Of a stretch of DNA of 43,282 nt, positions 1 to 43,282 are shown piece by piece. The translations under genes were made by a program, and so were the position numbers. Each line of letters opens with the position of its first letter. The first letter of the stretch is position 1. The DNA comes from a virus. Under the pieces are notes generated by a model, which did no database searches, was not told where the DNA came from, and saw only the letters and a list, made by a program, of their open reading frames with translations. Location of the stretch: positions 1 to 43,282 of IMG/VR virus record IMGVR_UViG_3300027985_001631; one strand, 5' to 3'.

Positions 1-144
1 AACACAGTATTTACGCCATTGGCGGGCACTGGCTCGCTGGATACATTTTCTGTTTTCATATTTTCGTTTTTACGTTTAAAATTCGTGTTTAATAATCGCC
101 AACAGGCGCAAATACTCAACGTTATCCCTTTGTTTTCTCTTCGT
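1..144. repeat. Terminal direct repeat, left copy
   Basis: This 144-base stretch is identical to the last 144 bases of the window. It holds the 3' end of the 99-aa gene (stop at 122), an intergenic gap, and the start of the small zinc-ribbon gene whose full copy is at the right end. It most simply reflects a circular or circularly permuted genome written out with an overlap; a true short terminal repeat is less likely because it cuts through genes. Confidence 0.97.
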
Positions 145-421
145 CAAATGGGCAGCCTTTCAACTGGTCGGTTTTTCCGACAGGTTGGAGACGGTCACGC
201 ATCCATCTTGCTCCCTGCATCCATGCCGCTAATCGTGGTGTATATTCTTGTGGACACGCCCTTGCCATCTCCTCTTCGCTCACCTCATTGAGCCGCTGGG
301 AGTATTCAATCATAGCATTAATAATATTTATATCATCGTTTTTCTCCCCTTCGTTTTTTGGAGGGGGTATGTGTTTGCGCAGTATCTCTTCTGCTGCCTT
401 TCTTTTATCTGCTTCTTTCAT
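122..421 (-). CDS. Hypothetical small phage protein (99 aa)
   Basis: No family recognised. The protein is charged and probably helical, beginning MKEADKRKAAEEILRK. A stretch around residues 66-77 reads AAWMQGARWMRDRL, a type of WMxGAxWMxxR segment common in small phage proteins of unknown role. Its ATG overlaps the stop of the upstream 71-aa gene in an ATGA tetranucleotide, so translation is probably coupled. Its 3' end lies inside the terminal repeat. It sits at the end of a run of four small genes. Function unknown. Confidence 0.7.
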   Translation of the reverse strand: MKEADKRKAAEEILRKHIPPPKNEGEKNDDINIINAMIEYSQRLNEVSEEEMARACPQEYTPRLAAWMQGARWMRDRLQPVGKTDQLKGCPFDEEKTKG

Positions 422-633
422 GGCTTAATAGCTTTTTCGTACTGCTTTTTATAAAATTCATCTTTAAGTATATGATTTTCTGGATCAAGTACTAATACCA
501 ACTGATATACTAAGGCTTCAGTAATATTCGCTCCATGCTCAAAGTTAATAGCATTTCCAAGTAGTATAATAATATTTGCACGAATCCTTGGGTCAATTTC
601 GGTCATTCTAAAAATATCTATTATTTCTTTCAT
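418..633 (-). CDS. Hypothetical small protein (71 aa)
   Basis: No family recognised. The sequence is acidic and mostly helical by eye, with a hydrophobic centre (RANIIILLGNAINF). It starts at MKEIIDIF and ends in KAIKP. The start has the same upstream context (AATAAGCCATGAAAG) as the 83-aa gene before it and nearly the same as the 99-aa gene after it. It overlaps the next gene by ATGA and lies 3 bases after the previous stop, so it is part of a tight polycistron. Confidence 0.7.
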   Translation of the reverse strand: MKEIIDIFRMTEIDPRIRANIIILLGNAINFEHGANITEALVYQLVLVLDPENHILKDEFYKKQYEKAIKP

Positions 634-636
634 GGC

Positions 637-888
637 TTATTTATCCGTTTTAATATATTCAATAATATCATCTATTTGTGAAGCATTTCTGATAATCCAT
701 TCATGCCCACAAATACAAGACCCCTTAACTTTATATGGGTTGCCCGGTTCTAAATTACCGTCATCAGTATTTATATATCCATCAGTTACCTGCCATGATA
801 TACTGTGTCCCTCCCATATCTCAAGAAGGGATATATCTGTATTTCCACATTTTGGGCATTTTATTTTTAATTTTACTCTTGCTTTCAT
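637..888 (-). CDS. Zinc-ribbon protein (83 aa)
   Basis: Two cysteine pairs, CPKCGN near residue 11 and CICGHEW near residue 58, form a four-cysteine zinc ribbon of the kind found in nucleic-acid-binding phage proteins. Between them lies a polar, aspartate-rich segment. The ATG overlaps the stop of the upstream 92-aa gene (ATGA). The partner is unknown; a role in binding DNA, RNA or a host polymerase is possible but not shown. Three other small cysteine-rich proteins are encoded nearby on the circle. Confidence 0.75.
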   Translation of the reverse strand: MKARVKLKIKCPKCGNTDISLLEIWEGHSISWQVTDGYINTDDGNLEPGNPYKVKGSCICGHEWIIRNASQIDDIIEYIKTDK

Positions 889-1163
889 GGCTTATTGGTG
901 TGAGGGGTAAGCCTATCTTTTAACGCATCACAAGCATCTGTCCATCCTTCATTATACTCAGAGTAACTCAGTCTGTCTCCTGGCTTTTTATAGGGGTGAA
1001 GTTCTGATACTTCGTCAATTACCGACATGATATTTTCTTCTTTCTCTTCCGGCAGGGTGGAGAGAAAAGAGTCAATGTCTTTATCAGTTAATTGTAATAC
1101 ATGAATACTATTAACTTTATTTTTGAATTGTATAAGCAATTCCCTTTTTTCTTTTCGTTTCAC
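885..1163 (-). CDS. Hypothetical protein (92 aa)
   Basis: No family recognised. The N terminus is basic (MKRKEKRELLIQFKNK), followed by an acidic middle (LPEEKEENIMSVIDEV) and a C-terminal stretch with aromatic and acidic residues (YSEYNEGWTDACDALKDRL). It overlaps the stop of the radical-SAM gene by ATGA and the start of the zinc-ribbon gene by ATGA, so all three are probably translated together. Function unknown. Confidence 0.7.
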   Translation of the reverse strand: MKRKEKRELLIQFKNKVNSIHVLQLTDKDIDSFLSTLPEEKEENIMSVIDEVSELHPYKKPGDRLSYSEYNEGWTDACDALKDRLTPHTNKP

Positions 1164-1840
1164 AATATCAATCTTTTTAAATTATTCTTCTGAATTACAT
1201 TCGTAAACTGGTTTAATTCTGCTATAAGCTTTAAAACCTTTTCTTTTGAGGGTTCCGGGAGGTTATTATGTCCTGAGTCTGCACCTATATTTACAACCTC
1301 AGGTTCGCACATCCTTATCAGTTCTACCATCTCACCAAAATCAAAATCCAAAATTGGTTCAATAGTTACAAACTTTTTGATATTATAAATCTGACTCATA
1401 GAAAAAGCACGCTGAATAGTTACGGGGGCCGTACCCATTATTTCAGGATACTCCCTGTTTGTTTCTATGGTAGTGCAGAGTACTGTATTAATAGGAAATT
1501 CATGAAGAAAATCAATAAATCTCTGCGGATTTTTAGACTGAAATAAATATGAATTATTATTCCAGTATTTACACATATTTAATATGGTATAAATATAATG
1601 AGCCGGCACATCACTGGCAAACAAATCGTTTTGACCCACGACAAATACAGTTTTACTATTACCAAGTTTATCCTGTATCTGATTAAAATCAATACGTATA
1701 GAGCCAGAATATTTTTTTCTTACAGCTTCCCATCTCTTAGAGAGCTTATGAGTAGAACAATAAGAACACTTATGCGGACACTCCCCTGCAAGGGGGTTCC
1801 ATGTTCTGTCTACCCATTCATACATATTTGAATTACTCAT
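1160..1840 (-). CDS. Radical-SAM protein, phage Gp37/Gp68 (DUF5131)-like
   Basis: The N terminus reads YEWVDRTWNPLAGECPHKCSYC: a WNP motif followed by CxxxCxxC (Cys21, Cys25, Cys28), the signature that binds the 4Fe-4S cluster of radical-SAM enzymes. The WNP-plus-cysteine layout resembles the phage Gp37/Gp68 (DUF5131) family, related to SplB-like proteins. At 226 aa it is close to that family's usual size. Later strands include KKFVTIEPILDFDF and EVVNIGADSG, consistent with a TIM barrel. The substrate is unknown; modification or repair of a nucleic acid is an inference. It precedes three small genes, coupled by ATGA to the first. Confidence 0.8.
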   Translation of the reverse strand: MSNSNMYEWVDRTWNPLAGECPHKCSYCSTHKLSKRWEAVRKKYSGSIRIDFNQIQDKLGNSKTVFVVGQNDLFASDVPAHYIYTILNMCKYWNNNSYLFQSKNPQRFIDFLHEFPINTVLCTTIETNREYPEIMGTAPVTIQRAFSMSQIYNIKKFVTIEPILDFDFGEMVELIRMCEPEVVNIGADSGHNNLPEPSKEKVLKLIAELNQFTNVIQKNNLKRLIL

Positions 1841-1844
1841 ACTG

Positions 1845-1979
1845 TTATCCCTTTATTCTTTGTGATTTATTCACAACAGCACTTAAAGCACATATAGCTA
1901 TAAAAGCCACTTCTACTAGTAAGACACACAGAGCTTCATTGCTCCTTACGAATTCTGTAATAACTTCTAAAGTTTTCAT
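1845..1979 (-). CDS. Small single-pass membrane protein (44 aa)
   Basis: A short ORF fills the gap between the RuvC-like and radical-SAM genes. It begins MKTLEVITEFVRSNEAL, has one hydrophobic segment of about 20 residues (CVLLVEVAFIAICALSAVV), and ends in a basic tail NKSQRIKG. The ATG lies 16 bases after the upstream stop and its own stop is 4 bases before the next ATG, which fits the compact operon. The hydrophobic segment and basic tail fit an inner-membrane protein with its C terminus in the cytoplasm. Function unknown. Confidence 0.6.
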   Translation of the reverse strand: MKTLEVITEFVRSNEALCVLLVEVAFIAICALSAVVNKSQRIKG

Positions 1980-1995
1980 TTTACTTAGTTTTAGT

Positions 1996-2526
1996 TTAAA
2001 ATTCTATCGTTTTTATAATAGAGCCTGGCAATTTTCTTTCAATCCAATCAGGCTCCCGTTGGTTCTTTAGTGCTATAAAAGTCATTAAAAGAAGAGCATC
2101 TGCATTTGTTAGTGTTACCTTAATCTGAGGATATTTTGATTGAGCTACGGTTTTAAACCTTCTCTTTCTTTCCGTATAATCCTCTCCCCTTATAGCTAAG
2201 TGTAGATAAGACTGCCATGTTACAGGAGGAACCGGAATAAAAGGAATCTTAACAAGTTTCAATGCCATTGAAATTTCATTATAACTCTTTTTAAGCTTTT
2301 CAATTCCAAAGGTCTTACCCATGTTTGCATCCTGTCTCCATACATTTACCTTTTCAAGGCAACAAATAGGATTCTTTGAAGTCTCTTTCAGATACTTTAA
2401 ATACTCATAAAGAGCTTCTACAGACTCAGGCATTGATACAGTTTTCACAATGCCTCCTTCTGATATATATGCTATGGCTCCATTGGCCCCGGCATCTATC
2501 CCTATATATTTATCAAACTTTATCAT
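1996..2526 (-). CDS. RuvC-like Holliday junction resolvase
   Basis: From the internal ATG the protein is 176 aa. It carries the RuvC/RNase H pattern: YIGIDAGANGAIA near residues 7-19 (Asp11 first acidic residue), ICCLEKVNVW (Glu58), and TNADALLLM near the C terminus (Asp143 in the DA pair). RuvC-type enzymes cut four-way DNA junctions; in phages they resolve recombination intermediates and branched DNA before packaging. I chose this start because the longer frame runs into the DnaB gene and its first 33 residues have no RuvC character. It follows dnaB by about 10 bases. Confidence 0.85.
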   Translation of the reverse strand: MIKFDKYIGIDAGANGAIAYISEGGIVKTVSMPESVEALYEYLKYLKETSKNPICCLEKVNVWRQDANMGKTFGIEKLKKSYNEISMALKLVKIPFIPVPPVTWQSYLHLAIRGEDYTERKRRFKTVAQSKYPQIKVTLTNADALLLMTFIALKNQREPDWIERKLPGSIIKTIEF

Positions 2527-2536
2527 AACTACTTTT

Positions 2537-3988
2537 TTATTCCAACCAAGGGGCTGAACTACTTGGTTCATTAAAATCAATATATCTGGTTCTGTTATCC
2601 ATATCTGTTTCAAGCATAGAATCAAACTGAGTAACCTCTATATCAGTCCACTTAACACAATCTAATGATACATTAACCTCAATAATATCAGTTCTGCCAT
2701 TCCTATTTTTAGCTATATCAAAGCGAGCTAAATTAGTTAAGTTCCTCCCTGTAGTATCTTCTAGCATTCCCAATGCTTTATATCTAGTCGGAAATATTAC
2801 AATATCAGCATCCTGTTCAATTTCACCAGAATTACGTAAATCTGAAAGCTTTGGGAAACCATCTTTTCTCCCCTCTACATTTCTATTTAGCTGTGCCAGG
2901 GCAATAACAGTTATCCCCAATTCCTTTGCAACTCTTTTAAACATCTTTGAAATTGAACCAAACTTTTCTGACATATTTTCCTTAGTTTCATCACCTGTAA
3001 ATAGATTAAGATAATCACAGAATACAAGCTCAATTCCATGCTTTTTCTTTTCTTTTCTTACCCGGGAACGAAATTCAAATATGTTCATACTTGGTTCAGG
3101 GTCTATCCAAAGAGGTATGTCTATATTTTCAGTTAGGCTTTTTTCAAGTACCTGCCAATTAATATTTTTACCTCTCTTAAGATCATACGAGTCAATACCA
3201 GTTTCTCCGCTTAATATCCTTTCCCCTAGTTGCGTATCTGTCATCTCCAACGAAAACATAAGTGTTGGGGTTTTTGTTTGTGCCGCAAATTTAGCCATCT
3301 GAATAGCAATAGCACTTTTCCCCATTGAAGGTCTGGCAGCAATTATAACTAAATCCCCCGGCTGCCAACCTAAGGTAACACGGTCTAGGGTCATAATTCC
3401 TGAGGGAATTCCAATAAGCTCTGCTTTTATAAGCTCTCTTTTTTGAATCTCAGAAACCACATTGTTTAATACATCTCCCAAGCTTATTGCCCCACGTAAA
3501 ATATTTACCTCTCCCAATGAATAAAGCTCCCTTTCTGCTGCCTCCAATAAGTCCTTTGTATCAATAAGACCATCATAAGCCATACCAGAAAGAATGGTGC
3601 AAATTCTTATCACATCCCTTTGAATATATTTATCTTTTATAATCAAACTATATTCTACAGCCATGTGACTCGATACAACCTTCTCTGTTAACTCGGTAAG
3701 ATAAACAGCTCCCCCTATATCTTCAAGTTCATTTTTATCTTTTAAATAGTGCATTACAGTTAAGAGGTCCGCATACTTTTCTTTCCTGTACAACTCTATT
3801 ATTGAGTTAAAAATTAACTGATGTGCAGGTCTATAAAACATTTCAGGTTTTAAAATATCACAGACATCATCTATAACATTAAAATCCAAGAGTATTATTC
3901 CAAGTAAAGCCTCTTCAGCTTCAGGAGCCTGTGGCGGTATTTTTCCAACTTCAGGAATAAATACAGCAGACTTTTTTTTATTTTCCAT
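2537..3988 (-). CDS. dnaB: Replicative DNA helicase DnaB
   Basis: A 483-aa DnaB-family helicase. The N-terminal helical domain (PPQAPEAEEALLGIILLD) is followed by a RecA-like ATPase with Walker A ARPSMGKSAIAIQMA, Walker B ELVFCDYLNL, and the DnaB H4-type segment SDLRNSGEIEQDADIVI. It unwinds DNA at the phage fork. The internal ATG was chosen over the one 18 bases upstream because the protein then starts MENKKKS and an AAAGGAG sequence lies 9 bases before it, one of few Shine-Dalgarno-like sites here. It follows a DUF1376-like gene that may encode its loader. Confidence 0.95.
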   Translation of the reverse strand: MENKKKSAVFIPEVGKIPPQAPEAEEALLGIILLDFNVIDDVCDILKPEMFYRPAHQLIFNSIIELYRKEKYADLLTVMHYLKDKNELEDIGGAVYLTELTEKVVSSHMAVEYSLIIKDKYIQRDVIRICTILSGMAYDGLIDTKDLLEAAERELYSLGEVNILRGAISLGDVLNNVVSEIQKRELIKAELIGIPSGIMTLDRVTLGWQPGDLVIIAARPSMGKSAIAIQMAKFAAQTKTPTLMFSLEMTDTQLGERILSGETGIDSYDLKRGKNINWQVLEKSLTENIDIPLWIDPEPSMNIFEFRSRVRKEKKKHGIELVFCDYLNLFTGDETKENMSEKFGSISKMFKRVAKELGITVIALAQLNRNVEGRKDGFPKLSDLRNSGEIEQDADIVIFPTRYKALGMLEDTTGRNLTNLARFDIAKNRNGRTDIIEVNVSLDCVKWTDIEVTQFDSMLETDMDNRTRYIDFNEPSSSAPWLE

Positions 3989-4694
3989 CGTATGTACTCC
4001 TTTCATGGTTTAATTTACCAAGATCAACAACGCCCCTCCTTACTTCATGGTCTTCATTTTCCTCTTTAAACCACACAGCAATCATTTTCCCTTTCCAGCT
4101 CTGTATTTTTTTCCCTTCCGAATCGTGCCAATCCATAGCTGTATAATACTTCCACGCTTTTAAACCTACAGTCTCTTTATACCCATTCTGTTTAAAGTAT
4201 TCTTTTACTTCACTCTCCGTAGGTGGTATAAACTCCTTTTTCTTTCGAGTACCCTTTTTAATACTATTTTTAATTTCATTTTCATCTTCATTTTCTAAAG
4301 GGATATTTTTGGTATCACTTTGGGATGAATTTGGGATATCACTTGGGATATCACTTGGGAATAAAGTGGAATTTTCACCCCATCTTTTCAGTGAATTTTG
4401 TGACTGTTTTTCTTTATGCTTCGTCCTCCTTGTTATTTCTTCATCCATTCTCTCATTAAAATATAGACCATTTTCATCCTTTTTGAATTTTTTCATTACC
4501 TTTTCAGGTATTGGTATGCCTACAATCCCTTCCATTGTTGACAAATCCATGTGACCAATTTGTTGTTGGTAACAGAGAAGAAAAATATATTTCCCTCTTT
4601 CTTCCCAATTCATAGGAGTACAACCAATTATAAAATCAGCCGTGTATAATAATACTGCCGGGTCCTTCATATCTGTAAAATTATTACTTTCCAT
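3978..4694 (-). CDS. DUF1376-like replication protein, possible helicase loader
   Basis: The first 90 residues (DPAVLLYTADFIIGCTPMNW, then GKYIFLLCYQQQIGHM) match the DUF1376-type winged-helix pattern found in phage replication initiators and loaders. A polar, low-complexity linker with serine/asparagine and lysine follows, then a C-terminal domain (EVKEYFKQNGYKET...AWKYYTAMDW...WKGKMIAVWF) of the type seen in DnaD/DnaT-like phage proteins. It lies directly upstream of dnaB with a short overlap, the classic position of a helicase loader. The start may be the Met at residue 9 (MKDPAVLL). Confidence 0.8.
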   Translation of the reverse strand: MESNNFTDMKDPAVLLYTADFIIGCTPMNWEERGKYIFLLCYQQQIGHMDLSTMEGIVGIPIPEKVMKKFKKDENGLYFNERMDEEITRRTKHKEKQSQNSLKRWGENSTLFPSDIPSDIPNSSQSDTKNIPLENEDENEIKNSIKKGTRKKKEFIPPTESEVKEYFKQNGYKETVGLKAWKYYTAMDWHDSEGKKIQSWKGKMIAVWFKEENEDHEVRRGVVDLGKLNHERSTYDGK

Positions 4695-4724
4695 AACTTT
4701 AATTATTAAATGAAAGGTCCCCGG

Positions 4725-5561
4725 TTAATCTTCCGGGAACCCATACATCTTACTTCCATATCCGGGCTTCCTCAATGGGAAGTACGGTGCAAGCTCCAAT
4801 AATCTGAATTCATAGCCCTGATGCCATAAATTTTTATCAAGACACTGTTTAAAGGCTTTTAGTGTACCCAAGAACTCTTCCCGGCAGAATTCCGCATACT
4901 TTCCCTCTACGAAATTAAGAGAAACATTATACGGCTCTACAGTTTCCACCGTTAAGAATAGAAAATACGGGAATTGGTAAAACATATTTTTATACCCTTC
5001 AAGATATGAGCCTACCTGAATGTAGTATTGATATTTCCAAACAGCTTTTGTAAAGTCCTCAGGGTCGGCAGAGTTTGAGGTTTTTAGGTCCACTATGAAT
5101 AACTGGTCATTTACGATGCAATCCCAATCAGTATATCCGACACAAGGAAGGCCGGTGTACTTATCTTTCCATAAAAGTTTTTGGTGTCTCCTTCTCATAT
5201 TTAAGAAGGGTTGAGCCGGTTCATTTTCACGAATAGAGGTTACACACTTTTGAGCTATCTCAACGCTTTCCTTATCAATAAGCGTTTTGTTTAAACTTCT
5301 GGCTTTTTCCAATAATGCAGCCCATTCAGCTTTTGCCTCCTTAGTTCTCTTCTCAAAAGAAGAGTAAATCATAAAATTCTTATCAAACTCATCCTCTCCT
5401 GAGATAAGCAATACATCAACAGCACTACCAATAATCTGAGGCTCAGAAGTTACCTTAACTTTTTCAAAAGAAAGCATATAGTGTTTTGGGGACCTTCTAA
5501 ACTCCTTAAGTCTTGAATAACTTAAAGGTCTATTTTCCAAAAATTCCTTAGTTATCTCCAT
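4725..5561 (-). CDS. RecE-like PD-(D/E)XK exonuclease
   Basis: A 278-aa nuclease with the order expected for the RecE/Cas4-like PD-(D/E)XK fold: an N-terminal SYSRLKEFRRSPKHYM helix, VGYTDWD as the first metal-binding strand, then FIVDLKTSNSADPEDF with the DxK core, and a QYYIQVGSYLEGYK helix that matches the Q-x(6-9)-Y motif of these enzymes. RecE-type nucleases resect double-stranded ends to give single strands for the annealing protein. It overlaps the upstream Rad52-like gene by 14 bases, so the pair looks like a two-component recombination system. Confidence 0.85.
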   Translation of the reverse strand: MEITKEFLENRPLSYSRLKEFRRSPKHYMLSFEKVKVTSEPQIIGSAVDVLLISGEDEFDKNFMIYSSFEKRTKEAKAEWAALLEKARSLNKTLIDKESVEIAQKCVTSIRENEPAQPFLNMRRRHQKLLWKDKYTGLPCVGYTDWDCIVNDQLFIVDLKTSNSADPEDFTKAVWKYQYYIQVGSYLEGYKNMFYQFPYFLFLTVETVEPYNVSLNFVEGKYAEFCREEFLGTLKAFKQCLDKNLWHQGYEFRLLELAPYFPLRKPGYGSKMYGFPED

Positions 5562-6318
5562 GACCCGGGACCTTTAAGAGCATTGCCTTATAAAACTCTA
5601 TAGTATTCTCCCCCTTATCCTCGGCATCAACAATCTCCTGAGTAATTTTTTGGATAAGTTCGTCATCCTGGCAATAAAGTAGTCCTTCGCTTATCTGCGC
5701 TCTCAGCTCTGATTTACGTTCATCAGGGTCTTTAATAGTCCCTAAATATTCATCGGCTGTATGCTCTCTGTTTACGTCTCTCCCGAGATATTTACCCAAA
5801 CTTATACAGGCATTTTTGAAACACTCTGCCTTAAGTTTTGCAAAACCTCCATTAGTTAACGCCCCCGGCTTCTTATTTTCCAAATTTATTGCCCAGGCAT
5901 TTGTTTCTTGCCGTGACATTCTTTTTTTCTCTTCTTCAGGTATAGCGTCACACATTACCTGTATAGCGGCTGCCCCGGTTCTGGTTATCCACATCTGACT
6001 AAGGGGATGGAGAACTTTAAGTTCTATTGAGGCGGCTATTTCATTCGCTATAACCTGCCAATGAAAGTTTACCGTATCCCAGTGGCCGTAAAAGAGTTCG
6101 TCAAGGGACATCTCCATAAATGAGATAGGAAGATACTTTGATTCTTTTACTATTGGGTGAGGCTGTAATTTTGATGCCTCAACCTCTGAATTGGTAAGCT
6201 CCATAAATCTTTGGAGCCGAGCCCAAAACTCCTGTTGTTTTTCAAGCTCTGAGGCTTTCTGTAAAGCCTTTTCATTTATTCTGCTCCTTAATTCGGGGAG
6301 CCTATTTTCTACTGACAT
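5548..6318 (-). CDS. Rad52-like single-strand annealing protein
   Basis: A 256-aa protein whose middle has the layout of phage Rad52-family annealing proteins: an aromatic-rich start (FYGHWDTVNFHWQVIANEI), a beta-rich core (ASIELKVLHPLSQMWITRTGAAAIQ), and a helix LKAECFKNACISLGKYLGRDVN, the conserved AxKxACfxLGxYLG-type signature. Such proteins anneal complementary single strands during phage recombination-dependent replication. The acidic C terminus may bind SSB or the nuclease. Its stop overlaps the RecE-like gene, which supports pairing. A RecT assignment is less likely. Confidence 0.82.
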   Translation of the reverse strand: MSVENRLPELRSRINEKALQKASELEKQQEFWARLQRFMELTNSEVEASKLQPHPIVKESKYLPISFMEMSLDELFYGHWDTVNFHWQVIANEIAASIELKVLHPLSQMWITRTGAAAIQVMCDAIPEEEKKRMSRQETNAWAINLENKKPGALTNGGFAKLKAECFKNACISLGKYLGRDVNREHTADEYLGTIKDPDERKSELRAQISEGLLYCQDDELIQKITQEIVDAEDKGENTIEFYKAMLLKVPGHGDN

Positions 6319-6332
6319 AATTAATGTTTTTA

Positions 6333-6581
6333 TTATTGATATTTAATGAGTTTTTCCTCAGGAAACCCAGTTTCCTCAGCTATAATCTTAAGCCAATTAA
6401 GGTCTATAAACTTCCTCCTTCCGTTAACAATTTGGTAAAACAATACTGCTCTGCTCTTCTCAGATGACTTCGTGTCTCTTAAAACTTTCTGTGCAAGGGC
6501 TGCCGTAGTCATCTCTGGCTCTCCCTCTTTTCGGTTCTCATTATAGAACTTGATTGCCTCTTTAATTTGTAGCTGTATCAT
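6333..6581 (-). CDS. Cro/CI-type helix-turn-helix regulator
   Basis: An 82-aa protein with an HTH_3-like domain: MTTAALAQKVL, a variable linker, then VLFYQIVNGRRKFIDLNWLKIIAEETGFPEEKLIK. The nGrR segment followed by a helix with IAxxtG and eLI is typical of Cro/CI DNA-binding domains. It is the first gene after an 80-base gap that holds a candidate promoter and a dyad, so it may regulate itself and the recombination genes downstream, which start 14 bases later. No dimerisation or protease domain is present. Confidence 0.75.
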   Translation of the reverse strand: MIQLQIKEAIKFYNENRKEGEPEMTTAALAQKVLRDTKSSEKSRAVLFYQIVNGRRKFIDLNWLKIIAEETGFPEEKLIKYQ

Positions 6582-6597
6582 ACTGTTTATTTTTCCC

Positions 6598-6605
6598 CAA
6601 AGTTA
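6598..6605 (-). promoter_or_regulatory. Candidate Bacteroidota promoter -7 element
   Basis: Minus-strand TAACTTTG matches the Bacteroides -7 consensus TAnnTTTG exactly, 16 bases before the ATG of the HTH gene. A clear -33 TTTG at the usual distance is not seen. The same octamer lies before terS, and a one-base variant before the prohead protease gene. Confidence 0.45.
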
Positions 6606-6621
6606 ATCCAAAAGAACCTTG
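6598..6621 (-). promoter_or_regulatory. Dyad overlapping the candidate promoter, possible operator
   Basis: The arms CAAGGTT and AACTTTG form a 7-base dyad (one G-T mismatch) separated by 10 bases, and one arm is most of the -7 element. This is the expected position for an operator where the HTH protein encoded just downstream could repress its own promoter. Confidence 0.3.
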
Positions 6622-6661
6622 CATGTAACATAATATATTCTTTTTTTTGAACACCAATATA

Positions 6662-7033
6662 TTAATCATCCTGTATTATTACCCTTTCCAGCTCTTCTCC
6701 ACTCACCTTCTTTAATACTAAAAAATTTTCCCAAGATTTGTAATATTCTCCCGGGTTCTCAAGCCAGCAATCCCCCAACATAGCCTTATAAAATATATCT
6801 AATGGGGGATTACTGCCCCTGTAAATTAATACTCCCGTTCCCGTCCTGAAGTTAGGTTTGTGAACAGTGGTAATTTCTAAGCCATGAAATAGGCTTATCT
6901 GGATATATCCAATACGATTATTTTTAGTGAAATAGAGCCATTCCGGTTCTTTCCTTTTATCGTTTGTATATACCTCTATGCCCTGAGTTTCCAACATGGT
7001 AACTATAGGAGCTAATAAATAACTCTTTTTCAT
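6662..7033 (-). CDS. Hypothetical protein (123 aa)
   Basis: No family recognised. It starts MKKSYLLAPIVTMLETQGIEVYT, has an aromatic-rich middle (EWLYFTKNNRIGYIQISLFHGL) and a charged C terminus. It looks like a compact soluble alpha/beta protein. Its start codon overlaps the stop of the GHKL-type ATPase gene, so the two are probably translated together and may share a role. It is the last gene before an 80-base gap with a promoter candidate. Confidence 0.65.
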   Translation of the reverse strand: MKKSYLLAPIVTMLETQGIEVYTNDKRKEPEWLYFTKNNRIGYIQISLFHGLEITTVHKPNFRTGTGVLIYRGSNPPLDIFYKAMLGDCWLENPGEYYKSWENFLVLKKVSGEELERVIIQDD

Positions 7034-8385
7034 TATAAGACTATTTTCGTTACTGACTTCATGTAGTTAATAAACTCATTAATAGCTGCGTTCTGGAACG
7101 CTCTTGTCCTGTCTGCTGCCTGAGAAGTTATATGTATATACTCCTCTATAATTGTTGAGACTACCGTTTGTACACCGTTCTCTATAGCCTTATCCGAGAC
7201 AAGAATTTCACCGTCAGGAGTTACAGAGCCTAAAATACTCTTATCGTCAAAAGTAACTGTGATAATCTGTTTACAAATAGGCTCTGAGTAATTGGCGGAA
7301 GTAAAGAAATGAAATGCACTGTTGAGAACATTAGATTCATCCTGATTGGGCTGATAGGTTTTATAAATAACCCCGCTATCTGTAACCATAAAGGAGGTAT
7401 TTTTTACACTATCTCCTATACAACTCACAAGTGCATTGTATAACTTCCCGGGAAGAAATAAGGTTGCAGCCCTGTCCTCATCCTTAACATAACCGCCCAA
7501 TTCCCTCGGTACTATTGAATTGTTTTCTATGCACTCATGCCATATTGCCTTATCCTGAATTACCGGAACAGATACAAAATCACCCTCAATTGCATTTTCC
7601 AGATACTTTTTATCCTGTATAGAGTTAAGCAGTGTTCTGATTATTACCGGATTATCACACTTGAATATTATGGCCCACATTTTCTCGGGAAGTGACCAAC
7701 CATATTTTATTTGTCGATTCTCTCCCAATTCTATATTCTGAAGATCGTAATCAAATATTGACTCCTTGTCCGTCTCATAACAACGAATCCCCCGGTAATA
7801 AATACAGGCTTTGGGACCATGTTTTCTATATACTTTACCCTCAGGGCATTCGAATAATACCTCATTATCAAGGGCAAGATAATCACGTATATTAAAAAAT
7901 AAATCCTCTATGTAGGGGTTTACAGCTATTTCTATTGAGGTATATTCCCCCATTTCATACGACTGTCTTTCAGAGCTCATTTGATCTTCATCTTTTAATG
8001 GCTCTAAAAGATCATCAATATTTTCAGCAATTCCAAAAGCAATCTTACCCTCATCAAGAGCATTACTGTATAACTCTCTTATTGCATCCCAAAGGGTCCA
8101 TTTATACCCAAAATCAAGGGTTATGGAGGTTTCTATGTTGTTTACTGTAAGAATATCAAACGACTGCTCCCGAAACATCTTAGTAGTTACTCCAAGCTTT
8201 ATTTCGTTTTCCCCGGCAAATATTCTCACGTAGTAACCACTGCGGAGTAAAAATGCCAAAGCGTATTTATTACCGCTCCCAAACTGCCCTATCAGGGACT
8301 TATTATTCCTCTTTGTAGATGCACCCAAAAGAGTAAGGGCCTCAGGCTCTATTATACCTCTGTTTACAATAAATAGTTTCTTCAT
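7033..8385 (-). CDS. GHKL-type ATPase-like protein with swapped motif order
   Basis: Residues 16-50 (ALTLLGASTKRNNKS then LIGQFGSGNKYALAFLLRSG) resemble the G2 box and flanking helix of GHKL ATPases (Hsp90, MutL, MORC). Residues 101-113 (AIRELYSNALDEG) resemble the N box with its catalytic Glu and Mg-binding Asn. In ordinary GHKL proteins the N box comes first, so the order here is reversed, as in a circular permutation. The C terminus has STIIEEYIHITSQAADRTRAFQNA, whose EExxH recalls a degenerate HExxH metalloprotease motif. At 450 aa it is large for an early phage gene. Role unknown. Confidence 0.65.
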   Translation of the reverse strand: MKKLFIVNRGIIEPEALTLLGASTKRNNKSLIGQFGSGNKYALAFLLRSGYYVRIFAGENEIKLGVTTKMFREQSFDILTVNNIETSITLDFGYKWTLWDAIRELYSNALDEGKIAFGIAENIDDLLEPLKDEDQMSSERQSYEMGEYTSIEIAVNPYIEDLFFNIRDYLALDNEVLFECPEGKVYRKHGPKACIYYRGIRCYETDKESIFDYDLQNIELGENRQIKYGWSLPEKMWAIIFKCDNPVIIRTLLNSIQDKKYLENAIEGDFVSVPVIQDKAIWHECIENNSIVPRELGGYVKDEDRAATLFLPGKLYNALVSCIGDSVKNTSFMVTDSGVIYKTYQPNQDESNVLNSAFHFFTSANYSEPICKQIITVTFDDKSILGSVTPDGEILVSDKAIENGVQTVVSTIIEEYIHITSQAADRTRAFQNAAINEFINYMKSVTKIVL

Positions 8386-8396
8386 CTTAGTCTTTT

Positions 8397-8828
8397 TTAT
8401 CTGGTTAAATACTCAAGAATGTTTGCAATTAACGCCTGACGGCCTGTATAATTCATACCCTTATATGTAACCCTAAGGTCTTTTAGCGTAGTGAGGTCGA
8501 AGGCATACCCCTCAGAGAGTTTCTTTTTTGCCTTCATAAGAGTTTCAATGGCCTCACTCTCTGCTCTCAACCTTCTAATAGTAGTAATATCTGTATGAAG
8601 TACGGGCTCACATCCCTTCTCTATTCGGTACGAGCTACCCGAAGGATTCTCTAGGGTTAACTGAATACCGATAGCTCCGTATTTATGAAGCTTACTACCG
8701 AACAATAGATAATCCTCGGTTATCTCCCCTGAGTTATTTAGCTTTCTATAGGCATATCCAACTGAGTTACCGCTTAATACCTTTCCGGCGTAAACGACCT
8801 TTATTTTTTTAACTTCGCTCTGTTCCAT
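8397..8828 (-). CDS. Hypothetical protein (143 aa)
   Basis: No family recognised. The N-terminal half is beta-rich (IKVVYAGKVLSGNSVGYAYRKL; GAIGIQLTLENPSGSSYRIEKG). The C-terminal half is helical and basic (RRLRAESEAIETLMKAKKKL) and ends ANILEYLTR. The gene begins just after a GC-rich hairpin that follows the DUF932-like gene, and ends 11 bases before the GHKL-type ATPase gene. Association with either neighbour is only by position. Confidence 0.65.
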   Translation of the reverse strand: MEQSEVKKIKVVYAGKVLSGNSVGYAYRKLNNSGEITEDYLLFGSKLHKYGAIGIQLTLENPSGSSYRIEKGCEPVLHTDITTIRRLRAESEAIETLMKAKKKLSEGYAFDLTTLKDLRVTYKGMNYTGRQALIANILEYLTR

Positions 8829-8842
8829 TTTTATAAAAGTTT

Positions 8843-8873
8843 GCCCCCGGATGCCCCTAAATGCCCCGGGGGC
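8843..8873 (-). terminator. GC-rich hairpin between the DUF932-like gene and the 143-aa gene
   Basis: Perfect 8-bp arms GCCCCCGG and CCGGGGGC surround a 15-base loop. On the minus strand the hairpin is followed by AAACTTTTATAAAA, so it could act as a weak intrinsic terminator or as an mRNA-stabilising 3' end for the DUF932-like transcript. The right arm and loop also contain a 7-base direct repeat, GGGGCAT, twice. Such GC content stands out in this AT-rich genome. Confidence 0.5.
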
Positions 8874-8883
8874 TGGTTAATAT

Positions 8884-10023
8884 TTATTTACTCCTTACCT
8901 GATTGAAGATATCACCGGCAACCTCCTGCAACTCCATTCTGCGCCTCTCTGTTACGGTATCTCTGTTTGCATAGGCTGTTATACCCTGCGTAAGTTTCCA
9001 TAACGTAGATTCGCCCTGTACACCATCCTCAGGGTTGTTCCTCATAAGGATTTTACCTATCTCCTCCTGTTCACCCTTAAGAAGCTTTCCAGCAAGGAGC
9101 TTAAGCTCTTTTGCAGGGTCGATAACAACCTCGGATGCAGCCTTTACCTCCAACATCCTGTTCTTTATGATCTCTGTATCAAAGAGCTTTTTGGTAAGGT
9201 CCTTTACAGCACTTGCCTGAGTCTCAGAATCCAACCTGTATGTCCTTTCAGATAAGGCAAGATTTTCAGGCAACCTTGCTCCCAAATGAACTGTTTTCAG
9301 CATTGACTCCCGGACCATTCCATTGAGACAAATCCCCTGCATTAAAAAACTCCTGAGTTCAAGTGCTCCATCTCCATAATCTGAGGTTGAAAGCCTTGTG
9401 CCAAAGGCAAGCATTATTACACCGTTGTGTTCCGTAACCATTTCAATAGGAGCTGGTAGTAATGACTCCACCATTACCCGGGTTTCATCCATGAATCCAT
9501 CAGAGAGAACAGCACCATTTCTGAATATCTCTTCAATGTGAGTATTAAAAATCTGCTGTGAATCCAACCTCCTGTATGAGTCCGACAGAAAGCCCCTCAC
9601 TTCATTTCCTACAGCTCTGACCAGCACCTTATTTCTATCAGTCCATCCGTTATGAGTATTCAGGATGTTATAGGCAAGTGTCTGCTGCCACTCCTTTCCT
9701 GCAAGTAGTGCAAGTAAATAAGCCTGAGGAATTGCAAGTTTGTCAGCCACCTGTCTTATGGCATTCTGATTAACTGTAAAATTCTCAACTCCTCCATTTA
9801 TGAAGAATTCTGCCCCAAGCTTACTTTTTCCCTCTCCTATTACTTCAGGATAAAAATTGATACGGGATGATGTACCCTTATTTGAGGTTCCTACTTCAAA
9901 AATAAAATCCCTTGAAATTTTCCCCTCAGTAATTAACCGGGTCATTGTGTTCTGAACGTTCGTCATTCCTTTGGCTAACTTAGCCTCGATTTTTCTGGTT
10001 ACAACTTCATTTAAGTTTTCCAT
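8884..10023 (-). CDS. DUF932-like phage/plasmid protein
   Basis: A 379-aa protein resembling the DUF932 (phage/plasmid-like TIGR03299) family. Its centre, VLVRAVGNEVRGFLSDSYRRLDSQQIF, matches the conserved segment of that family, followed by YGDGALELRSFLMQGICLNGMV. DUF932 proteins are frequent in phage and plasmid early regions but have no proven function; roles in DNA metabolism or anti-defence have been suggested. It lies 4 bases after the DnaA-domain-like gene and ends at a GC-rich hairpin, so it probably closes a transcription unit. Confidence 0.8.
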   Translation of the reverse strand: MENLNEVVTRKIEAKLAKGMTNVQNTMTRLITEGKISRDFIFEVGTSNKGTSSRINFYPEVIGEGKSKLGAEFFINGGVENFTVNQNAIRQVADKLAIPQAYLLALLAGKEWQQTLAYNILNTHNGWTDRNKVLVRAVGNEVRGFLSDSYRRLDSQQIFNTHIEEIFRNGAVLSDGFMDETRVMVESLLPAPIEMVTEHNGVIMLAFGTRLSTSDYGDGALELRSFLMQGICLNGMVRESMLKTVHLGARLPENLALSERTYRLDSETQASAVKDLTKKLFDTEIIKNRMLEVKAASEVVIDPAKELKLLAGKLLKGEQEEIGKILMRNNPEDGVQGESTLWKLTQGITAYANRDTVTERRRMELQEVAGDIFNQVRSK

Positions 10024-10027
10024 AACA

Positions 10028-10525
10028 TTACATTTTTTTGTTAATTAATGATCTTCTTATCTTTTTGAAAATAATACTTGCTGCTTTTTTATCTGTACTT
10101 AAAAGATTAGCGGTAATTGGGTCAATCTCTATATCAACCACATAGTTCTGAAATTTCTTTTTAGTGGATTTTTTAATTGTTGATTTTATAACTACCCCGA
10201 TTTTAAATTCAGAGGGCACAAACTTAACTATCTGTGGTATGGTAACTAGATATTCACATATCTTCTCGGTCTTAACTTTATCAATACCGAGATAATTTTT
10301 TATTACCTTATAAGCGTGCATTGCCGTTGCGTGATCTTTTCCAAACTTCTCACCAAGCTCTTTATACGACATACCCAAAATCTCTTTACCTAGAAAAATA
10401 CAAAGCTGTCTTATAAATACAAGATTCTGCTTTCTTGACTTGGCTGTAGTCTTAATATGCTCTTCATCCTCTTTTTCGGATTCAATAACATATTCACAAA
10501 GTCGATCATAACTGTTCATAATCAA
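10028..10525 (-). CDS. Stand-alone DnaA domain IV-like DNA-binding protein
   Basis: Residues 29-79 carry the pattern of the DnaA C-terminal domain: SRKQNLVFIRQLCIFLGKE, then MSYKELGEKFGKDHATAMHAYKVIKNYL. The FGxDHxTxxHAxxxI segment is the DnaA signature that contacts the 9-mer DnaA box. No AAA+ ATPase domain is present, so it cannot unwind an origin as DnaA does. The remaining part is basic and beta-rich (IKSTIKKSTKKKFQNYVVDIEID). It may mark the phage origin, recruit the phage helicase or compete with host DnaA. It overlaps the upstream gene by 20 bases; the second Met is an alternative start. Confidence 0.78.
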   Translation of the reverse strand: MIMNSYDRLCEYVIESEKEDEEHIKTTAKSRKQNLVFIRQLCIFLGKEILGMSYKELGEKFGKDHATAMHAYKVIKNYLGIDKVKTEKICEYLVTIPQIVKFVPSEFKIGVVIKSTIKKSTKKKFQNYVVDIEIDPITANLLSTDKKAASIIFKKIRRSLINKKM

Positions 10526-10838
10526 TACTATTAAGTATGATATTTATAGCTCCATCATCCATAACACATACATCAGGAATTTTACGGCCCTCGTAATTGA
10601 TTATCCTCCTAACCTCTTCCGATAACCTTCGTGATAAAAAAATATATCTCCCGGGCCTCTCTGTTATTACAATATTGTCCTGAAGTCTTAAATCACATTC
10701 GGGACAAATTTCTTGATATTGATCTTCATTAGCACAGAGACATACAGTCCCTGTCTTTGCTGCCTCTTTTTTAAAATCCTCTCCACAGATACAGCACTTA
10801 CATTCAAATTTACCTATTACATTCTTTTCCATATTCAA
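10506..10838 (-). CDS. Cysteine-rich, probable zinc-binding protein (110 aa)
   Basis: Cysteines are spaced as CKCCICGEDF near residue 13, CLC near residue 33 and CPECDLRL near residue 45, which suggests one or two zinc sites. The rest is a charged alpha/beta segment (YIFLSRRLSEEVRRIINYEGRK). No family was recognised. It overlaps both neighbours by about 20-30 bases, and the Met at residue 3 is an equally good start. Its position next to the DnaA-like gene suggests a replication or regulatory role, but this is inference. Confidence 0.65.
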   Translation of the reverse strand: MNMEKNVIGKFECKCCICGEDFKKEAAKTGTVCLCANEDQYQEICPECDLRLQDNIVITERPGRYIFLSRRLSEEVRRIINYEGRKIPDVCVMDDGAINIILNSIDYEQL

Positions 10839-11109
10839 TTTCTATTACGTTATACATATCTAAATAACCATAAGCATTCGTCTGATTACCCTCTTCATCT
10901 ATTATACGAAAGAAGGTTCTAAAATCCTGTGAGGAGTGCCAGCCAGGATGAAGATCAATAGCCCTATCATCAAGCCTACCATTCTCCTTTATGTGACCTC
11001 TATTAATAAAGAAAGCCATATTACCTTCACAATCCCGACTGTACTCCAAATCCTTCTTCTTATCTCTATTAATATAAAAGTCTCCTAGAAAGCAATTTTG
11101 TGATATCAT
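10810..11109 (-). CDS. Hypothetical protein (99 aa)
   Basis: No family recognised. The sequence contains MISQNCFLGDFYINRDKKKD, a segment AFFINRGHIKENGRLDDRAI, and RTFFRIIDEEGNQTNAYGY. It looks like a small beta-rich soluble protein. It follows the 86-aa gene by one base and overlaps the zinc-binding gene by 29 bases, so it belongs to the same early operon. Confidence 0.6.
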   Translation of the reverse strand: MISQNCFLGDFYINRDKKKDLEYSRDCEGNMAFFINRGHIKENGRLDDRAIDLHPGWHSSQDFRTFFRIIDEEGNQTNAYGYLDMYNVIEIEYGKECNR

Positions 11110-11110
11110 A

Positions 11111-11371
11111 TTATTTACTATATAATGTTACCTTTAAACCTCTGCGAAACTTAAATATAGTCTTATCGGCCCCACCATCTGTTGCGGTATCTATAATACT
11201 ATCAACTATCCTTGCCCCAAGTATTTCAACCAACTTATGATAACCAATTAATTTATGTACCTTCTCTGTCCCCGTAAATCCTGATACCTTTATGCGCCAG
11301 TTCCTATTAATATAAGTACTTGAATTCCTTGTTGTTTGCTCTGTTTTGCCTGTGTTTTTCATGGTATTCAC
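11111..11371 (-). CDS. Hypothetical protein, first gene of the early operon (86 aa)
   Basis: No family recognised. A polar, Thr/Asn-rich N terminus (MNTMKNTGKTEQTTRNSS) precedes a basic body (NWRIKVSGFTGTEKVHKLIGYHKLVEIL) that ends in FKFRRGLKVTLYSK. The net charge is positive, so nucleic acid binding is possible. It is the first gene after a 205-base non-coding gap and probably heads the early transcript. The Met at residue 4 is an alternative start. Confidence 0.65.
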   Translation of the reverse strand: MNTMKNTGKTEQTTRNSSTYINRNWRIKVSGFTGTEKVHKLIGYHKLVEILGARIVDSIIDTATDGGADKTIFKFRRGLKVTLYSK

Positions 11372-11576
11372 CGTATTATTATGATGCTAACTTAAGAACA
11401 TTTTTTATTATACGAAACAAAATTGTATAATATTTTTTATTCTTCACGAATTTTTTTTCGTGCCAGTTATTTTAATTAAAAATGTGATTTAAGGGCTTTA
11501 AATATGATTCAGGTGTATTTATTCAACCTGATATTTATGACAACGGGAAAAGGGCTAATTTGGATTTTGGGTGAAT
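11372..11576. promoter_or_regulatory. AT-rich intergenic region with dyads between lysis and early blocks
   Basis: No ORF is visible. Two inverted repeats stand out: an 8-bp dyad TATTATAC/GTATAATA at 11406-11432 with an 11-base spacer, and a 6-bp hairpin CACGAA/TTCGTG at 11445-11462 around a T-rich loop. A weaker 6-bp dyad TCAGGT/ACCTGA at 11509-11531 lies just past the spanin-like gene and could end the late transcript. An exact TAnnTTTG is absent on the minus strand. The early promoter probably lies here, with the 8-bp dyad as a possible operator. Confidence 0.45.
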
Positions 11577-12185
11577 TTACTTCTTACTCCATATCCTTAC
11601 TCCTGTTTTAAGATAAAACCCGTTATTTATTGAATTGTATTCTACCCCAAAATATCCTTTTGGATATGTGAGTAGTATTTCTGGATTAAAAGTATTGAGT
11701 TTTACTGAAGTCCCTACCCCAATATAAAGGGAAGTATTTAATAACTCAGTTTTATTTGTAATTACCGATTGTGGTTGAAGGAGCTTATAAGTAAACCTGT
11801 GGCCCTTTAAGCTATTTTGAGAAATAGTATCTGTAAGCACGGCAGAGATAAGCGAGTCATTGAAACTCCTCTGATATGTATATTCAGCATAATACCTCCT
11901 AAGTATTTCAGTAGTATCTACCTTATTCGCTCTTATAATTGAGTCGATGACCTTTTTATCAATATATTTTACAGAGTCAATTTTCTCTACATAATAAGGA
12001 AAACTATCTGGAATTTCATGCGGGAGGGTGTCATAAATATAAACAGTGTCATGCAAGGGTTCTGGCAGGATGTTAGCCATTGGATACGTTCTATATCCAA
12101 GATAAAAAACCCCCGCCAGAACTATCACAATGAACGCAACGGCGAGCCAGTTTATAACCTTATGCAGCTGTGTCATAATTATCAA
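11577..12185 (-). CDS. Membrane-anchored, spanin (Rz)-like protein
   Basis: One N-terminal transmembrane segment (INWLAVAFIVIVLAGVFYLGYR) is followed by a periplasmic domain with many Asp, Tyr and Thr residues (HDTVYIYDTLPHEIPDSFPYY) and a helical part (VIDSIIRANKVDTTEILRRYYAEYTYQ). The C terminus is beta-rich (SLYIGVGTSVKL; YFGVEYNSINNGFYLKTGVRIWSKK). DUF6808-type proteins in Bacteroidota phage lysis cassettes look like this. It is the last gene of the cassette, where spanins often sit. Spanin activity is inference. The start may be Met4 (MTQLHKVI). Confidence 0.6.
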   Translation of the reverse strand: MIIMTQLHKVINWLAVAFIVIVLAGVFYLGYRTYPMANILPEPLHDTVYIYDTLPHEIPDSFPYYVEKIDSVKYIDKKVIDSIIRANKVDTTEILRRYYAEYTYQRSFNDSLISAVLTDTISQNSLKGHRFTYKLLQPQSVITNKTELLNTSLYIGVGTSVKLNTFNPEILLTYPKGYFGVEYNSINNGFYLKTGVRIWSKK

Positions 12186-12591
12186 AGATATAGAGCTTAA
12201 ATTTATCAGGGAGTACTGCCCGCAAAAGATTCATGGCATCTGTACTATTTGCCACATCAAGATTACCATCTTTATTTAGGTCTATAAATCTCAGTCCCGG
12301 TAATATGCAGCCTCTTGTATCTTTCTTCTTTCCCGAGGCATAATTACCTATATGTATAAGCACTCCTTCTCTTCCCGGAACGTCTTTGACCCAAAAACAT
12401 ATTCCATACTTTTTATGCTGTATTTTTTCACAATCATAAATTCCAGCAGGAATACAACTAATATTATGCTCATTATCAAGATAGGGCAGTTCCAAGCTCT
12501 TTACGTTTACAACAACCCTGTCTTTGTCGAAAACTATAAAACAGCCAGGAGTCTGCCCCTCTTGATTATTTCGGCTTATTACTGCAAACAT
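12160..12591 (-). CDS. DUF5675-like protein of the lysis cassette
   Basis: A 143-aa protein with the DUF5675 pattern: SLELPYLDNEHNISCIPAGIYDCEKIQHKKYGICFWVKDVPGREGVLIHIGNY, then RGCILPG and a Ca-binding-like DLNKDGNLDVANST segment, ending PDKFKLYIFD. The His (LIHIGN) and Cys (RGCI) are placed like catalytic residues of L,D-transpeptidase-like folds, so a peptidoglycan-related role is plausible but unproven. It lies directly after the holin, joined by a TAATG overlap, and before the spanin-like gene. It is the best endolysin candidate here. Confidence 0.75.
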   Translation of the reverse strand: MFAVISRNNQEGQTPGCFIVFDKDRVVVNVKSLELPYLDNEHNISCIPAGIYDCEKIQHKKYGICFWVKDVPGREGVLIHIGNYASGKKKDTRGCILPGLRFIDLNKDGNLDVANSTDAMNLLRAVLPDKFKLYIFDNYDTAA

Positions 12592-13016
12592 TACTCACTT
12601 GGTTTAAACCACCCATCAACGTAATCAAGGACGGTTTTTATAACAGGAATATCAAAAATACCATTTGCAGCAAGCCCGGCCCCAAGTCCATAAATAATCG
12701 CTTTCAATATTGAAAAGTCTGCCGCAAACCCATAATTAAGTAAATCAGAGACCACGATCAAAATTATAGCCACAACCCAGGCAATTAACTGCTTAAGAAA
12801 CTTCTTTTCAACCTTTAATATTCCCGTTAACAGGGCTGCGATAAATGCCGTTAGGACAGATACGCCAAGAAGAGACCCGAAATAAACATTAATGTTTGTA
12901 ATTACATCCATTACATCATCAGGTACAGGGACATCCTGTGCCATTACAGGAAGAGCAAAAGCTACCATAATAATAATCGTAATGGCAACTGTGAATAACA
13001 ATTTAATTTTTTTCAT
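12591..13016 (-). CDS. Holin-like membrane protein
   Basis: A 141-aa protein with an N-terminal signal-like segment (FTVAITIIIMVAFALPVMAQ, possible cleavage after MAQ), then three hydrophobic helices (SLLGVSVLTAFIAALLTGIL; LIAWVVAIILIVVSDLL; ILKAIIYGLGAGLAANGIF) and a charged C terminus. Small multi-pass membrane proteins next to cell-wall enzymes are holins in many phages. A cleavable signal is unusual for a holin and may affect topology. The start codon follows a 70-base gap after the coiled-coil gene. Confidence 0.7.
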   Translation of the reverse strand: MKKIKLLFTVAITIIIMVAFALPVMAQDVPVPDDVMDVITNINVYFGSLLGVSVLTAFIAALLTGILKVEKKFLKQLIAWVVAIILIVVSDLLNYGFAADFSILKAIIYGLGAGLAANGIFDIPVIKTVLDYVDGWFKPSE

Positions 13017-13086
13017 AACAAATAATTTTGATTAAACTTTGATATATTAAGTCTCTACAAAGATCGTATATTTTATATTATACCAA

Positions 13087-13500
13087 CTACTTAATAGCCT
13101 CAGTATTTACAACTTTTTTTGTAAAAACCTTAAAGGGGTTATTTTCTACCACAGCGGCCAAAGATAAAAGAACCATTACAACAATAGCCCCAACAAATAA
13201 CTTAGGATGTCTTAATACGAAATTAAGGTCAGCATACTTTTCTAGTAATATCCCATCTATTCTTTTATCCATTTTTTCAACTACAGGACAATTCGACTCT
13301 CTAGTATCTAATATGGTTTGTGCTTTCTGTTTAAAAGCCTCTAGTTCTGTAACCCTTCCATTGGTTTTAGTTGTCTGCTTTTCTATGGCTTCAAGAATAT
13401 CTGTTATATGAATCATGTGACCATTTAGAAGGGTTGTTAATCCTTTAAATCTCTCTTCATAATAAAGGTCCTTATAATTATCAGTATTCTTTTTTGCCAT
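13087..13500 (-). CDS. Coiled-coil protein with one C-terminal transmembrane helix
   Basis: The N-terminal 95 residues are helical with heptad character (ITDILEAIEKQTTKTNGRVTELEAFKQKA), followed by one hydrophobic helix (LFVGAIVVMVLLSLAAVVE, residues 101-119) and a short basic tail. This layout recalls XhlA-like holin partners and other lysis accessory proteins. It stands between the beta-helix protein gene and the holin gene. Assignment as a lysis accessory is by layout and position only. Confidence 0.6.
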   Translation of the reverse strand: MAKKNTDNYKDLYYEERFKGLTTLLNGHMIHITDILEAIEKQTTKTNGRVTELEAFKQKAQTILDTRESNCPVVEKMDKRIDGILLEKYADLNFVLRHPKLFVGAIVVMVLLSLAAVVENNPFKVFTKKVVNTEAIK

Positions 13501-13511
13501 GAGTGTAAAAA

Positions 13512-15488
13512 TTAAAATATCAAATACTTTCCATTTTTCACAAACAACTTACTAAAGGAACACAGCTTAACAGGTACTGTAAAACTTATATCAGCCCCAT
13601 ATACTGTCCCGGCAGAGTTAACGGCATAAGACCTACCGTGATATATTCCGGGTCTTAACTTAATAACAACTGTATACGTCCCCGTCCCTGTTCCGCTTAT
13701 ATTGTAATTATCCTCCTTTGTCGGATTCGTGGTGGTAGCCCAACAAAAGCCCCTTTCTGTAACTGTTGCCCCTCCATCTCCCGTCACATTACCATGTAAA
13801 ACAATATTTGAAGGATTATCTATAACAATAGAATCAGAAATAACACTTGGTAAATCCGCTACAGGGGGAGATGAATTATACTCATAAGCTCCTAAGGACG
13901 GGGTTTCATTGTATAGGTTTCCAAGTATATCTATTGTTATCCCATCAGATACCCCACCAGCTATTGCTGGGGAATTCTCCGAGAGACTTATATCATCCGG
14001 GGCATCAACAAATAAAGGGTCTAAATTACCGGGTTCATTTGCTTGCCAACCGTATGTTGAATTTAAAGAACTCCAATTTGTAGTACGATAATTGGTACTT
14101 CCTACCTGTACCATAGTCATATAGGTATCAAGTTCGTAAAACAAATTGTAATTCATGGAAATTTCAGAAGTATTTTGACTTGCATCAATGGTTATACTCT
14201 TTGTTTTTCCCGTCACCGAATACGTCTGAGTCCCATAAAAGATATTATTTTTTATGTCAATATCAGTATTAACCCCTTCAGTGGCAATTAAAATATGATA
14301 CATATATAAACCGGTTGTATTCAGATTAAAATTATAAAAAGTATTATGGTAAACATTAACCCCATTACAACCATCTAAATTTAAAGCATAGGAGGTACAA
14401 TATTTAAATGTATTATTATAAACCTGTGCATTATCTATAGAGGAGCCTGTTTCTTGAGCTCTGAGAGAGCAAAATGCACTTTGGTCCCATCCATCTGAAT
14501 CCGCATCACGTGTCGGGCTATCATAAAATTGATTACCCCTGATAATAATATTCTGGAAATGGTTATTATTCCGGGAACCGTCCATTGCAATTCCGATACC
14601 ACTCCCGTGATATCCGTCATGAAAAGTACTGCCCTCAATGGTTATTCCCGAGAATGTTAGGCCATCTGCATCATAAACATGAAATGATAACTGTCGGCGA
14701 CCACCATTATGTATAAGGCAGTTCTGAACTAGGTATTCATTTCTGCAAACCGCCAAATTATATCCTGTTGCCTGATCACGGGAACCTAAATAGCTTAATT
14801 CACACCCTATTAATGAGAATCCCGACAAAGAGGCTGCCGGGTCATTATCATAAATATTAATATTTTTTGCATGACGGACATCAATATTTTCTATAGCTAT
14901 ATATTGACGATCAGGCAAATAAATACCATAATTCCTTTGTGGAACCTCTATTTTTGAATATCTAGTTCCCGGGTTAGTGGGTGAGTATATATATATGTAA
15001 TCAGATAACCAAGTCCACTGATATTCAGCTGTAAGTAACCCAGTATTTGCTACATGTGTGGGCCACGTTATATCTCCCTCAGAACTATAATAAAATATCT
15101 CAGAGTAATATGTACTAGATATCCAAGGATTCACCGTAAATGTTGTTGTAGACTTCCAAATATTCCCTCCCTGATCTTCCCATCCACTTGATATATTACT
15201 GCCCAATATTAACGGTTTCTCACCCTCTCCATAACAAGAAATCACAATATAACTTCCTTCTGAACCAGAAGAGGGAATTGTTAATTGTTCTCTCCATACC
15301 CCACCTCTCTGTAAAAAAATAGTATCTCCACCTGAGAAAGTGGAATTATTCACCTTTGATAAAGTTTGCCAGGCTGTTTCTGCACTAGTCCCAAGTGCTT
15401 CATCATCACCTGTATTGCTCACATAAAAATTCGTTGCAAATACAGGTAGTGAGATAAGAGCTATAATAAAACAAAATATCTTTTTCAT
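13512..15488 (-). CDS. Exported right-handed beta-helix protein with Ig/FN3-like C terminus
   Basis: A 658-aa protein with a Sec signal peptide (MKKIFCFIIALISLPVFA). It continues NFYVSNTGDDEALGTSAETAWQTL, the usual opening of Bacteroidota polysaccharide-related beta-helices, and then about 350 residues of short beta coils rich in Asn (NVYHNTFYNFN; VYNNTFKYC). Residues 545-640 form an Ig/FN3-like domain (VTERGFCWATTTNPT; YHGRSYAVNSAG) frequent in Bacteroidota surface proteins. It could be a tailspike-like depolymerase or adhesin. The signal peptide is odd for a virion part. It overlaps the upstream gene by ATGA. Confidence 0.8.
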   Translation of the reverse strand: MKKIFCFIIALISLPVFATNFYVSNTGDDEALGTSAETAWQTLSKVNNSTFSGGDTIFLQRGGVWREQLTIPSSGSEGSYIVISCYGEGEKPLILGSNISSGWEDQGGNIWKSTTTFTVNPWISSTYYSEIFYYSSEGDITWPTHVANTGLLTAEYQWTWLSDYIYIYSPTNPGTRYSKIEVPQRNYGIYLPDRQYIAIENIDVRHAKNINIYDNDPAASLSGFSLIGCELSYLGSRDQATGYNLAVCRNEYLVQNCLIHNGGRRQLSFHVYDADGLTFSGITIEGSTFHDGYHGSGIGIAMDGSRNNNHFQNIIIRGNQFYDSPTRDADSDGWDQSAFCSLRAQETGSSIDNAQVYNNTFKYCTSYALNLDGCNGVNVYHNTFYNFNLNTTGLYMYHILIATEGVNTDIDIKNNIFYGTQTYSVTGKTKSITIDASQNTSEISMNYNLFYELDTYMTMVQVGSTNYRTTNWSSLNSTYGWQANEPGNLDPLFVDAPDDISLSENSPAIAGGVSDGITIDILGNLYNETPSLGAYEYNSSPPVADLPSVISDSIVIDNPSNIVLHGNVTGDGGATVTERGFCWATTTNPTKEDNYNISGTGTGTYTVVIKLRPGIYHGRSYAVNSAGTVYGADISFTVPVKLCSFSKLFVKNGKYLIF

Positions 15489-16342
15489 CCTTCTACCCCC
15501 TTTCCATTACCATCCATATATGTTTCAACAGCTGCATTCTCTGCCGCAACTTCAGCATCTGTTAGGCCAGAACATATTGATGTGTATGATAACTGGTTAT
15601 TACTTTTTGTTGAACTGGTGGTTGTCCTACCAAGTAAGATAATATTAGCGTTTAAAAGTGTACTACTTGTTTTTGAGAACTCTGCCAAAGAAGTTCCTTG
15701 ACTATAAAACTCCACAGCCGTTGAACTTGTACGGCTAACAGTAATTAAGCCTAAAGATGAACTTACGGCCGTATTATTGCTTGTGCCGGCATTAAAGTAA
15801 GAAACCATTGTATTTGATGTAGACCAAGGTATTATTTCCATATATGCTCCACCGGAATAAATCCCGCAAACTTGCCTATCCTCCGACAAATCCTCCCTGA
15901 AATACATTGATATGGCTGCGCTATTTTGTGTATAATTCCCAGTTACAGAATAGGGATTAAATGCAATAATAGTACCTGATGCACCCCCATCAACTCCCTC
16001 TAATGATGTATGTGTTACAGACCCTGATATTGTTGCATTAAGTGTTCCCGGATTTTTCCAGTTTATAAGGGCCTCCCCGTTATCATTCGTCTCTACGGCA
16101 AATACATAAATAGCATCTGCCTTGGCCCAAATACCGGCAGCAATAAGATTTAGCACCAAGGTATTCTGTCGAGTAGCAACACTAGCAGTTGGTTTTGTTG
16201 TCATTGCATTATATACCGCTTGGTATTCGGTACAAAATCCCGTCTCTCCCAGCTTAGATGATGAAATTACCCCGGGGAGTATTTGCCCGTTAATTCCTGT
16301 GTAAAGAAAAACGGACAGTAATATAATTAATGCCCTTTTCAT
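15485..16342 (-). CDS. Exported fibre-like protein (285 aa)
   Basis: From the internal ATG the protein starts MKRALIILLSVFLYTGINGQ, a clear Sec signal peptide with cleavage near GQ. The body is Ser/Thr/Asn-rich and beta-predicted (SVTHTSLEGVDGGASGTIIAFNPYS; TSNTMVSYFNAGTSNNTAVSSS), and ends LTDAEVAAENAAVETYMDGNGKG. This resembles phage appendage or lectin-like proteins but no family was recognised. ATGATGA at the upstream junction gives two adjacent Met candidates, and the longer frame from 16369 lacks a signal at its N terminus. It is the middle of three exported fibre-like genes. Confidence 0.7.
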   Translation of the reverse strand: MKRALIILLSVFLYTGINGQILPGVISSSKLGETGFCTEYQAVYNAMTTKPTASVATRQNTLVLNLIAAGIWAKADAIYVFAVETNDNGEALINWKNPGTLNATISGSVTHTSLEGVDGGASGTIIAFNPYSVTGNYTQNSAAISMYFREDLSEDRQVCGIYSGGAYMEIIPWSTSNTMVSYFNAGTSNNTAVSSSLGLITVSRTSSTAVEFYSQGTSLAEFSKTSSTLLNANIILLGRTTTSSTKSNNQLSYTSICSGLTDAEVAAENAAVETYMDGNGKGVEG

Positions 16343-16854
16343 CATTCTGTCCTTCCTGTTACATACCAAACGTCCCCCGAATGTTTAACTATTTCGGCCC
16401 ATCCATATTGAGCTGATATACTTAAATCTCCATTAAGAGTTACACCGGAGCCAGCCACAATAGTTGTTTGTCCAGCACCTCCCTGTATTATATGCAAAAT
16501 TGTTCCATCAGGAAAAGACACCTCGGACTCAGGTGGAACAGTAAAGGTATTTGCACTACCGTTTGTCATTACTATAATCTTACCATCATCTGACAAAACA
16601 GCTGTGTAGGTTGTGCCGGTCTGGTCATTATATTCATAATGCTTCGGAGCCACATAGTCATAAATATAAAGAGTATCAGCAAGACGCTCTTCAAGATTAC
16701 CCGTAACATCCTTAAGGCTACTTATCTCAGGACCAGTTACAGTCACGATAGTACCTTCTGAGTTTCTTACTTTTAGCCCTTTTGGAGTCCATGCCTGACC
16801 AAAAGATGTAACTGATATTAAAATCAGCACCAATAAAATTGTTAGTTTTTTCAT
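16342..16854 (-). CDS. Exported tail-fibre-like protein (170 aa)
   Basis: The internal ATG gives MKKLTILLVLILISVTSFGQ, a Sec signal peptide. The mature part starts AWTPKGLKVRNSEGTIV and ends with a repeat-like beta module (AVLSDDGKIIVMTNGSANTFTVP, FPDGTILHIIQGGAGQTTIV, GVTLNGDLSISAQYGW), a pattern seen in tail fibre and spike tips of many phages. The longer frame from 16887 has no signal at its start. The gene begins right after the 48-aa gene and ends in an ATGATGA junction with the next exported protein. Confidence 0.72.
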   Translation of the reverse strand: MKKLTILLVLILISVTSFGQAWTPKGLKVRNSEGTIVTVTGPEISSLKDVTGNLEERLADTLYIYDYVAPKHYEYNDQTGTTYTAVLSDDGKIIVMTNGSANTFTVPPESEVSFPDGTILHIIQGGAGQTTIVAGSGVTLNGDLSISAQYGWAEIVKHSGDVWYVTGRTE

Positions 16855-16859
16855 ATTAT

Positions 16860-17006
16860 TTAATTTATACTGTAAACACATTCCCAATCTACACCCTCCT
16901 CACCGTCGAATCCGGTTTCTGTGAGTGCCAGGTCATAAACCATACTTCCGTTACGGACTCCGCACCTCCCTACGGTAATTCCGTCTGTAAATATTCTATA
17001 CTGCAT
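16860..17006 (-). CDS. Short paralogue of the 77-aa protein (48 aa)
   Basis: This small ORF begins at a TGATG overlap with the 77-aa gene and encodes MQYRIFTDGITVGRCGVRNG and then DLALTETGFDGEEGVDWECV. The upstream 77-aa protein ends with almost the same block (YTDGVNTVRQGVRDGAFVQD; IALTETGFSGEEGIDWENV). About 45 residues align with conserved ALTETGFxGEEGxDWExV, so the pair arose by tandem duplication. The conservation and the tight overlap argue that it is real. Location between connector and fibre genes suggests a small structural or assembly protein. Confidence 0.72.
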   Translation of the reverse strand: MQYRIFTDGITVGRCGVRNGSMVYDLALTETGFDGEEGVDWECVYSIN

Positions 17007-17239
17007 CACATAAATGATCTTACATTTTCCCAATCAATACCCTCTTCCCCTGAAAATCCTGTTTCAGTAAGGGCTATATCTTGCACAAAGGCCCCATCTC
17101 TTACCCCCTGACGTACAGTATTTACACCATCAGTGTATTCTTCATATTGTGTAATAACCTCCTCAGACGTCTGAGATAAAGACCCCACAGTAATTGACCC
17201 TATGACTAATCTAATACCCATTCTACATCCCTTTTCCAA
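17006..17239 (-). CDS. Small structural-region protein (77 aa)
   Basis: Residues 32-77 are duplicated in the 48-aa gene that follows. The N terminus may begin at Met7 (MGIRLVIGSITVGSLSQTSEEV). The beta-rich first half and acidic second half (LTETGFSGEEGIDWENVRS) match no family I recognise. It overlaps the 84-aa gene by 17 bases. The region between portal/connector and fibres usually holds head completion or appendage genes, so a virion role is likely. Confidence 0.65.
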   Translation of the reverse strand: MEKGCRMGIRLVIGSITVGSLSQTSEEVITQYEEYTDGVNTVRQGVRDGAFVQDIALTETGFSGEEGIDWENVRSFM

Positions 17240-17477
17240 TATAAATATCCGATGCTGTAGTACCGGAAGAAATTACCTTTCTGCACAGTACCTGATTAGA
17301 GAAATCATACGAAACACCTATAGGTCTTGTTATGACCTCATCATCAGTATTACCAAAAGGTACATACTTTATGTTTCCAGCTGTTTCAGCCCTTATGAAA
17401 AAGCCCCCGGCATCTTCAAAATCACTGGCCGATACATCTATTTTCACCTCCCGAACGATATTTGAAAAATTTATCAT
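17223..17477 (-). CDS. Small structural-region protein (84 aa)
   Basis: An 84-aa protein, beta-rich by eye: NIVREVKIDVSASDFEDAGGFFIRAETAGNIKYVPFG, then VITRPIGVSYDFSNQVLCRKVISSG. No transmembrane segment is present. It begins 11 bases after the connector gene and overlaps the 77-aa gene. Compact beta proteins in this position are often decoration or head-completion proteins, but I did not recognise a family. Confidence 0.65.
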   Translation of the reverse strand: MINFSNIVREVKIDVSASDFEDAGGFFIRAETAGNIKYVPFGNTDDEVITRPIGVSYDFSNQVLCRKVISSGTTASDIYIGKGM

Positions 17478-17488
17478 GGCATTATAAT

Positions 17489-18022
17489 TTAGTCCCCTAT
17501 TACATAAAAAGTTCTCGGTCTACCGTTATCGTTATTACAACGGAATAACGGATATTTAGTTGAATTCCTTCTCAGATAAAGTATTACTTCATCCTTTAAG
17601 GAGCTTGCTGTAAGCATCGCCTCTGTTGATAATCTCTGTATTGCTTTATCAGTTGCAGGAGTACTAAAGTCAGTATCTTTAATCGTTACTCCTGCCTGAG
17701 TAAAGTTATATGATGAACGTGATATGAACCTAGAAAAAGCATAATATATTATTACAGCCTTAAGTCCCTGAAATAAATATGTACGGGTTTGATAAATATA
17801 CTTACCCCCATTCAATAGAAGATTATTATCATCTGTAAGTTCTGAAGGAGAGGCAGATATTTGTTCATCAAGTTCATTAAGTAACTCATCACCCAACCAT
17901 ATTTTTATATCCAATAATTGAGCCTCCAAAACAGATTGCTCCCATAATGAATTATTCTTTACAGATTCAGCTATTGATCTGTATTTAGACAAGTCCGTTT
18001 GTGTTACCAGTGATGCCATCAT
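17489..18022 (-). CDS. Head-tail connector / adaptor-like protein (DUF6712-like)
   Basis: A 177-aa mostly helical protein: LSKYRSIAESVKNNSLWEQSVLEAQLLDIKIWLGDELLNEL, then TYLFQGLKAVIIYYAFSRFISRSSYNFTQAGVTIKDTDFS and helices to residue 150. The pattern of an N-terminal helix bundle, a Tyr-rich central helix and a Vx-KdTxFS segment is that of DUF6712-like adaptors in Bacteroidota phages, which bridge portal and tail. It overlaps the end of the portal gene by 38 bases, which supports the assignment. The start may be Met2. Confidence 0.75.
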   Translation of the reverse strand: MMASLVTQTDLSKYRSIAESVKNNSLWEQSVLEAQLLDIKIWLGDELLNELDEQISASPSELTDDNNLLLNGGKYIYQTRTYLFQGLKAVIIYYAFSRFISRSSYNFTQAGVTIKDTDFSTPATDKAIQRLSTEAMLTASSLKDEVILYLRRNSTKYPLFRCNNDNGRPRTFYVIGD

Positions 18023-19289
18023 TAATAAGTTCTTGTGCCTCTTCTCTTGAATAATTAAAGAGCTTAGTTAATAACTTTATTTTCTGTTCTGATTTTAATG
18101 TAGTGTTAGTAATTATATTGACTAGGGAATCTACATCAATATCATCCTTGCTGTTAGTAGTTATATATCTTAATGGACTTATTGAGAAATCTTCAAACCC
18201 CGGATTAATTACACCCATAAAAACACTAAATACTTCCTCCAAAAAATTACGCTCAGTGTTTGTAACTGAATTCATGAAGTCATAAGCATTTTTCATCAAT
18301 TCAGCACCAAAACCAGCACCTATATCAACACCCCTTAAGATAGGAGGAACCATATTCATTCTACCTATGTTTTCCTGAACGGTTTGTTCGGTCAATTCAA
18401 ACTGTTTATCATAATTCGCTCCATCAAACTTTACAAATTCCGGCTTTTCTTCATCCTTATTTACATCAACCACCCATATTTTACAGGCATTATTATCTCC
18501 CTGCATCCTCTTAATTTCTTCAGCACTTGCATCCTGTTCTCTATTATATGGGTCTTTTTCATCAATAGTGCCATCAGGAAGGGTTCTTGGTTTTATTCCT
18601 TTTCTCAACAACATTCCAGATGGTAGAAAATTATGCCTTGCATTCCTGTACTTAACGGTTGACACAGACTCCTCAGTGAGCATATCTGTAACCACAGAAT
18701 CAAAGGGGCAGGTAGGATATTCTAAATCACCCGAAGATGTAATATACAAAACCTGCCCCAAGTAGAAATTTGGGCCTCCAACTGCCTCCATCTCCTTCCT
18801 TACTGTGGTAGGGTTGAAGGTGTTTATGTACCTTATATCAGAAGTCTTGAATTTTCTGCCAGTTATACCGGTCCAATCAGGATGAACGGCAATTCTTCCT
18901 GTATAGTTCTTATCCTTATCTATCTCTATTCGGCACTGTTCAAATGGTATATTATATACCTCATCCGCTAAGAATAGACCGTTATACTTAACTAATAATG
19001 CAAAACCATTAAAGCACCTTAAGTCTTTAGCACATTTACGCAACAGTCCTATAACTCTCTCATTAGAGCTGTTTATAATTAACTTATTGAGCGTTTCATC
19101 TACAAATCCATTCCCGACTATAAACTTGCTATAAATATCAAAGCATACCATTCCAGTACCCGATGAATCTTTAATGTCAAGTATTTTTTGAGGGTAATCA
19201 TTGCCAAACCCGTAATTTTTTATTTTACGGGTCATGTTATAATTACTTTGCTCTATCCTAGGAGCCGTTGATATGCCTGATACTCTCAT
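17985..19289 (-). CDS. Portal protein
   Basis: A 434-aa protein with portal features: a Tyr/Gly-rich N terminus (YGFGNDYPQKILDIKDSSGTG), a wing domain with CFDIYSKFIVGNGFVDE, a central beta domain (RYINTFNPTT), then the clip and long stem helix FGAELMKNAYDFMNSVTNTERNFLEEVFSVF. The C-terminal barrel part ends LTKLFNYSREEAQELIND. The length is typical of Bacteroidota siphophage portals. It stands directly upstream of the adaptor gene. Unusually, terminase lies about 17 kb away, so portal and terL are not adjacent. Confidence 0.83.
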   Translation of the reverse strand: MRVSGISTAPRIEQSNYNMTRKIKNYGFGNDYPQKILDIKDSSGTGMVCFDIYSKFIVGNGFVDETLNKLIINSSNERVIGLLRKCAKDLRCFNGFALLVKYNGLFLADEVYNIPFEQCRIEIDKDKNYTGRIAVHPDWTGITGRKFKTSDIRYINTFNPTTVRKEMEAVGGPNFYLGQVLYITSSGDLEYPTCPFDSVVTDMLTEESVSTVKYRNARHNFLPSGMLLRKGIKPRTLPDGTIDEKDPYNREQDASAEEIKRMQGDNNACKIWVVDVNKDEEKPEFVKFDGANYDKQFELTEQTVQENIGRMNMVPPILRGVDIGAGFGAELMKNAYDFMNSVTNTERNFLEEVFSVFMGVINPGFEDFSISPLRYITTNSKDDIDVDSLVNIITNTTLKSEQKIKLLTKLFNYSREEAQELINDGITGNTNGLV

Positions 19290-19309
19290 TACTTTAATGC
19301 TTTACTACC

Positions 19310-19837
19310 TTACTCTTTTGAAGGTTCACTTGAGGCTGCCGGCTTCTTTTCTGTTGCCTTTGCTGCTGTCTTTGCTGCTGTCTTTTTTGCATCAGCTGCT
19401 GCCTTCTCTGCTGCTTTCCTAGCTTCAGCCTCAGCTTTTTTTGCTGCTGCTTCAGCTGCTTTCTTCTTAGCTGTAGCCACAGGGTCCGGGTCAAAGTCAG
19501 GTGAAATCACTGTAAAATATTTACGACATCCGGGGTTGACCCTCAAATGAAACTCAGCGAGTTCATCTGTGAGATTATCGTTAGTACAGGTTTTTGTTTC
19601 ATCTCCAAGGACTCTTAAAAGAGCACCTTTCTGTAATCTGTATGAACAGGGTTTCTTTTCCATTAGTGATAAGATTTTAAAGATTGCTTCAATTAAACAT
19701 GTTGAACAGGTACTATTAACAGGCTCCCCGGTAAGGGATTTATACACCTTTGCAATTACCTGTTTTCTTTCGTTCGTTCTGGCTCCGGGGTTATTTATAA
19801 ACTCCCTGGCAAAGCCCTTAACTATTTCCGGGTTCAT
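19310..19837 (-). CDS. Structural-region protein with Ala/Lys-rich tail (175 aa)
   Basis: The N-terminal 115 residues are a soluble domain with several cysteines (NSTCSTCLIEAI; PCSYRLQKGALL; KTCTNDNLTDELAEF; NPGCRKYF). The C-terminal 55 residues are repetitive Ala/Lys/Glu (AEAAAKKAEAEARKAAEKAA), expected to form an extended charged helix, as in scaffold or DNA-contacting phage proteins. No family was recognised. It begins 14 bases after a strong hairpin and precedes the portal gene by 20 bases. The number of Ala-rich repeats may vary between strains. Confidence 0.65.
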   Translation of the reverse strand: MNPEIVKGFAREFINNPGARTNERKQVIAKVYKSLTGEPVNSTCSTCLIEAIFKILSLMEKKPCSYRLQKGALLRVLGDETKTCTNDNLTDELAEFHLRVNPGCRKYFTVISPDFDPDPVATAKKKAAEAAAKKAEAEARKAAEKAAADAKKTAAKTAAKATEKKPAASSEPSKE

Positions 19838-19850
19838 AATTAAAAGGATA

Positions 19851-19877
19851 AAAGAGGGTAAGTAATTTACCCTCTTT
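19851..19877 (-). terminator. Intrinsic terminator between tail-tube candidate and 175-aa gene
   Basis: Perfect 11-bp arms (AAAGAGGGTAA and TTACCCTCTTT) enclose a 5-base loop. On the minus strand the second arm runs into TTTATCCTTTTAATT, giving a U-rich tail; the opposite strand also has a run of T, so it could end transcription in both directions. The next ATG lies only 14 bases past the stem. No promoter fits between, so read-through must express the portal-side genes, which suggests the hairpin sets the ratio of capsid to portal. Confidence 0.75.
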
Positions 19878-19880
19878 TTT

Positions 19881-20480
19881 TTATATCAATGCTGCTATTG
19901 CTGCCCGTGTAGCGGTAAGGCTCCCACCCACAAAGAGGGCCAACGGTGGTTTACTTTCCTTGTAGACATCATTACATCCTGCAAGTAAATTCCATCCACC
20001 GGCAAGCTCCTCATCTGCTGCCGTCCTCACACACTCCTTTATTTCAAGTCCGTAATCCCATCCAAGGACCTCATAAACGGTTGTTCCTGCCGGGGAGGCA
20101 TCAGAATTGTTGTATACATTTTCCTGTATAACCACAAATCTGCTCCCTATTGCATTCTTAATCCACAACTTTACTTCAGGAGTATTGTCGAAGATTCTGA
20201 AACGGAAATTTTGGTCCCATGTGTCATAATACTTCCCTTTTGACAGGGATGTATCATGTTCATTTGAATAATTATGGCCCTCTATCTTGAATGCGGTGAG
20301 TTCGGGTGAAGCTGACTTAAGTACGAGCTGTGTCAATAGCAGTGGATTATTAGGATCGAATGTGCAATTATCTTTATCAATATCATCAATATTAATAAGA
20401 TATGCAACGTCCTTTATCCCTGCCACCATCTTAGAGCAGTTATAAAGTATGCTATCAGTTATTTTATCACAAGTTGCCAT
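19881..20480 (-). CDS. Major tail tube protein candidate
   Basis: A 199-aa beta-rich protein lying just after the capsid gene and before a strong terminator, consistent with a highly expressed structural protein. The sequence contains VAYLINIDDIDKDNC, TAFKIEGHNYSNEHDTS, and a long mixed segment (YDTWDQNFRFRIFD; VYEVLGWDYGLEIKECVR) with an Ala-rich C terminus (SLTATRAAIAALI). Tail tube proteins of Bacteroidota siphophages often look like this and follow capsid genes, but I did not match a family. A capsid-decoration role is the alternative. Confidence 0.55.
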   Translation of the reverse strand: MATCDKITDSILYNCSKMVAGIKDVAYLINIDDIDKDNCTFDPNNPLLLTQLVLKSASPELTAFKIEGHNYSNEHDTSLSKGKYYDTWDQNFRFRIFDNTPEVKLWIKNAIGSRFVVIQENVYNNSDASPAGTTVYEVLGWDYGLEIKECVRTAADEELAGGWNLLAGCNDVYKESKPPLALFVGGSLTATRAAIAALI

Positions 20481-20481
20481 A

Positions 20482-21552
20482 CTATATACCTACTTCCACA
20501 AGTTCGTCATTAAGTACCTTAGTGTCAAATGCGTCACTTGCCTCAATCCTGTTATAACGACTTCTTTTGTCGTATGAAGAATCAAGAGTGTCGAACAGGT
20601 TTGTACCTTCCATACCAACAGGCATATTGTCTGCGGTAGTATAGAGAATCCGGTGAGGGTTATCAAGCTTTGTTCCATTATTGAAATAAGCTTGTATGTA
20701 CTGGTCCCACAGAGGAATAGATAGCATTGGTATTCCATCCCATGAACCGAGTTCATAACCATTGGTAAGAAGCTCAATTTTGAAAGCCTGTCCTGTTGAC
20801 TGTACTGCCCGGTATGCTTTCTGGAATACTGAGCGAGTTACGAGGATAATTCTGTTAGTCATAGCTGCAAGTATCGGACTTGCACCATCAACTACAGCAT
20901 TCAGGGCGGCAAGAGCATCAGCAGCTGTGAAAGCACTGAACTGTAAAGCACGAGTTGCCTGAGCATTTGCGCTTATAGTAATCTTCCTGTCAGTATCTGC
21001 TGCATATATAACAGCAAGCTGCTTCCAAAGACCGGTAATTACGTTGAAGTAACTTACATCAATACCGTCAGTAATAACACCAGCAGGTGAATCACTTACG
21101 TTTGCAGCATCAGTGTCACCGAACCATATATGCCTGAATATCATTTTCGGTATATCCTTCTGAAGCATATCCAAAAGGAATGCGAAATATTCAGTATTGG
21201 TAAGGTCTGAAACCTCAACACCGAGTTTTCTTGCTATTTTGAGCATTGAACTTTCTATATCAGTGTAACACTGATCAAGAATAAGTTCTATGCGTTTTGG
21301 ACTCCATAGCTTTTTTGAGGCATTAAGGGTAAGCGTATCAGCTACGGGGTCGCAACCCTGTGCTGCCTTACCAAAGAGTCCGAGAGTACCGGGAATGATA
21401 CCAATTTCCTTATCATTTTTTATCCCGGTAACGAAGGGGTGTATTCTGGTAATATCGGGAGCCTCTAAGACTGCCTTAACTACCAATTCATTCAACTGTC
21501 TGAGCTGGTCAGCAGAGAATGTGAGTGCGGCTAAGTTAAGTATTCCTGCCAT
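20482..21552 (-). CDS. Major capsid protein
   Basis: A 356-aa protein following the protease-scaffold gene, as in HK97-like phages. The N terminus (LAALTFSADQLRQLNELVVKAVLEAP) could be the region removed or rearranged in maturation. The body has long helices (ILDQCYTDIESSMLKIARKLG), a beta-rich P-like domain (VITDGIDVSYFNVI), and a C-terminal part (ILVTRSVFQKAYRAVQS; LGSWDGIPMLSIPLWDQYIQAYF; HRILYTTADNMPVGME) that matches the usual end of Bacteroidota capsid proteins. HK97 fold is inferred from order and pattern. Confidence 0.85.
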   Translation of the reverse strand: MAGILNLAALTFSADQLRQLNELVVKAVLEAPDITRIHPFVTGIKNDKEIGIIPGTLGLFGKAAQGCDPVADTLTLNASKKLWSPKRIELILDQCYTDIESSMLKIARKLGVEVSDLTNTEYFAFLLDMLQKDIPKMIFRHIWFGDTDAANVSDSPAGVITDGIDVSYFNVITGLWKQLAVIYAADTDRKITISANAQATRALQFSAFTAADALAALNAVVDGASPILAAMTNRIILVTRSVFQKAYRAVQSTGQAFKIELLTNGYELGSWDGIPMLSIPLWDQYIQAYFNNGTKLDNPHRILYTTADNMPVGMEGTNLFDTLDSSYDKRSRYNRIEASDAFDTKVLNDELVEVGI

Positions 21553-21560
21553 GATCGTAA

Positions 21561-22679
21561 TTATTTCTTCTGTATTTCAAGAACCTCATTAACCCTGTCG
21601 AGATTAATTCCGGTATCTGCGGTTGATGAACCCTTGTTTCCACGTGGGTCAGGTTTCCACTGATTCTTAAGAGTTGAAAGCTCTTTGAAGAGATTCTGAA
21701 CTTTTGTTTTTTCAGCATCGAGTGCAGTTTTAGAAGCTTCAAGTTCAGTAACCTTTGCCTGAAGTGTATCACGTTCAGAGGTGAGCGTATTAACCTGTGC
21801 CCTCAGTTCCTCTACCGTTTTATCGGCTGGCGGAGCTGGCTTGGTTATTTCTGTAATCTTACCACCCGAAACTATGATAGTGTCACCTGACTCCATCTCA
21901 TAGGTTCCATCCGGGCTAGCAGAGTCACCAACAGCGGGTTCACCTGATTCTTTCTCAATGGTGAATTTATTTCCTGACTTATCAGTCATCTCCATATTTA
22001 GAGATTCTTCAAGTCTGGAAAACCCCAAAGCTTTGGCGACAGGACTGTTCATAAGTGCCTTAAGCTTTTCAAGCCAGGCATTTTTGTCTTTCTCTGTCAT
22101 CTTTTGAAATTTATGTGGATTTATAAATGCGTAAGCAACTACCGGTTCAACAACCTCAGTGGCGAAACCAAGCTTAAGCATATCCTCAGCTGATAACTTA
22201 GTTTCTTCCTTCATGTATTTTTCTAAAGTTGCCCTATCACCCTTTGTTTGTTCAACATAGAATTCAAGTATTTTATTTTCCTCCTGCTTTAACCCCTCTG
22301 CAATCTTTAAAAGGTCATCAGATTCATACTGATCTGCTAGGGTATAGGGAGGAATAAAAGGCATGTGTATTAACCCGTCAGCATTCTTTAACATCTTTCG
22401 GGTCGAGCCAGCAAGAAATATAACTGTACCGATTGAATAAACCTTACCCTCTCCGATAGTTATTATCTTTTTACCTGAATTCTTTAAAAGATCATGGATT
22501 GCCCACCCTTCCTGAACATCTCCACCTCTAGTATTTATCTTAACAGTTATTTCATCTTCTCCCTGATTTTCATCAAGGAAATCTGAGACTGTTTTAGCAG
22601 AAATACACTCTTCTCCACCGAATAGCATACTAAACTCATCTGTTATTCCGATGTCTCCATATATTTTTAATACTGCCAT
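21561..22679 (-). CDS. ClpP-like prohead protease fused to scaffold-like domain
   Basis: Residues 1-185 form a ClpP/S49-like serine protease: INTRGGDVQEGWAIHDLL, then GKVYSIGTVIFLAGS with the nucleophile likely Ser82, and DGLIHMPF with His105. After a linker, residues 288-338 form a coiled coil (VEELRAQVNTLTSERDTLQA; VTELEASKTALDAEKTKV), typical of a scaffold domain. The fusion lets one gene supply both protease and scaffold, cleaving the prohead interior during maturation. It lies directly upstream of the capsid gene. A TAACTTTA promoter-like site lies in the 60-base gap before its ATG. Confidence 0.88.
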   Translation of the reverse strand: MAVLKIYGDIGITDEFSMLFGGEECISAKTVSDFLDENQGEDEITVKINTRGGDVQEGWAIHDLLKNSGKKIITIGEGKVYSIGTVIFLAGSTRKMLKNADGLIHMPFIPPYTLADQYESDDLLKIAEGLKQEENKILEFYVEQTKGDRATLEKYMKEETKLSAEDMLKLGFATEVVEPVVAYAFINPHKFQKMTEKDKNAWLEKLKALMNSPVAKALGFSRLEESLNMEMTDKSGNKFTIEKESGEPAVGDSASPDGTYEMESGDTIIVSGGKITEITKPAPPADKTVEELRAQVNTLTSERDTLQAKVTELEASKTALDAEKTKVQNLFKELSTLKNQWKPDPRGNKGSSTADTGINLDRVNEVLEIQKK

Positions 22680-22698
22680 ACTTTTATTATTTCGTTCG

Positions 22699-22706
22699 TA
22701 AAGTTA
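22699..22706 (-). promoter_or_regulatory. Candidate promoter -7 element before the capsid genes
   Basis: Minus-strand TAACTTTA differs from TAnnTTTG only in the last base and shares TTAACTTT with the site at 6598. It lies 19 bases before the ATG of the protease-scaffold gene in the only sizeable gap of this part of the late block, so it may boost capsid expression. No clear -33 TTTG is seen. Confidence 0.35.
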
Positions 22707-22739
22707 ATTGTGATTTATTTATTTTCACTCTATATTTTT

Positions 22740-23252
22740 TTACAGTTCAGATAACGCACCATTTCCATGTACGATCAATAAAATTCCCTTCCCATTTAAT
22801 GCCCTCTTAAGATTCAAGAAGTGCAGCTTTATTCTTTCTATATTCTTTGATAAATGAGGGTGGGTAATTAGATCAACACCAAATAAATGTATCTCTGAGG
22901 GAGAATGAAATTTATAAGCTACAGCACAGGCCACAAATGGGGAACAAAGAGACTTGGGAAGATCAGGGACATCTAAGTCACAGATATAACTCGGGTAATA
23001 TGATTGTAGAGTTATTTTTATAAAATCTCCTCTCTCAGACCATGAATTTAAATGGCTATAGAAGGATATAGGTTCACTGGTTTGAATCGCTCTCAATCGC
23101 TCTGGCGAAAAGCGAGTCGGCTCATCAACACAAACCACATAATCTGTTTTTACCCTGCTCCAAATATCGTTGCATCCAATTGATAAGTCGAACCTATCTT
23201 TATCATATAATGACAAGCTCTCTCCGAGTCCTAATATTGCTACTTTTGCCAT
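22740..23252 (-). CDS. Rossmann-like protein of the glycosylation cluster
   Basis: A 170-aa protein with a nucleotide-binding start (VAILGLGESLSLYDKD), then IGCNDIWSRVKTDYVVCVDEPTRFS, and a later strand-helix pair EIHLFGVDLITHPHLSKNIERI. The GLGESL...GCNDIW...VCVDEP pattern resembles DUF115/MptE-like and sialyltransferase-like Rossmann proteins often found in surface-glycan clusters. It overlaps the upstream glycosyltransferase gene by 13 bases and is last in the cluster, just before the gap that precedes the capsid genes. Exact reaction unknown. Confidence 0.6.
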   Translation of the reverse strand: MAKVAILGLGESLSLYDKDRFDLSIGCNDIWSRVKTDYVVCVDEPTRFSPERLRAIQTSEPISFYSHLNSWSERGDFIKITLQSYYPSYICDLDVPDLPKSLCSPFVACAVAYKFHSPSEIHLFGVDLITHPHLSKNIERIKLHFLNLKRALNGKGILLIVHGNGALSEL

Positions 23253-23932
23253 GCTCCCGGAATTTCTTTAAGTCCCTTAACTTTATTATTCATTCTGGTA
23301 GCACCAAAATCATGTTGAATATATTCAGGTTTTTGGGCTACCCAATTTATACCCTTTCCAGAACTATGTAATGTAAGGCCAGGGTAATGTTTTAATATCT
23401 TTTCAGATAATCCTAAATCATGAATACTAATCATTGCCTTATAAGAAGGTGCACCATGATGACAGTATGGCGCAAATCTCACATACTGCTTTATATTAAG
23501 TAAATGAAAATATGGATGTAGATAGGAGATGGGCCCATAATTCAAATGATGCTCATAGGTCCCATAATCAAACCCATCACGCCCTATTTGATGAATATAC
23601 CCAACACCATACGTATTCTCCTCCATTAACGCCAGCATTCCTGATACCGGGTTTTTAAGCATGATAATATCAGAATCAAATATTAATGCGTACTGAGTCG
23701 TGCATCTCTGTATTCCGTAATTCATTCCATTACCGTGCCCTATATTATACCCTAACTGATATACAGTATTATACTCCATCGCTGATAAGCTCTTTACATA
23801 TTCATAACACCTTGTCCCCTTTTCCGAACCATCAACAATAATTAAAGGGAGATTTGGCAAAAACTCCCTTACCGAATTATAACACCGTTGAAATATATCA
23901 GCTGTATTATATGTAACAACTATCCCTGTCAT
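23240..23932 (-). CDS. GT2-like glycosyltransferase (230 aa)
   Basis: A GT-A fold enzyme: TGIVVTYNTADIFQRCYNSV (donor-binding start), LIIVDGSEKG, GHGNGMNYGIQRC, then YALIFDSDIIMLKNP with the metal-binding DSD in place of DxD. The C-terminal half (YGVGYIHQIGRDGFDYG; PYFHLLNIKQYVRFAPYCHHGAPS) probably binds the acceptor. It would transfer a sugar from a nucleotide-sugar donor in the cytoplasm. It overlaps the upstream GT by ATGA and the Rossmann-like gene by 13 bases, so it is part of one coupled cluster. Acceptor not known. Confidence 0.8.
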   Translation of the reverse strand: MTGIVVTYNTADIFQRCYNSVREFLPNLPLIIVDGSEKGTRCYEYVKSLSAMEYNTVYQLGYNIGHGNGMNYGIQRCTTQYALIFDSDIIMLKNPVSGMLALMEENTYGVGYIHQIGRDGFDYGTYEHHLNYGPISYLHPYFHLLNIKQYVRFAPYCHHGAPSYKAMISIHDLGLSEKILKHYPGLTLHSSGKGINWVAQKPEYIQHDFGATRMNNKVKGLKEIPGAWQK

Positions 23933-24633
23933 AAGTATAAATTTGCATCTGTTCCTATAAGCTTTTTAAGATAATCCCCATTTGGGTCGTGAGCCATATT
24001 CATAGCCATAGAATGTCCTGCTCCAATACCCGGCCTTCCCGGTTGTCCTTTTATACCTATAGATAGGTTATTTGCCCGGAACAGATTTTTGCTTTTTGCG
24101 TGTTTAAATATGGAGATGTCGATATACTTTTCCATTCTGAAGGAATAAAATAAGGGTATAGCATCCCAAGTAAAACAGGTCTGAAACAAACTCGACCACT
24201 CTTCATTTTTATTTTCCACCCACCTGCGAGTAAATACGTTATAGTAAATAGTACACATTTCACCGGCAACCTGATACCCTTTTATTCTTTTTACCATCTC
24301 GGAAAGATAGTCAGCAGAGTAATAATCATCATCTTCGATGATGAATATAGCCTCTATTTCTTCCTTTGATGAAATATCTATAAGTGTATCAAGAGCAGCG
24401 ATTAAATTTCTGCCCTGTGTATTCATTCCCGGTTGCCATGAGGGCACTGGGTAAATCTTCTCTATTTTCCATCCGGGACGAAAAGAGTCATTTATAAAAT
24501 TAGTTGTTACGGGACTACAGTCATCTACAATAATCCATAAGACCTCACCAAGATAGGTCTGTTTTTTCATAAGCTTTGAACAGATACTAATCTGTTTGGG
24601 CCTTGCTCCTGTGGGTGTAATAAGTGCTATCAT
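23929..24633 (-). CDS. GT-A family glycosyltransferase (234 aa)
   Basis: The start MIALITPTGARPKQISICSKLM and VLWIIVDDCSPVTTNFI fit a GT-A nucleotide-sugar site; EAIFIIEDDDYYSADYLSEM holds the DxD metal motif. The C-terminal half includes WDAIPLFYSFRMEKYIDISIFKHAK and ends with Gly-rich KGQPGRPGIGAGHSM. It is coupled by ATGA to the epimerase upstream and the GT downstream. The acceptor is unknown; its place in the late operon suggests it modifies virion proteins or the host envelope late in infection. Confidence 0.78.
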   Translation of the reverse strand: MIALITPTGARPKQISICSKLMKKQTYLGEVLWIIVDDCSPVTTNFINDSFRPGWKIEKIYPVPSWQPGMNTQGRNLIAALDTLIDISSKEEIEAIFIIEDDDYYSADYLSEMVKRIKGYQVAGEMCTIYYNVFTRRWVENKNEEWSSLFQTCFTWDAIPLFYSFRMEKYIDISIFKHAKSKNLFRANNLSIGIKGQPGRPGIGAGHSMAMNMAHDPNGDYLKKLIGTDANLYL

Positions 24634-25541
24634 TTTTTATAAGTTTGTTTTAACCAGTTAATAGTTATTGGTATACCCTCCTCTAGTAATACCCTTGGGT
24701 TATGACCCAAATCATTTACAGCCTTTGATATATCAGGCAGTTTATTTACGGTATTATGTTTATCCTCCTGAAGATATTCAACCATTGATTTACTTTCAGG
24801 AATATATGAACGAATTATGTCGTTAAGTTCCCGCACACTTCTGAACTCAGTACCTCCGATATTATAAACTTCTCCGGGTTTAAAATTTTCACATACATTT
24901 GCCAGGGTAGGAATAAAATCATCAATAAACATAAACACTCTGTGATATCCCTCATAAACCTGATAAGGAAGATTAAACAAAGCGCGGTAACAGAATAAAC
25001 ACACAACACTCCTGTAATGATGATAGAACTCCCCGGGGCCGTAAGCATTGAAGAACCTGCAACGAACTGTATCAGTACCGTATCTCGCCTCAAAATTCTT
25101 TATCTGTAATTCATTGACGTACTTAGATATGGCATAATCATTCGGCAAACTTACTGCAAATTCATCTATGAGCTTTTCAGTAAGGGGTACAATAAATCCA
25201 TCCCCATATACTTCTGATGAACTGGCAAATATCAATCTGAATCCATACCTTACCTGTAATTCAAGAATGTTACGAGTTCCTATAGTATTCGTCATCCACA
25301 AGTTTTCGAAATACTCTTCCCCGTTTAATCTTCCGAACTCAGCTGCAAGGTGATATACATAATCAAATCCCTTTCTCATCACTCTTTCAAGTTGCCTTAT
25401 CTGAGTAACATCGGCCCGGATGTAATTATCTATCTGCTGATGCTGTAGGTCACATATCCAAACCTCATGACCCCTTGATCTTAATTCTTTAGCAAGGGGC
25501 CTCCCGAGAGTTCCCATGCCACCCGTTATTAATATCCTCAT
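24630..25541 (-). CDS. NAD-dependent sugar epimerase/dehydratase (SDR)
   Basis: An extended-SDR sugar enzyme: RILITGGMGTLGRPLAKEL (GxxGxxG NAD site at 7-13), VYHLAAEFGR, IFASSSEVYGDG (Ser near 108), and the catalytic pair in DYAISKYVNE (Tyr136, Lys140). A segment near residue 165 (FFNAYGPGEFYHHYRSVV) and VYEGYHRVFMFIDDFI resemble UDP-glucose 4-epimerase and GDP-mannose pathway enzymes. It probably makes the nucleotide sugar used by the neighbouring transferases. ATGA overlaps tie it to the genes on both sides. The exact product cannot be set from sequence alone. Confidence 0.85.
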   Translation of the reverse strand: MRILITGGMGTLGRPLAKELRSRGHEVWICDLQHQQIDNYIRADVTQIRQLERVMRKGFDYVYHLAAEFGRLNGEEYFENLWMTNTIGTRNILELQVRYGFRLIFASSSEVYGDGFIVPLTEKLIDEFAVSLPNDYAISKYVNELQIKNFEARYGTDTVRCRFFNAYGPGEFYHHYRSVVCLFCYRALFNLPYQVYEGYHRVFMFIDDFIPTLANVCENFKPGEVYNIGGTEFRSVRELNDIIRSYIPESKSMVEYLQEDKHNTVNKLPDISKAVNDLGHNPRVLLEEGIPITINWLKQTYKK

Positions 25542-26284
25542 AAATCTGTTGTTATTATGTGTAACGCCCTAAATTGATTACTTCTCTTAAGGTCCTCGTA
25601 AAGCTCTTTATTTTGCTTTATTAACTCCTGTTTATTTGGATTGTCCTGACCTGAATAATGCCACTGATGAATTACATGAGGTTCATCTATAATACTAACT
25701 TTAAGCCCAAGACATTTAGCCCGGTGCAAAAAATAATTATCTGCATAACCCCAGCCATACATGAATCTTTCGTCATAGCCATTCATGTGAATAATATTTT
25801 TTGCTGTTATGGCTGCACAGAATTCATACGCTACCGGTCTATATACTGAATGATTATACCATGCGTCATCCCCATCTTTATTAGCCCCTCTGTTATTATA
25901 TACCAAAACTCCCTTATCCATTGTTTCTTTACTTACAGAGTAACAGGCGAATGTAAAATACTGAGAATCATTAATCTCCGAAGCATACTTTATAATATCA
26001 CCCTTATGTATACATTCAGGATTCTGCAATATAATCACATCGGCTCCTTTTCTTAATGCACTGTGCAAACCCAAATTATAGACCGGGTCGGGATTACTCC
26101 ACTCTTTCTGCGTCAACCTTATCATTGTTACAGGATAATCAACATCAGGTATAACTACAAGGTAAGGGCTATTATCATCAATAACAATAACCTCAAAATT
26201 TTTATGCTCGCTCTTTATACTTAAGAGAGTTCTTGTCAACTGTTCCTGCCTATCATAATAAGGCATTACTACAACTACTTTCAT
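25538..26284 (-). CDS. GT2 family glycosyltransferase (248 aa)
   Basis: A canonical GT2: MKVVVVMPYYDRQEQLTRTLLSI, FEVIVIDDNSP, a nucleotide-binding region to residue 100 (GADVIILQNPECIHKG holds the DxD-equivalent NPE), and a galactosyltransferase-like C-terminal part (MNGYDERFMYGWGYADNYFLHRAKCLG) with an ED-like acceptor pair. It probably adds a sugar to a glycan or protein acceptor in the cytoplasm. ATGA overlaps join it to the preceding GT and the following epimerase. Confidence 0.83.
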   Translation of the reverse strand: MKVVVVMPYYDRQEQLTRTLLSIKSEHKNFEVIVIDDNSPYLVVIPDVDYPVTMIRLTQKEWSNPDPVYNLGLHSALRKGADVIILQNPECIHKGDIIKYASEINDSQYFTFACYSVSKETMDKGVLVYNNRGANKDGDDAWYNHSVYRPVAYEFCAAITAKNIIHMNGYDERFMYGWGYADNYFLHRAKCLGLKVSIIDEPHVIHQWHYSGQDNPNKQELIKQNKELYEDLKRSNQFRALHIITTDL

Positions 26285-26916
26285 GATAAGATTCTATTTT
26301 TACCACTAGAAGATTCATTTGCAGTCAGAAAATAATTTCTTTCATCTTCCGGTAGTCGGTTAAAGTCTGTATAATACCAAGGAATATGTTTTGCAGTATA
26401 AGGTCTATTGGCCCTTATTCCCGATAATGTGTACTTATTTACTCTATAAAGGGCAAACGTTGTATCTATTGGAGCATCAAAATACTTATTATCAAGAGGA
26501 TTTTGCCAATACTTAGCCTCTATATTTCGGATAAATGCACCCTCTTTAGAGTCTGGTAGGTCCTCAATCTCTAATGAAAGCCCACATTTATCATACATAG
26601 GGTACTTATCAAGCCCCTTATTCAGAACTTTAATAAAATCCTTAGGTACAAATGATAGATCAAGGTCTGAATCAGTAACTATGTATCTATCCTTTATACC
26701 AAGTTTATTTACAATATCCTGAGTCCACACTACGGTGTGACCATAATTCTGATACATCTCTACAACCTGAAAGGGACAGGTAGCATAATAATCCCTCAGG
26801 GGTTGATATGTAGAGGCGTTATCAATAAAAATAGGTTCACAACCATGTTTTGATAACCATTCTGCCATCCTCCTCGGTAGAGTGAGCCTGTTAAAATTAA
26901 TAATAAGAACTTTCAT
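26281..26916 (-). CDS. GT-A glycosyltransferase-like protein (211 aa)
   Basis: The start KVLIINFNRLTLPRRMAEWL, then PIFIDNASTYQPLRDYY and a helix-turn, lead to RYIVTDSDLDLSFVPKDFI with DSD/DxD metal ligands. The C-terminal half (KYFDAPIDTTFALYRVNKY; HIPWYYTDFNRLPEDERNYF) is the acceptor region. The pattern is of small GT-A enzymes in glycan clusters. It is the first transferase of the cluster, coupled by ATGA to the HTH-like 76-aa gene upstream, which follows the tape measure. Confidence 0.75.
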   Translation of the reverse strand: MKVLIINFNRLTLPRRMAEWLSKHGCEPIFIDNASTYQPLRDYYATCPFQVVEMYQNYGHTVVWTQDIVNKLGIKDRYIVTDSDLDLSFVPKDFIKVLNKGLDKYPMYDKCGLSLEIEDLPDSKEGAFIRNIEAKYWQNPLDNKYFDAPIDTTFALYRVNKYTLSGIRANRPYTAKHIPWYYTDFNRLPEDERNYFLTANESSSGKNRILS

Positions 26917-27143
26917 ACTTCTTTTTCCATTTTACTGATTATCTTATATATTGAACTTACTGATATTTTCATCTTCTCAGCTACAAAATAAACCGCATCT
27001 GTTGTATTCATTTTCATTTTCTTAGCTGCATCATATCTCCCATACACCTCCCAATGCCGTAAAATAGAGCAGGGTAAAATACCAATTTTACATTCGTACT
27101 TTACCCGTTTCATATTAGTATTAAGGTAGTTATAAAGTATCAT
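26913..27143 (-). CDS. Small helix-turn-helix-like protein (76 aa)
   Basis: The C-terminal part, TTDAVYFVAEKMKISVSSIYKIISKMEKEV, has the helix-turn-helix pattern of small DNA-binding proteins and replication or terminase-associated helices. The N terminus (MILYNYLNTNMKRVKYECKIG) is basic. The gene overlaps the tape measure stop by ATGA and the first glycosyltransferase by ATGA. It might regulate late genes, or be a structural helper; the evidence does not decide. Confidence 0.55.
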   Translation of the reverse strand: MILYNYLNTNMKRVKYECKIGILPCSILRHWEVYGRYDAAKKMKMNTTDAVYFVAEKMKISVSSIYKIISKMEKEV

Positions 27144-29440
27144 ACCGTAGCTCTTACACTTACTTTATCTGTTTCTTTAACCTTTGCATTAATATCCTCC
27201 ACAGTAACAATTGGCCTGGGAAGATTTGAGGCTGCATTTGCAAAATCCTCAGGAGTAAACTGATTTACAGCTGTAGACTCATTTGCCGTTACAGGGGTAG
27301 TATTCTTATTCAGTACGGTTGTACCTGCTGCCTGTGCTGTTATACGTGTCTGTGCTGCCCCGGAAGATATAGAGGTTGACGTGCTCCCTGATGTACTCCC
27401 ACTGCTTGAACTACCCTTAACTTTAACCTTCATAATATTTCTTACTGTCATTAATCCGGTCCCGATAATAGCAACCATAGCAGCAACCCGGGCTATTGTA
27501 GAGGGAATTGTTGGGTCAGCAAGGGCCTGAGATGCAGCCACCCATGTATTTATTGATGCTGCTGCAATGGCAAATATCTTCCCGGCAGCTGTTTCCGCAC
27601 CAATGTTTTCACTTATAGCTGATAGAGCCTCGGACACTGCTTGCTTTTCATCCCACATTTGATCTATCCGGGCCTGTGAAAGTTGTTTTTTTGCCTGATT
27701 ATATTGCTCCTCTGCTAATAATTGTTGATTATATGACATCTCTTTCCAATCATTACTAGCTTTTAGAGCCGTGAACTCTCTATCTAGAATTTGGTTTAAT
27801 AATTCAAGATCACCCTCATATTTTAACTGCTCATATTCACTACGAGCTTGGTCATCAGCTTCCTTCCAAGACTTAACTTCATCCGAAAATTTCTTATCGG
27901 CATCAAGCTGTTTTTGCTTATAATCCTTGTCTATTTTAGCAATGGCCTCTTCATACTGAACTTTTAAAATCTGTCTCTGTGTTTCATTTAACTCTGTATC
28001 TTTTGCTAGTTCCTCATACTGATACCGAAGGGCCTCTTTAATCTTCTCAGTATCTTCGCCGGCCTGTAATAACCTTAATGTTATTTCCTGCTGTAATCTT
28101 TCTTTAAGATCAGCTTTTGCCTTATCTGCAACAGTTTTTCTTTCGTTTTCTATCTCCTTATCAAACCCACTTAACTTACTTATATTCTCTTTATTTCTCT
28201 TAAAATATTCTGTTTCAGCATCCATATATGAGGCATATAACTGCTCCATCTCTTTGAACTTAGCTTCATTATTATTACGAAGAGTCCTGAGTGATTCATC
28301 TGCAACAGCCTGTTCTTCATCCGACATCTTTATAAAGTTTATAACATCCTCCCCCTGTAGTCCTGCTTTTTCAGCAAGATATGCAGCTTCAGCATTTAGC
28401 CTCTCAGATAAAAACCCTTTTTCTGTTTCTACCTCTTCCTTTCTAATATCCATTGCCTCAACAAGTGCGGCCCGTCTCTCCTTTGTTGATCTTGATCTGT
28501 CCTGTGCCGTATACTCAAGTCTCGCAACTGCATTTCGCATATCTGCTGATCTAGATATGTAATTATTCTCTGCATCAAGAATAGTATCTAGTGCATAAGT
28601 ATATTTATATGCTGCTGTCGTGGCATCCTGTATCTGCTCTTTAATCCCCGTGAATGTATCTCTTAATGCCTCACCCGCTGCCTTAAAATCACCCTTAAAA
28701 AGACTTGTAAATGCACCAATAAGGGTAAGAACTCTTTGTCTTAACACATCAGCAACGGCCTTTAGCTGTTCCCACCTTGCTGCCACTTCTGTAGCTCCTG
28801 AATCACTTGACTTAAATATCTTTATTAATCCAGTTATAGCGGCGACTATTAATGATATTACGGCAACTAATGGTATGGCCATTACTGCTTTCATAGTTGT
28901 TCCCAATCCCTTTATAGAATTTGCAGCATTCCCAACCGGTCCTGGCATCATTGAGGTTTTAGATAAAGCTGCTTCTACAGACTCAGTGTAATTACCCACA
29001 TTAAGAGTATTATTATGGGTGGCTTTTCCGAACGCATCAAGAGACTTTTTTGCATCATCGACTACCTTACTCTGTTCAATGAACTTCTGTGATAGTTTTC
29101 TTACTCCCTTTTCATCTGTTTCAAAACCATCACCCATAAGTTTTAATTGAACCTCTGCCAGCTTCCATCTCTGATAAAGTTCATCATAAGAATCCTTTGC
29201 AGCCTTATTTGCTTTGGTGGCATTTACCACGTTCTTTGTTGCATTATTATATTCCTGCTGTGCCGCCCTTAATGCACCATTACTTTTCTCCAACTCCGCA
29301 GCTGTTGCACTTCCACTCTTATGCAAATCATCATTGGCCTTCTTAAGCTCTTCCAATCTCTTTTTTGCTTCAGCAGCCCGTTCAGCATAAACATCTAGAT
29401 TATCCTCGATATTTATCAGGTATTTTTTTTCTTCATCCAT
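27140..29440 (-). CDS. Tail tape measure protein
   Basis: At 766 aa this is one of the two longest proteins. It is mostly helical with long coiled-coil stretches (AERAAEAKKRLEELKKANDD; ELEKSNGALRAAQQEYNNAT), and one hydrophobic segment near 185-209 (AVMAIPLVAVISLIVAAITGL), with a second hydrophobic region near 640-680. This is the classic layout of tape measure proteins, which set tail length and pass DNA through the host membrane. Length agrees with a medium siphophage tail. Its start is 4 bases after the tail-tip gene, and it couples to the next gene by ATGA. Confidence 0.88.
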   Translation of the reverse strand: MDEEKKYLINIEDNLDVYAERAAEAKKRLEELKKANDDLHKSGSATAAELEKSNGALRAAQQEYNNATKNVVNATKANKAAKDSYDELYQRWKLAEVQLKLMGDGFETDEKGVRKLSQKFIEQSKVVDDAKKSLDAFGKATHNNTLNVGNYTESVEAALSKTSMMPGPVGNAANSIKGLGTTMKAVMAIPLVAVISLIVAAITGLIKIFKSSDSGATEVAARWEQLKAVADVLRQRVLTLIGAFTSLFKGDFKAAGEALRDTFTGIKEQIQDATTAAYKYTYALDTILDAENNYISRSADMRNAVARLEYTAQDRSRSTKERRAALVEAMDIRKEEVETEKGFLSERLNAEAAYLAEKAGLQGEDVINFIKMSDEEQAVADESLRTLRNNNEAKFKEMEQLYASYMDAETEYFKRNKENISKLSGFDKEIENERKTVADKAKADLKERLQQEITLRLLQAGEDTEKIKEALRYQYEELAKDTELNETQRQILKVQYEEAIAKIDKDYKQKQLDADKKFSDEVKSWKEADDQARSEYEQLKYEGDLELLNQILDREFTALKASNDWKEMSYNQQLLAEEQYNQAKKQLSQARIDQMWDEKQAVSEALSAISENIGAETAAGKIFAIAAASINTWVAASQALADPTIPSTIARVAAMVAIIGTGLMTVRNIMKVKVKGSSSSGSTSGSTSTSISSGAAQTRITAQAAGTTVLNKNTTPVTANESTAVNQFTPEDFANAASNLPRPIVTVEDINAKVKETDKVSVRATV

Positions 29441-29443
29441 GAC

Positions 29444-31807
29444 CTATAACTTTATAAGTTCTACAGTACAGAGCTTCCCGACTACATAATTACTTATCTT
29501 ATTAACATAAAAATAAGCTTTATATTGTTTTAGATATACCGGTATATAATGCTTAAATCCCGCTACCTCATAGGCCGGGAGATTAAATTTTGCTTTCCTT
29601 AAGTTGGTTTGATGAAGCATTCTAGATAATCCTACATAATTACTTATCAGGGAAGGAAAGGAAACTTCTAGGGTTGTAGATACTTTACAGTCTACTGCAT
29701 CATAAGAGGTCCCACCACCCACTAACGTCCTGAATCCAAAAGTTTTACCAGGTTCCTCCTTTATATACACAATTCTTGCATCTATCTTCGTATTTGACTC
29801 GTATGCTGCGTCCTTTGAACTGTACTTATTGAATCCTATTCTATTAATAAGAACATCGGTTAAAACGATTATTTCATCAGAATAACTGACGGGCAATGTA
29901 AAGGCATCCCGGGAAGCCTCTAAGGTTTCATCAAGAACTCCCAAGACTCCCATTCCATTATTCTCCAATACATCCTGACTTGCTTTATATTTCATGTAAT
30001 TCTTTTGGGCATAATTTCCAAACTTGAATTCTACATCATCATCAGCCTCAGATAAATATTCACTCCAATCTCTTGCAACAGGGATATTATCATAAAGCAG
30101 CTGGTAATTCCAGAAGAGTATTTTTCTTGTCCTTGCATCTGCCTCAGGAATAAGCGCAAACATATTGCAGATAAGCTTTATGAATTCCGTCTGACTGATA
30201 TCGGGAAGATTATTAGCTATTGACGTACCAATAGAAGAATTAAAAGTACTCCCATAGGTTACCTTGGGTGCATCTATCTTAGTTATCTGAATGGCCCAAT
30301 TTACCCCTGTCCATTTACGATTTAAAATACTTCCGGTATGAGTCAGTTGCATCATAAACCTGAATCTTTGCCCAAAAACTAAATCCTCCTCAACAGTGAA
30401 TCTTTTCAAAACCACCTGCTCACCCGTAGGGTTCTGCATAACCACATAGTCATTAACCGTAATAAAGTCAATATAAGTACTCCCTGAAAGTATTTGCATA
30501 ACTATACCGGTACACTCGTATCCTTCCTGTAGTTTTTCCAATACCTGAATATCAATAGTAAATTTACCAGAAACCATTGCTAACAACTCATTAAGTTGCC
30601 AGGCAATATCATCCTTCCCAACTATTATATTGGTCCATAAAAACTGCTCAGTAAAAACAGAATCATAACTCGTATAAACTCTCCAAGCATTATCAGTACC
30701 AGAAAACAACCACCTATCCAAAGCCGATATTTCCCGGTTCGCTATAGGCATATATAAGGATAGGAATTTTTCATTTGTAAGAATATCCCCTTCAGCTGTG
30801 TAACCTGAATTACTTAGTATCTCATCAAATATTGCCTTTAACCTTACATAAGGCCATACCCAACCACCGTATACCTCTGCCCTATCCCCATCATCAGTAA
30901 GCGGTATAATTCCAGAATCATCACTAGGTTCTACCCCGGGATATATATAATCGAGATCAGCCGTATTACTTGCTGCCTGAACATCAGCAGTCCAAGTATG
31001 ATCACAGGTAGATAGAGTAAGGTCATTGATTTTAAGGTCCTCGATTAAAGAGAAAAAATCTTTATTTCCAGAATAGGCACTAACAGTATAATACTGCTCA
31101 TCACTTTTCTCTACAACTACCCTGCCATTGGTAATCAACTCTATACCATCCTGTATAAATCTACAAGGCTGCTTTGTATATGGGAAACTAGTATTTGCAC
31201 CGGCCTCACCCGTAAGCTGAAAAAGAGCCTTCATGACCCTCGACTTTCTTACTCTGAATGTAGCTGTGAAATCTGTTTTTCTATCCTTCATTTCACCTAT
31301 ATCACTCACCTGTTTATTAACTGCAATAATCTCATTATCATCTACATCACAGAGAGTATCGGAGATATAAAAGTTCATTCTTTTCTGATAAACAGCTGGG
31401 GTGTTAGGCATCTCTTTCCTGGTAATCTCAAATTCCAAACTATATCGGGTTGCTCCCTCTACCATTATAGGGATTGAATCCCTTGTTATGTCTACCTCAT
31501 ACCACACTCCACCGTCATACTGCTCCACCTTTTCAGCTATAAGAAGCCCGGCAAATCCATCTATATCACCCTCACTAATATTTTCAAGAGCTACCATATA
31601 ACTGTATTCAGCGGTAATTTTCGTGGCCCTCTCAATTCTTGAAATAACGGAATAAACCTGAGTTATTTGTTTATCCATAGAACTCGTACTCATTACTACC
31701 TCCCTCTTATTTTGAAAGTAATAATAGTGCCAGCCATTATAATACCATCTCAAATATATTCCATTTGAGTGACCCCTTACAATCGGTATTCTTATGAGCT
31801 TTATCAT
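29444..31807 (-). CDS. Tail tip / baseplate protein (787 aa)
   Basis: The largest protein of the window. Residues 1-125 form a module shared with the preceding FISUMP protein: IPIVRGHSNGIYLRWYYNGWHYYYF and later VWYEVDITRDSIPIMVEGATRYSLEFEITRK. The rest is beta-rich (FIQDGIELITNGRVVVEKSD; SDNAWRVYTS-type segments), consistent with a distal tail or baseplate hub protein. ATGA coupling to the FISUMP gene and its position before the tape measure support a tail-tip role. It may anchor the FISUMP protein through the shared module. Confidence 0.72.
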   Translation of the reverse strand: MIKLIRIPIVRGHSNGIYLRWYYNGWHYYYFQNKREVVMSTSSMDKQITQVYSVISRIERATKITAEYSYMVALENISEGDIDGFAGLLIAEKVEQYDGGVWYEVDITRDSIPIMVEGATRYSLEFEITRKEMPNTPAVYQKRMNFYISDTLCDVDDNEIIAVNKQVSDIGEMKDRKTDFTATFRVRKSRVMKALFQLTGEAGANTSFPYTKQPCRFIQDGIELITNGRVVVEKSDEQYYTVSAYSGNKDFFSLIEDLKINDLTLSTCDHTWTADVQAASNTADLDYIYPGVEPSDDSGIIPLTDDGDRAEVYGGWVWPYVRLKAIFDEILSNSGYTAEGDILTNEKFLSLYMPIANREISALDRWLFSGTDNAWRVYTSYDSVFTEQFLWTNIIVGKDDIAWQLNELLAMVSGKFTIDIQVLEKLQEGYECTGIVMQILSGSTYIDFITVNDYVVMQNPTGEQVVLKRFTVEEDLVFGQRFRFMMQLTHTGSILNRKWTGVNWAIQITKIDAPKVTYGSTFNSSIGTSIANNLPDISQTEFIKLICNMFALIPEADARTRKILFWNYQLLYDNIPVARDWSEYLSEADDDVEFKFGNYAQKNYMKYKASQDVLENNGMGVLGVLDETLEASRDAFTLPVSYSDEIIVLTDVLINRIGFNKYSSKDAAYESNTKIDARIVYIKEEPGKTFGFRTLVGGGTSYDAVDCKVSTTLEVSFPSLISNYVGLSRMLHQTNLRKAKFNLPAYEVAGFKHYIPVYLKQYKAYFYVNKISNYVVGKLCTVELIKL

Positions 31808-33240
31808 ATATCCTTTATTAAGCGTATTGAGAAATATTCTTCATCAGGAAGAGCCGATAAAAATATATCCGGTACAGCAAAGTTTGTATAGTACTCCAAA
31901 GACAATCCCTGTACTGGGTATAACTCCTCAGTATCTGTTGATAGAAAATGTCCGAATCTCCCAAAATTAATAGGGCCACCATAATACTTACCTGCTGGTA
32001 ATCCAAAGAAACCATACAAATCAATGGAATATATAGAGGGGTCATAATATTCCCAATGTGAGTACCCCGCCTCCTTTAAATTAATTCCACCGGTATCAGG
32101 ACCGCCAGCGTAATTTATAAGAGTTAAAAACTCCTCCATACTTGGGACATGATACCCCGGGTGAAGCGTTTCAATTTCAGAAATCTGCGATTGCTTATAT
32201 AGCCTACCATATAAAGGCACATTATCTACGTCATTATTGGGTAACATAGCCCCTGAGATACTATCAGAAACATTGTACTTCATCCATGTTTGTGTTCCAA
32301 TAATAACATCGTAGTTAATATCAACCTTCTTTAATCTTATAGGATAAAGCCCGGCCATAGGCATAGGAACTATTGATACCTCACCTGTATCGTAGGAAAA
32401 TTTAACAGCCTTAAATCTCCAACTATCATATACATCAGAGGTAAGAAAGTAGGCTGATTGATTCATCTCTCCATAATCATAACCATAAAATACCTTCCTG
32501 GCATAACCACTCCCCCTTACATTGAAGTCCATATAACTTGCCGCATCGGTATTTGGAGAATCCCAATAGGTTAATCCAAGCTCCTTTAATTTACCTGCCA
32601 GACTCAAACCACCGATAAGTTCAATAAGGGTTTCCCATTCAGCTACACTTGGAACCTTCCATCCATCAGGACAAAAACCGGGAGTCATTACCATTGCATA
32701 AGTATAGAGGCCCCCATAAAGACTCCTGTAATCTTCATTATCATCATAGACCTTTGAACTGGGATATGCACTTGCCCAATTTGCACATCCCCAAGATTGG
32801 TTCCCAATCTCTATACTACAGAAAGAAGGAGCAGGAGCAACAGGAATTTCAATAATCGGACTTGACCCCGTAGAGCTTATTGCCCGGCTTCCAATTATGC
32901 CTGTTATCTCCATAGAATAAGCATCAATGTCATTTCTTAATACTACAACTTCACCTGATTCAATACGGAATTCCCCCCAACCACTATCAGTATATATCTT
33001 GATCTGTGTAGAATTTAAAAGGCTCCTGATTGCCTCTATCTGACTACCGGAAACCTGACCTGTTGATAACTTCCTGTAACGTGTCCCATAAGTACGGTAC
33101 TTTTCCCCTTCTGTTTTATAGTTAATAACCCCGGGGTAGAATAGCCAATAATGCCATCCATTATACCACCACCTGATATATACCCCTGTATTTCTCCTTA
33201 TTATAGGAATCCGCTGTTGTCTGTATATACGGCTCATCAC
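31804..33240 (-). CDS. Tail protein with two FISUMP domains, probable receptor binding
   Basis: Residues 11-118 are the module shared with the 787-aa protein (IPIIRRNTGVYIRWWYNGWHYWLF; SGWGEFRIES). The rest has two FISUMP (Fib_succ_major) domains: one at 143-305 with IEIGNQSWGCANW, GLYTYA, GFCPDGWKVPSVAEWETLIEL, and one from 318 to the end with VIIGTQTWMKYNV, YGRLYKQSQI, LHPGYHVPSMEEFLTLINYAGG. FISUMP domains are common in Bacteroidota surface proteins and in phage receptor-binding proteins, with a C-type-lectin-like fold suggested. ATGA joins it to the next gene. Receptor binding is inference. Confidence 0.75.
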   Translation of the reverse strand: MMSRIYRQQRIPIIRRNTGVYIRWWYNGWHYWLFYPGVINYKTEGEKYRTYGTRYRKLSTGQVSGSQIEAIRSLLNSTQIKIYTDSGWGEFRIESGEVVVLRNDIDAYSMEITGIIGSRAISSTGSSPIIEIPVAPAPSFCSIEIGNQSWGCANWASAYPSSKVYDDNEDYRSLYGGLYTYAMVMTPGFCPDGWKVPSVAEWETLIELIGGLSLAGKLKELGLTYWDSPNTDAASYMDFNVRGSGYARKVFYGYDYGEMNQSAYFLTSDVYDSWRFKAVKFSYDTGEVSIVPMPMAGLYPIRLKKVDINYDVIIGTQTWMKYNVSDSISGAMLPNNDVDNVPLYGRLYKQSQISEIETLHPGYHVPSMEEFLTLINYAGGPDTGGINLKEAGYSHWEYYDPSIYSIDLYGFFGLPAGKYYGGPINFGRFGHFLSTDTEELYPVQGLSLEYYTNFAVPDIFLSALPDEEYFSIRLIKDI

Positions 33241-34181
33241 ACTTCAATTTCTACGGTTAAATATGCAGCATTCTCCTCTATAGAATCCGGGTCAATATTC
33301 AGTGAGTTTACAAACCCCTCTAATTCAGCTACAGCTACCTGAGTAACTGAAGTATTCAGTAATATATTTGCTGCACTGTATCTCTTAATGGTTATTGTCA
33401 ATTCCTCCTCAGGGGAAGCCAAAGGAAGTGCGGGAAGTATAAAGGATATATCAAAAGGAAGTCCCGCAAAGAATACGGGTGCCTCAAAGCTATTAAAGAA
33501 TGAAGCCTCAAAGCTATCTGTAGAAATATATTCATACAGATTACTTCCCTGCTCCACACTCCTTATGCACTCAGCATAATACCACGTATTACCCTCTTCT
33601 GTATATGACTCATCAGAACCATACCAGCATTCACGAATTGCCAGGGTAAACTTTCCGCTCTTGGTTGTTTCCGGTATAATAAGCTGCGAATAATCCCCCA
33701 ATTTAACAGTACTTACCATTATCCTTAATATTCCAGAAACATCAAGATCAGCAATACCAAATGAGTCCGGGGATGAAACTACAGTAAGGGACTGAACTAC
33801 ATCATTTACCGTGAGCTTACCCTCATAATGAAAACCCTCTTTAGCTGTATTGTCATTCAGATAGGTGGCATTAAAGCCTGTTTCCCAAGCTATATCAGTC
33901 TCAATGGTTGTGGCCGGGGATGCTATACCGGTAACAGTTCCCTGATACATAGCACCATTGGTTGAATTATATACCGATATTACATTACCTATACTTCCCG
34001 TATATTCAGTACTCAGGTCAAGACTTACACAGGCAGGTGAGGCCATTTCTTCTGAACTAATAACTAAGTAATCAGTTCTCTGTATTCTGAATATATTGGG
34101 ACACTCTGTAGCAAGCCATCTGATTATATTCTCAGGGCTTAATCCATCAGAATAAGACGGGTCACTTATTATTGTCATCAT
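33237..34181 (-). CDS. Tail structural protein (314 aa)
   Basis: A 314-aa beta-rich protein without cysteine motifs or membrane segments. The N terminus (LSPENIIRWLATECPNIFRIQRTDYLVISSE) is alpha/beta, followed by repeated strand patterns (TEYTGSIGNVISVYNSTNGAMY; YQGTVTGIASPATTIETDIAW) and an acidic C terminus. It is coupled by ATGA to both neighbours, in the tail-tip part of the operon, so a distal tail or minor tail role is likely. No family was recognised. Confidence 0.6.
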   Translation of the reverse strand: MMTIISDPSYSDGLSPENIIRWLATECPNIFRIQRTDYLVISSEEMASPACVSLDLSTEYTGSIGNVISVYNSTNGAMYQGTVTGIASPATTIETDIAWETGFNATYLNDNTAKEGFHYEGKLTVNDVVQSLTVVSSPDSFGIADLDVSGILRIMVSTVKLGDYSQLIIPETTKSGKFTLAIRECWYGSDESYTEEGNTWYYAECIRSVEQGSNLYEYISTDSFEASFFNSFEAPVFFAGLPFDISFILPALPLASPEEELTITIKRYSAANILLNTSVTQVAVAELEGFVNSLNIDPDSIEENAAYLTVEIEV

Positions 34182-34630
34182 AGCACTTCTATTGTTATTT
34201 TATGAATTACCTGCCTGTACTTAGCTTCCAAAGCTTCTTTACACTGCTTCCTTGCAGTCTCATATATGTCTATAAATACCTGAGACCTAAAGTGTTGATC
34301 TCCGTATTTATTTATATACCACGTCACAGATTTGGCTTCTCTTATTTTCCCTTCCTCAGTATCTGATTTGAACATATTATTCCTACCCATCCACTTATAT
34401 ATCCTTTTCCAGAACTGAGTATCTTTTGTACTCCTTCTCGGTCCTCTTCCTTTCTGTGTTACACTAAACCAGTAAGGAGCCAGCACACCTCCTCCATTAT
34501 CTCTTATTTCTATAAGTAGCAATGCAATAACAGAGGCAGAAATCTTTGTGCCATAATAAGTATTCTTTGTAGCTATTTCAGCAACAAACTTTTCCAATTC
34601 TGGTTTTATGTCTATCAGTGCCATTAACAA
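34178..34630 (-). CDS. Tail completion-like protein (150 aa)
   Basis: A 150-aa protein with helical and basic parts: IKPELEKFVAEIATKNTYYGTKI, VTQKGRGPRRSTKDTQFWKRIYKWMGRNN, and a C-terminal helix (DIYETARKQCKEALEAKYRQVIHK). The basic RGPRR segment and length recall HK97 gp10-like tail completion proteins. It overlaps the 144-aa gene by 7 bases; Met3 (MALIDIKPE) is the alternative start and would remove most of the overlap. Position between terL and the tail tip supports a neck or tail completion role. Confidence 0.55.
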   Translation of the reverse strand: MLMALIDIKPELEKFVAEIATKNTYYGTKISASVIALLLIEIRDNGGGVLAPYWFSVTQKGRGPRRSTKDTQFWKRIYKWMGRNNMFKSDTEEGKIREAKSVTWYINKYGDQHFRSQVFIDIYETARKQCKEALEAKYRQVIHKITIEVL

Positions 34631-35058
34631 ATAGTTTCGGGAGTTACCGGTATGAGATTAAGGGATAATGACCATCCTATGAGATTAGCATCATACCTCT
34701 TCTCTGTTATCTTAGTTGCGGGGATAGTATCAATCTTCTTATATTCCCCACCTCTTATAATAGCCTGAACAAAGGCCCTTACTATAGCCCAAGTTTCAAG
34801 ATATACAGGTTCATTATTTAAGGCTCCTGCCTCTACCCCTGAAGATTGTTTCATTATCTCAATCACTGTAGGGTAATATCTTTCATCTACTCCATTACCC
34901 CGGGGTTCTAAATTAATTACTTTCGGCTCCTGAATAAGCCCAACGATATCATTTATCTTTGATTCATCAGCTATGATGTTAGACAACTCTTCTGATTCAT
35001 ACATCACTACAGTTACACCGGAAGCCAATAATAAAGTCTCTAAGCTTAATCGTATCAT
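34624..35058 (-). CDS. Tail terminator-like / neck protein (144 aa)
   Basis: A 144-aa mixed alpha/beta protein: LLLASGVTVVMYESEELSNII, then INLEPRGNGVDERYYPTVIEIMKQSSG and a C-terminal strand (YDANLIGWSLSLNLIPVTPET). Its strand-rich end and size fit tail terminator proteins, which cap the tube and join it to the head. It is coupled by ATGA to the 213-aa gene and overlaps the 150-aa gene. The assignment is from size and order, not from a clear family match. Confidence 0.5.
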   Translation of the reverse strand: MIRLSLETLLLASGVTVVMYESEELSNIIADESKINDIVGLIQEPKVINLEPRGNGVDERYYPTVIEIMKQSSGVEAGALNNEPVYLETWAIVRAFVQAIIRGGEYKKIDTIPATKITEKRYDANLIGWSLSLNLIPVTPETIC

Positions 35059-35696
35059 TTTTTACCTCCCTTGCTTTTATCTGTCATTATTTTCTGGTAT
35101 CTCTCAGCGTATGCAGCCTGTTCTTTCTGTAGCATAAACCTCACAAGACATTCATCATAAGGTAACTGCATAACTTCATCTATACTTACTTTAAAGGAAT
35201 CCGACAGGAAGATTACCGCATTTAGATCAGCAAACTTGGAGAGCTTTTCAATACCAGCCGCAATTTCTTCAGCCGTTGTTTTCCTGAATAATAATTCTCT
35301 CTCCCTTGCTATCAGAGCATCCATTAACGCCACTAAGTGAGTAGCTATCGGATAGAGTTCTAACACCCTGCAATTTAATAGTTTTCTACCAAAATACAAT
35401 GCACTTTTTTCATCCCATTTTTTACCTGAGTAATATGGGTAATAATACCCACCTACATACCTGAATATAACACCAACGTCAGAACTCTCAGGTTGTGCAA
35501 AATGAATCCTTTGACCATAGGTAATTGTCTTACTGAACTCCTCTAGAGTCTGAGGTACTTTGTACTTAATATATCTGATCATTAATACTTCAGGAACCGG
35601 GAGCTTTGTAAGGCCATCAGAAAGACCCCCATACCTAGATGGGTATTTTATAAAGTCCCTCAACCTCAGTTTTCTTATTGGTTTTATCCTCTCCAT
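35055..35696 (-). CDS. Hypothetical late protein after terL (213 aa)
   Basis: No family recognised. The N terminus is basic (MERIKPIRKLRLRDFIKYP), the middle aromatic (GVIFRYVGGYYYPYYSG), and the C-terminal 100 residues helical (ATHLVALMDALIARERELLF; FMLQKEQAAYAERYQKIM). It overlaps terL by 13 bases. Helical proteins of this size between terminase and tail genes could be tail assembly chaperones; a frameshift-fused second product, the usual chaperone sign, is not seen. Confidence 0.6.
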   Translation of the reverse strand: MERIKPIRKLRLRDFIKYPSRYGGLSDGLTKLPVPEVLMIRYIKYKVPQTLEEFSKTITYGQRIHFAQPESSDVGVIFRYVGGYYYPYYSGKKWDEKSALYFGRKLLNCRVLELYPIATHLVALMDALIARERELLFRKTTAEEIAAGIEKLSKFADLNAVIFLSDSFKVSIDEVMQLPYDECLVRFMLQKEQAAYAERYQKIMTDKSKGGKK

Positions 35697-37000
35697 CTTT
35701 GCGGTGCTATATTTGGTTGTACGACCGGCTTCATACGCATAATAAATACATCAAGCCAATCAGGTGAATGCCCTATAACTTCCTTAATCTTTTCCTTTGG
35801 GAGTATCCTAAGCTTATTATCTTGGTCACTTTTATAGGTTTTTAGCATCCCCAGCTCCTGCATAATTGAATCTCTATTAATGTCAGACATATCACAGGCA
35901 ACAAACATGTATTTAATATTCTCAGCCAGCTTATACCCACACTCTGATTTAAGATTATAATATGCAGGGTCTACAGGCTTTGCCTGAGCAATAAACCCCG
36001 TACAGTTAAGATTATCAACAAGGCCACCCCCTACACCATCCTCATCAACTATAACATTACTGGCCTGTACTCCATACTTGACCCGATACGCATTTACTAT
36101 CTGCTGAAGATCAGTGATAGCACTCCAATCCTTTACTGTATAGTCTATCAATCTCATTCCTTCCCATACAGTAATTATTGCCCTGTCACTACCATACCGG
36201 GCAGCATCAACGATTATATACTTTGTGTCCTTCTCATCCTTCTCTATCTGAATATTCGTGAAAAGGTTATTGATATCAATAGAGTCTATTAAACACGTAG
36301 GGTCATCCTCATACTCCCAATTACCAAACATAAGCCTCTCCTTAGTACTCTTGTCTGAAATGCCTTCGAGCTGCTTTCTATAAATCTCAGCTGTATATGG
36401 ATTATCGGTAAAATAGGATGTTATAAAAGACTTCCCGGGAATAAGTAACCCGTTTTTATGAGGCAAGTAAAAATTACTGTATGTCCAATTCTTTTTGGGG
36501 TTTCCAGTGAGGGCCATCGTTGGTCTTATTCCCATCTCAACATTATTATGTCGCCCTATTCTGGTCTTGAGTACATCATACGCTAAAAAATGTATCTCTC
36601 CACACTCTTCAATTGCACCATCTGAATACTCTAGGGAACCAAACCGCTCATAATATGGGTCTGAAGGATAGTATTTTGCTTCTATAAGATCAATTCGGCT
36701 CCCATTGAAAAACTGTATATAATTATATTTACCGTTAAGAGTCCAATCCCCACGTGGTATATTATGATGCTTACAAACCTTATTCCATGTAATAAAGGTA
36801 GACATCATTAGTCTCTTTAATTCATCCCTTGCTATGAAAGATTTATAACCCGGATAGCGATAACAGTTTACTAGTCTAGATTCACAGAGCCACCATGTTT
36901 TTCCACCCCCGGCAGCTCCACCAAAAAACACCTCATCATTTTCTAGTAAAGCCCTATACGCTTGGTGTTGTTTTCTGGTCGGTGTTATCTTCAGTTTCAT
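35684..37000 (-). CDS. Terminase large subunit
   Basis: A 438-aa packaging motor. Walker A is FFGGAAGGGKTWWL (residues 26-38); the Walker B-like segment YSDGAIEECGEIHFLAYDVLKTRIGR (126-150) carries the catalytic Glu. The C-terminal RNase H-like nuclease shows YIIVDAARYGSDRAIITVW (Asp265), VIVDEDGVGGGLVD (Asp319 and Asp321) and GHSPDWLDVFIMRM. It cuts concatemers and pumps DNA into the prohead. It overlaps terS by 47 bases; the Met chosen leaves the full ATPase domain intact. Confidence 0.95.
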   Translation of the reverse strand: MKLKITPTRKQHQAYRALLENDEVFFGGAAGGGKTWWLCESRLVNCYRYPGYKSFIARDELKRLMMSTFITWNKVCKHHNIPRGDWTLNGKYNYIQFFNGSRIDLIEAKYYPSDPYYERFGSLEYSDGAIEECGEIHFLAYDVLKTRIGRHNNVEMGIRPTMALTGNPKKNWTYSNFYLPHKNGLLIPGKSFITSYFTDNPYTAEIYRKQLEGISDKSTKERLMFGNWEYEDDPTCLIDSIDINNLFTNIQIEKDEKDTKYIIVDAARYGSDRAIITVWEGMRLIDYTVKDWSAITDLQQIVNAYRVKYGVQASNVIVDEDGVGGGLVDNLNCTGFIAQAKPVDPAYYNLKSECGYKLAENIKYMFVACDMSDINRDSIMQELGMLKTYKSDQDNKLRILPKEKIKEVIGHSPDWLDVFIMRMKPVVQPNIAPQRWRG

Positions 37001-37382
37001 CAGGTACTATATATTCAATTCCAGTTATACGAGCCATCTCATCATGTACTATTTCACTCCTCTCTACATATCCCCTCTCTTTATTTCGTGTTTTATTAAA
37101 GAATATAACAGCAGCTGTGTCGGGTCTTTCTTTCCACTTTACCAGCGCCCCATTTCTATCAAGTTCCGGGATGCCCTTCATAAGTGTAAGCAGCTGACTC
37201 TCCCCAAAATCCTTTATCTCCTCCCGGGCTTCATTGATAAGTTCCGCAAACTCAGGGTCATTATCATACCACTCATAAAACGTCTTACGGGTTATACGGA
37301 AAGCTTTACAGGCAGCACTTATATTTGTGGCTGCCTTCCTGAAAAACTCAACGAACCTTTCTCTTTCCTCGGGTGAATACAT
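36954..37382 (-). CDS. Terminase small subunit
   Basis: A 142-aa protein with an N-terminal helix-turn-helix (ERFVEFFRKAATNISAACKAF, RITRKTFYEWYDNDPEFAELI) of the kind used by small terminase subunits to bind packaging sites. The central helices (DFGESQLLTLMKGIPELDRNG) and TAAVIFFNKTRNKERGYVER follow the usual TerS oligomerisation pattern. It is the first gene after the late promoter candidate and overlaps terL by 47 bases. The acidic tail (VPDETEDNTDQ) is typical. Confidence 0.88.
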   Translation of the reverse strand: MYSPEERERFVEFFRKAATNISAACKAFRITRKTFYEWYDNDPEFAELINEAREEIKDFGESQLLTLMKGIPELDRNGALVKWKERPDTAAVIFFNKTRNKERGYVERSEIVHDEMARITGIEYIVPDETEDNTDQKTTPSV

Positions 37383-37417
37383 CTCTTTTTTTGTTTTTAG
37401 GGTGTATCTTTTGTTTA

Positions 37418-37425
37418 CAAAGTTA
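37418..37425 (-). promoter_or_regulatory. Candidate late promoter -7 element before terS
   Basis: Minus-strand TAACTTTG exactly fits the Bacteroides -7 consensus TAnnTTTG, 35 bases before the terS ATG and just downstream of a terminator. An ATTG lies 13 bases upstream, closer than the usual 19-21-base spacing to a -33 TTTG, so the -33 half is weak. The same octamer occurs before the HTH gene. Confidence 0.5.
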
Positions 37426-37446
37426 TGCTATTTATTCTCAATTTAT

Positions 37447-37483
37447 CATAAAAAGATAGGAACATCTTATCTGCTCCTATCTT
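37447..37483 (-). terminator. Intrinsic terminator after the TAGT-like gene
   Basis: On the minus strand, 9-bp arms AAGATAGGA and TCCTATCTT (37453-37461 and 37475-37483) enclose a 13-base loop and run into TTTTTAT. It closes the early/middle transcript just before the terS promoter candidate, and starts 8 bases after the stop of the 24-aa ORF. Confidence 0.75.
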
Positions 37484-37490
37484 CTTAGAG

Positions 37491-37565
37491 TTAATCACAC
37501 ATTCTTTTGAACTCCTCATTAAGCTCAACCAAAGAAAGGATATTCACTGATGTAGGTTTATACAT
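37491..37565 (-). CDS. Possible 24-aa peptide
   Basis: ATG three bases after the TAGT-like stop (TAAGTCATG), encoding MYKPTSVNILSLVELNEEFK plus four residues, with its stop 8 bases before the terminator stem. The start resembles the TAAGCCATG context seen at other junctions here. It is too short to judge by sequence alone and could be chance. Confidence 0.35.
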   Translation of the reverse strand: MYKPTSVNILSLVELNEEFKRMCD

Positions 37566-37568
37566 GAC

Positions 37569-38441
37569 TTATCGTTTATGAATTTCGGAAATTATCTTCG
37601 GGGTGGTATTTATCCATCTTATTGAATGGTGTAACCTTCTTTCTGCTGTCCCCATTAACCGGATTACTACAGAGGAAGGGTGATACATTACCGTATAGAA
37701 TGATTTAATATAGGTTCCCGCATCCAAATATACGTCAGTCATTCCCCCGGGGTTGGTCTGTGTGGTTACCTGTACTATCGAGACATTTGGAATAGTAAGA
37801 AATAAATCACCGATACTGCCATTCTTCACATAAGTGTTTACGTCCTCATTTACCCGGCCAACAAATTGAAATCTCCTTTCAGTACTCAGTATAAATGTAT
37901 TCATGGCTTTTCTCTTCATGCGGAGCTGTGCAGCACTACTGTAAGAACCCCCCATATAATCTCCCCCTTGTGCCATACAGATACTTTTAGCCGGAATACT
38001 TTTATAATAATCTATCAGAATATCAAGCACGGCATCAAGATTGAACATGCCTTTATAATTGTATTCCATATCCCCATCAAACCTGTACTGGAATTTTACA
38101 TAATCGTCATCCAGTTCCATGAAATACCTATAACCAAGTTTCTCAGCTATGTCAAAACATGCGTTCCTGGCATAAACTATTGTCTTACGGTTCTCAAAAT
38201 TATCCCCCTCATCAAATGTATCTGATATAGCTCTTTTATCAAACATCACTACCCGGTCCCCGTAAAGTTCATAATACCTGTCCCTCTGATTATCTTCATT
38301 GTCAATTACAATATAAAGAGGACCGGTATAGCCAGCTCTATTTAAAGAGTCGAGAGTTATTATATGGTCTGCTCTCCCATGTGTAAGGATAAAGACAGCG
38401 AAATCCTTATTTTTCATCTTCCTCTTTTTTGAATTGTTCAC
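37569..38441 (-). CDS. TAGT-like (TET-associated) glycosyltransferase, putative DNA glycosylation
   Basis: A 290-aa GT-A-like protein: DFAVFILTHGRADHIITLDSL, PLYIVIDNEDNQRDRYYELYG, FENRKTIVYARNACFDIAEKLGYRYFMELDDDYVKF (metal-binding DDD at 111-113), then RFQFVGRVNEDVNTYVKNG and IPNVSIVQVTTQTNPGGMTDVY. This order resembles the TAGT family that Iyer and colleagues linked to sugar addition on hydroxymethylated bases. No TET/JBP oxygenase or hydroxymethylase was seen here, so the base and donor are unknown. It overlaps the ParB-like gene; Met9 is an alternative start. Confidence 0.68.
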   Translation of the reverse strand: MNNSKKRKMKNKDFAVFILTHGRADHIITLDSLNRAGYTGPLYIVIDNEDNQRDRYYELYGDRVVMFDKRAISDTFDEGDNFENRKTIVYARNACFDIAEKLGYRYFMELDDDYVKFQYRFDGDMEYNYKGMFNLDAVLDILIDYYKSIPAKSICMAQGGDYMGGSYSSAAQLRMKRKAMNTFILSTERRFQFVGRVNEDVNTYVKNGSIGDLFLTIPNVSIVQVTTQTNPGGMTDVYLDAGTYIKSFYTVMYHPSSVVIRLMGTAERRLHHSIRWINTTPKIISEIHKR

Positions 38442-39237
38442 TTAATCTCTCAGTAAGTTTTACATACCCAAGCTCTATAGCCTTATTGAAGTCAATAATC
38501 ACAAGGGCCGAATCCTCCATAAGTAGTTGAATCTCTTTTGAGGAATGTGCATAATAGTCCGCTATCTTCTCATAATTAAATACAAGATGACGTGTAGCAG
38601 CCTTAAGAAGAAAATCCCTGACATCCTTAGGCATATCCATTTTCTGTATCACTTCAATAAGCTGTTCATACTTACCTGAGTCTACCAATGAACCTTCAGA
38701 GGGTTTTTCGTTTTTAGGTTCATATATCGGGCTTTTAATCTTTGTTGTGTAAAGTTGTAGCCCGGACTTACTTGTAACTACAGGAGGATTTATTATAAAA
38801 TCAGGAAGCTCTACACCGAAATCTAAAAGTATTTCGGGCTTAAAATCCTTTACCAACAAATCATAATCCCATTCTCCAAAAGACACATTGTCCTCTATAA
38901 TGAATGCTCTCCTTTCTTCTGTCGTGAGATTATCCGCTTTCTTTATCCACTTATCGGGAATATCTCCCTTGAATAGTGGTGCGAAATAAGCAAAGTTATC
39001 TTCCTTCTGAAGCTCCCTTAATTGCTCCTTAATCCACTCCTTTCCATTCTCAGCAATAACTACCAGAACCTTAAGGCGCATATTCCCACCAAGTACAATA
39101 CCCTTACCATCTATTACAATCTGTCTCAATTCAAGCATCTTTGGAAAGCTCAAAATACTTCTCATAAGCTTATTGAAATTTACGTCCCTTATAAGCCTTG
39201 GATTGTCCTCATTAAATAAAATTTCTGAAATTTTCAT
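38407..39237 (-). CDS. ParB-like (ParB/Srx fold) protein
   Basis: The N-terminal 60 residues, ILFNEDNPRLIRDVNFNKLMRSI, LRQIVIDGKGIVLGGNMRLKVL, match the ParB/sulfiredoxin fold with its GGNxRL box. Residues 118-150 (EERRAFIIEDNVSFGEWDYD; LLVKDFKPEILLDFGVEL) match the segment following ParB in phage DNA-modification proteins, where a methylase often follows. Here no methylase is fused. The C-terminal part is helical and ends acidic. ParB-like domains act as CTPases or nucleases; in phage modification clusters they may sense or guide DNA. It overlaps the TAGT-like gene by 35 bases. Confidence 0.75.
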   Translation of the reverse strand: MKISEILFNEDNPRLIRDVNFNKLMRSILSFPKMLELRQIVIDGKGIVLGGNMRLKVLVVIAENGKEWIKEQLRELQKEDNFAYFAPLFKGDIPDKWIKKADNLTTEERRAFIIEDNVSFGEWDYDLLVKDFKPEILLDFGVELPDFIINPPVVTSKSGLQLYTTKIKSPIYEPKNEKPSEGSLVDSGKYEQLIEVIQKMDMPKDVRDFLLKAATRHLVFNYEKIADYYAHSSKEIQLLMEDSALVIIDFNKAIELGYVKLTERLSEQFKKEEDEK

Positions 39238-39371
39238 ATAGTTATTTTTTGTGAATTTTAATTCTAAGCGATTTTTTCCTATAAGTTGTGTATTTATATA
39301 TCCTAAATAAGCAAGCCCCGCATTTGGCTTATTTCAACCAAATTCAGGGCTTAACTCATCTATTACATATC
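39238..39371 (-). promoter_or_regulatory. Structured leader with two mutually exclusive hairpins
   Basis: This gap between the 68-aa gene and the ParB-like gene has no ORF. Hairpin A has 15-base arms (39338-39352 and 39313-39327, 13 of 15 positions pairing) and a 10-base loop. Hairpin B pairs AAATAAGC (39327-39334) with GCTTATTT (39305-39312) around a 14-base loop. B uses bases from the loop and inner arm of A, so both cannot form at once. The layout recalls an attenuator or riboswitch-like control of the ParB/TAGT pair; A may also simply end the upstream transcript. Confidence 0.5.
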
Positions 39372-39578
39372 TTACCCACTTTTAGGGTCATTTACATTTC
39401 TGAGAAAACAAACAGGATAGTTTTTACGCTCTACTTTCCCATTGGTTAAGTCAACAGAATAGACTCTCATTCCATAGGAGTTATTTATCTGTCTTACCTG
39501 TAAGACTCTTTTTCCTGAATCCCCAACCTTATAAAACCTATCCCCAGCTTTACAGTCAAATAACATCTGTACTTTCAT
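39372..39578 (-). CDS. Hypothetical small protein (68 aa)
   Basis: A short beta-rich protein (AGDRFYKVGDSGKRVLQVRQI; MRVYSVDLTNGKVERKNYP), possibly an SH3-like or small OB-type barrel. No family recognised. It overlaps the 86-aa gene by 23 bases, and Met5 is an alternative start. It is the last gene before the structured leader of the ParB-like gene. Confidence 0.6.
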   Translation of the reverse strand: MKVQMLFDCKAGDRFYKVGDSGKRVLQVRQINNSYGMRVYSVDLTNGKVERKNYPVCFLRNVNDPKSG

Positions 39579-39816
39579 TGTCTGTTCTTTTAGGTTTTTC
39601 TATCCCGGTATGCCAGGCATCACCTCCGCAAATAGCTGTTAATAATTCCTCTACTGTTTTCATTATGATCTTACCCTGAAAAACAATAGAGGTTATATCT
39701 GCCTTCCTTAAGTTCATACCATTAAGTAAAGATATTTGCGCCTGTAATTCCTCTGACAAATTTACAGCTTTATCAGGTAATGGAGTTAATGATGTGTGTT
39801 TAATTTTCTTATTCAT
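39556..39816 (-). CDS. Hypothetical small protein (86 aa)
   Basis: No family recognised. It starts with a basic segment (MNKKIKHTSLTPLPDKAVNL), continues with a helix (SEELQAQISLLNGMNLRKADI), and ends acidic. ATGA overlap with the 73-aa gene upstream. Likely a soluble helical protein of unknown role in the early operon. Confidence 0.6.
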   Translation of the reverse strand: MNKKIKHTSLTPLPDKAVNLSEELQAQISLLNGMNLRKADITSIVFQGKIIMKTVEELLTAICGGDAWHTGIEKPKRTDNESTDVI

Positions 39817-40034
39817 CTCCTTTTCATTTTTTCTCCAAACTTATTTATACTTCTCAAACCAAGTTCAGCGTTTAGCCTTCTAGATTCTTTTGTAAATAGC
39901 TGTTCACCTGTAATAATCCAAACATTACATTCTTTATCCATTACATGAATATTTTGTTTACGCCTATCCTCTGCCATATCTTTTAGTGCTATTCGGGCAG
40001 GGTTATCTATTCTACGCATACCCTGTATATTCAT
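39813..40034 (-). CDS. Hypothetical basic protein (73 aa)
   Basis: A basic protein with many Arg and Lys (RRIDNPARIALKDMAEDRRKQN; SRRLNAELGLRSINKFGEKMKRR) and a short hydrophobic strand (VWIITGEQLF). The charge suggests nucleic acid binding, but no domain is recognised. It follows the MazG-like gene by 14 bases and overlaps the next gene by ATGA. Confidence 0.58.
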   Translation of the reverse strand: MNIQGMRRIDNPARIALKDMAEDRRKQNIHVMDKECNVWIITGEQLFTKESRRLNAELGLRSINKFGEKMKRR

Positions 40035-40048
40035 TTATGGTCCTTGCT

Positions 40049-40342
40049 TTACGGCAAACCCTCAACTATTCTTTTTTCAAGCCGGGCCATTTTAAAGATA
40101 ATACGGTCCTTTATCTTATCAGCTGGAAAAAGTATTTGAGCCTGCTCTATCATAATCCTGACATCAGCAATCTCATCAATTACAGCTGCAAACTTTTCCA
40201 CTGAACTTCCTCTCTCTCTCTTAAGTTTCTGAAGAGCAAGAGCGAGTTCTATACATTCCTCAATGATCATATCAATTTGGACTTCCCTCCCAAACTTATT
40301 GATAGCCATCTTTAATATTTCTGGTCTTATTTCTTCCGTCAT
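40049..40342 (-). CDS. MazG-like nucleotide pyrophosphohydrolase
   Basis: From the internal Met the protein is 97 aa: MTEEIRPEILKMAINKFGR, then MIIEECIELALALQKLKRER and VIDEIADVRIMIEQAQ. The EExxE helix and DExxD-type helix are the metal-binding motifs of MazG/all-alpha NTP pyrophosphatases, which hydrolyse NTPs or dNTPs to monophosphates. Phage MazG proteins can alter the nucleotide pool or ppGpp level. The longer frame (from 40366) adds only MIYHINIA and overlaps the SSB gene. Confidence 0.78.
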   Translation of the reverse strand: MTEEIRPEILKMAINKFGREVQIDMIIEECIELALALQKLKRERGSSVEKFAAVIDEIADVRIMIEQAQILFPADKIKDRIIFKMARLEKRIVEGLP

Positions 40343-40349
40343 GGCTATA

Positions 40350-40790
40350 TTAATATGGTAAATCATCAGAGGGTCTTTGTCTTAGATCATCCCGGGATTC
40401 TTTAGCTCCTCCATTTTCCCGGGGTGTTTCTTTACTTGCATTCCCATCCTGACTCTTTCTTTTCGAATCACTCACCTTACGGGCATATCCCACAACCTCA
40501 GTTATCCATTTTTTTTCACCTTCACGTGTCTCAAAACTTCTGGTGTGTATTGTTCCCTCAACGTAAACTATATCCCCGGCATCAACATTCTTTTCCAGAC
40601 TCTTTGCAGAATCACCCCAAACAACAATATTATGCCATTCTGTCTCTTGCCTCCACCCGCTTTCTTCTCTGTCATCCTTAAAACTCTCCCAAGTTGCGAG
40701 TGTGAATTTTGCTATACTCTTTCCGCTTTGCGTCGTGTGTAGTTCGGGCTTTTTGCCCACTCTTCCAATTAAAGTTACTTTGTTAATCAT
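40350..40790 (-). CDS. ssb: Single-stranded DNA-binding protein
   Basis: From the internal Met the protein is 146 aa. The OB fold is clear: NKVTLIGRVGKKPELHTTQSGKSIAKFTLAT, TEWHNIVVWGDSAKSLEKNVDAGDIVYVEGTI, and RSFETREGEKKWITEVVGYA. A polar linker follows and ends DDLPY, matching the SSB C-terminal tip (DDDLPF in E. coli) that recruits partner proteins. It coats single-stranded DNA in replication and recombination, fitting the Rad52-like/RecE-like pair. The longer frame (to 40838) would overlap the upstream gene more deeply. Confidence 0.92.
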   Translation of the reverse strand: MINKVTLIGRVGKKPELHTTQSGKSIAKFTLATWESFKDDREESGWRQETEWHNIVVWGDSAKSLEKNVDAGDIVYVEGTIHTRSFETREGEKKWITEVVGYARKVSDSKRKSQDGNASKETPRENGGAKESRDDLRQRPSDDLPY

Positions 40791-41199
40791 CACATCCTTT
40801 ATTAAATTTTGTTTCATAATAGTCAGCCATTTGATCAACTTCTATTTCGCTGACTCTTTTACTTATCTCATCAATGAATCCCTGCATTTTTTTGCTATAG
40901 AATTCTTCGAAAGGTTCAACCCCCGGCAGTAATGTCCAATATTTATAAATGGCTCCACGAAGCCTCTCGGAATTACTACGCCCCTCGGTATCTATACCAA
41001 TACGCCTGTCTTTCATTACTTTCTCCACTTCAGCTTTAAGCTTATCAGGCGTAAAGGATAGCCACCCCTCTGAACCATTGGTCTGAACTATTTCTAGTCT
41101 CAGATCAGGGGTCAAATTACTTACAGGTATGAATAGATATATCTTCAATCCTTTTGGGACTTCTTTATATCCTTTCATCCTTGCCGGTGTAATTATCAT
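40783..41199 (-). CDS. Hypothetical protein upstream of SSB (138 aa)
   Basis: No family recognised. The N terminus is beta-rich (KGLKIYLFIPVSNLTPDLRLEI), and the C-terminal part is helical and acidic (EEFYSKKMQGFIDEISKRVSEIEVDQMADYYETKF). A segment RGAIYKYWTLLP is conserved-looking but not placed. It overlaps the SSB start by 8 bases and follows the HNH gene by 4 bases, so a replication role is possible. Confidence 0.62.
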   Translation of the reverse strand: MIITPARMKGYKEVPKGLKIYLFIPVSNLTPDLRLEIVQTNGSEGWLSFTPDKLKAEVEKVMKDRRIGIDTEGRSNSERLRGAIYKYWTLLPGVEPFEEFYSKKMQGFIDEISKRVSEIEVDQMADYYETKFNKGCDD

Positions 41200-41203
41200 G
41201 CCG

Positions 41204-41644
41204 TTAGAATTTATTATACGGTTTTAACTGAGAATAATCGGACTTTAGAATCTCAATTACCTCCATATTCCGATTATATATTTTCATACTCCTTCTGTCC
41301 CCGGTTTCCCATTTCCGGTGTGCCCGGCTGCATAGGATATTAATATTACGGGGGTCAAGGGCCATTTCAATGTGTGCCCCTCTTGATAAAATGTGGCTCA
41401 TAAATTCAGCCTTATAAAATTCAAGGGGCAAATTATGCTCTTCACATAGTTGAGGTTTATGCTCCCAAACCCAATGGAAAAATTTATCCCTAGCCTTTGG
41501 GTCAGAGTTACTACCAAATAGTTCACTCTGAATCTCTACCCTCAACTTAATATCCATATCAATAAAGGGGTCAAGCAATGGCTCAACCCCTTCTGAAAGG
41601 AGATTATTATATTCAAGTCTTGTAGAAACTTTAGTTCTTTTCAT
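41204..41644 (-). CDS. HNH endonuclease-like protein
   Basis: The C-terminal half has the HNH pattern SHILSRGAHIEMALDPRNINILCSRAHRKWETG: His84, Asn100 and His109 as the three core residues. The usual zinc cysteines are mostly missing; only Cys105 is at the LC-x-x-x-H site. The N-terminal half is helical and charged. It may act as a recombination or packaging nuclease (a NinG-like role) or as a homing nuclease remnant; location away from terminase favours recombination. It overlaps the next upstream gene by 14 bases. Confidence 0.72.
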   Translation of the reverse strand: MKRTKVSTRLEYNNLLSEGVEPLLDPFIDMDIKLRVEIQSELFGSNSDPKARDKFFHWVWEHKPQLCEEHNLPLEFYKAEFMSHILSRGAHIEMALDPRNINILCSRAHRKWETGDRRSMKIYNRNMEVIEILKSDYSQLKPYNKF

Positions 41645-42206
41645 CGAATATTATTTCTGCCTGTGCCTGTTTACCTTCAAAGGTATAAAGATAGGCTTCG
41701 GATTCGATTATATTACAAAGCTCTTCAAGCTCACTTTCAAACCCCATTATCTCGGATGCAAATCTTATCCGAGGGGAGTTTACTGCAATTTTAGCACCGT
41801 TCTTACACTGATATGTACCAGTTATAATAACACCCTTGTTATTATCAAGACCTGATACACTCAGACCTGTAACAGTAATTTTATTAAGCTCTGAGTTATA
41901 ACGCTCCTGAATATCCTTTAAGAATGTTTTCATCTCATCCTTTTTAAAGGAAGATTCATACGACTCAATAACACCATCAGAAAAGATGGTTTCTTTACCT
42001 ACCGATAAAGCAAGGTACTTTCTTAATCTGCCAACAGCAGCCGTTAGATCAGGATGGGGGAAGGTTGTTGTTTCTTTAGTGTACCGGTCAACAGTCTGTA
42101 CCCCATCTTCATTGTGCCTGACATTGAAATCAATCTCAACACCAGTACCAGCTTTCAGAATTTTTACCTTCTGAAGCTCAAATTGTTCTTTCTTACATCC
42201 ATTCAT
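41631..42206 (-). CDS. Hypothetical protein (191 aa)
   Basis: No family recognised. The first half is beta-rich (VKILKAGTGVEIDFNVRHNEDG), followed by a helix (DLTAAVGRLRKYLALSVGKETIF) and a long mixed C-terminal part (VTGLSVSGLDNNKGVIITGTYQ; ELEELCNIIESEAYLYTFEGKQAQA). Proteins with this order occur in Bacteroidota phage early operons near SSB genes, and may bind DNA or SSB. The start follows a 63-base gap with a short palindrome (ACCTTAAAGGT at 42236-42246). Confidence 0.65.
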   Translation of the reverse strand: MNGCKKEQFELQKVKILKAGTGVEIDFNVRHNEDGVQTVDRYTKETTTFPHPDLTAAVGRLRKYLALSVGKETIFSDGVIESYESSFKKDEMKTFLKDIQERYNSELNKITVTGLSVSGLDNNKGVIITGTYQCKNGAKIAVNSPRIRFASEIMGFESELEELCNIIESEAYLYTFEGKQAQAEIIFDEKN

Positions 42207-42269
42207 TGTGATACGTTAATAATGGTTTTAAAAACACCTTAAAGGTAATAAATTATATTATACAAAAAA

Positions 42270-42695
42270 TTATAATCTCTCTTCAGGCTCGGGGATAGTT
42301 ACAAATAATTCCGTAGCCCCAAACATAATACACCAATCAATAAAAGCTGACCACTGTGGCTTTGTCATCTCATCCTCACTTATTATTTTATCAACCCATT
42401 GACCATCTATTTTTTGAAGCTCATTTGTTACAGGGCATCTTCTTTTAAGCTCATCATCTACCTGCTTATTATTAAAGACCTCCCCAAGTTCCAAGAATCC
42501 TCTACGGATATACGGTATAATACCCTGACTGTAGTAAACCTTTTGAGCTGCCGTCCCAGCATCTCCAAGAGAAGTTATTACAATCATTACTTGCTGCCCG
42601 GCACTCTCTACTAAAAAATTATAATACTCCTTATTTGTAAAGAGTTCCATTTTGGTCATTCCGACCGACTTTCCAAATAGTGTAATCTGGCTCAT
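42270..42695 (-). CDS. Hypothetical protein (141 aa)
   Basis: No family recognised. It contains a Met/Thr-rich N terminus (MSQITLFGKSVGMTKMELF), alternating strand-helix segments (QVMIVITSLGDAGTAAQKVYYS), a charged middle (DDELKRRCPVTNELQKI) and a C-terminal segment with aromatic residues (PQWSAFIDWCIMFGATEL). No transmembrane segment. It follows the zinc-ribbon gene by 10 bases and is separated from the next gene by 63 bases. Confidence 0.62.
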   Translation of the reverse strand: MSQITLFGKSVGMTKMELFTNKEYYNFLVESAGQQVMIVITSLGDAGTAAQKVYYSQGIIPYIRRGFLELGEVFNNKQVDDELKRRCPVTNELQKIDGQWVDKIISEDEMTKPQWSAFIDWCIMFGATELFVTIPEPEERL

Positions 42696-42705
42696 TTATT
42701 TATAT

Positions 42706-42942
42706 TTAGAGTTCTCTGTTTTCACTTTCTTTCCTGGCAATAGCCTTAACTACATTTAAGCCACGTTCGGGAATTAATCTCAAATCCCCATCTCCTTCAG
42801 CAAATACCGTAATCCTCCAACCACAATTTTGACAAACAAATCTCCTCCTCCTACACTCCTGCCCCTTTAGTGGCTTATGATTACTTAGTCTTTTTTCCAT
42901 CTTCATTTCAGATGAACAGACATCACAAATAACCTTTTTCAT
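42706..42942 (-). CDS. Zinc-ribbon protein (78 aa)
   Basis: Two CxxC pairs, CDVCSSEM near residue 6 and CQNCGWRI near residue 37, form a zinc ribbon with a basic middle (KRLSNHKPLKGQECRRRRFV). The C terminus is charged and helical (LNVVKAIARKESENREL). Zinc ribbons of this size may contact RNA polymerase or DNA. It is one of four cysteine-rich small proteins in this phage. It follows the 68-aa zinc-ribbon gene by 48 bases. Confidence 0.68.
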   Translation of the reverse strand: MKKVICDVCSSEMKMEKRLSNHKPLKGQECRRRRFVCQNCGWRITVFAEGDGDLRLIPERGLNVVKAIARKESENREL

Positions 42943-42990
42943 CTCTTATTCTGCTTTTGTTGTTATATGCGAAATGCGTATATATACTTG

Positions 42991-43197
42991 TTACCACCCA
43001 TAATAAGAAGCAATGCTATGAGCAACTTCATCACTTCTATTTTTGTCGAATGGCTTATCGCAAGTTCCACACATTAATCTCCACCCATTATCTCTATAAC
43101 TTTCTACTTTTTTACAAGTACAATAAATTACGGGTGGTAACACAGTATTTACGCCATTGGCGGGCACTGGCTCGCTGGATACATTTTCTGTTTTCAT
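42991..43197 (-). CDS. Small zinc-ribbon protein (68 aa)
   Basis: From the ATG inside the terminal repeat the protein is MKTENVSSEPVPANGVNTVL, then YCTCKKVESYRDNGWRLMCGTCDKPF, a four-cysteine zinc ribbon, and a polar end VAHSIASYYGW. The longer frame from 43257 starts at TTG and adds 20 residues of low plausibility. On the circle it lies about 62 bases after the 99-aa gene. The gene's 5' end is duplicated at 1-59 by the terminal repeat. Confidence 0.65.
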   Translation of the reverse strand: MKTENVSSEPVPANGVNTVLPPVIYCTCKKVESYRDNGWRLMCGTCDKPFDKNRSDEVAHSIASYYGW

Positions 43198-43282
43198 ATT
43201 TTCGTTTTTACGTTTAAAATTCGTGTTTAATAATCGCCAACAGGCGCAAATACTCAACGTTATCCCTTTGTTTTCTCTTCGT
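43139..43282. repeat. Terminal direct repeat, right copy
   Basis: Exact copy of bases 1-144. Joining the two ends gives a 43,138-bp circle in which the 99-aa gene (122-421) lies just upstream of the zinc-ribbon gene (42991-43197). The repeat is close in length to common assembler k-mers, so it may be an assembly overlap instead of a physical end. Confidence 0.97.

Follow-up and report, generated by a model that had tools for sequence, protein, structure and literature searches.

The 43,282-base virus record IMGVR_UViG_3300027985_001631, which we analysed over its whole length (the window), belongs to an uncultured tailed phage that carries, between its tape measure and prohead protease genes, a six-gene block (22740-26916, minus strand). 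We infer that this block acts on the phage's own particles: it is probably a virion-glycosylation cassette made late, together with the tail and head proteins. Its presence exceeds chance, since dozens of contigs carry this block at the corresponding location, and its most informative feature, missed by the first-pass annotation, is that its end genes are fixed and its middle is exchangeable.

The minus strand carries the terminase, tail, head and other genes of the window. On this strand, the tape measure gene (27140-29440, a 766-aa ORF whose homologues precede hth76 in relatives) is followed by hth76 (26913-27143), encoding a 76-aa HTH-like protein kept in relatives as the conserved 5' edge of the slot, and by the cassette genes GTa (26281-26916), GTb (25538-26284), SDR (24630-25541), GTc (23929-24633), GTd (23240-23932) and ROS (22740-23252). 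The genes for the prohead (head maturation) protease (21561-22679; phrog_94, E 3e-39) and the major capsid protein (20482-21552; 32% tblastn identity to a BS-TP3 protein annotated as XkdG-like/major capsid) come next. The first-pass annotation had placed the six ORFs and both flanking genes correctly, and had left hth76, located between the tape measure gene and the cassette, out of its gene list. Its description of ATGA junctions nearly throughout, in a chain reaching the tail genes, also holds: four-base ATGA overlaps join tape measure/hth76, hth76/GTa, GTa/GTb, GTb/SDR, SDR/GTc and GTc/GTd, the exception being GTd and ROS, which overlap by 13 bases; ROS and the protease gene are separated by a 60-base gap. 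Internal promoters were considered and rejected, as a Bacteroidota-type promoter pattern had two matches in the window, none of them in the cassette and not above chance, and sigma-70-like matches were close to background level. No Rfam families or tRNAs were found in the window. A strong terminator-like hairpin of 12-13 pairs (19850-19878), which has a T-rich tail in either orientation, lies just past the capsid gene and a gene encoding a 199-aa protein (19881-20480).

Several other minus-strand genes of the window deserve mention. Downstream of the head genes, three genes in a row (13512-16887) encode proteins with signal-peptide-like starts, one of them a predicted right-handed beta-helix (PF13229), and such exported-looking proteins are odd for a phage structural region. 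Among the tail genes, a protein with a Fib_succ_major (FISUMP) domain (31804-33240; PF09603, E 7e-27) is a possible adhesin. Beside the terminase genes, a predicted TET-associated-type DNA glycosyltransferase (37569-39237; PF20691, E 4e-33), whose gene overlaps a ParB-like gene and is otherwise present in only one record of the lineage (that of L107), suggests DNA glycosylation separate from the cassette.

The claim of four glycosyltransferase-like proteins stands for GTb, GTc and GTd, predicted family 2 glycosyltransferases that match Glycos_transf_2 (PF00535; E 3e-8, 1e-6 and 8e-15, respectively), GTb also having a Glyco_transf_7C segment (PF02709, E 5e-5). For GTa, which has no Pfam or PHROG match, the claim comes down to fold likeness. 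The GTa model (pLDDT 78) resembles nucleotide-sugar-binding folds, with CMP-KDO synthetase as its best match (E 6e-4) and weaker ones to the glycosyltransferases GtrB, SunS and TarP, and its conserved DxD-like motif, TD(P/S)DLD, is consistent with a GT-A-like or nucleotide-sugar-binding protein. The motifs EDDDYY of GTc and DSD of GTd are invariant, and the glycosyltransferases of the window give weak GtrB-like PHROG matches. The protein already described as an SDR sugar epimerase indeed matches the Pfam Epimerase family (PF01370, E 5e-39) and is probably an extended-SDR nucleotide-sugar epimerase/dehydratase, its nearest solved chain being 8w3u, a 'dTDP-glucose 4,6-dehydratase related protein' (E 5e-86). 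ROS, a small Rossmann-like protein with the motifs GLGxSL and SPFVA...FGVDL and a confident AF2 model (pLDDT 93.8), matches no recognised family profile of Pfam above the curated cut-off. Profile alignment relates it to phage proteins that hit phrog_4603 'alpha-2,3-sialyltransferase' (HHalign probability 93.7%, E 2e-7), and its model resembles those of viral proteins annotated as MptE-like/DUF115 (E 3e-6 to 3e-5). We rejected a plain GT42 sialyltransferase, for which the motifs are suggestive but no PDB sequence match was found, the PDB folds giving a weak thiamine pyrophosphokinase (TPK)-like match; by profile and fold likeness, ROS is kept as GT42/MptE-like only. In the alignment of relatives, some hth76 members weakly match HTH_11 or the Mor activator family, and hth76 may therefore regulate late genes.

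Searches of IMG/VR recovered 52 loci with ROS as query and 80 with GTc, and a capsid-protein search served to lessen the bias of these cassette-gene queries. Gene maps of the relatives reveal a recurrent order, namely tape measure, hth76, variable genes, GTc, GTd, ROS, protease and capsid. Of the capsid-drawn contigs, 59 extend 450 bases or more upstream of the protease gene, and 52 of these contain ROS (on the opposite strand in one, L170); three of the seven lacking it are distant (capsid 34-38% identical) and the other four break off no more than 1.4 kb from the protease gene. Complete slots (n = 29) hold four to ten genes each and always include GTc and ROS, accompanied by GTd in 27 of them, these three genes being the conserved 3' bookends; the sample includes some related contigs, so that figures drawn from it are counts, not independent events. 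Relatives carrying the cluster at sites unlinked to virion genes, a possibility raised by the first-pass annotation, were looked for, and the slot proved to be fixed in this lineage; GTc-like and ROS-like genes of other lineages were likewise located among head or connector genes. ROS and GTd distances track those of the capsid (Spearman 0.65 and 0.61, similar to the portal, 0.59) and GTc distances do so less (0.35), all of these being comparisons of related sequences and not independent tests. GTc and ROS are restricted to phage among the genomes searched: neither was found in 148 other Bacteroidales genomes, and the sole match among genomes of this order was a MAG containing a phage contig of this lineage, a hint as to the host group. 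When GTa, GTc, GTd and ROS were used to query INPHARED, no match was returned.

Between these constant ends, one to seven genes separate hth76 from GTc in the 29 complete slots. Cassette genes other than GTc, GTd and ROS make up 45 families there, 18 of which are singletons, and even the commonest occur in a minority of slots (GTb in 11, SDR in 9 and GTa in 8). The cargo families include glycosyltransferases, methyltransferases, B12-radical-SAM enzymes and epimerases, and a Pfam search of 87 unassigned cargo proteins recognised glycosyltransferases (GT2, GT11 and others), B12/radical-SAM proteins, methyltransferases, some with C-methyltransferase-type domains, DegT aminotransferases, a PglD-like protein and capsular synthesis-like enzymes, as well as GIY-YIG and NUMOD3 homing-endonuclease domains. 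Some pairs of phages with capsids 81-90% identical (e.g., L107/L145 and L107/L048) have no variable gene in common; for L107 and L145, nucleotide similarity ends at the end of hth76 and resumes at the first base of GTc. L025 and L026, 96% identical over 6.6 kb, differ by a 240-aa gene adjoining hth76 that only one of them possesses. Because the middle genes differ even among such close relatives, these phages probably sugar-coat their own particles and keep changing the coat. A bolder and more tentative proposal, which we put somewhat short of even chances, is that the slot is a glycotype-switching locus where hth76 and the GTc-GTd-ROS end would serve as recombination handles and whole glycan pathways would be swapped, as in bacterial capsule types. 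If so, the virions would bear rare C-methylated, amino- or, in another lineage, sulfated sugars, and their surface variants would be under selection.

The slot and its genes can be followed beyond the lineage. In the distantly related Mucilaginibacter prophages L175 and L176, hth76 is retained and no cassette is present between it and the protease gene. Bacteroides phage BS-TP3, a cultured distant relative, fills this slot with a thioredoxin-like gene, a gene for a SusC-like TonB-dependent receptor and a SusD-like gene (L120:14682-19063, L119:5-1264), indicating that the slot can carry host-surface cargo. In other tailed-phage lineages (e.g., L088, L095, L097 and L109), the head and connector genes include a GTc homologue that adjoins GT42/MptE-like genes and, in one group, a sulfotransferase gene; L095 holds GTa, GTb, a third gene, SDR and GTc together at its head-connector site. 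The sulfotransferase-like genes directly follow GTc in the head-connector region (L097:7381-8049, L095:6262-6924 and L088:10690-11388), the assignment coming from a PF13469 profile test of the L097 protein, whose N-terminal motif the L095 and L088 proteins share, and they suggest sulfated virion glycans in that lineage.

A strongly hydrophobic 19-mer (hydropathy >1.8) occurs in only 2 of 202 cassette proteins and in none of the window cassette, and the Pfam tally of cargo proteins contains no flippase. The cassette proteins look cytosolic and are devoid of membrane segments, so their most likely site of action is the cytoplasm, where they would use nucleotide sugars as donors and modify a cytoplasmic acceptor. 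Late virion proteins would be the obvious acceptors for such glycosylation. We envisage that SDR makes or converts a nucleotide sugar and that, while a virion protein (for example, that of the capsid or the tail tube) is being made, GTa to GTd, perhaps with ROS, add sugars to it stepwise with no lipid carrier involved. GTc, GTd and ROS would provide the constant part, for example by linking the glycan to its acceptor or by adding the inner sugars, and the genes lying between hth76 and GTc would set the glycan type and be replaced by recombination in the flanking genes. The selective reason for such a scheme might be to evade antibodies, lectins or host surface recognition.

Two parts of the first-pass reading are the best supported, namely that the cassette is expressed late along with the virion genes and that the phage glycosylates its own virion; the other proposal, remodelling of host glycans, is less likely. 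In the latter case, the cassette would modify the host capsule or LPS late in infection, providing superinfection exclusion or keeping released virions off debris. The surface-polysaccharide-type enzymes of the cargo (GT11, capsular synthesis-like, DegT aminotransferase and PglD-like) and the SusC/SusD-like outer-membrane proteins encoded in the BS-TP3 slot speak for it, but membrane segments are almost absent, neither a flippase nor a membrane-anchored glycosyltransferase of the GtrABC type was recognised, and expression from a late operon would leave little time for rebuilding surface glycans, all of which makes it unlikely. Lysogenic conversion was rejected as well, being less likely because a tyrosine integrase was detected in none of 17 lineage records (the window and 16 relatives; the search covered tyrosine integrases, and the records may be incomplete), a result that also weighs against host-glycan remodelling. 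It is quite improbable, too, that the slot is a mere hotspot for accessory genes of mixed functions with no common virion target. Its strongly varying contents, the homing-endonuclease domains and the unrelated BS-TP3 cargo would fit, but a hotspot leaves unexplained the constant GTc-GTd-ROS end with its conserved catalytic-type motifs, the recognised cargo is mostly glycan-related, and similar glycosyltransferase blocks occur at other structural-gene sites in other lineages. Glycosylation of phage DNA by the cassette, which the PF20691 gene beside the ParB-like gene could evoke, is very improbable because this DNA-type enzyme is rare in the lineage (2 of 17 records, against a near-universal cassette), its TAGT domain has no match among the cassette proteins of the window, the cargo is varied with many rare-sugar enzymes, and the cassette does not adjoin replication or DNA-modification genes.

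If the block indeed glycosylates virions in this lineage of uncultured Bacteroidota phages, where the exchangeable glycan cassette is near-universal and phage-specific, decorated and antigenically variable particles would be widespread, and the cassettes would supply phage enzymes that handle rare sugars. Whether the cassette type predicts the virion glycan, and what that glycan evades or binds, become testable questions.

Virion glycosylation by phage glycosyltransferases is already known; what appears new is that a lineage of Bacteroidota phages has, within its assembly operon, a bookended, exchangeable and near-universal glycan cassette, an arrangement that we did not find in the open-licence literature searched, where nothing direct on virion glycosylation of Bacteroides phages was found either. 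Bacterial capsule and O-antigen loci combine constant flanks with exchangeable glycan genes. The window cassette shares this pattern of conserved ends and exchangeable middle but is situated in a phage virion operon, and no polymerase, flippase or ligase was recognised in it. GtrABC systems of O-antigen conversion also employ family 2 glycosyltransferases, but they have a membrane flippase and membrane-anchored glycosyltransferases, whereas neither a GtrA flippase nor a membrane glycosyltransferase was found in the cassette. A dedicated sugar pathway among tail and head genes, deemed uncommon at first, is the rule within this lineage, and comparable insertions exist in cluster O mycobacteriophages and in Pseudomonas phage PAJU2. 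In PAJU2, GT42-like (phrog_4603) and methyltransferase genes (ORF010-012) are also inside the head-tail operon, but the block is small and occupies a different slot, between head closure and tail terminator. ORF010 of this phage (L121:5998-6567), GT42-like, is an alpha-2,3-sialyltransferase in RefSeq and a structural protein for its depositors, and it may be virion-associated.

Mycobacteriophages offer further parallels, virion glycosylation having been reported in them and affecting antibody recognition. The adjacent glycosyltransferase genes gp108-gp110 of Che8 (cluster F) recall those of the window, but they lie at the right genome end, away from virion genes, whereas the cassette combines phage-encoded soluble glycosyltransferases with coupling to virion genes. 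The best comparison between both sets, GTb against gp109, reaches a non-significant 7.9 bits, and the parallel with cluster O phages, whose glycosyltransferases are related to those of Che8, is therefore one of layout. In a passage of PMC12363180 that cites Freeman 2023, Che8 gp110 and Corndog gp38 are given as essential for capsid glycosylation; likewise, a passage of PMC11600133 citing the same work states that cluster O glycosyltransferases modify the capsid and tail tube. Cluster O phages (Corndog/Wildflower) have the portal gene on the other side of their block instead of the tape measure gene, with neither SDR nor ROS, the order in Wildflower being portal, O-methyltransferase, three glycosyltransferases, capsid protease and MCP. 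Their overlapping glycosyltransferase and methyltransferase genes immediately precede those for the capsid maturation protease and MCP, as the window cassette also precedes its protease and capsid genes, and this shared position is the strongest precedent for the cassette.

Follow-up and report, generated by a model that had tools for sequence, protein, structure and literature searches.

A TAGT-like glycosyltransferase gene that overlaps a ParB-like gene just ahead of the terminase genes of a virus raises the question of what its product glycosylates and where the acceptor comes from. The locus belongs to the IMG/VR virus record IMGVR_UViG_3300027985_001631, whose 43,282 bases were analysed as a whole and are called the window below; the genes discussed are all on the minus strand. 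The original prediction saw in the pair a possible new DNA-sugar modification and left the choice between a hidden maker of the substrate base and a different target. The locus has the following features:

37569..38441, minus strand: TAGT glycosyltransferase of GT-A fold, 290 aa from a GTG (PF20691, E 4.3e-33; phrog_842, E 2e-71)
38103..38111, minus strand: DDD metal/donor motif, TAGT residues 111-113 (98/100/97% conserved in 62 relatives)
37842..37850, minus strand: NED motif, TAGT residues 198-200 (D200 invariant in 62 relatives)
37626..37637, minus strand: RxHH motif, TAGT residues 269-272 (97% at each position in 62 relatives)
38407..39237, minus strand: ParB-like two-domain partner protein, 276 aa, overlapping the TAGT start (phrog_620, E 3e-18)
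38803..39237, minus strand: N-terminal ParB/Srx-fold domain of the partner, residues 1-145 (Z 9.8 to ParB-CDP; phrog_498, E 7e-12)
38443..38760, minus strand: C-terminal partner domain (CTD), residues 160-265, with conserved RH, YYAH and LVIIDF motifs
36954..37382, minus strand: terminase small subunit, terS (phrog_309, E 9e-10)
35684..37000, minus strand: terminase large subunit, terL (phrog_979, E 3e-17)

The predicted reading frames, the DDD motif, the overlap with a ParB-like neighbour and the position just upstream of terS and terL all held, and the profile search placed the TAGT in PF20691 with 115.4 bits against a cut-off of 27.5. The true start of the TAGT is probably the in-frame ATG at 38417, which agrees better with the relatives and shortens the overlap with the ParB-like gene to 11 bp, a length typical of them. 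TerL of the window was Pfam-negative and was assigned through phrog_979. A MazG-like pyrophosphohydrolase (40049-40366, minus strand; phrog_2245, E 2e-21) and an HNH endonuclease (41204-41644, minus strand; phrog_144, E 1e-7) are also encoded in the window.

The AlphaFold2 model of the TAGT, based on a 48-row alignment, reached a pLDDT of 89.9 and is that of a GT-A glycosyltransferase. Among the PDB structures it matched GnT-I (Z 13.8 over 198 residues, 3.9 Å) and GalNAc-T2 (Z 13.7 over 231 residues, 4.7 Å), while sequence searches of the PDB yielded nothing useful. Residues D111-D113 and D200 were conserved in 97-100% of the 62 relatives, and the catalytic residues were kept from archaeal to Gram-positive viruses; by analogy with GT-A/GT2 enzymes, D200 is presumed to be the catalytic base. 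D111, D112 and D200 were also common to T6 ggt, the TET-linked protein of P12024L and a Vibrio phage TAGT, and with Y56, R92, G211 and G233 they were the only near-invariant positions of the clade that occurred in all three outgroups. The RxHH motif marks the CTD-linked clade; neither the T6 nor the P12024L protein showed it, and Vibrio 1.124.O has a WHH. In the TAGT tree, T6 ggt and the TET-linked TAGT fell outside the CTD-linked clade and the three outgroups split off at an SH-aLRT of 80, with a weakly supported deep order (0.076 at the all-CTD node).

The partner protein consists of two domains, an N-domain of residues ~1-145 and the CTD of about 105 residues (~160-265). The N-domain has a ParB/Noc fold: ParB-CDP structures matched over 86 residues at 1.9 Å, the profile of the protein matched Noc/Spo0J at E 1e-11, and the GxxR motif of ParB is partly retained. 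The same type of domain forms the N-terminus of phage DNA methyltransferases, and the N-domain of the E. coli homologue matched the N-terminus of PADLOC MTase_II at E 1.5e-38. Structure matches of the whole protein covered mainly residues 1-122 and left the C-terminal part without a convincing counterpart in the PDB; the CTD itself had no significant match in Pfam, NCBIfam or the PDB. Its matches in BFVD were mostly ParB-like or unnamed, which says little on whether the fold is new. The CTD is more conserved than the N-domain, as tblastn alignments in Vibrio, Nocardia and haloarchaeal viruses covered the CTD only.

Two conventional roles for such a protein were rejected. A ParABS plasmid partition system was discarded since no ParA family appeared among the Pfam matches of the 63 window proteins and the C-terminal part seems unlike ParB, at least by its PDB matches. 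A search of a plasmid collection gave no match. Membership in a known anti-phage defence system was discarded because PADLOC models matched the TAGT at best with E 0.006 and a CTD-only protein not at all, the N-domain alone leading to MTase_II.

Scans for TAGT genes returned 76 loci from viral_contigs and 41 from GTDB genomes, the latter in Bacteroidota, Pseudomonadota, Bacillota, Verrucomicrobia, Spirochaetes, Cloacimonadota, Acidimicrobiaceae, Kiritimatiellae and one Falkowbacteria MAG. A CTD reading frame lay adjacent upstream in 121 of 132 TAGT loci, a set that counts the window twice (under its own name and as L001) and includes some near-duplicate contigs; a pair that recurs this often is not due to chance. 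The eleven exceptions comprise five contig ends (L024, L081, L083, L085, L086), a TAGT fragment (L087), a locus with an intervening gene (L107), L010 and the TET-linked L131, whose TAGTs belong to other clades, and the Lactobacillus copies L011 and L132, both of which have decayed. In the reverse direction, a scan with the CTD, of whose at least 449 matches the best 80 were confirmed, provided 78 new loci, 77 of which had a TAGT directly downstream. The 78th carries about 3.2 kb of other, insertion-like sequence between the CTD and a longer TAGT-containing reading frame (L209:5491-11265). The CTD is the universal companion of this TAGT clade. The ParB-like gene that had been predicted as the partner does adjoin the TAGT, but the key partner is the CTD behind an exchangeable ParB domain; likewise, the pair beside the terminase is real, but the unit is widespread and the terminase-side setting is not universal.

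The order ParB-CTD-TAGT-terminase was kept in Porphyromonas phage005a (L009), despite a TAGT of only 26% identity. Two tandem TAGTs were present in seven loci, all with the DDD motif, and L276 contains four in a row, an arrangement that would allow sugar chains or several sugars. In L255, L221 and L225 the whole CTD-TAGT pair is tandemly duplicated, each TAGT having its own CTD. The median pI values of 8.76 for the TAGT and 4.92 for the CTD are suggestive only.

No TET/JBP enzyme, member of another tested 2OG-oxygenase family or thymidylate-synthase-like enzyme appeared in Pfam scans of the 63 window proteins. The entire record was also searched for PF12851, PF00303, PF13640, PF13532, PF05721 and PF00145, and none of these families was found. 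The original prediction had been right in its dilemma. Across cassette-related records, PF12851 and PF13640 were each found in 0 of 28, and PF00145, PF13532 and PF05721 each in 0 of 31. PF00303 occurred in 2 of 28, as a thymidylate synthase of the 191-kb phage pv27 (E 1e-70) and as a match below the cut-off in G011. These sets include records without an intact cassette (L010 and L011 in the first sets, P12024L in the second), and some of the IMG/VR records may be incomplete. The TET search recovered its positive control, PF12851 of P12024L, at E 3e-29, and PF12851 was also absent from 14 cassette-bearing host genomes (G019-G032). Without a tested hydroxylating family, the acceptor may be ordinary DNA, the hydroxyl may be supplied by the host or the CTD, or the target may be a protein.

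All reading frames of at least 50 aa were compared by phmmer (E 1e-3) among six unrelated viruses: the window, the Lactobacillus phages c5 and jlb1, the haloarchaeal HHTV-2, the Nocardia phage NTR1 (minus its last 6.4 kb) and a Rac prophage region of E. coli. The ParB-CTD protein and the TAGT were the only families present in all six, and none other was present in four or more, although a fast-evolving third component could be missed at this threshold. The pair is therefore a self-contained two-gene cassette across unrelated viruses, and the lack of a conserved third phage gene suggests that the acceptor is most likely a group which ordinary DNA already has or which the host provides.

The ParB N-domain is exchangeable. 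Among 207 non-redundant partner proteins, 172 had it and 35 consisted of the CTD only (~131-162 aa). A TAGT tree of 112 rows needed eight changes to account for the CTD-only state, at least five of them forced by starred branches, and the N-domain has accordingly been gained or lost at least five to eight times. In place of the N-domain, the CTD-only proteins carry a short N-terminal tail with [LMI]F in 32 of 35, against a mean of 8.5 and a maximum of 18 in shuffles, and with Q.{2,4}[LMI]F in 19 of 35, against a mean of 1.1 and a maximum of 5; the linkers of N-domain proteins had the longer motif in 0 of 170 and [LMI]F in 28 of 170. The consensus of the bacterial clamp-binding motif is QL[SD]LF, which the tail resembles. 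The glutamine is absent from 16 of the 35 tails, and this counts against a role as tether.

Of the 35 CTD-only loci, 19 encode a sliding-clamp homologue, detected with a local profile from four seeds, at a distance of no more than 6 kb; of the 172 loci with the N-domain, none does (Fisher p 1e-17, a statistic that ignores descent, in a set where a second scan had enriched clamp-type loci). Three further clamps, in three loci, matched phrog_947 (E 1e-22 to 1e-31), and one of them is followed by a clamp loader. When only the five independent pairs defined by starred branches were considered, a clamp accompanied loss of the N-domain in 2.2 of 5 and never the opposite (p ~0.5), which is too few to decide. 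Other CTD-only loci adjoin helicases (L007, L093, L210) or a primase-polymerase (L042). N-domain loci mostly precede terminase genes. Among the next-large genes of 92 of 118 loci, from which near-duplicates had been dropped by hand and in which both N-domain classes were taken together, Pfam recorded Terminase_6N 32 times, Terminase_3 19, TerL_ATPase 11, Terminase_2 6 and GpA_ATPase 5; as these families overlap, 32 to 73 of the genes belong to at least one of them, to which Pfam-negative terminases like that of the window must be added. Judging by its sequence, the peptide of the CTD-only proteins would bind the sliding clamp, and the ParB-like domain would load onto DNA, although the occurrence of ParB-type folds in sulfiredoxin-type proteins speaks against the latter.

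In E. coli the pair corresponds to ynaK and a gene that NCBI names GREB1-related or hypothetical. It resides in Rac-type prophages, where the lysis genes and trkG precede it and terS follows. Of 5,426 complete E. coli genomes, 1,559 were matched by a cassette query of 1,675 bases, and in 885 of them the match covered 80% or more of it; in K-12 and BL21 the match spans only the 189-212 bases of a ynaK stub. Deletion-damaged versions of the c5 cassette were found in the Lactobacillus phages LL-Ku, where ParB aa 1-36 are fused in frame to TAGT aa 69-256 (L132:90-938), and Ld17, which has an internal deletion and has lost ParB and part of the TAGT (L011:75-833). The unit is hence dispensable. A function as essential packaging factor was rejected on the grounds of this decay and of the CTD-only forms in replication modules.

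We consider the chances nearly balanced that the pair is a self-contained module of two genes which glycosylates viral DNA, is tethered by a clamp and manages without a phage hydroxylase. In this module the TAGT would be the GT-A catalyst, drawing on a nucleotide sugar that normally comes from the host, and the CTD would be its obligate subunit. The CTD would carry the DNA-tracking element, usually the ParB/CTPase-like N-domain and sometimes the short clamp-binding peptide. Since the genes of the ParB form lie with packaging genes, that form would add the sugar once the DNA has been replicated, either ahead of packaging or in the course of it; the clamp form would do so at the replication fork. 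Resistance to host nucleases is a likely benefit. We know of no enzyme that glycosylates an unmodified base, which counts against a direct attachment of the sugar.

With respect to the donor, the window has a cluster at 23243-26284 (minus strand), flanked by structural genes, in which three genes for GT2 glycosyltransferases surround one for an NAD-dependent sugar epimerase/dehydratase (E 5e-39); this cluster could provide the donor sugar or serve a virion or host glycan. In L128 a UDP-galactopyranose mutase overlaps the TAGT stop (10834-11979, E 1e-72), and the donor of that system is therefore probably UDP-galactofuranose.

We infer that DNA is the acceptor. Four points favour an action on DNA: two alternative DNA-clamp modules accompany the enzyme, the N-domain is common to DNA methyltransferases, the nearest characterised relatives within PF20691, such as T6 ggt, modify DNA, and the unrelated T4 alpha-glucosyltransferase also binds its clamp (PMC13216743).

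An unlikely alternative, though the strongest of those considered, is a protein target: the TAGT would glycosylate, for example, its CTD partner (at a conserved tyrosine), a capsid protein or the terminase, and the role of the partner would be limited to aiming the enzyme. The tyrosines Y163, Y172 and Y229 of the CTD are indeed conserved in 94-98% of the 62 relatives. The structural GT-A neighbours of the TAGT model are mostly glycan or protein glycosyltransferases, including protein GalNAc- and GlcNAc-transferases, which counts against a DNA module, and the E. coli members bear the name of GREB1, whose human form reportedly glycosylates a receptor protein. However, an enzyme with a protein acceptor would hardly need clamp and ParB modules, the nearest characterised relatives act on DNA, and the terminases were not joined among the six viruses and differ in type, so that they would be a poor common substrate.

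It is quite improbable that the system follows the classical two steps, in which an unrecognised enzyme of the phage or host, perhaps the CTD or a radical-SAM neighbour in some phages, hydroxylates the base before the TAGT adds the sugar, in the manner of TET- or T-even-type systems. As far as we are aware, all characterised DNA glycosyltransferases use hydroxylated bases, and the CTD offers the near-invariant polar residues R216, H217 and D249; H231 is conserved in only 82% of the 62 relatives, which renders a metal site using it unlikely. A Radical_SAM Pfam match directly followed the TAGT in 9 of the 92 next-large genes. Radical-SAM-type genes, recognised by a CxxC motif or by Pfam, lie directly 3' of the TAGT in L008, L100, L108, L115, L117, L118, L121, L123 and L124, mostly of gut Bacillota/Bacteroidota, and it is possible that they are the third enzyme of that branch and make the acceptor there. 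The window itself encodes a DUF5131/radical-SAM protein (1160-1840, minus strand, with the DUF5131 match at 1262-1819; E 8e-15), which was rejected as a conserved acceptor maker given its presence in 1 of 28 cassette-related records. Against two steps also stand the absence of the six hydroxylase, synthase and C5-methylase families from the window and the cassette records (28-31 per family), pv27 and the sub-cut-off G011 excepted, and of a third family common to the six viruses.

A relic or neutral passenger lacking a current function is very improbable. The decay in LL-Ku and Ld17 and the ynaK stub of K-12 and BL21 would suit it, but the TAGT is under purifying selection (dN/dS 0.04-0.10 in four non-saturated enterobacterial comparisons of different sequences, most other pairs being saturated), its catalytic residues are conserved and tandem paralogues retain the DDD motif. 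The reading suggested by phrog_842 and RefSeq names, a T-even-like beta-glucosyl-HMC-alpha-glucosyltransferase that adds a second sugar to glucosyl-hydroxymethylcytosine, is hardly tenable and was rejected, as it requires a PF00303 dCMP hydroxymethylase and an alpha-GT, the window and 26 of 28 records lack PF00303, and T6 ggt lies outside the CTD-linked clade with few near-invariant positions in common.

Several known systems resemble parts of the cassette. TAGTs of TET-JBP systems, such as that of the Nonlabens phage P12024L, share the label PF20691, the DDD motif and the catalytic aspartate; they lie beside PF12851 in P12024L and in a TET-TAGT-methyltransferase operon in L131. The window differs from them in its separate clade and its CTD partner, with TET/JBP in 0 of 28 records. 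T6 ggt shares the family name, the PHROG label and a part in DNA hypermodification, but it requires glucosyl-hydroxymethylcytosine (gp42 and alpha-GT), whereas the window is devoid of a PF00303 homologue, and a 30-kb stretch of T6 contained no CTD match. Phage DNA methyltransferases with a ParB-type N-domain (phrog_498, PADLOC MTase_II) combine the same domain with a DNA-modifying partner; in the cassette, by contrast, the N-domain is fused to the CTD, and a glycosyltransferase encoded by its own gene is the enzyme. The T4 alpha-glucosyltransferase is a clamp-bound DNA glycosyltransferase like the one proposed here, but of GT-B fold and unrelated. It co-purified with the gp45 sliding clamp, and this interaction was not the main cause of the linkage ratios (PMC13216743). 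In the CTD-TAGT family, clamp contact would be made through the tail of the CTD partner.

The name TAGT reportedly goes back to a 2013 NAR paper, which may mention ParB neighbours. Lone TAGTs are not new, since a 2026 NAR paper counted TAGTs without alpha- or beta-GT in 288 of 753 phage genomes (PMC13216743). That paper makes no mention of ParB, and its accessible part did not contain the CTD, the clamp class or the cassette. The CTD-TAGT unit, the ParB/clamp alternatives and the prevalence in E. coli were not found in the accessible parts of the literature searched, which included PMC13390438, PMC13216743, PMC8651126, PMC12373910 and PMC7326821.

If a unit free of the tested hydroxylating enzymes recurs across bacterial and archaeal viruses, either the acceptor chemistry, a hydroxylase or a protein target must be new. 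DNA glycosylation, as far as it is known to us, requires that the base be hydroxylated first. It is a tentative and still rather doubtful proposal that the cassette represents a new class, a ParB- or clamp-tethered glycosyltransferase with a dedicated subunit that places sugar directly on unmodified DNA without prior hydroxylation, in bacterial and archaeal viruses and in about one sixth of complete E. coli genomes. The unnamed CTD gains a clear partner, and ParB-like domains and sliding clamps become linked as alternative tethers of one enzyme. The full-length copies in Rac-type prophages, compared with the stub of K-12, render the system testable with two genes in a laboratory strain. The cassette may explain the restriction resistance of some prophages and may supply a one-step DNA-labelling enzyme.
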